Of a stretch of DNA of 64,000 bases, positions 1 through 64,000 are shown in pieces. The position numbers and the translations under genes are program-made. The stretch spans positions 124,001 to 188,000 of the forward strand of contig KV918855.1 of assembly GCA_002049455.2 (NCBI GenBank). Reading direction: 5' to 3'. Origin of the DNA: Porphyra umbilicalis. Taxonomy: Eukaryota; Rhodophyta; Bangiophyceae; Bangiales; Bangiaceae. Position 1 is the stretch's first letter; the number at the start of each line of letters is the position of its first letter. The notes below the pieces were generated by a model. It made no database searches and was not told the DNA's origin. It saw only the letters and a program-made list of their open reading frames with translations.

Positions 1-99
1 GACCCACAACGCGCCGACACGCCCGCCCCACCCGGCGGCCGCACATTCCTCCCAACACCCTGCCGCTCACGACCGCCACGGCGACGGCGCGGTGCGAGA

Positions 100-1600
100 G
101 CCCTTTGCCCGCCGCCCAATCGGCCGGCGCCAGTAACGCCGCCGCTGCCGCCGCCGCCGCCACGGGCGTTGTCGCCGCCGGCCGTCGCGGCGTCGCAGCC
201 ACCAGTGGCGCGCGCGCCCGCCGCCGCGCCGGCGGCGTTCCCACCGCAGCGTCGCCACCTCCTCCGCCGCCTTCAACACTGACACGCCGAAGTCGGTATC
301 GGCGTCGGCGTCAGTGTCTGACGCTTCCACTGCGTCCACCTCTGCGGGCGCCGTCGCCGCCGCGGCGCCGTCGCCGCCGTGGCGGCCGCCGCCGCCGGCG
401 ACGCCCCCGCGTCTCAGCGGCGCAGCCACGGTGGCCCGGTGGCCCGTACACCAGCAGTACCGTGCCGACCAAGTACCGCATGTGGCACGGGGATCGCGCG
501 GTGGCCAGGGCGGTGGCCAGCCCGACGAACACCCCCCGCCCACCTGACCCCCCCACCACCCAAACCCCCCCCTGCCACCCCCTTCCCCCCCGCGCCGAGC
601 CACCCATCCAACAGCTCCCGTCAGCCGAGCAATGTCATGGTGGTTATCGCGACGGCGGCGGATGCGGAGGAGTCGATTTCATGCCACTCGTCACGGCGTC
701 TGGCACGTTCTTGACGCGCTCGGCGGAGAGGTTCGCCTCTCCCGCCACTGCCTTCGGTGGGTAAGTGGCCGGCAGCCGCAGCCGGTCGGCGAGCCACGTC
801 GGCTCCCCCGCCGGAACTAGCCACGCCGAGAGAAAGTAGCTGCGGGGGGAAAGGGCGACGCTGATGACCGCCTTCGACGCTACCGCTGCCGAAGCGGACC
901 GGTGGGTGGTGGGGGGTAAGGCCACATGGGGGGGCGACGTGGCCGCGGCGACGGAGAGGGGTGTTCCCGGCGCCGCGTGTTCCCGGCGCCGCCGTGGCGG
1001 TAGCGGCTGCGGCGAGTTGCCAACCGCCGGAGGCGGGCGTCGCGACGGCCTCCGACCGCGTGTCGTCGGAGCGCGCTACGAAGCTCTCCCCCACCACGTC
1101 CAGCGTGGCGGCCTGCAGCCGCGCGGCGGCCATCTTGGCTACCTCGATGAACCGTTGGACGGCCGCCAACCCCCCCACGGTCGCACAGGCTCCCCGCACG
1201 GTCTACGTCCGCGAGGGCCCCCCCCCACATCCCCGCCCGCCAAGAACGCCCGGACCTTGCCAACCCCCCGCGTCGACGCCGACGGTAGGAAAATGCCGGG
1301 CGCCACCGCCAACGTGGAGCGGCGGTACGCCGCCGTCGCAACAGCCGCGTCGACGCCCCAGCACAACAGCCCGTCCACTTCCGCGCTGGCGGCACGGGCG
1401 GCGGCGACGCCGGTCGTCGGGCCACCCCGCCGCCGACGACCGCAAACGACGGTGGGGGCAGGGGGGGCGCCTTGATGCCCGCGCCACCGACGCGGCGGTT
1501 CGGCACCGAGCACAGGTGCACGCCGCTGCGCAGTGGCGCCTTCATGCCCAGCGCGGCGCCGAAAATAGCAAAAGCGACGCCGCTGCACTTTCCCGCATGA
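100..1600 (-). pseudogene. Frame-broken coding trace, unidentified
   Basis: On the minus strand, stretches with normal-looking amino-acid composition follow one another in different frames: AFAIFGAALGMKAPLR near 1560, VDGLLCWGVDAAVATAAYRR near 1400, RFIEVAKMAAARLQAATLD near 1130, LSAERVKNVPDAVTSGMKS near 700, and an acidic stretch near 300. The frame changes fall close to C/G homopolymer runs, for example around 1171-1180 and 1216-1226. That suggests a decayed gene, uncorrected homopolymer errors, or short introns. I do not recognise the family. The plus strand also has long open frames here, but they are Arg/Pro-rich as expected for shadows in GC-rich DNA. Confidence 0.2.
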
Positions 1601-1857
1601 TCGCGTCGCCGGACGGTGGCGGCGGCACGACGTCCGAAAGCCTCCTCCTGTTCCTCTAGTGAGCAGGTGCTCACCCCCCTCCCCCGCGTCTTTGAGAATC
1701 GCACAGAAAACACTTCCTCGCGAGCGCCGTCGGGCAGTGTGTGACACACACTTGAGCACAGGGGCGCAGACGGCAGGACCAAGATCTCAATGCATCTCCC
1801 ACGCTACACGGCCACCCCCGCTCCCACCCGCCCTCACCACCCCCGCCACATGACACA

Positions 1858-2694
1858 TCAACGCATAGCCCGAAGGAAGCGGAGGACGCGCACACGCGTT
1901 CCCAACGGAATGGTCCCTCTGCATGTCCGCCGACTGGTGGACAGCAACACAGCCATGACGTCCTCCGCCAGAGAATCCAGCACCAGCTGCCCCGTGACGT
2001 CGTCCTGATCTGCAGCCAGGAAGATTGCTCGCGTCAGAGCCTCCTGGCGGTGTGGCTCCATACCGACACACGCCACCCGCGCCACTGCCTCAGCTACCTG
2101 CGCGGGAGCAAAGAAGCGAAAGCCAGGGATGGCCAGTCCCACAACTGCTTCTAGTGCCGCAGCGGGCTTGTCACCACCGCCCCCGACGCCGCCGCCGTCC
2201 GCCTCATCTTGGACGTCGTCGGCGGCGGCCGCGTCGTCCGCCTCACCCACATTTGCCGGACCACTGGTGGCGGGGTCACCTCCACCATGCGCGCCCCAAT
2301 CACCAGCACGACCCGGCCCTCCGGTAGCAGTGCCAGAACCCCCCCGCCCTTCAGGACCAACAGTACGTGTTCCGACAGCTGCTCCACCCGGTGGCGCATC
2401 CGCCGTCGGATGGAAGTGCCGGTGCATGGCGATGTGAACCCGGCGGCGATGGAGGGTGTCAGCCATCAAGTCTTCCTGCTGGATGGCCACGGCAAGCGTC
2501 GGTTCTGCTTCTATGACAGGAGGCACGGCGCGTCGGGGTGAGGCAGGCACGTCACGCCGGGAAGTTGATGATGTGCTCGACGAGGAACCCGCAGTGGGAC
2601 TCTCCACGACGGCAGCGGAAGCTTCCAGCGCGGAGAGGGCAGCGGGATGAAGGGAAGCCGCGGGGTCCAAGGCGCAGCTGCAGAAGTGGAGCAC
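1858..2694 (-). CDS. Unknown protein with conserved C-terminal module, short member
   Basis: Open frame of 278 codons. The first half is low complexity (Ser/Ala, then Gly/Ala/Asp-rich). The last 90 residues, from about 188, form a compact region containing FRFFAPAQV, HRQEALTRA and a final VRVLRFLRAMR just before the TGA stop. This region aligns along its length with the end of the 842-residue protein at 4502-7030, including the final residues at the stop, so the module is a real conserved domain. No ATG begins the open frame, so a first exon upstream or a later internal start is likely. No known domain was recognised. The gene points away from its relative, with an Ala-rich gene between them. 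Function unknown. Confidence 0.55.
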   Translation of the reverse strand: MLHFCSCALDPAASLHPAALSALEASAAVVESPTAGSSSSTSSTSRRDVPASPRRAVPPVIEAEPTLAVAIQQEDLMADTLHRRRVHIAMHRHFHPTADAPPGGAAVGTRTVGPEGRGGSGTATGGPGRAGDWGAHGGGDPATSGPANVGEADDAAAADDVQDEADGGGVGGGGDKPAAALEAVVGLAIPGFRFFAPAQVAEAVARVACVGMEPHRQEALTRAIFLAADQDDVTGQLVLDSLAEDVMAVLLSTSRRTCRGTIPLGTRVRVLRFLRAMR

Positions 2695-3395
2695 GGCGCC
2701 AGTCTGTCTTTGTCACTGTTCCAACGGGATGCCCGCCCTCGCAGCGCTGTCCCTCCGCGGCACTCGCGTGCAAACATCCAGCTTCCTTGGCTGAAATGGT
2801 GGTCTCCCTTTTGGAGCTCTGGGCACGCGCCTCTGCTGTCGCGGCCAGATCTGCTGCCTGCAGCAAAAAACCGCACCCAGACACGCGCTCCACGTCGGCA
2901 GAGGCGCAAGGTGCTGGTCACCGAAAAATGAGCACCCGTTGCGGTCAATCGCAGTGACACTACTGCACTGTGACACGATTGTGCAGAAAGCAGACACTGA
3001 AGGGGACGTGGAAGAGGGGGAATGGAGGGCCGAGTTCAGCCGCGCACGATGCGGGGAGATGGGTGGGTGCTGCCTGGAGATCATCCCGTGGCGCTGGATC
3101 ATCCGTGGCGCCGCAGCGTGCCGACGCGCACCGACACAAGCCGTTTATCTCGAAGTCAGACATCTGACCAGGGTGTGCGACGACCAATAAGACGTCTTCA
3201 CGTCGTAGATCACGCCTGTGCACACGCCTCGTGGACGTCCCTGAGCACGGGTCACGTGTTGTGACCAACCCTTTGCCACACAGGGGCCGGGTGCCGCAGC
3301 TCAGTGGATCCGCATCTCAGGGGATTCCTTCCCCGAGCAGAACGGCCAGGGCAGCAATCAGCAGACTTACGCTCGTCTGTTTCACCGCATCACCC

Positions 3396-4127
3396 ATGTC
3401 CTCCAATGCAGAGTCCATGATGCCCCTCGGCGGCAGGCGCCTCGGCGGTCGCCCCCCCCGTGTTCCTCGCCCGTCGGCGAGGTCCCCCTCGTCGCTACTT
3501 TCTATTGTTGCGCGTCATGGCCGTCGCCGGCCGGTCGCCAGAGGCCGAAGCGTGCAACTGTCTATTTGGGATGATGAGGTGGGGGGCCCAGGGGCTCGCG
3601 AGCCGCTGAGAATTCTGTCTCGGCGTGCTTCTGGCGTAGCGACGGGCAGTGCCGACGGGTTGGACGCCATAGCGGCTGCAATTATGCAGCGGCGACGACA
3701 AACGCACGGCGGAACGCCGTCGCGGCCCGACGACAACGGGGCTCTTCACATGCGGCCGCGACCGTCGCCGTCGGCGTCAGCCATGGCTACTTTGAAGGCT
3801 TTGCAGGCTGTAGCCCGCGCGGACGTTGCGCGCGCCATCGGTGTCAAGGCCGAAGCAGCCGCAGCAGCGGCGACGCTGAGCGGCAGGGCTTCCCCGAGGG
3901 TTATTCGGGCCGCGCTGGCCGCCGACGAGCGCGCTGCCTCCGTCTTCCTAACGGCTGAGGCCGACGCGGCCAGGACTGCGGATGAAGCAGTGTCTGCATG
4001 TGCGGCTGCTGCGGCTGCAGCAGCGGCAGAAGAAGCTGCAAGTGCAGCGGCGTCGGCCGCAGTTGAGGCGTTAATAGGGAGTTCTTCATGTGCTCTCGTC
4101 TTCTCACCTGTTTCTGACTTTGAGTGA
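3396..4127 (+). CDS. Ala-rich, probably helical protein
   Basis: Frame of 243 residues from the ATG at 3396; the open frame extends further upstream but only to non-ATG codons. The first 100 residues are Arg/Gly/Pro-rich (LGGRRLGGRPPR, VARHGRRRPVARGR), suggesting a disordered basic tail. From about residue 130 the protein is dominated by Ala with regularly spaced Arg, Asp and Glu (KALQAVARADVARAIGVKAE, FLTAEADAARTADEAVSA), which predicts a long helix or coiled coil. It ends SDFE at TGA. The opposite strand is also open across the Ala tract and cannot be excluded. It lies 375 bases upstream of the 842-residue gene on the same strand. No family recognised. Confidence 0.4.
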   Translation: MSSNAESMMPLGGRRLGGRPPRVPRPSARSPSSLLSIVARHGRRRPVARGRSVQLSIWDDEVGGPGAREPLRILSRRASGVATGSADGLDAIAAAIMQRRRQTHGGTPSRPDDNGALHMRPRPSPSASAMATLKALQAVARADVARAIGVKAEAAAAAATLSGRASPRVIRAALAADERAASVFLTAEADAARTADEAVSACAAAAAAAAAEEAASAAASAAVEALIGSSSCALVFSPVSDFE

Positions 4128-4501
4128 TGTATTCTTTCTGGCGCTGTGGTGCTGGTGACACACCCGTAGAGAAAAAAGGGCTCCTCCATTCACCTCAAGA
4201 CCTCGTCCCTCCCGTCCTTTCCATACCACCACAAGAGGGAGCTCCCTGAGCTCGGACGGTAGGCCAAAATAAAAAGCTTGCAAATCGGCGGACTTGCGCC
4301 TTGGAATCGTGCGCCAGTGGGGGTCGTCAAAAACATTTGGAGTGAGATCCCGATTGCTGTCCCCACGACCTCTCCAAGTCGCTTGCCGTGTCATTGTGGC
4401 TTGCGTTGCCCGGCACAGCGGTGCGCTGTGTTTCTGGTGGGCGCCGGAAAGAGCTCACGCAGCGCGTGCCGCCGTCGCGGCGCGCCGTTGCGACCGAGGT
4501 C

Positions 4502-7030
4502 ATGCCTCGTCTGTGCGATGGTTGCAGTGGGACAGCGGCAGCAGTGCCTGAGTCGCAGCAGGATGGCTCGCGCTATTTATGCGACGAGTGTGCCTCTCGC
4601 CCCGTCATCGAGCAAGGGGCGGCGCAGACCGGTGCCAGTACGCTGGAAAAGCGGCAGCGTACGGTTATCGGTGTTGGGGCGAGGTCGACGGTCCCGGCTT
4701 CGAAGATGAGTATGCGGGCGTTTTTGAGTGGCTCTGTCGAGCAGTGTGACAAGACGGCACCATCCAAGCGCAACGCGCCGACTGGACTCAGCTTCGGCCG
4801 GTCGCATGCGCCTCTTTTCGGGACGCGCAGCGTCGGGTCTTCTTCATGCTCCACGTCGGCAGACGCAGCGGCAAATTCGGGCCTTCCCGTGGCGGCGCAC
4901 GCGGGCGGCGCATTGGGGAGCGCGGCGGAGCAAGTGGCGGACACAATTGGCGGAGGCGCGGCGGCGCATTTCGTCGGCGCGTCGCTCAACACGGCGGAGC
5001 ACGTGGTGCTCGCGTCGGGCGGCCTCCCGGCGGCGCACTTGGTTGGCGAAACGCGCAACACGACGGAGCACGTGGCGGCCGAGACGGGCAGTGCCACGGC
5101 AGCGCACTTGGTGGGCGCGTTGGGCACAACGGCGGAGCACGCGGTGCTCGACTCGGGCAGCGTCGCGGCTGAGCACTTGGTCGGCAAGTCGGGCAACAGG
5201 TCGGAGCACGTGGCACCCACGATGGGCGGCGCTGCGGCGGCGCACGTGGTAGGCTCTTTCGGCAACACGACGAAACACGCGGAGCTGAAGGTGAGGGGCG
5301 TGACGGCGGCCCACTTGGTCGGCGCGTCGCGCGATACGATGGAGCACGCGGCGGCCACGATGGGCGGTGCGGCGACGGCGAATGTGGTGAGCGCGTCTGC
5401 CATTGCGCCAGATAACACGATCCGCGCGTCGGGCGGTGCCGCGGCGGCGCACTTGGTCGGCGCGTCGAGCGACACAACGGGGCACGCGGTGGCCGCAATG
5501 AGCGGCGCCGCGGCGGCGCACGTGGTCGGCGAGTTGGGCACCACAGCTGCCGATGCGCGTTCGGGCGGCGCGTTGGGCAACACCGCGGAGTACGCGGTGA
5601 CCAGGTCGGGTGGCGCCGCGGCGGCGCACTTGGTTGGCGCGCCGCGCACCACGTCGAAGCACGGGCCGGCCACGATGGGCGGCGCCGCGGCGCCGCAAGT
5701 GGGCAACGCGTTGGGCACCACGGCGGAGCACGCGGTGCTCGAGTCGGGCGGCGTCACGGAGGAGTACGTGGTCGGCAAGTCGGGCAACACGGCGGAGCAC
5801 GCGGCGGCCAAGATGAGCCGCGGTGCCGATGCGCGTGCGAGCAACACGTTGGGCAACACGGCGGAGTACGCGGTGACCAGGTCGGGTGGCGCCGCGGCGG
5901 CGCACTTGGTCGGCGCGCCGCGCACCACGTCGAAGCACGCGTCGGCCACGATGGGCGGCGCCGCGGCGCCGCACGTGGGCAACGCGTTGGGCACCACGGC
6001 GGAGCACGCGGTGCTCAAGTCGGGCGGCGTCACGGAGGAATACGTGGTCGGCAAGTCGGGCAACACGGCGGAGCACGTGGCGGCCAAGATGGGCCGTGGC
6101 GTGGATGCACGCGCGGGCGGCACGTTGGGCAGCACGGTGGAGCATATGGCGGAGCACACGGCGGCCCGGTCGGGTGGCGCAGCGGCGGAGCACGTGGTCT
6201 CCAATTCGGGCAACACGGCGGAGCACGCGGCAGCCAAGATGGGCCGCGCTGGGGTTGCGCGGGCGGGCGGCGCGTTAACAAACACGGCGGAGCACATGGC
6301 GAAGCACACGGCGGCCACGTCTGGTGGCGCTGCGGCGGCGCACTTGGTCGGCGCGCCGCGCAACGCGGCGGAGCACGCGACGGCCACGATGGACGGCATT
6401 GCGGCGGCGCACGTGGGCGGCACGACGGGCAGCGCGGCGATGAGGGGACTGTCCTTCGCGTCGCGGGCAGGGGCCGCCATTGCACTCTCCCGGCGTGCTG
6501 CTAGTGGTCGTCCTCTACTTCCGCCAGCTGCGTGGTCGCCATCGCGTCCCCCCTCTCCCATTCGTCGCCCAGCTTCTGGTATCCCCTTGCCGCGTCCACC
6601 CAGCGGGGACGTCCTGCCGATTTCATCCTCCCGTCGTCCTGGCCGACCCGACGTTGCCCCGGGTATTGTCCCTACTCCGCTGTATCGACCTGCCCAGCGT
6701 CCTCCGCCACCATCAAACGAGCGCGACGTCCGCGACGACCTCGATGAAGCAATTGACCATGCGGAGTTTCTATACTTTTCTCCCCACCAGGTTGGCGCAG
6801 CGATTGCCACCTTTGCGGGCGCACAACTGTCCCATGTGCGACAGCTTGAACTATACAGAGCGTTCACGTTGGGCGCCGTAGAAGGTAGCGTTGTCGGCAT
6901 TGTTGCGGTGCAGGAGGACATCCATCGCGTTGTGGAGGCGGTCATGACGTTTTACCGCCGCGGTCACGACGGCCGGGTGCCGTATGGCACTGAGTGCCGC
7001 GTGTTGCGCTTTTTGCGCCGCATGAGATAG
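4502..7030 (+). CDS. 842-residue protein: Cys4 finger, 23-residue repeats, conserved C-terminal module
   Basis: The ATG at 4502 is chosen because it places CDGC and CDEC (C5, C8, C27, C30; C-x2-C-x18-C-x2-C) at the N terminus, a small zinc-binding arrangement reminiscent of half a B-box. Residues about 150-646 are roughly 21 copies of a 23-residue repeat with consensus near GGAAAAHLVGASGNTAEHA. The spacing is kept except for a few longer units. A Pro-rich linker (PPSPIRRPASGIPLPRPPSG) follows. The last 95 residues (FLYFSPHQV, RQLELYRAF, RVLRFLRRMR at TAG) match the end of the protein at 1858-2694. The antisense strand is also open for 790 codons, but the finger, the conserved C terminus and the in-phase 69-bp repeats support the plus strand. 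Function unknown; a scaffold or DNA- or protein-binding role is only inference. Confidence 0.65.
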   Translation: MPRLCDGCSGTAAAVPESQQDGSRYLCDECASRPVIEQGAAQTGASTLEKRQRTVIGVGARSTVPASKMSMRAFLSGSVEQCDKTAPSKRNAPTGLSFGRSHAPLFGTRSVGSSSCSTSADAAANSGLPVAAHAGGALGSAAEQVADTIGGGAAAHFVGASLNTAEHVVLASGGLPAAHLVGETRNTTEHVAAETGSATAAHLVGALGTTAEHAVLDSGSVAAEHLVGKSGNRSEHVAPTMGGAAAAHVVGSFGNTTKHAELKVRGVTAAHLVGASRDTMEHAAATMGGAATANVVSASAIAPDNTIRASGGAAAAHLVGASSDTTGHAVAAMSGAAAAHVVGELGTTAADARSGGALGNTAEYAVTRSGGAAAAHLVGAPRTTSKHGPATMGGAAAPQVGNALGTTAEHAVLESGGVTEEYVVGKSGNTAEHAAAKMSRGADARASNTLGNTAEYAVTRSGGAAAAHLVGAPRTTSKHASATMGGAAAPHVGNALGTTAEHAVLKSGGVTEEYVVGKSGNTAEHVAAKMGRGVDARAGGTLGSTVEHMAEHTAARSGGAAAEHVVSNSGNTAEHAAAKMGRAGVARAGGALTNTAEHMAKHTAATSGGAAAAHLVGAPRNAAEHATATMDGIAAAHVGGTTGSAAMRGLSFASRAGAAIALSRRAASGRPLLPPAAWSPSRPPSPIRRPASGIPLPRPPSGDVLPISSSRRPGRPDVAPGIVPTPLYRPAQRPPPPSNERDVRDDLDEAIDHAEFLYFSPHQVGAAIATFAGAQLSHVRQLELYRAFTLGAVEGSVVGIVAVQEDIHRVVEAVMTFYRRGHDGRVPYGTECRVLRFLRRMR
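4950..6440. repeat. 69-bp in-frame repeat array with 276-bp higher-order duplication
   Basis: About 21 degenerate units of 69 bp lie inside the 842-residue gene. Four consecutive units starting at 5575 recur almost unchanged at 5851, exactly 276 bp (4 x 69) later. This is a recent segmental expansion within an older array, and it kept the reading frame. Confidence 0.85.
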
Positions 7031-7747
7031 CAAACGTGCTGCGTGCGTATCTTTGGTCTCTGAGTCCGTCGACGCTGGGGAGAGTTCTTCGGGTGTGCGC
7101 TCATTGTGTGGTGTAGTCGTCATAGTCATTCTTGTCCATGAAAAAGAATGAAACTGCTGCAAAGGGAACAGTTGCGTGAGAAGTCGCATCATCACGTCCC
7201 GCATTTTGCAGAGACGGTCGTGATTTATTTCACTGTGTCCGCCAGTGCCAGCAGTCGTCGTGCTTCACTTGTCCACGACGCGTCGTCGAAGAGAAGAAAC
7301 TCTTTGTGGTCTGGCAGAGACCGACGGTCTCTTGTGACTGCAGGCCGACTGGATCGAGCACCAACTTCCGATTTTCTTCCATCAACAAAATGCCACATGG
7401 CCTCCCTCCTCCTCCCATTGGTCATGTCACACGCGCAGCGGTGATCGCCGTGGACTGGAACGATTTGGCACCCTGTCTAACTTACCTTCCACCGCGAGGG
7501 GGACGAGGCACATTGGCCATTGTGCAAGTCTCTGTGGTCCAGGGTTCAAGACAACAGATGCATTGAGTTGTGTTCCTTCACAAACGGTGACTGCTTTGGC
7601 TGCTTCAAGAGGGCCCGAAATCCGTACGATTTGGTGAGGGGCTACTGTTGATCTCCATTTGAAGAAGCATGCTGACTTGAGGCTGAGTCTGGGCGTTCCC
7701 TGCACTTTCTGCTTCCCATGGAGACCTAACGCGCATAGGTTGGTGCC
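7031..7747. other. Intergenic, nothing recognised
   Basis: Only short unremarkable frames on both strands. No repeat or RNA gene seen. Confidence 0.5.
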
Positions 7748-8359
7748 ATGTGCAACGTCGGGACGCATGAGGACCCCTCTCCTGTTGATGGTGTGCAGAA
7801 TGACGGAGCATGCGCACCTCCGACGGCAGATCCACACTTCCCGGAACGAATCACAACCTTTCGGTCCAGTGGGCCCACAGCGCGGTTTGTGGGAGGCCGT
7901 CAGAACGGCTCCGATGTGGCACCCTAGAACGTCGCCGTCGATGATCCGCCACCCACCGCCGTCGCGCCGTCCCCTCCCCCTGTCGTCGCGCCCACCCCTA
8001 CGTCCCCCACCTCCCCCCGCTGCCCCTCTCTGGCCATCGAAGAATTACTTTGCAGTCCATGAGTCTCAGCCATCGACGGCGGCGGCGCGGCCGAGGCGGG
8101 TGCGGCGGGCGCGGCCGCTTGCAAGGCGGGCCCTGGCCGGCGGGTGCCCCGTAAACGTCTTCGCCGCTGCGACGGTCATGCGAACGTGCCGCTCGACGCC
8201 GTGCGAGCTGCTGTGTGGGGCGACCGGCGCGACATGCCAGCGAACGACATTGCCACGAAGGTGGCCGGCCTCGAGTCGTTTTTTCCCCCCCCGGTGCAGT
8301 GTCGGCAGGTTTGCAAGACTAGGGGGATTATGGTTGACTGGTGCGTGTGGGTCGGGTGA
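7748..8359 (+). pseudogene. Hidden gene or relic interrupted by two stops
   Basis: From the ATG at 7748 (MCNVGTHEDPSPVDG) one frame reads 204 codons to the stop at 8357-8359, broken by TAG at 7925-7927 (codon 60) and TGA at 8060-8062 (codon 105). Either side of the stops the text stays protein-like: PHFPERITTFRSSGPTARF, then a Pro/Val/Thr-rich linker, then a basic stretch VPRKRLRRCDGHANVPLD and IATKVAGLESFFPPPVQC. Both stops can come from single transitions (CAG to TAG, CGA to TGA). A spliced gene with exons ending near the stops is an alternative; CTCAG just after 8062 could be an acceptor. No family recognised. Confidence 0.35.
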
Positions 8360-10246
8360 CCGGAGGATGCCGCGCTCTCGCTTGTCGTTGTTGATGTGCC
8401 TATGTTCGTGCTTTCGCCCTGTTATTGTTAATCTCTGCGTGCGCAGGTTTTTTTGTACAACGTCATGTCTGTATTATATACAGAAAAACACCACAGCTCC
8501 TGCGTCCAGGCGCCGGTGCTCTCATGTCCCTCCAACACGTCTGGCACGGCCACCAAGTCAAATAGCGTGGACCCTGCGGAATACACTTCACCGTCAGCCG
8601 AGCATCTCAGCAGCCAACGCGCGCGGACACGTCCACCCCCTTAACCTCCCTGACCACTTGAGGCAACACCTCTTTCCGAGAGGGGCGGCGAAGCTCGCCT
8701 ACTCACTCGCCCAGCCAGTTCTAAAAATCCAGGAGCAGTTGCCGCACCGCATCCCATGCATGGCCGCCGCCAACCCCTGCGCTCACCACCCACCCCGCAT
8801 CGACACAACGACCCTCTTGCCGAAGCTGCCTGGGGACTGTCCCAGCCTCCCCGGATGCACCGCTAGCTCTCCGGCCGCGCCGTTGCGGCTCTGACTCCCC
8901 CCTGCCACCACGCGGACACCACGACCCTCTTGCCCAAGTTGCTGGGACACTGCCCGAGCCTCCACGGATGCACCGCCGCCTCGCCGGCCACGCCGCTGTG
9001 GCTGTGACTTCCCCCTGATACCGCACAAACAAGGTGCGCCCGCTCAGCGCCGCAGCCCCCCTCTTCCCCGACCTAGGAGCATCCTTTACGTGCCGTCCAA
9101 CGCCTGCGGGGTGGCTGATGCAGCCGCTGGCACTGCCGCAATGCAATAACAGAGTATTGTGGTCGCCTGCGCTGGACTGGGGGCGGAAACGCTTCCGGCC
9201 CCCGGACAAAAGCTGTATAATCCAACGCAGGGAATGATCATCTGGTCGCAACGCAAGACTCCCACCGCGGGGAAAGGCACTGCGAAGAAAAAGAAAGGGG
9301 CAATCGCACACCTGTATGAAGAAAAATCGGCAGGAACAAAGATGCAAGGACGATCAGGACGAGAAATGTCGCTGCGGAGACCGCTGCGTCAACGTAGTCG
9401 AGAGAGCGCGGTGGACATGGATGAGCCACCAATGTGCCGACAACGTGGGGCACACGAAAGAGCGAAGTAAGCATACCGTAAGGGAATACAGAGGAAGGGA
9501 AGCACAGCTGCTGTTAGTCGCCATGCGAGAGGTTTTCATCAACAAGTACGACAGAGAGAAAGGGCAGATCAACAAACGCACATCGGCAACGGGTGGGGAA
9601 GTAACCATGGGCGAGAGACCCTGGCACTCACACGGGCGCGAAGAAGCGCTCATCCGAGAGCCGTCGAAGACACGGCCGTCCTCGGAGGAGCAGTTCTGAG
9701 GCGATAGTGGGGGACCAGGAGGGGAGGGGTCGGGAGCGTGGGCGAGGCGGCGACGGCGGTGGCCGGCGGAATGCAGAGCGACGCCGACACTGGTTTATTC
9801 GGCGGGGAGAATGAAGTAGTGTGACGGTGGTGGGTGGGCGGGGTGACGACAGCGGGGGCTCGGGTGACGGCCGTAGGGGGCCAAGCGACCGCGATGCGGG
9901 GCGGGGCGACGACGGAGGGTGGCGGCGTGACGACGATGGTGGCCACCGGAGGCGAGACGACGACGGTGGAGGCCGCGTGGGTGTCCTTCCAGGTGGTCCT
10001 CACAGACGACGTGTGGTGCAGAATGATCCCAGACTGAGGACCGGGAGAAGATATTTCGTCGACCCACTTCCGGAGGCAATGATGCAGACGATCCGAGTGC
10101 ATTTTCCATCAGAGCGCAAGCCCACCTGCCCACCTCGACTAAAGCAGCCGTTGGGTCAGCTGAATTCGACAACACGCCAATTCCATTCCGACTTGTCCCC
10201 ACCATCTCATCCGACATGTCACTTGGAAGAGAGCCCGGAGGTTCCA
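8360..10246. other. Gene-poor stretch before the duplicated block
   Basis: No convincing gene. Around 8770-9000 a short Pro/Arg-coding motif (CGACCCTCTTGCC...) occurs twice. A minus-strand frame at 9650-10102 is Pro/Val/Thr-rich (VVVSPPVATIVVTPPPSVVA), with a matching GACGG-rich simple repeat, and may be low-complexity DNA only. Confidence 0.4.
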
Positions 10247-11405
10247 TGATGCTCATTCGATGTGTGATTGTCGATGCCGACCACTGACGCCGCGCAGCGC
10301 GATGAAGATGAGGCAAGGGTATGGGCGTGGCGTCGTTCTGGCGACGTCGACAGCTACGACTCGAAATAGGAAGAGAAGCGCCGAACGCCTTCAGAGGGGA
10401 GCCAGCTTCGGATGGGGGCTGAGAAGCTGCATTCTTTATACTGCTGCGCGTGATTTCGCGACGAACTCTACTGCAACGGCTTGGGGAACCTGCTCCGACG
10501 GATACTCGTCGCAGAGGGCCTCCTCCGGTACGTCGGGTATTCAAGGTTCCGAAGTTCGCACGGCTGCATGTCCCACTGGCATGTCTTCCTGGGCCCACGC
10601 GTGGCTGACCTGAGAAGGATGCAGTGCTGCCAGTGCCTATGTCCCGCACGCGGCATAGTTTCGGACAGGTATTCGGCTCATCCCACAGACATGGACTCTC
10701 CGCCTACCGCGAGCTGTCGCAGACATCCTGTGGCAGAACGCGCCCCGCGCAGCAGGATGGGAGCTGTTGCGAATCGACCGCCCCCGCGGCCACCTCCCGC
10801 GCTGGCATGTCAACTAGCGCCTACGATACCTTTTCACAGGCAAGAGACGTGCCAGCAGTGGTACGGTATCATCGGCGCCCACTGTCACCCAGAGCGCGGC
10901 GAGCGGCGCACGACAGATACAGCAGGCACGAACCACAACTGCATCATAGCAATGTCTGGCTCTCCTCCCCTTCTTCCATACGCTGCCTTTTCGAGTGCAT
11001 GGATCGAGCGCGTCACACTGTTTTGGTGGCTGTCAACCTTTGCAAGTGAGGATATCATGCACACAGACCAGCAGCGCCCCCATGCGTGGTCAAACGACGA
11101 AGTCGAATAACACGTGTACTTAGGTACGCCTTCACATAAATATTCGGTTCTTGCGATCTGATGTCGTATCTCAGAGGACAGTCGGGGGCCACCCCTGCTT
11201 TTCTTGCGGGGCGGATCCGCCACCTCCGCCCCCATGTCCCCTTCCATGTCCCCTTTCCTGTTGCCTGAAGCACCACGGCCTGCCTCACCGTCGGCAAGGC
11301 GGCCACCAAGACCGGCACCACGTGCCAGTTCACCGACGGCGCCGCCATCACGGACCTGTTTGCCAAAAGACGGACGCCCACGCCGCCGTAGTGTAACCCG
11401 GACGG

Positions 11406-11615
11406 CCACCGCGCTCCGTTCCGTGGACGGTGCGGACACTGAGTCGCCCCCCGCGCTCCTTCCCGTCGACGGCGCTGCCACCGAGACGGCCACCGCGCTC
11501 TGTCCCGTGGACGGCGCGGGCCCTGAGGCGGCCCCCACGCTCTTTCCCGTCGACGGCGCTGCCACCGAGACGGCCACCGCGCTCTTTTCCGTCGACGGCG
11601 ACGGCTCCGCCACGG
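11406..11615. repeat. 42-bp tandem repeat, 5 units, copy 1
   Basis: Five 42-bp units immediately upstream of the transposase start, alternating two variants. On the minus strand they encode a 14-residue repeat (APSTGRSAGGDSVS and variants) followed by the AT-hook-like RRRGRPSFG and a Lys/Arg-rich stretch (PPRKKSRGG). That hints at a divergent ORF head-to-head with the transposase, though no ATG was found. The matching array in copy 2 is at 18938-19147. Confidence 0.7.
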
Positions 11616-11642
11616 CAACGGCGTGCCTGCCCCACGAAGGCC

Positions 11643-12668
11643 ATGTTCTCTGAGGAGCAACGGCTCCACGCGCTGCAACTTTGCGACGAGGGGTATTCGA
11701 TTGACGAGGTGGCCGTCATCATTGGCTGTCCGACGCACTCGATTGACCGCTGGCGGCGCGCACTGGCCGCTACGGGCTCCGTGTGGCAGGAACCTGAGAT
11801 GAAGAACTCGCACGCTGACGCGGCCATGCGCAACGACGACCTCGTGCGGGCTGTGAAGTTGCTGGTGGAGTTGGAGCCTGTCGCATTTTTGCGCGACCAC
11901 GTGGACCTGTTAGTCCCTCTCAGCACCTACTACCCCGAGGTGGACCACCGCTACGTCAGCTCCGCCACCGTCTACCGCGTCTTGCGCCATCTCGGCTACA
12001 CGCGCAAACGGGTCGAGCGTCTTTTCCTCGAGCGCTCAGATCAAAAGCAGCGCGAGTTCGCCGTCATGATCAACCAGCTCCCGGTCCGCTGTCTGGTCAG
12101 TGTCGACCAGACGCATACTGACGGCGGCGACGTGTACCGGAACTTCGGCCGGACGTTGCGCGGTGACCGGTGCGATCTGCTGGACCGCGACCCGCGGACC
12201 GTGCCGAGGACAAGCACGATGATGGCGGTCTCCATGACGCAGGGATTAGTGTGGTCTCAGACCGTTGTGCTGGGCCCGGCGCAGACGTCGGACGCCTGGT
12301 GCCTCTTTTTGCAATGCCTAGACACGAGGATGAACAAGTATGTGCCTGGATTGCCCTGGGCTTTGCAGCCCGTCGCCTGCGTCGTCTTGTACGACAATGC
12401 AGGCATCCATGATGAGGCGGGCGATGCCTTTATGCAGAAGAGCGGCATCCACCACGTCCGCCTACCTCCTTACTCCCCCAACTTGATGCCCGTTGAGGAA
12501 GTGTTCGCCGAGCTCAAGAAGCACGTGTAAGACCTCGTCCACGCCAACGCGCAGGACTTGGACAAGCCCATGCAGCTGATGGCGGCAGCCGTGGGGCGCT
12601 TGACTTTGCGGCAGATTTTCGGCCAGTTCCAGCGCATGGCAGAGAAGGTGGACGAGTTGCTGCTCTGA
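11643..12668 (+). pseudogene. Tc1/mariner/IS630-type transposase, copy 1 (premature stop)
   Basis: A 341-codon frame from ATG 11643 with a TAA at 12528-12530 where copy 2 has CAA. The N-terminal helix-turn-helix (SIDEVAVIIGCPTHSIDRWR) is followed by a second DNA-binding part (YVSSATVYRVLRHLGYTRKR) and the DDE catalytic fold. The first Asp is in SVDQTHTD, the second in VVLYDNAGIHD, and the Glu in PYSPNLMPVEEVFAELKKH, 33 residues after the second Asp, which is near the Tc1 spacing. All three acidic residues are present. The stop removes the last 46 residues, after the catalytic Glu. About 32 of the first 295 residues differ from copy 2, most of them amino-acid changes, so constraint appears relaxed. 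Confidence 0.85.
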
Positions 12669-12935
12669 TTCTCCGAGTGCTTGCTGGCCGCTGTGTTTTT
12701 GCTCGGCCGCCGGAGTGCAACGCGTCTTTCTTTCGTGCGTACTTGCCACCGTTCTTTTGTTTCAGTCTCTGTCTCTCGCGCGCCATCCCTTTTCCGGTCA
12801 AACCGGCAGGTGAACGGCCTGCAACCGCACGTGAATGCCACCTACCCCACCGCGTCGACCCTCTCCACGCATCATCCCTCAACCGCCACAAGGACCTCTT
12901 TTGCGCAGCGCAAGAGCGATGAAGCTGTCGTTTCC

Positions 12936-13311
12936 GCGCCGCCGCGACGGCCAATGCCGCCGACGAGCGCGCACCGCCGGCGCCGTCCCGCCGCCGCCAA
13001 CGGGCGGCGCCAAGGATGCTAGCGTCCCCGCGCCACGGCGACGGCCACTGCCGCCGACGAGTGCGCACCGCCGGTGCCGTCCCGCGGCAGCCAACGTGCG
13101 GCGCCAATGACGCTGGCGTCGCCGCGCCACCACGACGGCCACTGCCACCGACGAGTGCGCACCGCCGGCGCCGTCCCGCCGCCGCCGACGTGCGGCGCCA
13201 GGGACGCTGGCGTCCCCGCGCCGCCGCGACGGCCACTGCCACCGACGAGTGCGCATTGCCGGCGCCGTCCCGCCGCCACCGACGTGCGGCGCCAAGGACG
13301 CTGGCGTCGCC
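12936..13311. repeat. 94-bp minisatellite, exactly 4 units
   Basis: Units start with GCGCC(G/A)C and end with GACGCTGGCGTC(G/C)CC; 4 x 94 = 376 bp. 94 is not a multiple of 3, so the Arg/Ala/Pro-rich frames across it are not a conserved protein repeat. Degenerate related units continue to about 14070. Confidence 0.9.
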
Positions 13312-14359
13312 GCGCCGTAGCGACGCCGCGCCGCCTCGGCAGCCACTGTCGCCGATGAGGGCGGATCGTCGGTGCCGTCCAGCCGCCGCCGACGCGCGAC
13401 CGCAGCACCGATTCGCGTCTATCTTCAGCGCTGACCCGACAAGCGTCGGCGGGGGCGTAGGGATTGGTGGTGGCGGCGTGATGATTGCCTGCTGCGGAGG
13501 CAGAGGCGTGGCGGCGTAAAGCCACAGCACACAAACGACGTGGTGGCGGGCGACGCTGCGCTGAACTCGCCGCCCGCCACCGCCGTGGGCGTTCTCCACG
13601 GCTTGGCGGCACCCACCCGGGCAAAAGGCGCGGCCGCGCGAATGTTCAGCACACAGGCGGACTGGTAGCGATCAGCGCCGTGCTGGCATCGACGCCCGCC
13701 ATCGCCGCGGGGGTGCTCCAAGCGCCTGTGGCCGCCGCCTTCATGCCCACGCTACCCCGCCCGCCGCGTCATCCCACCCCCGCCACGGGCGGGTCCCAGT
13801 CTTCTGCGCAGCGCGCCGCCTCGGCGGCCACTGATTGTCGGCGCCGTCCCGCCGCCGCCTATGCGGGCCGCAAAGGACAACGCGCGCCGCCAAGTACGCT
13901 GGCGTCGCCGCCCCGCCTCGGCGGCCGCTGCTACCGATACGGCGCCGTTCTGCCGCCGGCGAGGCGCGCCGTCAAGGACGCTGGCGTCGCCGCGCTATCA
14001 CGACTGCCACTGCCGTTGATGAGCGCGCATCATCGGCGCCGTCCCGCCGCCGTCGACGCGAGAACGGGGCATCTGTGCGCGCCTATTGTCGGTGCCGACC
14101 CGAAACGCGTCGGCGGTGGCGTAAGGCTTGGCGGCCGCGGCGGTAGAGGCGCAGCTGCGCCAAGCCGTTGCACATAGTCGGCCCGGTGGCGGGCGGCGCC
14201 GTTCTGGTATCGCCGCCGGCCACCGCATCTGGCGTCGTGCACGGATTGGCGGCACCGGAGCCGAACGCGCGAACGCGTGAAGGCGCAGCACGCAGGCGGC
14301 CCGGTGCCGAACGGCGGCGTCCTGATATTGCCGCCCGCCACCGCCGTGGAGGTGATGCA

Positions 14360-15076
14360 TCCCTAGTGGCCGCCGGGGGGAGTTGTCAGTCCCCCGTGGC
14401 CGTCACCTGCCCCAAAGCACCACACCCCGTGCGCATCACCCTACGACAGCCACCGGCACGCTGGCGACGCCGCGGGGGGCGCGCCTCCGTGCAGCATGGT
14501 GCCGTGTAACGCTGTGTCGACCAGTGCAGCGCCGAGTGCGCCGTCGGTCACCGACGCGAGAAGAGTGACACCCCGCAGTCGACACGGGAGTTCTCAACCT
14601 TCAACGGATTCCACCTGGGCCGTCGGAACATTCCCTGCCCGTGCAACACGCCCAGCGCGATCCACACGACCTTTGTTTCACTCTTTGGCCACTGTGGGCA
14701 CCACCAGGGGAGGTTGGGCACTGTGGCATCAAGTGCGCGGCACGCATAAAATAGACAGGCTTCCAACAGACGATGTCCAGGTTTCGAGTTCAATCTGTGC
14801 GCGCAAAGACTGGGAGGATGGCCTCAAGACTACAGCAATGACGTCTTGCAGAGCCGCCCGACTCAACCCGAGACGCATACCACCGCCCTGCGACCCATCA
14901 CCACCCTACACACAACCTCATACGCCCACCTCCACCCTACACGCCACCTCAAACGCATGTGCACAACTGCACACGCATGTGACGACTGTAATCGACGCCC
15001 GAATCACGTGTCCGACGGGCCGCGCACAGGTGCTGACGCACTATCATCGGTGGTGTCTGCTGTAGTAGCTGCGGCC
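14360..15076. other. Spacer in duplicated block
   Basis: Shared with 22310-23040 of copy 2. Contains a short ACCCTACAC-type repeat at about 14880-14950. No gene recognised. Confidence 0.4.
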
Positions 15077-15912
15077 CTACCGGCGCACTATTGCAAGGCG
15101 TCGACATTCATTGAAGACCGACTCGCCTGCGCGTGCGGCGGCGGCAGCTGGCAGCGTGTCGCCAGAGGCGGAGCCGAGTCGCGACTGCTGCTGGGCAGTG
15201 GGGGAGGCCGCCAACTTGCCCTTGCGTCGTACGAGCGTCTCCACGGCGAGGGCGACGCTGGAGAGCAACGCCGGCTGCAAGGTCGGGGGCATACCAGAAC
15301 AGGGCCATTCCGCGACTTGGGCAGCCGACAAAATGCCTGACATGAGGGAGTAGCCCCTGACGTGCGTCGCCAGGGCCCCCTTCATGAGAGCGGACGCTTG
15401 TTCTGGGTCTGCATCTGCGACAGGGCAGTGGGCACATCTTTTCAATAACCATGTGTGCCACACAGAGCGGCGTGCTGCTGCCGAAGGCTTTGTCGTAGAA
15501 AAACGGCATCTCGGCCGAGAAGCCCCCCGCGTGCGGGTCGGCCACAGACTGTCGGGTTGACGGCGACTGTCTCGTTCTCGGGAAGCGGGTAGACTGTCGA
15601 CTGCCCGGTTTTCTTGCGCCTTCGCATTGCCCTTTCCCTTGGTGCTGCGCTGCGGCGCCTCCGCCGGCGACTTGGCCTTGCTGATGGCGGCGGCGTAGAG
15701 GCCCATGCGACCGCCCGGCGGGCCGCGCTGCCCCTTGCGGCTGCCTCTGCCACTGTGCTGTTTCGCAACGGCGCTGTTCCGGTCCTCGTTGTCAGTGGAC
15801 TCGTCCTCCGTGGCGCCGTCATCGTCACCGCCGTCGACGTCGCTCTCAACGGCGTTGGCGGCGCGGCGGTTCGCTTCCACAGCGCCTTCGTCGCGATTCT
15901 CAACCAGAGCGT
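15077..15912 (-). CDS. Zinc-knuckle ORF, C-terminal part, copy 1 (cut by gap)
   Basis: Minus-strand frame entering from the N gap. It matches the C-terminal half of the ORF at 23043-24614: the acidic ESDVDGGDDDGATEDE stretch, the basic KQHSGRGSRKGQRGPPGG stretch, and the Ala/Leu-rich SGMPPTLQPALLSSVALAV region. Between these, short parts no longer match copy 2 and the C terminus is extended and different, so this copy is probably decayed. The Cys/His cluster would lie in or beyond the gap. Confidence 0.5.
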
Positions 15913-16558
15913 NNNNNNNNNNNNNNNNNNNNNNNNNNNNNNNNNNNNNNNNNNNNNNNNNNNNNNNNNNNNNNNNNNNNNNNNNNNNNNNNNNNNNNNN
16001 NNNNNNNNNNNNNNNNNNNNNNNNNNNNNNNNNNNNNNNNNNNNNNNNNNNNNNNNNNNNNNNNNNNNNNNNNNNNNNNNNNNNNNNNNNNNNNNNNNNN
16101 NNNNNNNNNNNNNNNNNNNNNNNNNNNNNNNNNNNNNNNNNNNNNNNNNNNNNNNNNNNNNNNNNNNNNNNNNNNNNNNNNNNNNNNNNNNNNNNNNNNN
16201 NNNNNNNNNNNNNNNNNNNNNNNNNNNNNNNNNNNNNNNNNNNNNNNNNNNNNNNNNNNNNNNNNNNNNNNNNNNNNNNNNNNNNNNNNNNNNNNNNNNN
16301 NNNNNNNNNNNNNNNNNNNNNNNNNNNNNNNNNNNNNNNNNNNNNNNNNNNNNNNNNNNNNNNNNNNNNNNNNNNNNNNNNNNNNNNNNNNNNNNNNNNN
16401 NNNNNNNNNNNNNNNNNNNNNNNNNNNNNNNNNNNNNNNNNNNNNNNNNNNNNNNNNNNNNNNNNNNNNNNNNNNNNNNNNNNNNNNNNNNNNNNNNNNN
16501 NNNNNNNNNNNNNNNNNNNNNNNNNNNNNNNNNNNNNNNNNNNNNNNNNNNNNNNNNN
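15913..16558. other. Assembly gap (646 N)
   Basis: Run of N. Frames drawn across it are artefacts. Confidence 1.
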
Positions 16559-17680
16559 GTCGTCTGTTTCTCCCATATTCTTGACCTCTATGTCTTTTTG
16601 TCCATGCATGTCCCTTTTTTCCTCGTTTCTGTCGTTTTTCCATCAAATTTTCCGGCATAATCTGCCTTGTTTTTTCTGACATAATCTTCCTTGCTTTTTC
16701 TGACGAATGGTCGTGGAGAAGACATGAGCGTCATGATCATGGCACATCTGATGAACAAAAAGAACAACTGTCGACAGGACCGTTCCGAAGGCTGTCCTGG
16801 TGACATTCCAGGCGGCAGATCTCCAGATAAAGCAGGAAGCAGTCTGATGAATAAAAATACTAACTGTCGACAGGACCGTTCCGAAGGCTGTCCTGGTGAC
16901 ATGCCAGGCGGCTGATCTCCAGAATAAGCAGGAAGCGATCTGATGAATAAAAATACTAACTGTCGACAGGACCGTTCCGAAGGCTGTCCTGCTGACATGC
17001 CAGGCGGTAGATGTTCGGATAGAGTATCAAGCGATCGGATGAAGAAAAATACTAACTGTCGACAGGATCGTTCCAAAGGCTGTCCTGCTGCTTTATCTGC
17101 AGGACTTATTCTCAGCTATCCCTGTGCTTTGTCTGTCATGTCGGGCACCGACGTAGTTCTGAACTTATCCTGAGTATGCGCTTATTGCGGGACGACACTG
17201 TTATCTCTCGTCGAGGCTGTTGCCTGGCTCTGAAGACAGTCTGGAACCCGTCCGCGTACTCATTCTACGGGTACAGGATGGAGATCGGATCTTGTTCGAA
17301 CGCTAGACCAGTCGGTCCAACGCGCGCACGGATTTGTTTGTCGTTTGGTCCAGTGGCCATGCCACGAGATACGCTGCGGAACAGTCCTGGAAACAATCTG
17401 GAAAACAGTTCCTGGTCTCATCTCAGGACCATCCGCCATCCAAGACAAGTCTGATTGTCGGATCGGACCAGGTAAGTTCCAAATACGATCTGCAGGACGA
17501 CTCGAGCGGATTGGGAAGATAATCTTAGCGATTGTTCGACACATTTTCAGGAATCTTCTGCAGGATAGTCGGCAGAGTTCGATGCGGTCGAACCGAAATA
17601 ACTCCTCCTTATTTATAATGAAAGAAAAGATCTCACCTTTTCTCGGGAATTTCATACCGCCACACAGTGTGGTGAGATGA
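16559..17680. repeat. 1.1-kb interspersed repeat, copy L
   Basis: Matches 48866-49885 in reverse orientation over at least 1 kb. The shared part includes a 96-bp tandem array and a following unique stretch, and ends at CACACAGTGTG(GTG)AGATG, after which the copies diverge. It is AT-richer than its surroundings. The outer end is hidden by the N gap. No ORF is conserved between copies, so it is likely an arm or non-coding end of a larger mobile element; class unknown. Confidence 0.85.
16766..17149. repeat. 96-bp tandem repeat, 4 units
   Basis: AACTGTCGACAGGACCGTTC recurs at 16766, 16862, 16958 and 17054 (period 96). Each unit holds the palindrome CTGTCGACAG and a second near-palindrome ending CTGTCCTG, so it may be a protein-binding array. 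Confidence 0.9.
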
Positions 17681-17689
17681 CCGGTTTCC

Positions 17690-17777
17690 TCATACCTCTG
17701 CCCATAACTGGCAAATATGCCACGTTTAACGAATAATACGCAAAAGCGGTTCGCAACCGACGTTGTTGGGTGTGCTC
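17690..17777. mobile_element. PIF/Harbinger-like terminal fragment
   Basis: Ends with ACGTTGTTGGGTGTGCTC, matching the right terminal repeat of the PIF element at 44006 over 18 bases; the inner sequence differs. It stops exactly where the duplicated block begins. The other end, if present, would be in or left of the N gap. Confidence 0.5.
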
Positions 17778-18937
17778 TGATGCTCATTCGATGTGTGATT
17801 GTCGATGCCGACCACTGACGCCGCGCAGCGCGATGAAGATGCGGCAAGGGTATGGGCGTGGCGTCGTTCTGGCGACGTCGACAGCTACGACTCGAAATAG
17901 GAAGAGAAGCGCCTAACGCCTTCAGAGGGGAGCTAGCTTCGGATGGGGGCTGAGAAGCTGCATTCTTTATACTGCTGCGCGTGATTTCGCGACGAACTCT
18001 ACTGCAACGGCTTGGGGAACCTGCTCCAACGGATACTCGTCGCAGAGGGCCGCCTCCGGTACGTCGCGTATTCAAGGCTCCGAAGTTGGCACGGCTGCAT
18101 GTCCCACTGGCATGTCCACCTGGGCCCACGCGTGGCTGACCTGAGAAGGATGCAGTGCTGCCAGTGCCTATGTCCCCCACGCGGCAAAGTTTCGGACAGG
18201 TATTCGGCTCAGCCCACAGACATGGACTCTCCGCCTACCGCGAGCTGTCGCACACATCCTGTGGCAGAACGCGCCCCGCGCAGCAGGATGGGAGCTGTTG
18301 CGAATCGACCGCCCCCGCGGCCACCTCCCGCGCTGGCATGTCAACTAGCGCCTAAAATACCTTTTCACAGGCAAGAGACGTGCCAGCAGTGGTACGGTAT
18401 CATCGGCGCCCTTTGTCGCCCAGAGCGCGGCGTAGCGGCGCACGACAGATACAGCAGGCACGAACCACAACTGCATCGTAGCAATGTCTGGCTCTCCTCC
18501 CCGTTTTCCATACGCTGCCTTTTCGAGGGCATGGATCAAGCGCGTCACACTGTTTTGGTGGCTGTCAACCTTTGCAAGTGAGGATATCATGCACACAGAC
18601 CAGCAGCGCCCCCATGCGTGGTCAAACGACGAAGTCGAATAACACGTGTACTTAGGTACGCCTTAAAATAAGTATTCGGTTCTTGCGATCTGATGTCGTA
18701 TCTCAGAGGACAGTCGGGGGCCACCCTTGCTGTTCTTGCGTGGCGGATCCGCCACCTCCGCCCCCATGTCCCCCTCCATGTCCCCTTTCCTGTTTCCTGA
18801 AGCACCACGGCCTGCCTCACCGTCGGCAAGGCGGCCACCAAGACCGGCACCGCGTGCCAGTTCACCGACGGCGCCGCCATCACGGACCTGTTTGCCAAAG
18901 GACGGACGCCCACGCCGCCGTAGTGTGACCCGGACGG

Positions 18938-19147
18938 CCACCGCGCTCCGTCCCGTGGACGGTGCGGACACTGAGTCGCCCCCTGCACTCCCTCCTGTCG
19001 ACAGCGCTGCCACCGAGCCGTCCACCGCGCTCTGTCCCGTGGACGGCGCGGGCCCTCAGGCAGCCCCCACGCTCCTTCCCGTCGACGGCGCTGCCACCGA
19101 GACGGCCACCGCGCTCTTTTCCGTCGACGGCGACGGCTCCGCCACGG
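18938..19147. repeat. 42-bp tandem repeat, 5 units, copy 2
   Basis: Same array as 11406-11615, upstream of the copy 2 transposase. The divergent minus-strand frame stops earlier here (18663) than in copy 1. Confidence 0.7.
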
Positions 19148-19174
19148 CAACGGCGTGCCTGCCCCACGAAGGCC

Positions 19175-20200
19175 ATGTTCTCTGAGGAGCAACGGCTCCA
19201 CGCGCTGCACCTTTGCGACGAGGGGTACTCGGTTGACGAGGTGGCCGTCACCATTGGCTGCTCGACGCACTCGATTGACCGCTGGCGGCGCGCACTGGCC
19301 GCTACGGGCTCCGTGTGGCAGGACCCTGAGATGAAGAACTCGCACGCTGACGCGGCTATGCGCAACGACGACCTCCTGCGGGCTGTGAAGTTGCTGGTGG
19401 TGTCGGAGCCTGTCGCATTCTTGGGCGACCACGTGGACCTGTTAGTCACTCTCAGCACCTACTACCCCGAGGTGGACCACCGCTACGTCAGCTCCGCCAC
19501 CGTCTACCGCGTCTTGCGCCATCTCGGCTACACGCGCAAACGGGTCGAGCGTCTTCTCCTCGAGCGCTCAGATCAAGAGCAGCGCGAGTTCGCCGTCATG
19601 ATCAACCAGCTCTCGCTCCGCTATCTGTTCAGTGTCGAAGAGACGCATACTGACGGCGGAGACGTGAACCGGAACTTCGGCCGGACGTTGCGCGGTGACC
19701 GGTGCGAGCTGCTGGACCGCGACCCGCGGACTGTGCCGAGGACAAGCACGATGATGGCGGTCTCCATGACGCAGGGAGTAGTGTGGTCTCAGACCGTTGT
19801 GCTGGGCCCGGCGCAGACGTCGGACGACTGGCGCCTCTTTTTGCAATGCCTAGACACGAGGATGATCAAGTATGTGCCTGGATTGCCCTGGGCTTTGCAG
19901 CCCGACCCCTGCGTCGTCTTGTACGACAATTCGGGCATCCATGATGAGGCGGGCGATGCCTTTATGCAGGAGAACGGCATCGACCACGTCCGCCTACCTC
20001 CTTACTCCCCCAACTTGATGCCCGTTGAGGGAGTGTTCGCCGAGCTCAAGAAGCACGTGCAAGACCTCTTCTACGCCAACGCGCAGTACTTGGACAAGCC
20101 CATGCAGCTGATGGCGGCAGCCGTGGGGCGCTTGACTTTGCGGCAGATTTCCAGCCAGTTCCAGCGCATGGCAGAAAAGGTGGACGAGTTGCTGCTCTGA
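19175..20200 (+). CDS. Tc1/mariner/IS630-type transposase, copy 2 (full frame, altered first Asp)
   Basis: Uninterrupted 341-residue frame, ATG to TGA. Helix-turn-helix near residues 10-40 (SVDEVAVTIGCSTHSIDRWR), second DNA-binding region near 100-125, catalytic region 150-290. The second Asp (VVLYDNSGIHDEAG) and the Glu (PPYSPNLMPVEGVFAELK) are kept, but the first catalytic position reads FSVEETHTD where copy 1 has VSVDQTHTD. Asp to Glu at this place normally abolishes cleavage in DDE enzymes, so full length does not mean active. The open frame extends 71 codons upstream through the 42-bp repeats; ATG 19175 is chosen because similarity to the family starts there and both copies keep it. Confidence 0.85.
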   Translation: MFSEEQRLHALHLCDEGYSVDEVAVTIGCSTHSIDRWRRALAATGSVWQDPEMKNSHADAAMRNDDLLRAVKLLVVSEPVAFLGDHVDLLVTLSTYYPEVDHRYVSSATVYRVLRHLGYTRKRVERLLLERSDQEQREFAVMINQLSLRYLFSVEETHTDGGDVNRNFGRTLRGDRCELLDRDPRTVPRTSTMMAVSMTQGVVWSQTVVLGPAQTSDDWRLFLQCLDTRMIKYVPGLPWALQPDPCVVLYDNSGIHDEAGDAFMQENGIDHVRLPPYSPNLMPVEGVFAELKKHVQDLFYANAQYLDKPMQLMAAAVGRLTLRQISSQFQRMAEKVDELLL

Positions 20201-20467
20201 TTCTCCGAGTGCTTGCTGGCCGCTGTGTTTTTGCTCGGCCGCCGAAGTGCAACGCGTCTTTCTTTCGTGCGTACTTGCCACCTTTCTCTTGTTTCAGTCC
20301 CTGTCTCTCGCGCGCCATCCCTTTTCCGGTCAAACGGACAGGTGAACGGCCTGCAACCGCACGTGAATGCCACCTACCCCACCGCGTCGACCCCCTACAC
20401 GCATCATCCCACAACGGCCACAAGGACCTCTTTTGCGCAGCGCAAGAGCGATGAAGCTGTCGTTTCC

Positions 20468-21219
20468 GCGCCGCCGCGACAGCCAACGCCGCCGACGAGC
20501 GCGCACCGCCGGCGCCGTCCCGCCGCCGCCGACGGGCGGCGCCAAGGACGCTAGCGTCCCCGCGCCACCGCGACGGCCACTGCCGCCGACGAGTTCGCAC
20601 CGCCGGTGCCGTCCCGCGGCAGCCGACGTGCGGCGCCAAGGACGCTGGCGTCGCCGCTCCACGGCGACGGCCACTGCCACCGACGAGTGCGCACCGCCGG
20701 CGCCGTCCCGCCGCCGCCGACGTTCGGTGCCAAGGACGCTGGCGTCCCCGCGCCGCCGCGACGGCCACTGCCACCGACGAGTGCGGACCGCCGGCGCCGT
20801 CTCGCCGCCGCCGACGTGCGGTGCCACGGACGCTGGCGTCGCCGCGCCGCCGCTACAGCCACTGCCACCGAAGAGCGCGCACCGCCGGCGCCGTCCCGCG
20901 GCCTGCGACGTACGGCGCCAAGGACGCTGGCGTCGCCGACACGCCGCGACGGCCACTGCCACCGACGAGTGCGCACCGCCGGCGCCGTCCCGCCGCCGCC
21001 GACGTGCGGCGCCACGGACGCTGGCGTCCCCGCGCCGCTGCGAGGAACTCTGCCGCAGACGAGGGCGCACCGCCGGCGCCGTCCCGCCGCCGCCGACGTG
21101 CGGCGCCAAGGACGCTGGAGTCTCCGCGCCGCCGCGACGGCCACTGCCACCGACGAGTGCGCACCGCCGGCGCCGTCCCGCCGCCGCCGACGTGCGGCGC
21201 CAAGGACGCTGGCGTCGCC
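20468..21219. repeat. 94-bp minisatellite, exactly 8 units
   Basis: 8 x 94 = 752 bp, same unit and same flanks as the 4-unit array at 12936-13311. It is bounded on the right by GCGCCGTAGCGACGCCGCG in both copies. Confidence 0.92.
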
Positions 21220-21579
21220 GCGCCGTAGCGACGCCGCGCCGCCTCGGCAGCCACTGTCGCCGATGAAGGCGGATCGTCGGTGCCGTCCAGCCGCCGCCGA
21301 CGCGCGACCGCAGCACCGATTCGCGTCCATCTTCGGCGCCGACCCGACACGCGTCGGCCGGGGCGTAGGGATTGGTGGTGGCGGCGTGATGATTGTCTGC
21401 GGCGGAGGCAGAGGCGCGGCGGCGTAAAGCCACAGCACACAAACGACGTGGTGGCCGGCGACGCTGCGCTGGACTCTCCGCCCGCCACCGCCGTGGGCGT
21501 TCTCCACGGCTTGGCGGCACCCACCCGGGCAAAGGCGCGGCCGCGCAAATTTTCAGCACACAGGCGGATTGGTAGCGAT

Positions 21580-21669
21580 CAGCGCCGTGCTGGCATCGAC
21601 GCCCGCCATCGCCGCGGGGGTGCTCAGCGCCGTGCTGGCATCGACGCCCGCCATCGCCGCGGGGGTGCT
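21580..21669. repeat. 45-bp tandem duplication
   Basis: CAGCGCCGTGCTGGCATCGA and the following bases are present twice in copy 2; the corresponding place in copy 1 (about 13673) has one unit. Confidence 0.85.
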
Positions 21670-23042
21670 CAAAGCGCCTGTGGCCGCCGCCTTCATGCCC
21701 ACGCTACCCCGCCCGCCGCGTCATCCCACCCCCAGCACTGACGGGTCCCAGTGTTCTGCGCAGCGCGCCGCCTCGGCGGCCACTGATGGTGGACGCCGTC
21801 CCGCCGCCGCCGATGCGGGCCGCAAAGGACAACGCGCACCGCCAAGGACGCCGGCATCGGCGCTCCGCCTCGGCGGCCACTGCTACCGATACGGCGCCGT
21901 CCTGCCGCCGGCGGGGCGCGCCGCCAAGGACGCTGGCGTTGCCGCGCTGCCGCAACGGCCACTGCCGTTGATGAGCGCGCATCAACGGCACAGTCCCGCC
22001 TCCGTCGACGCGAGAACGGAGCATCTGTGCGCGCCAATTGTCGGTGCCGACCCGAAACGCGTCGGCGGTGGCGTAAGGCTTGGCGGCGGCGGCGGTAGAG
22101 GCGCGGCTGCGCCAAGCCGTTGCACATAGTCGGCCCGGTGGCGGGCGGCTCCGTTATGGTATCGCCGCCGGCCGCCGCATCTGGCGTCGTGCATGGATTG
22201 GCGGCACTGGAGCCGAACGCGCGAACGCGTGAAGGCGCATCACGCAGGCGGCCCGGTGCCGAACGGTGGCGTCCTGATATTGCCGCCCGCCACCGCCGTG
22301 GAGGTGGTGCATCCCTACCGGCCGCCGGGGGGACTTGTCAGTCCCCCGTTGCCGTCACCTGCCCCAAAGCACCATACCCCGTGCGCATCACCCCACGACA
22401 GCCACCGGCACGCTGGCGACGCCGTGGGGGGCGCGCCTCCGTGCAGCATGGTGCCGTGTAGCGCGGTGTCGACCAGCGCAGCGCCGAGTGCGCCGTCGGT
22501 CACCGACGCGAGAAAAGTGACACCCCGCAGTCGACACGGGAGTTCTCAACCCTCAACGGATTCCACCTGGGCCGTCGGAACATTCCCTGCACGTGCAACA
22601 CGCCCAGCGCCACCCACACGACCTTTGCTTCACTCTTCGGCCACTGTGGGCACCAGCAGGGGAGGTTGGGCACTGTGGCATCAAGTGCGGGGCACGCATA
22701 AAATAGAAGGGCTTGCAACAGACGATGTCCAGGTGGCGAGTTCAATCTGTGCGCGCAAAGACGGGGAGGGTGGCCTCAAGACTACAGCAATGACGTCTTG
22801 CAGAGCCGCCTGACTCAACCCGAGACGCATACCACCGCCCCGCGACCCACCACCACCCTACACACAACCTCATACGCCCACCACCACCCTACACGCCACC
22901 TCAAACGCATGTGCACAACCGCACACGCATGTGACGACTATAATCGACGCCCGAATCACGTGTCCGACGGGCCGCGCACAGGTGCTGACGCACTATCATC
23001 GGTGGTGTCTGCTGTAGTAGCTGCGGCCCCACCGGCGCACTC

Positions 23043-24614
23043 TTACAAGGCGTTGACATCCATGACGACCGACCCGCGTGCGCGTGCGGCGGCGGCAGCT
23101 GGCAGCGTCTCGCCAGAGGCGGAGCCGAGTCGCGACTGCTGCTGGGCAGTGGGGGAGGCCGCCAACTTGCCCTTGCGTCGTACGAGCGTCTCCAGGGCGA
23201 GGGCGACGCTGGAGAGCAACGCCGGCTGCAAGGTCGGGGGCATACCAGACCAGAGCCATTCCGCGACTTGGGCAGCCGACAAAGTGCCTGAAATGAGAGA
23301 GTAGCCCCTGACGTGCGTCGCCAGGGCCCCCTTAATGAGAGCGGACGCCAGTTCTGGGTCTGCATCTGCGACAGGGCAGTGGCACATCTGTACAATAACC
23401 ATGTGTGCCACACGGAGCGGCGGGCTGCTGCCAAGGGCCTTGTCGTAGAAAAACGGCATCTCGGCCGAGAAAGCCCCCCGCGTGCCGGTCGGCCACAGGC
23501 TGTCGGGGTTGACGGCGACTGTCTCGTTCTCGGGAAGCGGGTAGACTGTCGACTGCCCGGTTTTCTGCGCCTTCGCCTTGCCCTTTCCCTTGGTGCTGCG
23601 CTGCGGCGCCTTCGCCGGCGACTTGGCCTTGCTGATGGCGGCGGCGTAGAGGCCCATGCGACCGCCCGGCGGGCCGCGGTGCCCCTTGCGGCTGCCTCTG
23701 CCACTGTGCTGTTTCGCAACGGCGCTGTTCCGGTCCTCATTGTCGGTGGGTTCGTCCTCCGTGGCGCCGACATCGTCACCGCCGTCGAGGTCGCTCTCAA
23801 CGGCGTTGGCGGCGCGGCGGTTCGCTTCCACAGCGCCTTCGTCGCGATTCTCAACCAGAGCGTCAAACGCCACGTTGTTGCTGACGTGGAGCACGAACGC
23901 CTGGCTGCCATTGGACTGCAGCAGCTTGATCGACTCGCCCCGGCCGACGTCCGCAGCGCAGGTGTTGGCCCGCAGCCGCGTCACATTGCGCCGCCGTTCG
24001 GCGCCCATCTCGGAAGCGGCCGCCGAGACGCTCTGCGTGTTGTCAACAAGGTTCTTGCCAGTTTCGTCATTCATCATGACGCAGACAAAGTCCGACTCAT
24101 CCAGGTCACGCTTGCACGTCTTGCGGAGTAGACGCCCATCCTTCAGCTGCCACCGGTCCAGAGCATACGTCTGGGTGCCGTACTGGTGCCCCGTCAGACC
24201 GCACACGCCGCAGAGCTTGAGGTGGATGCACTTCGCGTCACCACACTGGCCCTTCTTGTGGAAGGGGTGGTCCGCGGGCAAGCTGTGTCGGCAGAGCGTT
24301 TGGCGTAGAGGGCAGGTGCGCGCCGTGTGGCCGCTCCCGTCCGGCGGCGCCACGCAGTGGCAAATGCCACACATCCCCATGTTGGGATGGGTGGGGATGG
24401 CGGCAGCGATGAGCGGGGAGTGGTAGAAGAGACGACACAGGCCACACAGACGCCACCTGTGGAAGGCCAGGAGGTCGTGAGTACTCTGCCACGGCTGAAA
24501 TGGGGCGATCAAGGGACGCGGCAGAGTGGCGAGGCGCGCCACAGCAACTACGCAGCCGCGTCCTCCCGTCAAAGCCATCAAGGGTGGCCCACGTGGCCCT
24601 GCGCCGCTCTCCAT
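23043..24614 (-). CDS. Zinc-knuckle protein of the duplicated block
   Basis: Minus-strand frame of 523 residues from the ATG at 24612-24614 to TAA. Residues 57-143 hold a dense Cys/His cluster: CGLC, CGIC plus HTARTC (C-x2-C-x10-H-x4-C), CRHSLPADHPFH, CGDAKC, and CGVCGLTGH (C-x2-C-x4-H), suggesting several zinc knuckles for nucleic-acid binding. The middle is acidic (ESDLDGGDDVGATEDEPTD) then basic (KQHSGRGSRKGHRGPPGG, STKGKGKAKAQ). The C-terminal third is Ala/Leu-rich and probably helical. It lies convergent to the transposase, across the minisatellite. Its presence in both block copies suggests it belongs to the same unit. No family recognised; an accessory DNA-binding protein is inference. 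Confidence 0.6.
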   Translation of the reverse strand: MESGAGPRGPPLMALTGGRGCVVAVARLATLPRPLIAPFQPWQSTHDLLAFHRWRLCGLCRLFYHSPLIAAAIPTHPNMGMCGICHCVAPPDGSGHTARTCPLRQTLCRHSLPADHPFHKKGQCGDAKCIHLKLCGVCGLTGHQYGTQTYALDRWQLKDGRLLRKTCKRDLDESDFVCVMMNDETGKNLVDNTQSVSAAASEMGAERRRNVTRLRANTCAADVGRGESIKLLQSNGSQAFVLHVSNNVAFDALVENRDEGAVEANRRAANAVESDLDGGDDVGATEDEPTDNEDRNSAVAKQHSGRGSRKGHRGPPGGRMGLYAAAISKAKSPAKAPQRSTKGKGKAKAQKTGQSTVYPLPENETVAVNPDSLWPTGTRGAFSAEMPFFYDKALGSSPPLRVAHMVIVQMCHCPVADADPELASALIKGALATHVRGYSLISGTLSAAQVAEWLWSGMPPTLQPALLSSVALALETLVRRKGKLAASPTAQQQSRLGSASGETLPAAAAARARGSVVMDVNAL

Positions 24615-26167
24615 AGCGGCATCTCCCCCACACCCCCCACAGAACAATCATGAGTGCCCCACGGCGCCTCAACGCCCCCCCCCAGCGCGCGGAGAGCACC
24701 GACGCGCCACGCCGCACAGCCCCAGAATGCATCTCCGCGGCGGGTGATTGCAAAAGAGGCCCGACCAAAGTGGCAAACGATGGCAAGGCGCTACGGCGTG
24801 GGGCCCATTCAGCCACTCATTCGCAGGTACCGCTACAAAAAAGAAGGCGGTGGGGTGGCAAAAACAACATCACAGAGCAAACTTTACCTGAAGAGACGGT
24901 ACGGGGCATCACATGGCCCGGATGACTCGCATCGACTGCCGCTGCGGGAGCAGTGCAGTGCTTGCCGGTTTCAAAAGCGGAGCCGTGCTGGCCGCCATCA
25001 TACCCGCAGGGCGCCAAGTAAAAGATGCGGAAGCGGGCAGCAAAGCGGAAGGGCGATCACTGCCGATTTGGAGAGCAGCCGCCGATGGCCGTAGAGGGCG
25101 CCCAGGGGAGCTTTTAGGAGGTGGGCGCCGAGGGGATGCCGTTCGTGTTGAAAGAGGAGCGCAGCTGACTGGTGCGGAGACCGGGGGGCAGGGATCCCAC
25201 CCCGCCGTGTGCTGCCAGGAGCATGGTGGGCGTGTGGGCGCGCCTGTCGCGCCAAAACTGGGCTTTGATGATACCCGTGCCGCTGACAGAGAAGCATGCG
25301 GTGAGACCAGGGAGAGAGAATGAAATCGTCGGTGATCATGGCATTTTATTGGCCCTCGGATTCCCCCAGCTCTCGTGAGGCACTCGGGATTTAGTGGTCC
25401 ACTTCGGGTTTGGGCAAACGTTGACAACATCTAAGGTTGCAATTTATAGAAAAGCACCATAGACACTTCCTGAGACATCTGGCGAGCGATCCAATAAGGA
25501 TCGCTCTGCAACCTCTCCCTTTCAGCAATGTTCTGGCAGTCGCTGCAATGATGGCCTGCACGTCGGTGGCTTCGTAGAAAGAGAACGACGCATACTAGCG
25601 TTCCGTTTTCTTCTCCTGCTCAAGGCTCCGTGCACATCGCCCACGCGGCCCGCCCGTTCCCGCTGCCAGCCCCCCCTCCCCGTGCCTCAACGCGCAGCCG
25701 GGCCACCAAGGCGGCCACCGCCGCCACAACCGCCCCACATCCCGGCCGCCGCCACTGTCGCCGCGACCATTGCACACGCCATCAACAAATCATGCACAAA
25801 TACGCAGAAGAGAAGGGAACGCCGTGCAGAGGAGAGAGAAGCGCGCGTCAGACGCGCTGCAAACAGACAACATCATACATACTGGCAGTTCGACTGACGT
25901 CCACACCTACAAACATATCACTCACAGATACACAACGCCACCGCCACGGCCTCATCCCCGCGCTCCCCCCACGCCCGCTCCCCCTTCCGCTGGATTGCCT
26001 CCTCCCGCTCCCCCTCCCCCTGCTCCTTCCCCCCCGCCGGCTTGTTGCAGGGGGAAGAAGGGTGAGTCGCGGACTTTTAAAAGGCAGAGAGCGGCCCAGC
26101 CGTGGCCGAGTGGGTACGCTGCGAGGGCGCACCCGGAGGCGGCGGCTGTCAGCAACGTCGCTGCAGG

Positions 26168-26290
26168 CGGCGGCCCAACAGAACGCCGAACAGAATCGCT
26201 GTTGGGCAACAGCCGAACAGAAGGCCATTTGTTGGGGCCGCCTGTTCGGAAACAGACGCCGAACAGAACGCCATTGTGTTCGGCGCCGCT
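26168..26290. repeat. Short palindromic repeat, copy 1
   Basis: Contains CTGTTCGGAAACAGACGCCG followed by AACAGAACGCC, alternating inverted copies of CTGTTCGGC and CCGAACAG. Related to 27349-27404. Confidence 0.55.
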
Positions 26291-27348
26291 GTTGGTCTGT
26301 CTCATGTGGCGGTTCCTCCACTGCCAGGAACTGGCTCGTGTAACGGCTCTCTTCATGGTGGTTAGTGAGATTTTGAAAGCCTAAGCCTGTTTCAGGCTTT
26401 AAAGAAGGTATGTGGCCCACCCCGTCATGGACTGCTGTGCGAGGAAGTGCCACATCTTCGCTAGTTAATGTCAAATACGACTCAGCCAGCCCTGTCCTTA
26501 TGTGTACCTCGTTGAAGAAGGATTGGTGCAATGTGACCACTGGCCGTCCAGCGTGCAGGCAGCCTTCCACCTCGTCCTCTCAACCACCCACGTGCCATTT
26601 GCCGATGGCTTCCCGGCTGGGCAATTGCTACCTTCGGCCAACTGCCACGAACACTGCTCGTTCCACGAGCTGCCCAGCTCAACCGCCCCCCCCCTGGCGT
26701 CAACGCCCTCCCTCAACCTTTTCACTTGCTCTATCGGTGCATGGCCTCTGGGCGCGATTCTTAACCGCCTGTAATGCGTTTCATGGCACTTTCCTTGCGT
26801 GCGGTTCCCCTGCCCGCGAGCCCCCGACAACCCCCACCACGATTTGCTGCGGACTGTTTCTGCGGCACAACCTCGGCTCTGCAGCGCTAGTGGCTCTGTA
26901 TGTGATCATGATCTGCATGCGCTTTCCCTCACGCCGTCGTTGTGGGAACAGGCGTACTAACCTTCTCTTTCTTTGGCGTGGCTTCACTGTGTCTACTGGG
27001 TCATTCTACTTCTCGTGGGGCTTCTCTGTCTCTGTTCGCACCAGGCTGGATTGGTGGTGCGTTGAGGCTGGTATTTGTAGAAGCGAGTGAAGGAGTAGCT
27101 CCGTGTCTTGTGGGCAAGACGCCATAGCCTGGCCCTGACCGTCAGATCAGGAATTGCGCCGTTTGCATGTATTTGTGAAAAATGCTACGGTCTGCCCACG
27201 TTGGACTGCAACTTGAATTCGCAAGCCTTCTCTCCCAATGACCCTCATCAAGAGCACCCGATCCCGTCCTCAATCACATGTGCTGCACGGTCCTTCGAGA
27301 AGTCCCGAGATCCAGCACCTAGCACCGAACAGGACTGTCACAGAATCG

Positions 27349-27404
27349 CATCTGTTGGGCGTCTGTTCGGCAACAGACGCCGAACAGAATGGCGTTCTGT
27401 TGGG
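27349..27404. repeat. Short palindromic repeat, copy 2
   Basis: GTCTGTTCGGCAACAGACGC then CGAACAGAATGGCGTTCTGT: two nested hairpins, matching 26242-26272. Miniature-transposon-like, but no target duplication was found. Confidence 0.55.
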
Positions 27405-30400
27405 GCTGCCTCCTGCAGCGACGATCGTGCTGTGCCGACCTCCCGCTCACCTTGCCTGCAGGCCCAGCTGGGGGGCATGAGGTTCCACTCGGCAGGAAGC
27501 CCCGGCTGAGGGGTGCCTTCCAGATCGTCTCGAGACAGCGCATAATTTACCTGGCTGTGGGAACACGCCGACGCTTTGCTTGAGGCGCCGCTCGAGCGGC
27601 GCTATTTGCATGCAAAGGGGGCGGCCCTGCACACCCCCAGTTCAGGGCGGTCTTATGGATGGTGAGGCAGGCTTTCGATTGGTCGAGAGTGCCAGGAAAC
27701 GGTTATTCTTCTATTTGTTTGTCGTACAGAGAGGCATGGACGGAGACCTTCCAGGAAAAAGACGAAGGGACCCCCGAGCCCAACAGATGTGCCTTTTCCT
27801 CTTCTACGTTTTCATGTTTTTTTTCTGTCCTGGGAGCCCACCGCCTCACTCCACCTCACGGCCTCGGAGCCAAGAAGCCCAGGAAAAAATTGTATTAACT
27901 GGGTGTGTGCAGGGCCGACTCAGGCGGCCATGGCCTGCCGGCGAGAGAGGCCGAGGTGACTGTAGCTGCGGGGGGGGGGGGGGGGGGAAGACGACGTGCT
28001 CTGGCGGCGACGCGCAACCGGCCGCGGCGGCGGCGGCGCCCGTGGCGCACAGCACGACGTACTGTGGCGGGTCGGCGACCGCCTCCCCCCGCGCCCCCCC
28101 AGCCCCTCCCCCTCAACCACCCCCCCTGCCCCTCCTTACCCTGTCGACGCATCAGAGGCTCCTCCAGGTGGCTCCGGGAGAGACAAATTATGGTCTAGGA
28201 GGTCTTGCAGCGACTTCCTACTCTTCCTGTTGTGAGGGAGTGAACGGGATATGGTGGATCAAGACTTCTTTTCTTGCCGTGAACCATGCAGCTAAAAACA
28301 GATCCCGACACCAGGTTTAATTTGGCACCCAGCGCTTCGCTCACCAGAGTTCTCCCAATGCCTCTTGTGAACCCAACATTTTCCTTCCACAATCATCTGC
28401 CAGTTGGCGGAGCGTTTACAAGGTCGCTAGATGTTTTCGCGATGTGCAGTGGACAGCGCTGGCCAGCCGCAGTGCTAGTTGACCGGCGGTTGCAAACCAG
28501 AGGTGTGATGTAAGGCGCGTCGCCAAAGAATGATCTGATCTGAGAAACGCTCACAGTAAGTCACAGCAGTTCACAGCAGCTTACAGCACAGAATTTGAAA
28601 TTGCAGTGATCGTCCTTGCCTCCCACAGAGCCATCCAGGAGCCCTCAGCATACAAGTTTATTTCAAAGCATAGTCACAGCACGGTGACAGCATGCTGTAA
28701 TTCCAGGCACGTGCGTGCAATACCCTGGCCTTCAGGGCAGTGGCGCGCTCGGCGACGCATCGACACCGGGCACGCCGGCCGGCTCCATACACGCGAGCGC
28801 GCATGGGGGCACGTACAGCCAAGTTGCCGTCGCTGGGAGAGCGTGGGGCGGGGAAAGGGGGGCCGCCGCCGCCACTGCGGCGGCGGCGGCCCGCGGGCGT
28901 CGCGTGACACCCACAGAAGGGGCCGTCACTGCGCCGCGCAGCGCACCTGCGCACGGCGGGCAGGGCGGCCGACACGGCGCACGGGCGGGCGGGTGGGACT
29001 GATCGCCGCGCGACGGGGCGTCTCTAACGGCGCCGCTAGATGGCGTCAGAAACCGCCGACGCGCCGCCGCAACAGAAGACGGCGCGCAGGCACGATCAAC
29101 TGGGGGGGGGCAGAGTGGCAGGCGCCGTCCGGGCTCTGTGACCCTTGTGGCAGGACAGTACTTCTCAGCCACGTAACCCTATTCGCTTTTTAGCGTCATC
29201 GCGACCCTTCCAACGCTGACACGCCCTCAGATCCTGAGGACACGAATGCAGACTTTCACCTCTGAAACGGAGGTCAAGTCCCGATATCTAAGTATATGTG
29301 TGCATCACTACACTTTGAGAGCACCCTGTCCCACAGGCCAGGGAACTTGCTGTGGAACTTGCTCGGATCCGATCATTCTTTGGCGACGCGCCATAAATCA
29401 TTTCTGGCGTCGGGTCAAGGCCCTGGGCTACTCGTGGCGGCGGCGACCGCGTCGCCGCCGGCTTGAATAACCGCAAGCAGGTTGAGCAGAACGAAAGGGG
29501 AGGTGCTGGAATATGAACAAGGCCAGGTGAGCAACCAGAAAAAGTCATAACGGACAATTGGTTGTCCGGTGAGGGTCGGAGTGCGGGGACACATGCACTG
29601 CGCGGTGGTCAGGTCTGCGCTGGAGTCACCGGATGCATGCAGCCACAAAAAAGAACGAAGAAGCACAGCTGAAGCTGACGAGGGGGGGAGGGGATGGGAA
29701 GAGGGCGAGGGAAGGTAGCGGAGGAAGGGGTAAGGTGCGGCTGGTCGAACAATCGAGACAGGGGCGTCGAGAAAAAGTACAGAGCAGAGGGCAGAGTCAC
29801 AAAACGATAGGGGAGGGAGGGTTGGGGGCAGGCGGTCGGGTGAAAAGATGGTGGCGGCAGTGAAGGGGCGATGGTGGCGCCTGAAAAACACTGGCGAATG
29901 ACGCGGACGACCCCACAACGACGGGACAGGGACGCCCCGGCGTGTGCAGTTTGGAGCAGCTTAGAGCCCCCTTCAACCTCCAGCCTTGGTCAGTATCTGG
30001 AGTCGTTAGAGCATTGCCAACAACTCAGGCTATCGCTATCGGCTATTGCATTCTAGAACCAAGTCCGCGTCCTTAGACAGCCACATGTACGTCAGCGGTT
30101 GGCTGCTGTGCTGTCATGAGCCTAAGTACCCGCAGGTTTCCTTACACCAAGCCTTGTCTGGGCCCGATCAAGACGATATTTCCTGCCAGGACTTGATTCA
30201 CTGCAGCGGCAGATGACAACTGTGGTGAGCAGCCGTATCAACCGTAACGAAGGCGCAGAGAACGCTCGTCGGCAGACGGACAAAGAAACAGGTCAAAATG
30301 TGCAGCACTTGATGACGACCACGCCTAGAAGGACGTCACTGTAGGAGCATTGCCATCCACGACAGCTCTTGCGGACGTTTCCACCACCTCTGCCCACAAG

Positions 30401-30800
30401 AAACTGACAGTCAATCTTGCAGACGTGGCGCACACGTTGCAGCCACGTGCTAGTATTTGCTGTGAAACGGGTCGTTGATCCATCTCATGGGCCAATCAGA
30501 GGCCCCCGTGAGATAGCCTCGGCTATCCTAAAAGCTATTCCGACTCGAAATAGAAAAGCGATAGCCGCACAGCTATTCTTGGTCAGCGAAAGCCAGAATC
30601 AAGTAGGTAATTCGATTTCCATGGCCCGAACAAAAAAAGAGCTTCTTCGTCTAAAAAGTGGTGTTACATCGGACTTCAGGTGCTTATTGGGACACGTTGT
30701 GCAACGTGGCTTGAATATGGGGATAGCATCTCATTGTTAACAATGCTCTCAGGGTGGGCATCTGCAGAGGATCCATGTCGACTCAATCCGAGCTGTAATT

Positions 30801-31471
30801 AGAGAGCGTCGGCAAGTCGGGCGTGGGTATCAAATGTGGGTAGAATGTGGGTCGCCGACCCACGTCGGATGTACCCACATCTTCCCCACATTTAGCGTCG
30901 GCAAGTGTCGAAATAACGGTTGTTACGATTTGAGCTCTCCACATCTACCGCAACGGCACTGCAGCGACCTCTGTGCGAGCACCACCTTTTAATTGCCCTC
31001 AACCCCCAGCACTATCACCCCTTCCCCCGTGGAGAGACGCCCCGGCCGACCATATGACAGGGCGGCGGTCGATGGAGATGGGGGATGTCGTGGGCATAGT
31101 GCGAGTTTTGGATGGAGGGGCGCCGGCAGTTAAGGGCGCTGGGGGGAAGGGGGGGTGACGGCATCGGGGGGGTATGGTGCCGGTTGACAAAGGCAGCTTG
31201 TACGGTGCAAGATGATGCGCCTTCTCGATACACCCGAAAATGGAGACACAAGCGCCCGTGGTGGGCGCCAAGCCCGGGCCGAGACGAGCGGTGGTGGCAC
31301 AACTAGCGCCACGTGTGTGGCCACGTGGTCCTCACCGACCGGTATTTGGCGTGGGTCGGATGACCCAGATAGCCACAAATGGCTTCCAAATGTAGGTAAC
31401 GGCTGCTACGTGGCACGAAACGTGTCCTCGATCCACGCCGCCGACCCACATTTGACTTGACGACGCTCTCT
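30801..31471. mobile_element. TIR element A (671 bp, non-autonomous)
   Basis: Begins AGAGAGCGTCGGCAAGTC and ends with the complement of AGAGAGCGTCGTCAAGTC; both sides are flanked by ATT (30798-30800 and 31472-31474), a 3-bp target duplication. Just inside each end are several direct GTGGGT motifs (TATCAAATGTGGGTAGAATG), probably transposase-binding sites. No transposase coding. The 3-bp duplication suits PIF/Harbinger or CACTA-type elements; the family is not settled. Confidence 0.75.
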
Positions 31472-31935
31472 ATTGTCTTAGCCGGGTGATCTGTCATGTC
31501 ACGCAATAGAGACCTTCGGCATGTCAAATGTGGGTCGACGGCGTGGGTCGGGGACACGTTTCACGCCACGTTAAGCCTTGGACCCACATTTCCATCCCAT
31601 ATATCGCTAAGGAGGCCCTTCGACCCAAAGTCAAAACCCTGTACCCACCGAGGTGACCGCAGCCACGTAGCAGTCCATGAGTAGCTTACATGGCTGTTTC
31701 CGCCAATTGCTGGCATCCGTTGGTCTTCGATGCCCGGTCTTACGGGTTGCGAAGGACAGTCGCCCATTCATTCTTCTCGCACATATGCGGCGCCCTTTCC
31801 CCGCCGTGTCTCCTCGGTGCCGTTGATATCCGTTCCCCCACCACCGACCCACCCACCCACCAACGATTCTTTCTGTTCCATTCTTACCACGCTGCTTCGA
31901 TCATGGCCTTCTGCAGTCCACCCGAGATCGCAGGC

Positions 31936-33820
31936 GTACGCACAGGGCGCCGTCGCCTTCGCCGTCGGCAGTCCAACCGCGATCGAAGGCGTACGCACAG
32001 GGCACCGTCACCGGAGCCGTCGGCAGTGCACCCGCGATCGCAGGCGGACGCACAGGGCGCCGTCACCGGCGCCGTCGGCAGTCCACCAGCAATCGCAGGT
32101 GTATTGTCCCTGACGCGTGTTTGGATCATTTTTCTCGCTATGGAGCATAGCGTCGTGGGATGTTGTCAGAAAAGAGATCTGAAGGCACATCTGAGAAGGC
32201 CATGAGAAAGGGGTTATTTTGCCTACGGCATGTGCCGCCTTTTTCTTTGTTCTTCTGGCCCTTTCTGTATACCGAAGTTGTGTTTCACTGACGTCGTTTT
32301 TGTTACTCCAGCGACGCGAAGATGGATCACTCAAAATTGGATTGACTACACGGGCTACTTGATAACTGATGGCGATCATGATTCTGAGCAGTCCGATCGA
32401 GTCCTCTGCATCGATGGTCCACCACGCGGACGCCGCGTCCTTCTCACCGACTTGCTGCTGTTCCTCGCCAAGCGCCATCGCCCGCCCACACCCTCTCCCC
32501 TTCCTTCCGTCCCTTCCTACCGCGTGGCTCCCCTCCGCTTTCTTCCAACCCGCCCACACCCCCTCCCCTGCCTTCCGCCCCTTTTTTTCGCGCGGCGCCC
32601 CTCCGCTTTCTTTCCCCCCGCCCCCCCCTAGACGTCCTCCGACGGGGGGGCGAGGCGGCGGCGATGGCGGGACGACGCGTCTGGGACGGGCGGGCGAGGC
32701 GGTGGCGACAGGGGGGCGAGGCGGTGGCGACGGGCGGGCGAGGCCGCGGCGACGGGCAACAAGTGGGCGGCGACGGGCGGCAAGTGGGCGGCGACGGGCG
32801 GGCGAGGCCACTGCGACGGGCGGCAAGTGGGCGGCGACGGGCGGCAAGAGGGCGGTGACAGGCGGGCGAGGCCGCAGCGATGGGGGGGCGTCAGCTGCGG
32901 GATGACGGTGCTGAGTTGCAGGTGTCGGTGGAGGCACCATTGCACTGTCGGCTGCCCCGTGCTGCCTTGCGGGTAAGTACAAGGCGGGACATAAGAGGTG
33001 GGACCTGGGGCGGAGTTTTGGGCGGGGGGCATCGGGCGACGAGGCGGCATGCTGGTTTTTACCGCCGTCGAGCCATCTTGTGCGGGCTAAGAGAGTGCAG
33101 GCAGTGTGGGGGGCGGTGGGGGCGAGGGAGGCAGCGGCAGCGGCGAGGGAGACAGTGGTAGCGGAGGGGGGAGACTCATTCCCGGCAGGATAGGCCGCGG
33201 TTTTTTGTATACACGTTTCATGTTGAGCCGCTCCTTGGCAAGAGAGGAGGTTGGGCAAGTGAGGAGGACCGAGCGGGAGCGAAGGTTGGAGCGGGAGGGT
33301 GCGGCTGGCGGGACTGTCGTTTTGCCTGTCGGCTGAGAGACAATGGCCGACGCTGCCGCGAGAAAGCGCGCGCGCTCGCAGACTGCCACCACCTGGTGCG
33401 AGCTTGATCCCGATCGATCCACTTGATCCGTAATGTTTCGGGCACTTCGACGCTGATATGCGCTATGTGCGCTCAACCCATCGATCACTGCCCTTTTTTT
33501 TCGAGCCTACGAGTGCAACTGGCACCAAAAGAAGCGTCTTCCCTAGAGCTTCCTGCAGGTATGTTTATCCCCTGTTCGGCTATATATCGAGGCAACGGCG
33601 TTCTTGGGGAGAAAAAGCAATGGGCAAACAAGCTGGAATCGACGATTCTGGTGATCCACTTTGGGCGTCGTTGATTCAGAACCGCGTCAGGGACAATACG
33701 CACAGGGCACCGTCACCGGCGCCGTCGGCAGTGCAACCGCGATCGCCGGCGTGCGCAGAGGGCGCCGCCACCGGCGCTGTCGGCAGTGCACCCAAAATTG
33801 AAGGCGTGGGCGCACGGCGC
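31936..33820. repeat. 55-bp tandem repeat split by an insertion
   Basis: Units starting G(T/G)ACGCACAGGG lie at 31936, 31991 and 32046. The next unit is cut at its GTAC by the nested element and resumes at 33697, with another unit at 33751. Joining the two sides across one TA keeps the 55-bp phase exactly. Confidence 0.85.
32104..33696. mobile_element. Tc1/mariner-like element C, nested in B (1593 bp)
   Basis: TIRs start TTGTCCCTGACGCG on both sides (14 perfect bases, about 25 with mismatches) and are flanked by TA at 32102-32103 and 33697-33698. TA duplication is the hallmark of Tc1/mariner insertion, and the interrupted 55-bp repeat shows the empty site. The interior holds a GC-rich degenerate repeat (GGCGACGGGCGG, about 32640-32880) and Pro/Arg-rich frames but no recognisable transposase, so it is non-autonomous. 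Confidence 0.82.
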
Positions 33821-34011
33821 CGTGCGCCGTCAGGAGTCTCTACCCCGTCACACTGTAAGCGAATCCGCAAGGAGTGTGGTAGACAGCCGACCCACTTTTG
33901 ATACATGCCGAAGCTCCGAAGGGTGGATGTGGCTTCCTTAAAAACCAAGTCGGGCGACCCACAAAGTACCCACATCCGATACCCACGTCGCAGTTGCCGA
34001 AGGTCTCTAAT

Positions 34012-35060
34012 GATCCAGCACATTGTTGGTCAACGCACTGCGATAATAATTGCCCCGGAAGACGCTACTTCAATTTCGAGCGCGCATCAAGTAGTCCAGC
34101 GCAGCCCTCTGCGGCTTCGTGCGTGGCACTTGCCGCGTCAGCGACCTATCCCCTTCTCGCCGTCTTCCTTCGCATACGGCCATGACCCCCCCCTTCGTTT
34201 GCGTGCTTCCTCGAGCACCCAACCGATCCCCCCCCCCTTGCCGCTGTCCGACACACCCGTCCTTGTATTTCTTGTTTCTACCCGGTACCGCCATTATGGT
34301 CGTCAACCTAAGGCCCCTTTCTCCCTTTTTCTCCCGCCCCCGCCCCCCCTTTCTCTACATCCCCCTCCTTCCCCTTTCTCTTTCCCCCCCTTCCCCGCCC
34401 TTCCTATTTCTCCCCCTTCCCCCCCCCTTTCTTTTAACCCTCCCTCCTCCTCCATTCCTCTCCCCTCCACACCACCCCTTCTTTGTTTTGCTCAGTGCTT
34501 CTCTTGTGCCCTCCTCAGATGGCCAGAGGAGCCAGCAACCATTGGCACCCAGCGGCTGCCGCCTGTCGCAGCCAGCCCTGTCGGCCCCTTTTGCTCTCAT
34601 CTTCACGCCGTTTGGGCTTTTTAGCGTTTCACAGGCCGTTCCTGATACGTTTTGACCCCTCTTCAGGGGCCAGTTCGCCCGCTTGGCGGGCACAAGCATG
34701 CGAGGGGCGGGATCACCGCCTCCATCCAGCCCGGACGGCTCTCATTGCCACCGTGTCGTCTGGTTCGTCTACCTATGGAGGTAATGAGTATGAGTAGTAA
34801 TCTAGAAGAACAAATTGAGAGTAAAGCACGACGTCCTTCCCACTGCACACCGTGACGGAGATGCTTCCTTCATCAATTCTGACCCCGAAATCGAATTTTC
34901 TGCAGGAACGTTCGCCAGATTGTCTTACATCGGTTCCAGGACTGTTGACAGCAGATGTTTGAACAGACACGCAGACTGTCCCCAGTTGCGTATGGGACCA
35001 TCGAGACGATGGTCATCGGGAATTTACAGGATGGATCGACTCTTGCTGATTCTCAGACAC
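34012..35060. other. Intergenic, pyrimidine-rich tract
   Basis: About 34315-34480 is almost pure C/T on the plus strand. No gene recognised. Confidence 0.4.
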
Positions 35061-36521
35061 TTAGAGCACACCCAACCACGTCTCCCCCAAGTTCTGAAAC
35101 CCCAAACGGAATATGCCACGTTTGCTTGCGTGGAGGGCCGTGAGCGGCCCCCCATTTTTCTCATGCAAGAGGGCCCTCTGCCATCCTGGAGTTACCGGAA
35201 ACGAGGGCTAGATGATCACCAGATGGGGAAAGCAAGATGGGGGATGCGCTTCCAGTAACGTTCGTCCCCAACTGGTCGAAATTCGTGCATATCGTGAAGC
35301 AGTCTTGATGGCAAGACACACCGGACGAAAAGGCTGCCGTGCGGCAGAGATCGTGAGACAAAGTGTGTTAGATCCTAGTGGAACCTTCCAAATCGCGTCA
35401 ATAAAATACACTTCTGGCACAAACGTCTGAAATAAAGAGACACGAATCGTGAACATCGGAAGAAGTGGTCGCACAACGCGTCCAGAGTCAGCACGGCGGG
35501 AAAAACTTGGCACACTTGTCTCAAACCCGAGTCTCACGGGACACAACAGAGGTGCTGGTGTTGGTCGAAGTTCCCACAACGGGTGCATGATGCGATGCGC
35601 TGTTGCGACAAGCCCGAATCGTGGACCGCAGGGTCCGTCCCAAAGCGCCATGCGGGTGCTTCCAGAAGCAACGGTGGCCGACGCCGTTCGTTGGACCAGG
35701 CGTTGGCAGTCCCTGGAGGCGGGCTGGTGCAAAAATCCATTGGGGCAGTATCGCTGGTCCGACGCCAGAAAACTGGGCCGATTCCGCAACCAGTCTCACG
35801 ATTTGTTTGCTTGACATCGGGAATTATTGGAAAGTTTGTAGTCGTTTGGAGCCTTGTCATTGGCTCGCGGAATTATTTAGAAAAACTCAGATGGGAGGCG
35901 GATTCGATGCGGCGAGAGGTCAGCCGGCCCGTGATCAGATTGTGTTGCTTCCTGTGTCCTGTGTGCCCCCCTTCCGCCCAACCAGTCATTTGAAGCCACC
36001 CCGTGACCACTGCGGATTGGGCGGGGGTGCGTGGAGGGCGCGCGCGTCACCGCGCATTGCGGCTAGGGAGGCGTCACCCGGGGTTCGTGTCCACCTCGGG
36101 CGCCCTCGAAGACACCTCGTGTGTTTCGGGCCCGCTGCGGGCCTGCGCCCTGCCCCGCCCCCTCGTCCAGCGCGCACGAGGGGTCCCGCGGGGACGGTCA
36201 AGCACTGGTGCAGCTTGCGGGGGCGCGCCGCCCTCCCGCCCTCTGGCCCAACGACCGCCCGCGCGCCACATTCATCACGTGCTTGCCGCCGGCGTGCCTG
36301 AGCGGAAGACGCCGGCGGCTCCTGCCCCTCCTCCCCCTGCCCCACTCGCGCTGATTCTCTCCTACTTGCCTCCCCCGCGCGCCTGTTGCAACCGACACGC
36401 CGCCGGTGTACCGCGAGCTCCGGCGGCGCGCCCGTGTGCTCTGAACACCGCTCCCCCCTTGTCCTCGTCTCCACCCCCGGCCTTCAAAAGCCGGCCTTTT
36501 TCCCCCCCCCCCTTTCCGATC

Positions 36522-39500
36522 ATGACCCGTAAGCCCGACCAGGAGCACGACACGGAGCGTCGCCGTGACCAGCGTCGTCGTCATCAAGAGCGGCTCGCGG
36601 TGCTCGCGCGGTGCACGTGCTCTTGCCACGTCGCGGGCTGCCCAAATTGCTCAACGTCGGCCCCACCACGCGAGGGGCCCGCGCTTCCTACCTCTAGTAG
36701 CTGTGTGCAGCCGGCTGGCCAAGGACCGCCGGTAGCTGGCGGCGCCTGGGTGCGGCCGCCAAACACTACACCGCACCAGGGCGGCGGCAATTGGGCCGGG
36801 GCGGCGGGACGGTCGTCACTGCCGGCGCGCGGCAGCTGGGGCCCGGGACCAAGGTTTGATCCCAACCAAGGTGGCGGACATTGGGGAGGGGGAGCGGGAC
36901 GGGCGTCGCTGCCGCCGCGTGACGAGTGGGTGCCGCCGGCTCCCTGGCAGGACAATAAAGCTGGGAACCGTTCAGAGTAACCGCCCGACGGCAACGGCGG
37001 ACACGGAGGTCGGGGGTTGAATACGGGCGGCCGTCGAGTGTCTCCTCGCCGCTGTGGCTAGGCTTCGCCGGCTGGTCAGTCTTCTCAAGCCGGCGGCCAC
37101 TGGGAGCCGCCGTTCCAACCGGACCACGAGTACGGCGGCCGGGGACGGGACTCGCGGGACAGGGACGGATCTGCCCGCCGCGACGTGTGGGCGCCGCCGG
37201 GCTCTCAAGGTCAAGGAGATCAACAGCCCGGTGGCGTCGGCGGCGGTGGCTTCCATCCCAATCGCCAGCCTTCGCCGAGGCGGAACTGGGTGTCGCCGGG
37301 CGGGCAGCGTCCCCATCAGCCCGGCGGCTTTGGGCCACTGTGCGAGGATTGGTGGCTGCCGGGTGGTCAAGCAAGTAGTCAATCAGGCGGCCACGCGACG
37401 CGCCAAGACAACTGGGGGCCGCCGGGAGGTCACGCAAGTCGTCAAGCCGGCGGCCACGCGGGACCCTACAACAACTGGGGGCCGCCGGGTGGAGGACCCC
37501 CCGAGACCGGCGACTTTGAGTCGATCCGCGACAATTGGCGGCCGCCGTTCGGTGTCAGACTTCCGGACACCGGCGGCTACGGTGCGCGTCGGGGGCCCTT
37601 CGGCGACGGACAAGCGCCGCCGGCTGCTGCCCAATTGCCGCTAGCCGGCGGCGGCGCATCACCGGCCGCCGGTTCCGGCGGCGACGCGCGCCGCACCGAC
37701 GGACAGATGCCGCCGGCAGCTGCTCCATTTCCGCTCGCCGGCGGCGGCGGATTGCTTCGCGCCGGCGGCCGCGCGTCACCGGCCGCCGGTACCGGCGGTG
37801 GTGCGAGCCGCACCGACGGACAAGTGCCGCCGGCTGTTGCTCCGTCTCCGCTCGCCGGCGGCGGTGGAGCGCCTCGAGCCGGCGGCGGCGCAACACCGGC
37901 CGCCGGTCCGGGGGTCGATGCGCCCTGCGAGAACGGACGAGTGCCGCCGGCTGTTGCCCAACCACCGCTTGCCGGCGGCGGCGCGTCTCCAGCCGCCGGT
38001 ACCGGCGGCGGCGCGTCACCAGCCGCCGGCACGGGTGGCAACGCGCCCCGCGCGAACCGACAAGTGCCGCCGGCTGCTGGCCAGGCACCGCTTGCCGGCA
38101 GCGGCGCATCAACGGCCGCCGGTTCAGGCGCCGACGCGCGCCGCACCGACGGATAAGTGCCGCCGGCTGCTGCTCCGTCCCCGCTTGCCGGCGGCGACTC
38201 ATCAGCTGTCGCCGGTACCGGCGGCGACGCGCTCCGCACCGAAGGACAAGTGCCGCCTGCTTGTACTCCATTCCTACTTGCCGGCCGCGGCGGACCGCCT
38301 CGCCTCGGCGGCGGCGCATCCCGGGCCGTCGGTACGGAGGGCGACGCGTCCCACGCGAACGGAGAAGTGCCGCCGGCTGTTGTTCAACCACCACTTGTCG
38401 GCGGCGGCGGGTCACCGGCCGCAGGTACAGGCGGCGACGCTAGCCGCGCCGACGGACAAGTGCCGCCGGCTCGTGCCCAATCCCCACTCGCTGGCTGCGG
38501 CGGATCGCCTCGAGACGGCGGCGGCGCATCACCGGCCGCCGGTGCTTGCAGCGACGCCCGCCGCACAGAAGGACAAGTGCCCCCGGCTGCGGCCCAATCG
38601 CCGCTAGGCGGCTGCGGCGCGTTACCGGCGGCCGGTACCGGCGGCGACACGCCCCGCAACCACGGACAAGTGCCGCCGTCTCGTGCGCCTTCCCCACTTG
38701 CCGGCTGCGGCAAATCGCGTCGAAACGGCGGCGGCAAATCACCGGCCGCCGGTGCCGGCAGCGACGCGCACCGCAGAGAACGACATGTGCCGCCGGCTGC
38801 GGCCCAATCGCCGTCAGGCGGCGGGGGCGCATTACCGGAGGGCGGTAGCGGCGGCGACACGCCCCGCAACCACGGACAAGTGCCGCCGTCTCGTGCCCCA
38901 TCCCCACTTGCCGGCGGCGGCAAATCGCGTCGAGCCGGCAGCGGCGCATCACCGACCGCCGGTACCGGCGGCGACGCGCGCCGCACCGACGGACAGGTGC
39001 CGCCGGCTGCCGCCCAATCGCCGCTGGCCGGCGGCGGCGCATCATCGGCCTCCGATACCGCCGGCGACGCGCGCCACACCGACGGAGAAGTGCCACCGGC
39101 TGCTTCTTCGTCCATGACCGCCGGCGGCCGCTCATCACCGGCCGCCGGTACCGGGGGCGACGCGCTTTGCACGCACGTGCAAGTGCCGCCGGCTGCTTCG
39201 CGACCACCGCCAGCCGGCGGCGGCGCATCACATGACGGCGGCGGTGGCACGTCTGTCTAGGCGGTCGCCGGGGCGGGCGGTTCATGCCCCCCTCCCCACC
39301 TGTGGGTCGCGGCGAGGGCGCCCCCCTGCTTGCCGCCACCTACGCGCCGGCTGCCCTGGGGACTGGGCTTGGCTGGACGGACAAGGAGCGGGTGGCCCTC
39401 AGCCGGGCCTATCATTCTACATCATTGGACGCTGTGAAGGGGTCGGATCAGACTGGGATAACGTTTTGGGCGGTGGTGGTCGGGGAGTGGAAGCGCCTAT

Positions 39501-40702
39501 TGGCCGGTCGCCCTGGCGCACGACGGCGCACCCAGCGCGGTTTCGGGGGGGTGCAGAAGCAGTAGGACAAGATCCGGAGGTGGGTGAACGAGTTTGGCTC
39601 GCACTACCTGGCCGTTAAGCGGCTGTCGCTGACAGGCAACCCGAGCGACAAGGATTTGATCAGCGCCGCTGTGGCGCGCTTTTGCGGGCTCAACATTTAC
39701 GAGGCTATGCGGAAGGACCGGGCATCTGACAAGGCGAAGGGCAAGACAACGAAGCGGAAGGCAAAGCAGACGACCTGCCCGTTGGTGTCGTGCTGGCGGG
39801 TGTGACGCCACGTCAACAAGTTTAGCGGCGCCGCCAGGGCCGCCGCCACAGACGGCGGCGCTGGCGGCGCCGGCTCCTCAAGCGCGTCTGCCGGCCGTCG
39901 TGCCTCGCCAAGCGACGCGGACGAGGAGGAGAACGGGCCGCCGGCGGCGGGTGTCTTCCAGTCACGTCCGCGCGGTTTCAAGGCGGCCAAGCGGGAGATG
40001 AGTGAGGACATCCTCGCGTCGCGGACGCTCAAGGACAGATCGGACGCTCTGCTGGCGCTGGCGCGGGCAACGATGGAGCGGACAACTGTGGCGTTTTTCA
40101 ACACCGCGGAGATGCGCGACACCCCCGAGGCGATTGCCTTCTGCAAGATGCACGCGCGCAAGCTGATGGCGGCGGCTGGCATTGACTTGTCCTCGTCCCG
40201 GCCGGCGATGTCGTCGGGCCCTGCGGGGACGGCCGCCGCCTTGGCGACGGACGCGGAATCGTCGACCGCACCGGCGGCCGTGTTGCAGGTGCATCCGCCG
40301 CCGCCGGTCGGCAACAAGCCAACGGCAGTCGAGTCCGAGGAGCACGCGCGGTCGTCGACCGCACCGGCGGTCGTGTCGGCGGTGCATCCGCCGCCGCCGG
40401 CCGGCAACAATCCGGCGGCAGTCGAGTCCGAGGAGCAATCGCCGCCGGCGTCTGCGGACCACACGCCGGCGGCGCATTAGACGACAGATCCTGTTTCCAA
40501 GTCAACAGGCCAGGGCAGGCCGAGCCGTGGCGCTCGGTCCCAGGTGACGAAGCGGGCGAAGGCGGCGGCGGCACTTGCTGCCGCGTCGACTACTTTGGAT
40601 GACGACGATGAGGTGTACTTGGTTCCCATGCACCACGACAAGGCGGCGGACGACGCCGACTGTGCTGTTCAAGAGGCCAGTGGAAACGATGACCATTCCT
40701 AG
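36522..40702 (+). pseudogene. PIF/Harbinger ORF1, Myb/SANT-like protein
   Basis: One frame runs from ATG 36522 to about 39260 and, after one frame change near 39260-39290, to TAG 40700-40702. It is interrupted by stops at 36978 (TAA), 37059 (TAG), 38154 (TAA), 39563 (TAG), 39803 (TGA) and 40478 (TAG). Order: a charged N terminus with CTCSCHVAGCPNC; Gly/Pro-rich GGHW/NWGPPGG repeats; about 16 units of a 31- or 39-residue repeat (GQVPPAAAQSPLAGGGASPA); then the trihelix/Myb-like part of Harbinger ORF1s (LGWTDKERVALSRAY, SDQTGITFW, IRRWVNEFGSHYLAVKRL, CPLVSCWRV); and a C-terminal helix (KREMSEDILASRTLKDRS). This partner is thought to bind TIRs and bring the transposase to DNA. The frame change may be an intron or an indel. 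Confidence 0.72.
37600..39230. repeat. 93/117-bp in-frame repeats in ORF1
   Basis: About 16 units encode DGQVPPAA...PLAGGGASPAAGTGGDA, 31 residues, or 39 with an inserted GGGGLLRAGG-type block. Every unit has GACGGACAAGTGCCGCCGGC or a close variant; the unit at 38154 has TAA in place of CAA. Confidence 0.85.
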
Positions 40703-42622
40703 TCACTGTAGTGTTTGTTGTGTATGTGCTTTGTTCTGTAGCGTGCCAAAGGCTTTTTTTCCCCGTTGGGCAAAGTTTTATTCCTACTTCTGTGCACCGC
40801 GCATCCTACCACGAATGCACAACACCCCTCGTGGATCCCCTGCATTCCCTGCCACTGAAGATAACCTCGCACAAACACCGGCGACGGGCGCTACACCCCC
40901 CACACATGTCGGCGCACGGACGCGGGCGGCAACAGGCCCCTCCCTTCCCTTCCGCGCTCCAAGCACCCGCCGCCGTTCTTATCAACGCCGGCGGCAAAGC
41001 AGGCACACGTGGACGTCTCCATTGCCCGCCCGCCCCTCCGTAAATGCAGAGCCACCGCCGGCAACACCGGCGCAGGCGGCGACACACCAGCACCCCTCCC
41101 CGCCTGGCACGCCCGCCGCCGGTCTTGCCAACGCCGGCAGCGGAGCAGTCACACTTGGACGCCGCCCGTGCCCGCCCCCTTACCTACAGGCAGAGCCGCC
41201 GCCGGCAATACCGGGGCAATCGGCGACACACCAGCACCCCTTCCCGCCTGACACGCCCGCCGCCGGTCTTGCCAACGCCGGCGGCGGAGCAGGCATACGT
41301 GGACGCCTCCCTTGCCCGCCCCCCCCCCAATGCGCAGAGCCGTCGCCGGAAATACCGACGCTGGCGGCAACCCGCCCCTTCCCATGCCCGCCGCACACGT
41401 GCGCCGCCGGTCTCGCCAACGCCAGCGGCAGGGCAGTCACGTGAGGACGTCGACCCTTTCCGCTGCCCCCCAAAAAGATTCTCTCCTGACGACATTATCG
41501 AAGGAAAAATAACCCTGCGCAGCAGGAAAAAAAGAAAACATTTTATACTCCCACGTAGGGCGGAAGAAGCGTGCTTCTCACTTACCCACACGTGTTTGGC
41601 AAGGTCATGCCTCAGGCGCTCGTGCTTCTCCTCGTCCCGTGCCCCCGCTCAAGCGTTCAGCGAGTGGCGAAAACTTCCGGGAGGAAACGCGCCGGCCGGT
41701 GCGATGACAGGGGCGGCCACACCCACCGGCGGGCCGTCGCTGCCCCCAGGACTGTTCGCATTGCTCTGTGGACTGCCTGCGGCCGCACCGCCGCCGGCGG
41801 CGTGGCTGCCTCTGCCTCTTGTCGGATCCGTCCCACCGCCCCCATCACCAACGGCCCCGCCGCCGGCAGCGCCAACACCGGCGGCGTGGCTGCCACCATC
41901 AGCAATCATACCCGTCGCACCGCCCCCACCCCCACAAGCCCCGCCGCCGGCTGCACCAACACAGGCGGCGGGAGGACCACCACCAGCCATCATACCCGTC
42001 CCACCCCCGCCATTCCCACCAGCCCCGCCGCCGGCTGCACCAACACCGGCGGCGGGACCACCACCATCAACCATCATACCCGTCCCACCGCCCCGACCCC
42101 CACCAGCACCGCTGCCGGCTGCGCCAATACCGGCGGCGCGAGCACCACCATCAGCCATCATACCCGTCCCACCACCGCCACCCCCACCAGCCCCGCCGCC
42201 TGCTGCACGAATACCGGCGGCGGGACCACCACCATCAACAATCATACCCGTCCCACCGCCCCGACCCCCACCAGCCCCGCCGCCGGCTGCGCCAACACCG
42301 GCGGCGGGAGAACCGCCATCAGGACCCAAACTCGTCTCACCATCGCCAACCCCACCAGCCCCGCCGCCGGCTGCGCCAACACCGGCGGTGGGAGCACGAC
42401 CAATAGGACTAAAACCCGTCCCATCACCGCTACCCACACCAACCCCGTCGCCGGCCGCAGCGCCGGCCGCACCACCGGCCGCGGCCGGGGTCTCACCAGC
42501 CTTGTTCCTCACGCCCTCGGCTCCGCCACCGACTGCGCCTCCGCTGCCCCTACCGCCGGCCGCCGCCTTAGCAGCGGCGGCCATTCGAGAGCGTGACACG
42601 AACCCAACCCGTTGCTTCTCCG
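40703..42622. repeat. 144-bp and 84-bp tandem arrays between the Harbinger genes
   Basis: Units near 40975, 41121, 41265 and 41409 repeat every 144-146 bp. Another array of about seven 84-bp units spans about 41830-42430. Both periods are multiples of 3, and both strands are open: Pro-rich on plus (a 560-codon frame at 41044-42726), Gly-rich on minus (41649-42701). The DDE half of the transposase should lie here on the minus strand, but no catalytic motif is seen, so the repeats appear to have replaced it. Confidence 0.7.
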
Positions 42623-43233
42623 TCACCATATTGTGTAAGATGGCCCCTGCCGGCGCTCCAGGATACGCTCCAGCTCGGCCGGAGTGGTGGGACGCAAACA
42701 AGCCGGACCCAACTCATCCACAATGAAACGTAGAAGCTCTCGAAAAGACATAGCTACGGTCGATGCGGACAAACGAACGTATTCCTCAGTTCGATCGGGC
42801 GCCTCTCCGCAAGCAATCACTCGGAATGCAGCCACCACCTTTTGCAAGGGTTGTGTGCCTGCGGTCTGCGAGTCGCGTTAATACGTTGCGCAAAGAAGGG
42901 GCGACCCTTCACGGCGTGGTAGATACGCAAAAACACTGACCGGGGCACACGGAACCGTCTCTCAAAGTCCGCCTCGTCGTATACGGGAGGAGAGACGTCC
43001 AATCCAAAATGGTCCCTCAAAATAGCTCGCAAACCTGATCGAAAATCACGGTTCTTGTTTGGCCGGCGACCAGGCACCGACCCAATTTACCGCCACCGGC
43101 CGAGCCGCGACCGGTGGATGCGACGACGATAGCGCCACAGCGCCTGCATGTGGGCCGCCACCGCGGTGGCAACTTCGCCGTCGATCGGGTCCGCCAGCAT
43201 CGCATCCGCAGAGACGTCGAGTGGATCGTTCAT
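42623..43233 (-). pseudogene. PIF/Harbinger transposase, N-terminal part
   Basis: From MNDPLDVSADAMLADPIDG (ATG 43231-43233) the frame continues through a TAA at 43087-43089 into PGRRPNKNRDF, then DEADFERRFRVPRSVFLRIY and FFAQRINATRR. After a frame change near 42847 it continues LQKVVAAFRVIACGEAPDRT and VDELGPACLRPTTPAELERI. This series is diagnostic of plant-type Harbinger transposases, covering the region before the nuclease core. The frame ends at 42623 and runs into Gly-rich repeats. The usual length is 350-450 residues; only about 200 are visible, and the DDE residues are missing. Confidence 0.78.
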
Positions 43234-44009
43234 CGTGGGAAGAAGACGGTGTCGTCGACGGTGACGTCGTCCGTGGACACGGGCGTCGCGACGCACCTGT
43301 CGCCGTCACACAATCACGCCGCGGGGAGCCAAAAGGACCTCGTCCCACTGCCTCCTCCGACAGGCCCAGAAGTTTATCCCATCTCCCAGCCTCCAACGTC
43401 CCCAAGCCCCCGCCGCGAGCACGGAAAGAATCGATCTCGCGAGGCTGCGAAAACCAGAGCCTGGGGATACTGCCGCCGTGCCCTGATTCACGCTGTGCGT
43501 GCCACCGAGAGCGGCAGCGAAGCGACCCACCGCACCCCCAACGTGCGTCGAATGGGGGATCCTGAAACGGTCAGACTCGTTCAGGCTTTTCTGGGTCTCG
43601 ATAGTGCTCGTCGAGATCGTAGACGGTCCCGGAAAGCGCCAGTATCGGGCCGTAAGATTTCTAATCTGATCATGCCGCCTGAGCTCGTTTTCCGAGAGGA
43701 ACTCAATCTGTAACAGCCAATGGCACGCCAGGAAAAAATGAGGAGGAGCAGCGGGTCCCCCCCAATCGGTGAGAAAATGGGGGACGGGGGCGCCTCCCCC
43801 CATTTCTGACGCATGAATGTCCGTGGATTTATCCGATTCAGATTAACTGTATTCAAGTTCTATCTGAGCGTTTTGGGGTGCCTGACGTTGCTGTGGGACC
43901 CTCCCCATCCCCAAGAGCTGAAACTAAGGCACGTGGCACATTTATGAGACACGGTTCTGACACGTCAGCATCTTTAAACTTGGGGAATACGTTGTTGGGT
44001 GTGCTCTTA

Positions 44010-45515
44010 TGACATGGCCCAGCGGATGGATCTTTCAGCGGGACGTCAGAACTAACCGCAGCCAATCGGCAAACGGTCCGTCGGACGGTTTGACGGACAG
44101 CTCCTGGGACGGTCCGTTTAACTTTTCTGCTGGACATGCAGGGCATAACTTTAAGGAGTGTGGTCTTGAACCCATTCAGGTGGGCTCATCGGAAGACGAT
44201 CAGATCGACAGCTCAGGCGCACGTCCTGCAAATAGGTGTACCAAACGTGCCTGGCATCAGACGGGTCCGAGAGGTCCCTCACTTAAGCTGTAAGCAACAT
44301 CTTGAAGTGCTCAGGCCGATGGCTGCTCCCTGTACCTCCTTCCGCCCCATGAGTCGAGCCGGTCCGCCGTCCAGTTACTGGCACTGTCAAAGAGAGCAAG
44401 TCTATTGATCGGAGCTATGGGCGTGAATGGGTCAAAGAGACGGAAGCGTGGACCCCGTGCGTCCGCTTACTTTTCTTTTGAGAGTGATGAGCCTGTGCAT
44501 GTGCCTCGTCACTCTGTGGGACAAGCGTCTGCTCATGTGAGCGCCCCTGGAGCTTCATGCGCTTCGTTGCCTAACGCTCGTGGCGGCGCTGAGATGAATG
44601 GTTCGAAACTGGGAGTGACAGTGAGGCGAAACATAGTGCCCCTCAGACATCCAGGCTCGTTCACGTCGACTCAAGCGGGCGAAACAGACTGTCAACTCCA
44701 CGTCGTCGTCAGAGAACGCCCACACGGGTCGGAGCATGTGGCGTGCGGCAAGCAGTAGTAACCAACGGTGACGTCAGTACCTCATCCGAGGGGCGAAGCG
44801 AGATCTACATGGGTGACCTTTGCGAACGTTGCCCTCGTCCAGACCGTGATTGTCGCACGGTTGTCGCACGGTTGTAATGTGCCCTCACGGAGACGTGCCG
44901 CCATGGGGATCGAGAGCTCAGTTGAATCCAAAGATCCTCGAGGCGCGCAGCGCGGGCGCAGGACTTCGCCGCATGCTCGCACGAATGAACATGTGAGGAG
45001 CTTTGAAGCGGGTTTTTTTTGGGGGCTACATCCATCGGTGATAGGTGCAGCATGCCGGAACACGGCAATGTCAGGCTTCCAGGGGTGTCACGTCTCGAAT
45101 GGGCGCAGTTGACAGTCATTATTGTATTTCTGTGGGACACACTTTTACCGGATCATTTGCCAATGGTAGTCGATTCCGACAGCTGTCCGGAGGGGAGCGG
45201 CTTGATCTGTGCGATCAATCGAACTTGCGATCACAGATCATGAAAGCGCCGCCGCCGCAGATTGGACAATTCAGATTGCTGGACAGGCTACCCGACCGGT
45301 TTCCCGATTGGGGTTAAGATCGAATGAGCGACCCGCTGAGGCCAAGCCGTGCGGAAACACCACTCATTCCGGTCTGTGCGTACGTCGAAGGCCTGGCTTG
45401 CTCGAACGCGTCTTCTTCGCGGGGCCGTCGGCACACCGCAACTGCCGTGCGCCGCGCTCTGCGATCCGTACCGGAGGTGACGCACGCCCCCGGGCCGCGC
45501 TCCCTTAGAGCTCCC
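44010..45515. other. Intergenic, right flank of the PIF element
   Basis: Moderate GC. Only short frames, the longest a Ser/Arg-rich 117-codon plus-strand frame at 44405-44758 with no recognisable features. Confidence 0.4.
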
Positions 45516-45519
45516 GCGT

Positions 45520-45965
45520 GTCTGGTTTCTGGGTGAAGCACCCTAAACATCGTGCACCCCTGTCGGGCGCACGTCTTTGGTTATGCGCGCCGCCCCGTGT
45601 TCCGGTGTTGACGCACCCGTCGGGTTGTGCGCCCCTTTCTTTGAAGTGCCCACTTTCTCTTGTGCGGCGTGTCGGGTTGCTGGGTGAAGCACTCATCTGG
45701 GTCGTGCTTCCCTGTCGTGCGCTCGCTTGTGGTTGTGCGCGCCGACCGGTTTTCTGGGGTTGAAGTACCCTTCCGGTTGTGCGTCCCGTAGTTTCAGCGC
45801 CCACTTGTTCTCGTGCGGCGCGTCGGGTTTCTGGGTGAAGCACCCTTTGGGTCATGCTTTCCAGTCGAGCGCACGCCTTTGTTTCTGCGCGCCGCCCCGT
45901 GTTCCGGTTTTGGCGCACCAGTCTGGTTGTGCGCCCCTTTTTTCTCGCCCACTTTATGGATCTAT
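45520..45965. repeat. 151-bp tandem repeat, 3 units
   Basis: GGGTGAAGCA recurs at 45531, 45682 and 45833 (period 151). Each unit holds TTCTGGGTGAAGCA and GTGCGCGCCG-type motifs. Not a multiple of 3 and no gene across it. Confidence 0.85.
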
Positions 45966-47275
45966 GTAACCTGTGTGAACGTTCGAGTATCCACGTGGCG
46001 CTACTCTGGTTTCCTGTGTTCCACCGACAACCACAAGACGTCCTGGGATCTTCACTGCCGAGTTCGGAGGATCGTGAATACGTTGACGGTCTGCGTCGCG
46101 ATTGGCTTGTTGTAAGACGGTTGCTGCCTGTGTTGCTCATTCATGCTCGTGAGAACGAGCCTGGACGTCCGTTACGCGACCACGGTCTGTTGAGAGCGAT
46201 CCCGCGCCTGTGACTCTCGACGACGGCCTGCTTAACACTTGGTGGTGACCGACGGTGACACTTCTGAGACCTGTGCGGTACTCCACGCGACGGCTCTTTG
46301 CCACGTGCTTCTCCATGACACGCGCCCGGAGCTCTGCTGACGACACCTGAGTACTGCAGAGACGTAAAGAGTCCGTGTCACGCCTGGGTCCTCTTCTTTC
46401 TGGGCCTTGTCTCGTGCTGCGCGGCGGTACCTACGGTCGACGAAGGTCAACTGCCGCACGGTGACGGTCTGTGTCGCACTTTGTTTGGTTGTGCCAGCGT
46501 CCAGACCGGTGACGCCTTTCGCTTGACGACTGCTTGCCACGCACTTCACCAAGAAACGTGCAGGGACTGCAGCGGGCGACAAAAGACGACTGCAGAGAGG
46601 GTACCTGTCTGTTGCCTACAGGTGCGGTTGATGGTCTGTCGTATTCACGGGGGCTGCTCCGGGAGAGGCTGCGCCTGCGAAAAGGCACGCTGGACAGAGT
46701 TTCCCCGCGGCCCGTTCGTGACACTTGCTTGCCGCACAGCGGGCGACGACCGACTACTGCAGAGCCTTTTGCTCTTGGGCCAGCTCTGATACAGGCTTTG
46801 TCTGCCGGATCCCGATGTCGGGAAGCGAAGTGTCGGGAGGCGGCCCGTCAACACCGGGGTCCACGACGGAGCGTGCCTCCGCCGCAAGGAGGACCTCCTT
46901 GGAAACGAACTATGGTCCTAACATAGAGTACGTTCAGCACGTCTGGGTCTTCTCAGAGAGTAGAGATGCATGCGTGAGCTCCTTTCATGTCGTGTCGTTA
47001 TTGACAGGAAGTGTCTGTCGAGGGTCCCTCAGTACGGCATCTGACGTCTTCAGCTACTGATTTCCATGTCCCACTTCCTTCTTCAGTCGGCTGTGTGCTC
47101 TGAGTTTGCTGGGTACGGACAGAACATAGTGCGTTCTATTTAACAGAACAAGATGGACGCTGGACGTATTGAGAACCACCAAGACGCCCCAATGCATGAA
47201 TGTCTGACGTGGATCTCCCCGAAAGGCCACTTGTAAGGGCCCAAGAAGGACAGCGCAAGATGCCTTCGTAACGCC
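45966..47275. other. Intergenic with weak long-period repeat
   Basis: About 46090-46800 has a degenerate repeat of roughly 240 bp: GCCACGTGCTTC/GCCACGCACTTC, and GCGGGCGAC-AAA/CGA-AGACGACTGCAGAG, recur. No gene recognised. Confidence 0.35.
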
Positions 47276-47848
47276 ATGGAGCGGGCTGTCGACAAGGCCG
47301 TGTCCAAGATCGACTGTACGGTGGCCGTTCACATTGGGAAAAAGAAGGAGTGCAAGGTGGCCCTGAAAAGGAAGCTGCGTAAAGTTTGTAAACGCAGACG
47401 AAACGCTACGCGTTCGATGATCTACCGCAAGACTGGCGTCTACTTGGACGCTGGTGTACCACAGGCGACGATACAGCCTCTTCAAGTGCTACGCGGGAGT
47501 GAAGACGAGCTCGCTTCATCCAGTGCAGCTATCTTGAACCAGGGTACTCGATACCAGCTGGTACTGGACGACTCTGACGCCAGGGCCACGTGCTTCGTCG
47601 ACTTGAAGGCGACTGCTGCCTCTATTATTGCTGAGTTGTTATGCGTCGACCCCGGGCACATCACCGCTGGGACTCGGGCTGCGGGAGCAGACCACATTAA
47701 GAGCTTCATTGAGAAGAACAAGATGCCTAAGCTCTTGCGGCCGGACAGCGCAAACGTACTCAATGCAGTCGTCCAGCGCATCTTCGACGAACTCAAGGAT
47801 ATTGCTGCATCTCAGTTCAACCGTTCTGCTGATGAAGAGGCGGAATAG
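47276..47848 (+). CDS. Conserved small protein of unknown function
   Basis: ATG to TAG, 190 residues. The N terminus is strongly basic (KKKECKVALKRKLRKVCKRR), suggesting nucleic-acid binding or a nuclear signal. The C-terminal 75 residues (ATAASIIAELL, DHIKSFIEKNKMPKLLRPDS, RIFDELKDI, acidic end) match the minus-strand frame at 50012-50272 along its length, with both ending at the same place but on different stop codons (TAG, TAA). That alignment shows a real conserved domain of three or four helices. No family recognised. The gene points toward the 1.1-kb repeat at 48866-49885, and its relative points back at it from the other side. Confidence 0.65.
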   Translation: MERAVDKAVSKIDCTVAVHIGKKKECKVALKRKLRKVCKRRRNATRSMIYRKTGVYLDAGVPQATIQPLQVLRGSEDELASSSAAILNQGTRYQLVLDDSDARATCFVDLKATAASIIAELLCVDPGHITAGTRAAGADHIKSFIEKNKMPKLLRPDSANVLNAVVQRIFDELKDIAASQFNRSADEEAE

Positions 47849-47859
47849 AACAACCCGAG

Positions 47860-48865
47860 TGATTATCATATGCTTGCGGGGTTGCTGATTCTACTCCTTT
47901 TTATTTGTTCGTTGTCTCTCTATGCGTTTATTATTCCAATTGACTTATTCTTTCTCATTGCCCCAAAGACAGTCTCGTAGAACAACGTAGTAGATGAAGA
48001 GAAGCACTAAACCTCATCAATTCTTTGTTTATTTCTCGAAGACAGTCTCTGAGGCTGGTTACAGGGCAGAAAATCAGCGTGTTTGACTGATGAACAAAAC
48101 GATGATCAACAGAATTATCATGCAGTTTTTCTGGCAGACAGTCCGTGAGCAGATGCAACAAATAGAGCAGCCCGATCGGTTTCAGGACAGACATTGATGT
48201 ATATCTTTCAGACGGACTGGGAATCGTGCTGGCACATTACCCAGCGAACAGTGATGAGGATCGTATATGTGTCTGTCTTGCAGACAGGATGGCACGACAG
48301 TCGCCTAATAAATGACCCGCGCATGAACGTGGGACGAGCTTCCAGTTCGTTCTTCAGTCTGTATGAGCAGATGGTTAATCAGAATGGCTTCCTGGGTTAG
48401 TCAGCGAGCCATCCTACGGAACGTACAAAAAGATAGAGCCGGAGAAAAGCGCACTGACAGGCCTCTGAGTGATTGTCAAGTCTCAGTGAACGGTCTGTCC
48501 TGACGAACAGGTTGAGGGAGAATACTGTGTCCTTTTTCTCCGAACCATCATCAGCAAAACGATTGCGCAACCTGTGTGGTAAAGCTGTTGATAGAAAAAT
48601 GTCGCTGGACTATCGTCGAGGTCAGTCTCTAGAAGGATTCTCGCAACGTTCCCGCTGTCGTCTCGCAGTCGTCATGACACGATCCGCGAAGTTGCTCCCC
48701 GAATGATTCCACGGTCCTCTTGCAGACTGTCTTCATGATTCGCTCCAAGCAATCCCAGGGCGGTCCGTGCCATCGTCTTCGAAATTGTTTGACCATGAAT
48801 CCAGGAGATAATCTGTTATAGATCTCAAAGTGATAATCCTGCAGATGTTCTCGAAGATGGTATTC
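47860..48865. other. AT-richer non-coding stretch with GACTGTCT motifs
   Basis: AT-richer than the window average. AGACAGTC/GACTGTCT recurs several times (e.g. 47969, 48043, 48137). Possibly the inner part of the element carrying the 1.1-kb repeat. No gene recognised. Confidence 0.4.
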
Positions 48866-49885
48866 CATCTCACACTGTGTGTGGCCGTATGAGATTCCCG
48901 AGCAGTAGTGAGATCTTTTCTTTCATTATGAATAAGTAGGAGTTGTTTCGATTCGACCGCATCCAACTCTGACGACTATCCTGTAGAAAAGTCCTGGTAA
49001 TGCGCGAAGATTATCTTCCCAATCCGCTCCAGTCGTCCTTCAGATCGTATTTGGAACTTACATGGTCCGATCCGACACCCATACCTGTCTTGGATGGCGG
49101 ATGGTCCTGAGATCAGACCAGGAACTGTTTTTCGAATTGTTTCCAGAACTGTTCCGCGGCGTATCTCGTGGCAGGGTCACTGGACCAAACGACAAACAAA
49201 TCCGTGCGCGTGTTAGACCGACTGCTCTAGCGTTTGAACAAGATCCGATCTCCATCCTGTACCCGTAGAATGAGTACGCGGGCGGGTTCCGGACTGTCTT
49301 CAGAGCAACAGCCTCGACGAGAGATAGCAGTGTCCTCACGCGATAAGCGCATACTCAGGTTACGTTCAGAACTACGTCGGTGCCCGACATGACAGAAGAA
49401 GCACAGGGATAGCTGAGAATACGTCCTGCAGATAAATCAGCAGGACAGCCTTTGGAGAGATTTTGTCGACAGTTAGCATTTTTATGCGTCCGATCGCTTG
49501 ACACTCTATCTGGAAATCTGCCGCCAGGCATGTCAGCAGGACAGCCTTCGGAACGGTCCTGTCGTCACTTTTTTTTTTTATTCATTCGATCCCTTCCTGT
49601 ATTTCCTGAAGCTCTGCCGCCTGGAATATCGGGAGGACAGCTCTTGGAACGGTCCTGTCGACAGTTGTTCTTTTTGTTCATTATATGTGCCATGATCATG
49701 ACGCGCATGTCTTCTCTACGACCATTCGTCAGAAAAAGCAAGGAAGATGATGTCAGAAAAAAACAAGGCAGATTATGCCGGAAAAATGATGGAAAAGGAT
49801 AGAAACGTGGAAGAAAGGGACATGCATGGACAAAAAGAAATACAGGTCAAGAAAATGGGAGAAGCAGACGAATCTGGATACCACA
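48866..49885. repeat. 1.1-kb interspersed repeat, copy R (inverted)
   Basis: Reverse complement of 16559-17680, including the 96-bp array and the unique stretch ending at the CACACAGTGTG motif. It continues past the point where copy L enters the N gap, so the outer end cannot be set by comparison. Confidence 0.85.
49440..49690. repeat. 96-bp tandem repeat, about 3 units
   Basis: CCTGTCGACAGTT-type motifs with spacing 96 (49470, 49566, 49662), the inverted counterpart of the four-unit array at 16766-17149. Confidence 0.85.
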
Positions 49886-50011
49886 GAGGCCAAGAAATCG
49901 TCAGCCACAACAGGTCACAGATCGTTTTCGCCTTCGTCGGCATGGAGCAGTCGTCCGTGTCAGCGTGGTGGATTATATGAAACTCGCTTCAAGCAGACCG
50001 ATGGGAGTGAG

Positions 50012-50272
50012 TTAGTCCGGTTCCTCTTCTGAGAGATCAACATCTCCAGCCTTGAGGTCCTTCATCTCATCCCGCATGCACCGCACAACGCCCTTGCGGG
50101 CCTCTTCGCTCTCTGGTCTCAGAAACTTGGGGTACTCTGCCATGTCAACGTAGCTTTTCAGACAGGCGGCTCCGACTGTTCGCACAGAGTTCCAAATTTC
50201 GCTGGCGTCCAGAAACAGAAGCTCAGCAATGATGGCCGCCGCCGCTCCGTTCATGTCAAGCGCGCGGGCCAA
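50012..50272 (-). pseudogene. C-terminal fragment of the conserved small protein
   Basis: Minus-strand frame (AAAAIIAELLFLDASEIW, CLKSYVDMAEYPKFLRPESE, RDEMKDL, acidic end at TAA) homologous to the last 75-80 residues of the gene at 47276-47848. A TGA precedes the open stretch, there is no ATG at its start, and the basic N-terminal part is not found upstream, where the Copia remnant begins within a few bases. It is probably a truncated paralogue, convergent with its relative across the 1.1-kb repeat. Confidence 0.6.
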
Positions 50273-50289
50273 CTCGTTGTGGCCGTTCC

Positions 50290-52610
50290 TCAGTCTCTGT
50301 CAGTAACCAACGCCTGGAATCTCAGCTTACGCGCCAGCGGCAGAGGCATCCGAAACGTCTGCAGCAAGCACCACGTGCTCCATGGACACCTCCTGTACGT
50401 CATCGTCCATGTAAACACCGTCGGGCCCGGCACCAGCTGCGTCACGGAAGGCCTTGATCGCCGGCCCCGGCAGCGCCTTGGTGAGGCCGTCCGCGGGCAT
50501 CTCAGCGCTTGGCAGAAAGTAGAAGGTCACGTCGCCGCGCGCAACACAATCGCGCACCATATGGTGCACGAAGTCTTCGTGCTTGGTGCGCCCAGTTGCC
50601 TCAGGGTTTTTGACGAGCGCCAGGCACGCCTTGTTGTCTTCCCCCATGGAAACGGCACACGTGATGCCCTTGTTGTCATACCACGCCTTGAGGTCGTGGC
50701 TGACGTACTCCTTTGCGCCACCGTGGCGCACCGGCTTCTCTTTGAGCCCGGTGAGGGTCTCAAGATGCCTTTTGCGGGCCTTGATGACGCCCGGTCCCAT
50801 CTTCTTAGTCTTGAGGGGAGTCGCCGTTATGAAGCCAGTAGAGTCCTCCATGAGCGTTATGAAGTATACTGAAGCGCCCAGCGACTCCGTCGAGGACCCA
50901 TCAACGTCTGTGTGAACCACCTCGCACTTGCTGCTCGTTTCAGTGGAGCGATGATGTGGGGAACGCGCCATCTTGCCGTCAACACACGGGACGCACACCA
51001 TGCCAAGAATGCGCTTGGCGTCCGCCACCGAAGCTAAAATCCCGTCGACCATCCCGACAACTCGCTTGAAGTTCTCGAAGCCCAAGTAGTTGAACCTGCG
51101 GTGCGACAGCTTCGCCACGCCGTCCATGCGTTTTGAGGCGGCGCTTACCGACGCGTTGACCGGCGTCACCTTGAGCACGTAGTTCTCGGACTCGTTCACC
51201 GAACCGATGACAGACGTGTTGCCCAACACCCCGCTTGAGAAAACCGCCTCTCCATCGCTGAGGATGTAGCAGCCGTCTCCGACAAACACCTCCGCTCTGC
51301 CGCGGCGGTCGACCGCACGCACAGACAACAGGATAATTGTCAGGTTTGGCACAAGCATGGCCTCACCGAGGACCGTTTGTACCTTGGTGCTGGCCGCCCC
51401 ACGTCCATGGAGACGTATCCGTGCCCCTCGGTGGACACCTTGTGACCGTCAGCGAGAGTGACCTTGGCCCCGCTCCCCGACGTCTTGACGGTCAAGCCCT
51501 TAACCCGGCGGCCATATGGTTGGTCGCGCCGGACTCCAGCACCCAGGTCGACATCCCACTGAGACTCTCGAAAGTCTTGTGCTGTCCGGCCTGGGCTGCC
51601 AACGTGGCGTAGGCAAATGCGGCACAGGGAGGTGCAACACCGCCCCCGGTACCATCCCGACACCCGCCGCTTGGCTTCTTGTTGCCCTTGGCGTCGTCGG
51701 CCTTCTTCTTGAGGCAGTGGCGCTTCATATGCCTTTTCTTGTTGCGGTAGTAGCACACGACCGCCTTCTTGTCCCACGGCTTCTTGGCAGCCGATTCCGC
51801 AAACGCTTGCAACTTGACGCCAGTCGACGACGACCACTGCCCTCAGCTGGGCCGCCGCTTCGCCGTGAGCAGCTTGGCGCTCACTTTGGCGAGGTTTCGC
51901 TTCCCGTCTATGTTCTCCAGGACGGTCTTGATCATGTTGTAATCTGCAGCAAGACCCGACAGGATCTGCAGCACAAGTGTGATCTCGTCCACCTGGTTGC
52001 CCAGCATGGCGAGTTCTTGGCGGGGGCCCTTGGCTCGCGACGTGTACTTGATGATGTTCTCGTCGCCGTCCTTCTTGAGGTTGCTCAGCTCGTGCATGGG
52101 CTGCAGCAGCCGTGCGTTGTCACGCGCCTCACAGATGTCCTTGAGCGCGTCTCACGCGTCCTTGGCCGTACTGACCGCCGTCGCCGAATGGAGATAAACC
52201 GGCTTGACAGACATCTGGATGGTCGCCAACGCCCACTCGTTCACGATGATCAACGCGTCCGCCACCAAGTTGCCTTTAGAATCACTCCCGGAGGCGGGGC
52301 GGTCCGTCACTACTGCCGACCGGATCTTCTCCTTGATAAGCTGTGCACGACAGTGCACGGCTCAGACCTCGTAATCGTCGTCCAGCTGCGCAAAGCGAGG
52401 GCCACCGTAGCGCCCGGACTCCGACTTGACGACGACAACCGCGCCCCAAGGCGCAACACTGACGACGTGGGAGGCTTAGCCCGCCCGCCCGACGCCGGAA
52501 CACACAGCAGCCCAAGCAGCGTCGTCCCGCAAATGACAGAGCGGAAGACGACGATGACCACCAACGACACTGGACCCATAACCTGTGAAGTCGGTGATGT
52601 TGATTGGGTG
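50290..52610 (-). mobile_element. Copia LTR-retrotransposon fossil, internal fragment
   Basis: Parts recognisable in order on the minus strand: Copia-type gag including a zinc-knuckle region, the gag-pre-integrase segment, part of the integrase core, and the tail of the RNase H region. A reverse transcriptase part was not seen, and no LTR pair was identified in the window. The remnant is broken, with about five breaks by eye, and is not a whole element. Age cannot be judged without LTRs; the protein-level text is still easy to recognise, so it is not very ancient. It abuts the small-protein fragment on one side, and an Ala-rich gene starts about 350 bases beyond the other. Confidence 0.8.
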
Positions 52611-52955
52611 CGTTGTTTTACTAGGCACGGCGTTCCCACGCCTGCGAAGGCGTGCCGGATATCCCCTAGGCCACCTCAGCCGCAGGGCCTTCCCAGGCAC
52701 CCTCAATGGCGCGGCTGACAAGGCCCGCACGGCGCCTCCCAGGGCAGCTCCCGCACCTTCGGAGGGCGCCCACAGCCTCATACTCAAGAAGCCGCTCCCT
52801 ACACAAATCTCCCACGGAGCTCAACCCCTAATGGGTTCCCCGCTGAAAGATCTACAAACAAGTACATGCAGTGTCACCACACAAATACAAAGACTTACGA
52901 CTCACGCAAGGGCCAATTGTCCCTGGGGGACTGCGGAAGAACACCTCGCACCGAG

Positions 52956-54023
52956 ATGCCGGCCGCGTACACGTCGGCGTCCGCGAACCTGGCTGCCGCG
53001 CAAACATCGACGGCCGTCAAGTTGGCGGCCGCGCACCAGTCGGCGGCCGCCAAGAGTCATGCGGTCGTGGCGGTCTCCGACGCTACGCAGCGTCAGGCTA
53101 CAGCGGCGGTCGCCCTGGCCGCCTCCAACAAGCGTCACGCAGCCATTGAGATGCAGCTCACTGGCGACAAGGCGGCTGTGGCAAAGGCGGCCGCCGCCCT
53201 GGCGGCCGCAGCGGAGAGTTCAGAAAAGGATGTCATTGGGGTCGCCGAGCTTGTCGACGACGTTGAAGGCGTTGTCAACGGGGAGAGATTGCGGGCATCA
53301 CCGGACAACCACGGCGACAAAGACAAAGTCGGTTGCGACAAGCTTGTCGCGGGCTAAGGCATCGGAGACAAGAGTGACGGCGTTCATGGAGACGGGTACA
53401 AGGTCAAAGGTGACAGGAGCGACAAGGTTGATATTTTCAGCGACAAGGGCGATGGCAACCATGGGGATGTTCACGAGGGCGACGGCTTCCAGCAGGACGA
53501 CGCGGCGGCTGCGCCGGTTGCAGCGCCTTTCCTGCACAGCGCGCGCGCCGCGGCCGCGATGCGCCCCAACAACGGGGCCTGGCAGGAGCGGCGGCGCACG
53601 AGCGAGATGTTCCCCAAAGTGGAGATGGCCCTCCGTCGGGTGGCTGCCGCCGTTTTCGGCAGTCCTGCAACAGCATTCTGTCCAAGGGCGTCCTCAGCGG
53701 CCGACGTGGCCGAAGGTCACTCGGCCGCGGCGGCCGCACAGCGGGCGACATCAGCGGCCGGTGCTTCCAATGCCAACGCGGCCTCCGCGGCTGCGCTGTC
53801 GACGCACTGCCGGGCGGGGCACGGCGTGGCCGCGCCGAACACTGCTAGGGCCGGGTGTATGTCGGCGACCGCCACACCCAAGTGGGAAGCAGCGATTGCG
53901 GATGCCGACAATGACCTCGAAGATGTGGATAGCCTGCGTGACGACATGGGGGTGGCGTATGAGAACGACACCGTGTACCTTGGCACGCCCTCGCCGCCAT
54001 CGCCTCGCCGCCAACGCGTCTAA
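52956..54023 (+). pseudogene. Ala-rich gene with one internal stop
   Basis: From ATG 52956 (MPAAYTSASANLAAAQ) one frame runs 355 codons to TAA 54021-54023, with a single TAA at 53355-53357 (codon 134). Before the stop there is a helical Ala-rich region (QRQATAAVALAASNKRHAAI, DKAAVAKAAAALAAAAESSE). After it comes a Gly/Asp/Lys-rich repeat (DKSDGVHGDGYKVKGDRSD), then Ala-rich (ASSAADVAEGHSAAAAAQRA) and an acidic end (DADNDLEDVDSLRDDMGVAY). Composition is continuous across the stop, which a CAA to TAA change would explain. Resembles the Ala-rich gene at 3396-4127 only in composition. Confidence 0.5.
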
Positions 54024-54828
54024 AGTAACGGAGACGGGCCCTTACTCTGCTCTCGAGACCTCAAGAGGTTAAACAAATTGGAATATACAAGTGTTTCTCC
54101 TACAACACTGACGCTGACAAGTGATATAGCAGCTCGTTCAGGCGCCGGAATCTCAGAGTTGATGGTTTCACGCGGTACCCTCGCGAAGAGCTGATGGGAA
54201 CTGCAATTTGACACGCGCCTGATCTCGAAATGAGCACGGCTGACAAGTCTCATGAAAAAGCATCGGTGGCGTCCCCCAGCTGTCTTCGCTCCCAGGTCTT
54301 TGCCGGTGGCCCTATCTTCCCTCGGAGCATCAAAAACAAAAGTGGCCTGGCTCTCGAGAGACCCAGAAACACCATTATCAGGTACAGACAAGTATGCTTC
54401 TTGACAGACTGACTCTGTGAAGTGATCTACAAGCGCGTTTAGTCACCGGAATCTTCCAGTCGATAGTGTCACGCTGTACCCGTGCTCAAAGCGTTCAGGG
54501 AATGCTATAGGACACGTGACAGCCCTCGAAATGAGCAGGGCTCACAAAACTCTGATAAGACGGGAGCGGTGGCATCCCTCTTGCTCGTTGCGTTCCTGGT
54601 AATAGCCCGTGGGCGCTGTCCTCCCCCCGCCCTCTTCCCTTCGCGGGTACGCATCACTCAACCGTCGCCGCACGCGACCGCGCACCTCCTCCCGCCTGTG
54701 CTGCGCTCTCTAAGGCGCGAGATAGCCACTGCGTCACCCCGTGAGACGAAAGCGCCGCCTGTGCGGCCACTCTGTTTGCCCACTCGAAGGAGGCCGCCGA
54801 TCGAACCGGCGCCGCTGGTGTCACGTCG

Positions 54829-55392
54829 GTGGCCACAGCATCCCCCCCACCGCCGCGCGAGCTGGCGCTCGCCAACTCGACCGCGCGCTCGAGCCCCCCC
54901 GTCGTCCGTCAGGGGGGTGCCGTCACATGCGCGGGTGCCCCCACCCGATTGGCCGCAGGCCTTCTTGTCCTCTTGGCGGGAGAGGTGGCGGCCGCTTGGG
55001 TCGCCGCAGGCGTTGCCAAGAAGTCGGCGGACGACATGGTGGCCGCCCGGTTGGCCACACGCCATCTTGCCCTGTTCGCGGACGATAGAGGTGCCGCCCG
55101 CGCGGCCGCAGGGCTTTCCGTTTCGTGAGCGGAGAAGTAAGCGGCCGCGCGGGTGGCCAAAGTTCCACCCGCCCCGGCGGCAGACAAGGTGGCGGCCGCC
55201 CGGGCGGTCGCAGGCCTTCCCGCCCCGTCGGCGGACGGGGTCCGCGCCACCTTAGTGGCTTTCAGACTAACCAACCCGTCGGCAGACAATGTCGCGGCCT
55301 CCCGGGTGGCCGCGCACCATCCCGCCCTGTCGACGGACGAGGTGGTGGCCACCGGCGCGGCCGCACGCCAGCCCGCCTCGCTAGGCGACTAG
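54829..55392 (+). pseudogene. 51-bp repeat tract, possible Ala-rich coding relic
   Basis: From about 54976 to 55385, seven or eight units of 51 bp encode a 17-residue repeat (ADKVAAARAVAGLPAPS and variants). Two stops interrupt the plus frame near 55126-55140. The minus strand is open for 147 codons (54909-55352) with an equally plausible Ala-rich repeat, so the coding strand is uncertain. Confidence 0.35.
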
Positions 55393-56082
55393 GTGGCGGC
55401 CTCAAAGGTGGTCACAAGACAAGCTGCACCGCCAAGCGATGCGCAGGCATCCGGACTGGAATAGGTCTGTGATAACTCGTCTACTGACGGCTCTTCGTCT
55501 GGCGCATCGACGACTGCAACAGACGAGGATGCTGGCGCGCCGCGCCGCATTTTCTCGGCGTCCGTGGCCGACGCGTGAAAACACTCGTTGAATGCCGCCG
55601 GGCCTCCGGACGCCGAACAATGTGCTCAGTGGGGCGTCCCCGTCTCGTCTTGATGCCGCCTGTTAGGCAGCAGCAGTCCTCGCGACGCAGCCTTCGCTGT
55701 CGTCGCTGACGGTGCTGCTTGGCCGTGAATCGTCGCTACTCTGTCCCTCGCTGCTCGTCAGCTGCTTTTTCATTTTGTTTCATGTCCTTTCTTGGGCCGG
55801 GACCGTCCTCGCGGTGTTGCTTGTGTGAGTACGTGTATACATGAGATGTCAAGTGCCTGTCTGTACTGTCATATAGGAAACTGCTCTTCCTGTACTATGG
55901 TCTGAGGTATAGGGAGCCGTTGCCGTGTGTCTGGACCACCACAGAATGGCGTCATGCCCGTGGTGTCTCGCCGGTGTGGTGGTCGTCTGCAGTATGCTGG
56001 CGGTTGGCGAAATGAGTGAGGAAAAACTGACCGGCACGGCGGGAGGAAAAAAACTATTTATGAAACCCACCCACATGCACCA
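55393..56082. other. Intergenic, nothing recognised
   Basis: No gene or repeat supported. Confidence 0.4.
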
Positions 56083-56670
56083 TCATCCCACAAAAGGCTG
56101 CACCAGGTCACAACGGTCAGCCCAAATAAGCTCAGTGAGGTCGTCACGTAGCAACTCTTGCTCGTTCTCGTCAAGAGATTGTTCGCGAGCTGCCAGCGAG
56201 TGCAGCAGCGTGCTTTCAGCGTTAGCCAATCCTCGTACATGCACGTGCATTGCGGGAACGGCGCCAGGAAGCATGCCTGCAGGGGCATCCGAAGCCGCCC
56301 CGCATTCCGCAGCCGCCTCTTCAATAAGAACATGGAAGTCGGCCGCGGCCGCTTCACCATCAGCGGCCGTCCCAACATCGGCGGCCGAGCCGCCAATAGG
56401 CCTTTGTTCGTCGCCGGCGGCCGCCTCGTTCTGGGCGGCCGCTCCGAATAGGTCGCCTTCTTCACCAGCCACGTCGTCGTGGCCGGCGGCGGTGTGCAAG
56501 TCTGGAGGTGCGGGGGTATTCGTCTGCATGTGGCTGGGGGGGGGAGGCGCGGCGGTGACGGCGGCGGCGCGAGCGCCGGCGGCGGCAGTGCTTGTTGGCG
56601 GTGGCGTGTTTGCCGAGGAGACGCAGCCGTTCAAAAGGAAGCGTCGCGTGGGCTGCGCCGTGCACCTCAT
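56083..56670 (-). CDS. Ala-rich acidic protein, unknown
   Basis: ATG at 56668-56670 to a stop at 56083, 195 residues. N terminus MRCTAQPTRRFLLNGC, then a Pro/Thr/Ala linker, a central acidic Ala-rich part (DGEAAAADFHVLIEEAAAEC) and a better-structured C terminus (ESTLLHSLAAREQSLDENEQ, LLRDDLTELIWADRCDLV). The region around its start is duplicated in reverse orientation at 60370-60455, supporting a real feature here. No domain recognised. Confidence 0.45.
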   Translation of the reverse strand: MRCTAQPTRRFLLNGCVSSANTPPPTSTAAAGARAAAVTAAPPPPSHMQTNTPAPPDLHTAAGHDDVAGEEGDLFGAAAQNEAAAGDEQRPIGGSAADVGTAADGEAAAADFHVLIEEAAAECGAASDAPAGMLPGAVPAMHVHVRGLANAESTLLHSLAAREQSLDENEQELLRDDLTELIWADRCDLVQPFVG

Positions 56671-56760
56671 TGCTGGATCCACCACAAGTCCGGTTCTGAC
56701 TCAAATTGCTCGTAAGCGCTCGTTGAACACGGGCTCCTGCGCGCACGCTGAAAGTGTTTG
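56650..56760. repeat. Start-region repeat, copy 1
   Basis: GCAATTTGAGTCAGAACCGG on the minus strand, leading into the start of the 56083-56670 gene, has a diverged reverse-orientation copy at 60370-60455. Confidence 0.55.
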
Positions 56761-57214
56761 CTCGTATTCTGCTGGAGACACTCGTTGTGGCGTGTTGGCG
56801 ACGAAGCGAGGGCGTGATGAAGAGCTCTACGATGTCCAGTCAAGTCCTTACAAGTGCCACTTGATACACTAAACAGGTGCGGTCTTCAGTACCGGATCTG
56901 TGCCGAGTCGGGCAAAAGATACGAAGAAGGAAACTATCGTGTGCAACTCACAAGCAGAGGAAGGTGTGACAACACGCTCAGCCCACCCCACCCAGTTGGG
57001 GGTAAGGCTAGCCAGAACGTGTTGCCGGGTAGTCCTGTCCGGGAATACCCGCCCGGGAAGGAAGCCCCGAATAGCACACACGCACGGCATCGACCGGGGG
57101 GGAACACCCCAAGCGACAAACACGAGTTGTGTGACCGGAAATTTACTTTCCCACGTCGAATGCGTCCAGGCAACACTCACGCCTCGCCCTCTTCTCCCGT
57201 CCGTTCCCCTCAGA

Positions 57215-57345
57215 CCCTCAGAAGAACCCTCCTCAGACCCCCTCAAAAGACCCTCAGAAAACCCTCCTCAGACACCCTCAAAGGACGCTCGGAAAACATT
57301 CCTCAGACACCCTAAAAGGACCCTCGGAAAACCCTCCCCTCAGGG
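57215..57345. repeat. About 36-bp tandem repeat
   Basis: CCTCAGACACCCTCAAAGGA and the following (C/G)CTCGGAAAACCCT recur three to four times. Non-coding. Confidence 0.7.
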
Positions 57346-57349
57346 CGCA

Positions 57350-58090
57350 TGGGGTCAGTCCCATCGTAGGACGGCCGAAGCTTCGAATATCGCCTCGAGT
57401 AGAGGCGGGGGAAGGGTGCTACGTGAAACCCTCGCGGCGCCCCGGGGTCAGGGGCGTGGTGTAATGTTGGTCAATAGTCCAAGTCGGGCTTAAACAAATG
57501 AGGCCCTTAACGGGGGGCCCGCCCGGGGAGTTACTAATCTTTAGTCCCAGGGAAGACTTGAGATCGCGGTTATGGTTGGTGAGCCACGTGGTGATGCCAA
57601 GTGGATCGCCACCGGGACGACTCGAAATATGCGGAACTGAGGCATATCTTCCCTGAACGGGCTTGACGGTGGTCGGGATTTGTAGTGGATCCTGACCGAC
57701 CGATTTCCCGGATCGGCTGATGCCCTCGTGACTGGAAGAGGGCCCCGTGCCGAGGCCTGGCAAGCAGTAATGCTGTCACAGAAGGTTGCGCCCACCCCGG
57801 TGCGGGGGATGGGAAGAGAGCAGGCAGTTCTCGCAGCCCGACGCCTCTCTACCGGCGTTACCCGCTGTGGCCGGCGCCGCAGCCGGCACGCTCTCGCGGC
57901 CTTCTGTCCCTGCGGGAGCAAGTAAGCACCCCTTTCTCGGATCAATTGAGGAAATAGACCGTCCCGTCGCAAGCGAGGGTGCATCCCGGGCTCACTCCTT
58001 TCCTGCCACGCCTAACTCTCCCCCCCCCGCAACCACAGAAGTGGGCAACCGGCACAGAGTCGGCAGAGCGACGCGAATATTGTGCCGCAC
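57350..58090. other. Unassigned, one protein-like minus frame
   Basis: Minus frame at 57541-57984 contains VRIHYKSRPPSSPFREDMPQ and FRIFRVVPVAIHLASPRGSP, which read protein-like but match nothing I recognise. Could be a gene fragment or structured non-coding DNA. Confidence 0.25.
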
Positions 58091-58094
58091 GCAC

Positions 58095-58165
58095 CACAGC
58101 ACCCCCGCGCAGTGGGGCCAAACCCGGGTACCTTACAGAATCGTGTTTTCGTGCTAAATGCGTGC
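58095..58165. repeat. Inverted repeat pair, left copy
   Basis: GCGCAGTGGGGCCAAACCCG and GGTACCTTACAG...GTGTTTTCGTGCTAAAT match 59795-59870 in reverse orientation. Confidence 0.6.
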
Positions 58166-59794
58166 GCGCACGCGTGCAACCTAATCGGAAATCGGCATGA
58201 ACGCACGTGTGAGGGCCTCTTCTCAGGTCGGAGCGCTACGTACAAGAGACGTATCTCAGCGCCACAGGCTGAGGAGTCGTCGCCCATGAGCCATTTTTTC
58301 CACCAAGGCCCAACCGGCGGAGTGCGACAAGGTGGTCAAAACAGTTCGTTCGGGCGCTTCCTCCCCTCCTCGTTACTACGCTGTGGCAATAGGATTGCGA
58401 GCAACAAGTTTGAGAGAAGGTACCACACCTCGGGCGTTTCACGACATGGTCCGTGACCTCGCCAAACAAAGATTGAAACAACATGTATGCAAACGAGTTC
58501 AAACTTGTGTCTGGACGAGTGGTGTTCTATGCGACAACAATCTGACAGGGCGGCATACTTTCAACACAGGACGTAAGGTATTTCATGCTGGGAACGGTTT
58601 TTGTGTGGTGTATTCTGTCTTTTTTGCATATATTGAACCCGTGTGCTCACGGATCACACAAGTTTGTTGCTTGAACGGCCCAGTTCCATGCGCGTTGCGA
58701 AGGCACAAGGAGAGCCTGTCACACGCGGGTCGTTCCACTCACCACATGGGAACGCACGCGTGGTCTGTTGGCACCGACTACCCGCGCACATGTGGTCCAG
58801 CAGGAAAGCCTTAGTGACCTGACTTGACCGGGAATATCGAGCATCCACCTCCGTCCCGTCGTCACCGCTTCGCCCGAGGCAGGCGGTGCCCCGTGGGGCA
58901 GCGTCGCGGCTAGGTGGGCGGAGGATCTTCCCCCCTAGCACCCCACCCCCCCCCTGCCTCTCGCGCCGACCGGCTGCGCGTCTCCCTCTTCAGCAACACG
59001 GCACGAACAGCGAGGTGGCGGCCCTCCCCCCCCCTTTCCCCCCCTTCCCCCTTCCCCCCCCCACCCCTTTTTTCTCCCTTGCTACGCAGGCACCCCCAGC
59101 CGAGTCCACGGCTTTTGAATGCTCCCTTGCCTCCCCGCCTCAGCCACTGTCGAGACCGGCGCCGATGCCGCCGACAGCCCGCCGACGCGACGGCAGCGCG
59201 GCCGCCGCCGCCGCCGCCGCCGGTTGGCGTCGCGCGACGCTGCTGCCGCAGCGGCCAACCCCGTTTTCAGCGCCGCCGCCGCCGCCGCGGACGTTGCCGC
59301 CGCCTCCCCCGCCACCGTCACCAAGAGTGAACTGCAGCACCTGATTTGATGTCGCCTGCAACCGCCTCGTGCGACTGGGCGACACATCATGCGCTCCGCC
59401 GGCATGAGCTGTGCACAGGATGAGGTATCAAAGCGTGCTCACAAGACAACTTAGCTTGTATGTGAACAGGCAAGATCCTTGTCTTCAACAGGATTTGATC
59501 AATCGGTGTGTGCTCCGGCGCATGGATGTTGTGCAGAAACATGGCGTCCACGCACTGTACGTGCTTGAATCTGTGCGGGGCTCGCCTACTTTTCGTGTCA
59601 AGCGAAGCTGGCATGAGCAAACATCATGTGCTTGGCATGAAATATCTTGCGCCGCGTGACCATCCCACATGACACTGCATCTGTTGGCAAGAGCGGGATA
59701 AATGCTCGAGATTTACATCTTGCCTGCAGAATAGGCCGAAAAACAGACATCCGCGCGCGGATGTCAGGACGTGCGACACGCGTGCGACACCCGC

Positions 59795-59870
59795 GCGCGC
59801 AAGTATTTAGCACAAAAACACAAATCTGTGAGGTACCCGGGTTTGTCCCCACTGCGCCGGCGGTGGGGGG
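59795..59870. repeat. Inverted repeat pair, right copy
   Basis: Reverse partner of 58095-58165, about 1.7 kb apart. Further short matches occur inside the interval (GATATTTCATGC type near 58578 and 59640). It may bound a small element or be two separate copies. Confidence 0.55.
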
Positions 59871-60369
59871 CACCGGAACACGCCTTCTCCACACGGGATG
59901 CACAGTGCTTTTGCAATTGTCACAGAACTTGTGGAAAGGGAGTTCACAATACACAGACCATTCCCTTTCGCCGTTCACGGAGGGACAGTTGCCGCTCGGG
60001 TGGCTGGTATTAAATACTGTCAAGTCGCAGAGAAGGGGGAGCTAAGTTTGAAAACCCGGTTCTCGTGAAGCACCTCGACACCCGTGCTCGACCTAATACA
60101 AGCACCTCGACACGGGTGTCCTAATGCATCGTGCAGAAATCGCGCAGAAGCCTCGTTGATAGAAACGAAGAGATCGCACGCGCATGTTGAGCATCTGCAT
60201 ACATTTGCATACGGGCATTCACACTATGGCACTGTACACCACAGGAGATTCTTCCAGAGACGATTCTGATGCATCCTAAAAATGGGTGTAAAATGCTCGA
60301 CTGCGCAAGTATGCAAGTGAAACCATGCTTTGCACGAGAAAAACGCTCCACAGAGTCGTGCACGAGGGG

Positions 60370-60455
60370 TTGTGCAAGTTTTGAACGCGCAATTTGCGTC
60401 AGAAGCGGGCTCGTGGTGCATCCAGCAACGAGGTGCACTGCGCTGGTCGTCGGCG
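60370..60455. repeat. Start-region repeat, copy 2
   Basis: Plus-strand GCAATTTGCGTCAGAAGCGG followed by ...CATCCAGCAACGAGGTGCAC matches the minus strand of 56650-56760; the start codon position reads ACG here. Confidence 0.5.
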
Positions 60456-60557
60456 GCTGCTTCGCATGTCGTAAACAAGTCCAGTGTACTTTCCTGGCCT
60501 TGAGTTCAAGGGTACTATAACATGAATATATTGGGTGACCAACGGGAGAGACCTCCT

Positions 60558-61380
60558 TTAATTTCTATTTCTTCTTGTGCACGTTGCGGCAGTACTTGTA
60601 CAATCCCAGTGGGACACTTTGCTCGCGTCTTGTGGACGGAGGTCACCTCTGCGGTCCGTTTTTTGGCGAGGAAACTTGTCAGTGGACGTCCACCGGTTTG
60701 TTTGCCCAGTGGCGAAGGCTGTGCTGGTCTTCATCACCGGCACGGAGCGCGGACGTGGTTGTCGCCTCAGTTTTCGGTTGGAAACACTCGTGTGCGGGGG
60801 TGGTGCGTTTACGCCATCGTGGAGCCCGTCTGGGGTCGTAAATTTCGGAGACGTGGTGCATGGGCAAGGCGGAGGTCCTGGAGAGGGGGTCGCTCGTGGG
60901 AGGTCGTTTGAATTTGAACGGTGCGGGCCGAGCGGTTTCGGCAGGCGAGAGAGTGATTCTGACGCGAAGCCGCCCAGTTTAGTTTCTCGGTCGAGTGGGC
61001 ATTTGCCAGGGCTTTCAGACTGGGTCTCATGGTCGCAGACGTGGGGCGCTGGGTAGGGGCCCGCTGTCGCGACCACGGTAGACCCGGCGGCGACAACGCT
61101 ACCTGCAGCCGCCAGACCTGCCGTCGCAAGAGCCTTCTCCCTGTGCCGGTCGCGGGCTGTGCCCCGTGCCGCCCGACGGCGCCGGTGGCGCGACCGCCGA
61201 GCGTGTCGACGCAGTGGCCTTGCACCCTGCCCCCCCCGTCCTTCTCCGTCGCGCGGCTGTTTCGTATCCACCACGCACAGAGGGCACTTCCTCGAGGTTG
61301 CTCAGCGTCATGGCGGCGGCGGCGGCGGCGACGGCGCCCGCCGCCTGCCGGACAGCTGCCGGGCTGCAGGCAACCGACTG
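60558..61380. other. Both strands open, possible gene of uncertain strand
   Basis: Plus: from 60577 (non-ATG) a frame reads FWRGNLSVDVHRFVCPVAKA, then SDSDAKPPSLVSRSSGHLPG, a TAG at 61054-61056, and an Ala-rich continuation. Minus: 60558-61274 is open for 238 codons (CDHETQSESPGKCPLDRETK), with no ATG at the start. Neither has a recognisable domain. Confidence 0.25.
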
Positions 61381-61841
61381 AATGTGCCTCGGCTGCGGCG
61401 ACCGCTACTTTCGGCCGGTCTACCGCGGGTCGGCCACAGCGCCTCGGCCGCCGCGGTCACGGGCACCAGCCGTTTCCCCGCCGCCACGGACAGCGGCACC
61501 GCCGCCGGCATGCACACAGGCGACACCCCCCCCCCCCCTTCCCACGACCCCGTCGCGCGTCGCGCGCCGCCATTCGCTACCTCGCCGGCAGCACTGCCGA
61601 CGGCGCCCCCCAGCCGCAGCTCCACAACCACCGCGCGGCAAGCTTTGAGGGCGGCCGCGGCGGCGGCCGACACCCACGGCGGCCGCGCGGCAGCCGCGCA
61701 CCTCAGGTGCCGGGGGCGGCCGCAGCCGCTGTGGTGGCCGCCGCAATCCCTTGCAGCCGGCGCACACCGACAACCCCACCCGCGCCGCCGCGCACACACT
61801 CGCCACCCTCGCCGCCTCGCAGCGTAGCGCCTCTCGGGGAC

Positions 61842-61873
<32 letters not shown>

Positions 61874-63081
61874 AGCGGCTGCGGCGGCGGCGGCGCCCAC
61901 TTCTTGTGGCGGCGGCCGCCACGGGCGACGCTGCAGATGGTCAGCCGCCGATATTCAGTGGGGTGGGGGCGGCCGATGTACACGCCCGCAGCGTGTTTTC
62001 CGGTAGTCTGATGGCCTCATAGGGGGGCTGGGGGTGGCCACCCGAGTGACGACGAGCATTGTTCCGCCGTGATGGACGCTTAGGACGTCGTTCACGGGGC
62101 AAAGACGGCGAAAAGAGCAAAGCCACAGTAGAAAAAGAAAAACAGAGGCCACTCGCACATTGTGCCGTTTGCTAGACATTGCTTTGAACTACCTGGACAC
62201 ACTTACTTCCTTTAAAACATTCCCTGGACTTCAGTACAGGGTACAGTTTTGCTGATCCCCGACTTTTGTCCTGGAAGACGAACACAGAGACTGACTCTGA
62301 ATAAGAGCGCTCTATTGGTTAAACACAACGATAAGAAGGCATCCAAGCCAATAGAAAGCCCGCATTAAGTTCCAGGACCTTGCATCGAGCAGAACTCACT
62401 GTTTGTTGCCGCTTGATCCGCTTTTCTTGGTACAGAACAAGCTGCACACGCGAGATCTTGAGATTTTCTACTCTCTTCTGGCCAGAAGTGCAGAAAAGAA
62501 GAGAAGCTGATGTCGATTTCCAGGCTGTATGGGCACATGTAAGCAATAAGGAGCACCAAGTCAGTCCCAGGGGCGTATCTGATTGGTGGAAAAAGTCTGT
62601 CCGCAAGACAGTCTCTGTCCACCAGGACAAACTTTGGTGATCAGCAATACATACAGTCAATTCCCGGTTATATGACACCCCTGCGCACTTCGTAGCTCCT
62701 CTCCAGCGATGCACGCGCGAGGCCCACCACCGCGATCGATCTCGTGATGAATGAGATCAGGGAAGACAGCAGCCTCACAATACTGGCGATCGCCAGACTT
62801 GCTGTCACCACCTGCCTGTAAGTCGCCTGTCGATCGCATTGGGACGGATCAAATTATGGAATTGGTTCGATGTGAAGCCACGGCTTCGTTGTGCAAGAGC
62901 ACACTAAGTCGAGGCAGACCCGTGCTTTCATCTGTCCGACTTGGCGATATATAGGGACCTCCACCACCCCTCCCCCCCTACCCCCCCAGCGAATGGAACA
63001 AAGACGCAGGACTACGTCTGTGTATGCGAAAGGCGTGACTTGCTTGTTGAAGGGGACAGACGAACACGACAAAAAAACGTA
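61381..63081. other. Low-complexity then AT-richer spacer
   Basis: 61640-61920 is GCC/GGC-rich, open in most frames (poly-Ala, poly-Arg). 62160-63080 is lower GC with only short frames. No gene supported. Confidence 0.4.
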
Positions 63082-63999
63082 TCACTCATCTTCGGGATCG
63101 GACGGGTCGGACGGGTACTCACTCTCCTCACCGTCCGAGTCGGTACTGTCCGACGAGTCCTCGCTCTCCTGATCCTCGCTCCCTCCACACTCCATGTCGA
63201 TACCCCTTGCACCACCGGCAAACGCAATCTCATTCGCCGTTGCAGCCAGCACCCCTTCATCGTACTCCATGGACAGCCAGTCTTGCACCGCCATCTCCCG
63301 CGCAGGAGTTGGCGTGTTAGGGAAGGCCTGCAAACAAAATCGGCAATCCCCCATCAGAGACACGACTGCATTGACGTCATCACCAAGCTCACGAGATGAT
63401 GCACGGTACTCGCCGTGCAAGGAAGTCACCGTTGTAGCAGGCGCGTGAGGTAGAATTGTTGACTTCACCAAACAATGAGCGATCGTGGAAGGCTCCACCG
63501 CTTCCCATTCCTCCTGCACAATCTCTGACGCGTCTTGCAGATGGGCCCCTGCGTCGTCCCGGACACGGCGGATCTCAACCCGTGCACGGCGAGTGGATGA
63601 GCGGCGACGTTTCGGCGGCGCCGAATCTGGGGCGGCGGGCCAGTCCGACGGCCAGCTTCAGATACCTGGACCGCCCACCACCGCAGGTGGGTTGCTTGCG
63701 CTTCCCGAACCGGGCGCCGCCAATGAAGCGCTGCCATTCTCTGTGAGGCGAGTCGCATTCCGGGCCGCCCGCCGCACCGCAATTCGAGCAGCGCGCCTCT
63801 GGACACTGCGTGCCGCCCGCCGCACTGCAATCCGAGCCGCGCGCCGCTCCGCACTGCGTGCCGCCCGCCGCACAGCAAGCCGCGCCGCGCGCCGCTCCGC
63901 CCCGCGGGCAGCAAGGGATGCCGCACCCAATGCCTCGGGCGGTTGGTCGTCGATGGTTGGCCACGAACCGTCCTCAGAAAGCCACCGACGCACGCGCAA
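63082..63999 (-). pseudogene. pogo-like (DDE_1) transposase, C-terminal part, runs off the window
   Basis: Minus frame ending at a stop at 63082. LQDASEIVQEEWEAVEPSTI followed by AHCLVKSTILPH has the pattern of the segment after the catalytic core in pogo/Tigger/Jerky-type transposases (V..aW..V...tI..C..ka.i). It is followed by MAVQDWLSMEYDEGVL and a Ser/Asp/Glu tail, also typical. Upstream in the same frame is a TGA at 63658-63660 and then an Arg/Ala repeat (RRAARSAERRAARIAVRRAA) made of 48-bp units. The catalytic core itself would lie beyond 64000. The family call rests on one motif, so it is moderate. A CENP-B-like domesticated gene is the alternative. Confidence 0.42.
63764..63907. repeat. 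48-bp tandem repeat, 3 units
   Basis: GCCGCCCGCCGCA recurs at 63764, 63812 and 63860. It is in phase with the minus-strand frame, encoding a 16-residue Arg/Ala unit. Confidence 0.8.
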
Positions 64000-64000
64000 A

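Follow-up and report, generated by a model that had tools for sequence, protein, structure and literature searches.

Red-algal transcription factors have been little explored. The described systems closest to the locus reported here are the GATA transcription factors with their Cys4 finger (Pfam PF00320), the SAM domains, including the N-terminal SAM oligomerisation domain of LEAFY (PDB entry 4ude), and the ankyrin-SAM proteins. Since each kind of part (zinc fingers, small helical association domains, ankyrin repeats) has been described before, the finding is not categorically new. The window, i.e., the whole stretch of DNA that was analysed (64,000 nucleotides from Porphyra umbilicalis, assembly GCA_002049455.2, contig KV918855.1, positions 124,001 to 188,000; G+C content 62%), contains two neighbouring genes, A and B, that share a C-terminal module (Table 1). 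We tentatively read this module as a small helical association domain, possibly SAM-like, placed at the C-terminus of red-algal GATA-derived nuclear regulators, with A and B complementing a third type of protein, F; this reading is quite plausible, if not yet probable.

Table 1. Positions of the features discussed, in window coordinates.
Feature	Position	Strand	Remarks
Gene A frame	1858..2694	-	278 residues + stop; stop at 1858-1860
C-terminal module of A	1861..2130	-	90 aa, ends at stop
N-terminal motif of A	2407..2517	-	psi-K-x-E region, then HRRRVHIAMHRHFHP; common to F proteins
Gene M	3396..4127	+	243 aa, divergent to A; ends FSPVSDFE
Gene B	4502..7030	+	842 aa from ATG
Cys4 finger of B, decayed GATA type	4514..4591	+	C-x2-C-x18-C-x2-C
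Tandem array of B	4926..6440	+	69-base (23-residue) unit
C-terminal module of B	6758..7027	+	90 aa; stop TAG 7028-7030
Partial second ZnK copy	15149-15910
ZnK frame	23046..24647	-	534 codons; zinc-knuckle-like Cys/His clusters by eye

The homology of the two tails, claimed in the original prediction, is borne out by a BLASTP alignment (default statistics) of residues 192-278 of A with residues 756-842 of B (794-880 of the GTG-started frame), which is ungapped, with 33 of 87 residues identical (38%) and E 1.2e-14. The local score of 128 is reached by none of 2000 shuffles (mean 26, sd 4.7, maximum 52), and both proteins do finish in RVLRFLR[AR]MR directly before the stop. Searches of the genome (83.8 Mb in 665 contigs, the window lying on contig C95) with four members gave a union of at least 28 places. 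The 25 places that were read are all verified copies, on 16 contigs, with E values of 3.5e-24 or better for a 19-row profile, values that include copies which are themselves rows of that profile; further places on C196, C253 and C61 stand outside this count. Leave-out profiles, from which the row under test or the whole group of two or three rows containing it had been removed, recovered nine of nine rows from a database of 2689 open frames (E 5e-39 to 1.3e-10). The ankyrin protein on C188 is the most divergent of the verified members (E 1.3e-10, three rows left out). The search for further genomic members proposed earlier thus found many. Protein searches added 16 metagenome proteins; among viral contigs 67 stretches fit a pattern, none of which encodes a relative by tblastn. 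Across the 19 rows P13, L36, A44, G51, G76 and F89 are invariant. The module had been described as ending exactly at the stop, which holds for 20 of the 25 verified copies, the remaining five having 2-28 extra residues; ending at the stop is a rule, not a requirement.

Sorted by carrier, the 25 copies comprise ten A proteins, nine B proteins, two F proteins, one ankyrin-repeat protein (C188) and one Asp/Asn-rich protein (C205); the modules on C89 and C240 are not assigned to a class. In B carriers the Cys4 finger, where seen, lies right after the start methionine and is followed by a variable or repetitive middle. The F proteins (C137 and C268) combine a GATA finger, the N-terminal motif of A and the module. 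A finger scoring above the PF00320 cut-off of 26.8 bits accompanies the module on C268 (56.1), C137 (54.7), C151 (47.2) and C117 (31.0), and protein P0012 is also listed with PF00320. A profile of eight A motifs finds both F proteins (E 1.5e-9 and 4.3e-9), the best of 1080 shuffled decoys having E 0.045 and the best of eight B proteins E 38. Because this profile matches both F proteins, F looks as if it were divided over A and B as two complementary halves, either of which has a module of its own. The view of A and B as unrelated is therefore to be given up, since F joins the distinctive parts of both with one module. We infer that F came first and was split into A and B, rather than arising by their fusion.

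The NCBI protein BU14_0390s0003 of P. umbilicalis aligns over its full length to the F frame on C268, with 90% identity over 720 columns, gaps included. This gene model (P0017; L046:4115-6556) leaves the open frame inside the module, so that the annotated protein is without most of it. The ankyrin carrier on C188 has no other Pfam domain. On C205 an Asp/Asn/Ala-rich repeat protein with its own module (L037:5804-7876) lies between A and M; a genome search found no close copy of it elsewhere.

Where the copies of A on C70, C211, C20 and C38 have ATG (MDP or MDT), at the likely start, the window copy reads TTG (2668-2670); the first ATG of the window frame would yield 202 residues. The N-terminal motif comprises, in the best copies, psi-K-x-E sites, the consensus of SUMO attachment, and HRRRVAVAMHRHFHP, and in the motif region of the window copy no psi-K-x-E is left. 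Pfam gives no GATA finger match in window A. The finger of window B has kept its four cysteines and lost the Trp and Arg hallmarks of GATA fingers, and PF00320 does not match it at E≤1; judged from its relatives, it is a decayed GATA finger. B has a clear GATA finger on C151 and C117, as does P0012; the C38 copy has a weak one (18.4 bits, under the 26.8 cut-off), and on C95, C70, C211, C20 and C205 the finger is decayed; in the B frame of C155 no finger was read. Behind the finger, the predicted array of 23-residue repeats is real, with a unit of 69 bases. A second motif, SFASRAGAAIALSRRA, is conserved among B proteins, and was dropped as a link between B and F as it is not significant in F. 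With window A lacking the usual ATG and psi-K-x-E, and with the finger of window B decayed, the window copy of the unit may be failing or specialised. The B copy on C211 (L034:5458-7819), in which finger and module lie in different open frames and one finger cysteine is lost, is broken or misassembled.

The two genes belong to a recurring unit. A and M are divergent neighbours at ten loci (C95, C70, C211, C20, C38, C205, C151, C155, C193 and C224), with 475-740 bases between their starts in five of them, and the best 10 of 18 M rows fall on exactly those ten contigs. Eight of the ten M copies beside A end in S-P-[VL]-S-D-F-E, those on C155 and C193 deviating; the likeness of the window M end to the first residues of the module is read as coincidence. 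For ZnK, 81 of 244 candidates were scored, and the best 12 of 92 rows lie on 11 contigs, every one of which bears the module; C224, C117, C89, C240 and C188 bear modules but no close ZnK row. The order A(-) M(+) B(+) ZnK(-) is found on C95, C70, C211, C20 and C38, and in inverted form on C205. C193 has A, M and ZnK with no B detected, and C224 shows just the A-M pair. In the C151 and C155 loci B is found beyond A, at distances of about 9 and 21 kb, and the F genes of C137 and C268 are separated from ZnK by about 16-18 kb, no M having been found there. In the pieces that align, C70 is 97% identical to the window at the DNA level, C211 83-89% and C20 66-81%; for C38, C205 and C224 the identity is 64-78%, in patches. 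This spread points to duplications of the unit of different ages. C70 might be the other allele of C95, the two being 97% identical over 9.4 kb; however, the C70 matches of the window segment at 40-42 kb are all fragments of a high-copy repeat (identity of 81-93% among the matches listed) and lie off the collinear place.

Window ZnK has no Pfam match. An iterated profile reported the C-terminal part of ZnK as a module (E 1e-23, three frames), which was taken to be profile drift. Against a profile of module rows only, three ZnK copies gave E values of 4e-4, 0.4 and 2.2, and a profile comparison gave a probability of 2.9 with a P-value of 0.015. A distant link between ZnK and the module is possible; the three ZnK frames were left out of all module counts. 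On C57, C86, C113, C33 and C23, relatives of M have a divergent GATA finger of sub-threshold score at a distance of about 11 kb, the spacing being equal on C57 and C86; these loci are perhaps a second class of unit, with no module detected.

Elsewhere in the window, 10247-15912 and 17778-23863 are two copies of one stretch, 93-95% identical, in which part of ZnK accompanies a Tc1/IS630-like DDE_3 transposase frame; a run of N occupies 15913-16558. Nested repeats are found at 25460-28200, where an element at approximately 26156-27423 with inverted ends of ∼35 bases interrupts a repeat starting at ∼25460. The segment 40001-42000 is a high-copy repeat (193 match rows in the genome) with proline/alanine-rich open frames, and 50327-51358 is a Copia-like fragment with GAG-pre-integrase and weak integrase matches, both under the Pfam cut-off. 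The window contains no Rfam family at gathering score and no tRNA. In the genome as a whole, ten match rows were obtained for light-harvesting proteins, and the two that were read both match best a chain of PDB entry 7y5e, a red-algal (Porphyridium) complex.

Rates of substitution were derived from Nei-Gojobori counts and are rough, several dS values exceeding 1. With the youngest pair (C95/C70) left out, dN/dS is 0.04-0.24 for the A module and 0.07-0.31 for the B module, in 14 of 15 pairs each; C95/C70 itself gives 0.76 and 0.78, respectively, from very few changes. Whole genes, whose values for A and B include the module, give 0.20-0.50 for A (15 pairs), 0.32-0.84 for M (15 pairs) and 0.43-0.61 for B in nine of ten pairs, the pair C95/C70 reaching 1.29; the C211 copy was excluded from the whole-B comparison, as its finger and module lie in different frames. 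The module, at 0.04-0.31 versus 0.20-0.61 for whole A and B, is thus under stronger purifying selection than the whole genes and is the part best held by selection, whereas the middles drift, in agreement with the suggested functional domain in proteins with fast-evolving middles. In a tree of the modules seven A rows form one group (support 95/97), and a second one (96/93) holds the three A rows from C193, C151 and C155; nine B rows group at 80/79, and all A rows together are not united.

The module had been said to have no known family, and this stands: no Pfam family matches at a meaningful score, and no PDB sequence does so convincingly. Among 19 members Pfam reports four unrelated families, each in one member, with a best E of 0.06. 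A PDB sequence search with the module found nothing, and 23 PDB hits of the module profile (best E 0.019) were dismissed as short C2H2-finger stretches. A structure model, of moderate confidence, comprises five helices in SAM order and weakly matches SAM domains, that of LEAFY first; the modelled fold is possibly SAM-like. A search of the genome with PF00536 finds five other places and no module; no SAM family matches any of the 19 modules at E≤10, in a search whose speed filters removed most matches above 0.1. With seven Polycomb-type SAM sequences hhalign gives a probability of 0.2, and 36 of 200 shuffles reach as much.

Other explanations can be given for a shared tail in such a unit. The starts of A and B lie ∼1.8 kb apart within one unit, and recent gene conversion between neighbours could have made their tails alike with no functional domain involved. 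This is highly improbable, as the module tree does not group A and B by unit, the two window modules differ at 62% of their residues, and members without a detected partner occur on C117, C137, C268, C188, C240, C89, C193 and C224. Alternatively, the module might be a basic tail for nuclear localisation or for the binding of nucleic acids, in which the last helix, GTRVRVLRFLRAMR, contacts DNA, RNA or an importin and no other module. The C-terminal helix is indeed Arg-rich, with several invariant or nearly invariant columns, and several host proteins bear GATA fingers. Nevertheless, we consider such a tail unlikely, because the invariant columns are spread over 90 residues, more like those of a folded domain, and the module is also carried by an ankyrin protein without any other Pfam domain.

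The A-M-B-ZnK arrangement could also be a multi-gene selfish or mobile unit, a transposable element or drive-like locus, with A and B as its regulatory or structural proteins. The A-M pair exists in ten copies of very different ages, some containing internal stops (A on C224; M on C224 and C155), ZnK is often in company, and the surroundings are rich in repeats. Yet in window A, B, M and ZnK Pfam detects no domain of a transposase, an integrase or a reverse transcriptase, and the homology with C70 and C211 continues for 1.8 kb past A, up to the left edge of the window, as far as compared. Dead elements would furthermore not usually show such strong purifying selection as acts on the module between old copies, and on these grounds a mobile unit seems rather doubtful. 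On the right, the homology with C70 and C211 stops at 25462-25463, where another repeat starts.

The association domain is the reading that we pursue here; the module would then probably be a connector that brings its carrier proteins together, an assembly role that is favoured on the basis of architecture and a weak fold resemblance of the model. We infer the association, the fold, a nuclear role and a SUMO-like modification of psi-K-x-E. The F-type chain carries a GATA finger, then a pair of psi-K-x-E sites with a basic RRRxVA motif, and then the module; B would retain the finger and the module, and A the psi-K-x-E/basic motif and the module. If A and B of one unit are made together and meet via their modules, the chromatin contact of B and the modifiable segment of A could act as one complex, F doing both jobs in one chain, and M, whose transcription runs in the direction opposite to that of A, may join them as a third partner via its conserved acidic end. 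It is conceivable, if speculative, that a GATA-type regulator was split into two halves, each with a copy of the association domain, and that the four-gene unit, with its halves facing apart, multiplied into parallel, possibly mutually exclusive pairs whose specificity resides in module-module recognition. If true, the units would be a compact natural experiment on partner specificity evolving after gene splitting, in which an association module links finger-bearing with finger-less partners and is amplified in blocks. The module would also add a domain absent from the Pfam copy searched and offer a handle on the regulators of an important seaweed group. In the literature searched (titles and starts of abstracts), no description was found of the module, of the unit or of GATA proteins with this module at their C-terminus; the genes may be mentioned in the Porphyra genome paper (PMC5547612).

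Compared to the known systems, the module, whose model of moderate confidence weakly matches SAM domains, differs from these, the LEAFY oligomerisation domain included, in its C-terminal position and in a longer link between helices 4 and 5, as judged by eye against SAM sequences, and it lacks sequence similarity to SAM domains by Pfam and profile comparison. The C188 protein, with its ankyrin repeats and C-terminal module, is organised like the ankyrin-SAM proteins, although its module is not detectable as SAM. With the GATA transcription factors the finger is common to the relatives on C151, C117, C137 and C268 and to P0012, whereas window B, without the Trp/Arg hallmarks, is unmatched, and no finger is matched in A. 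The libraries searched contain no description of the module, which is best regarded as a new domain carried by a variant of the GATA family.
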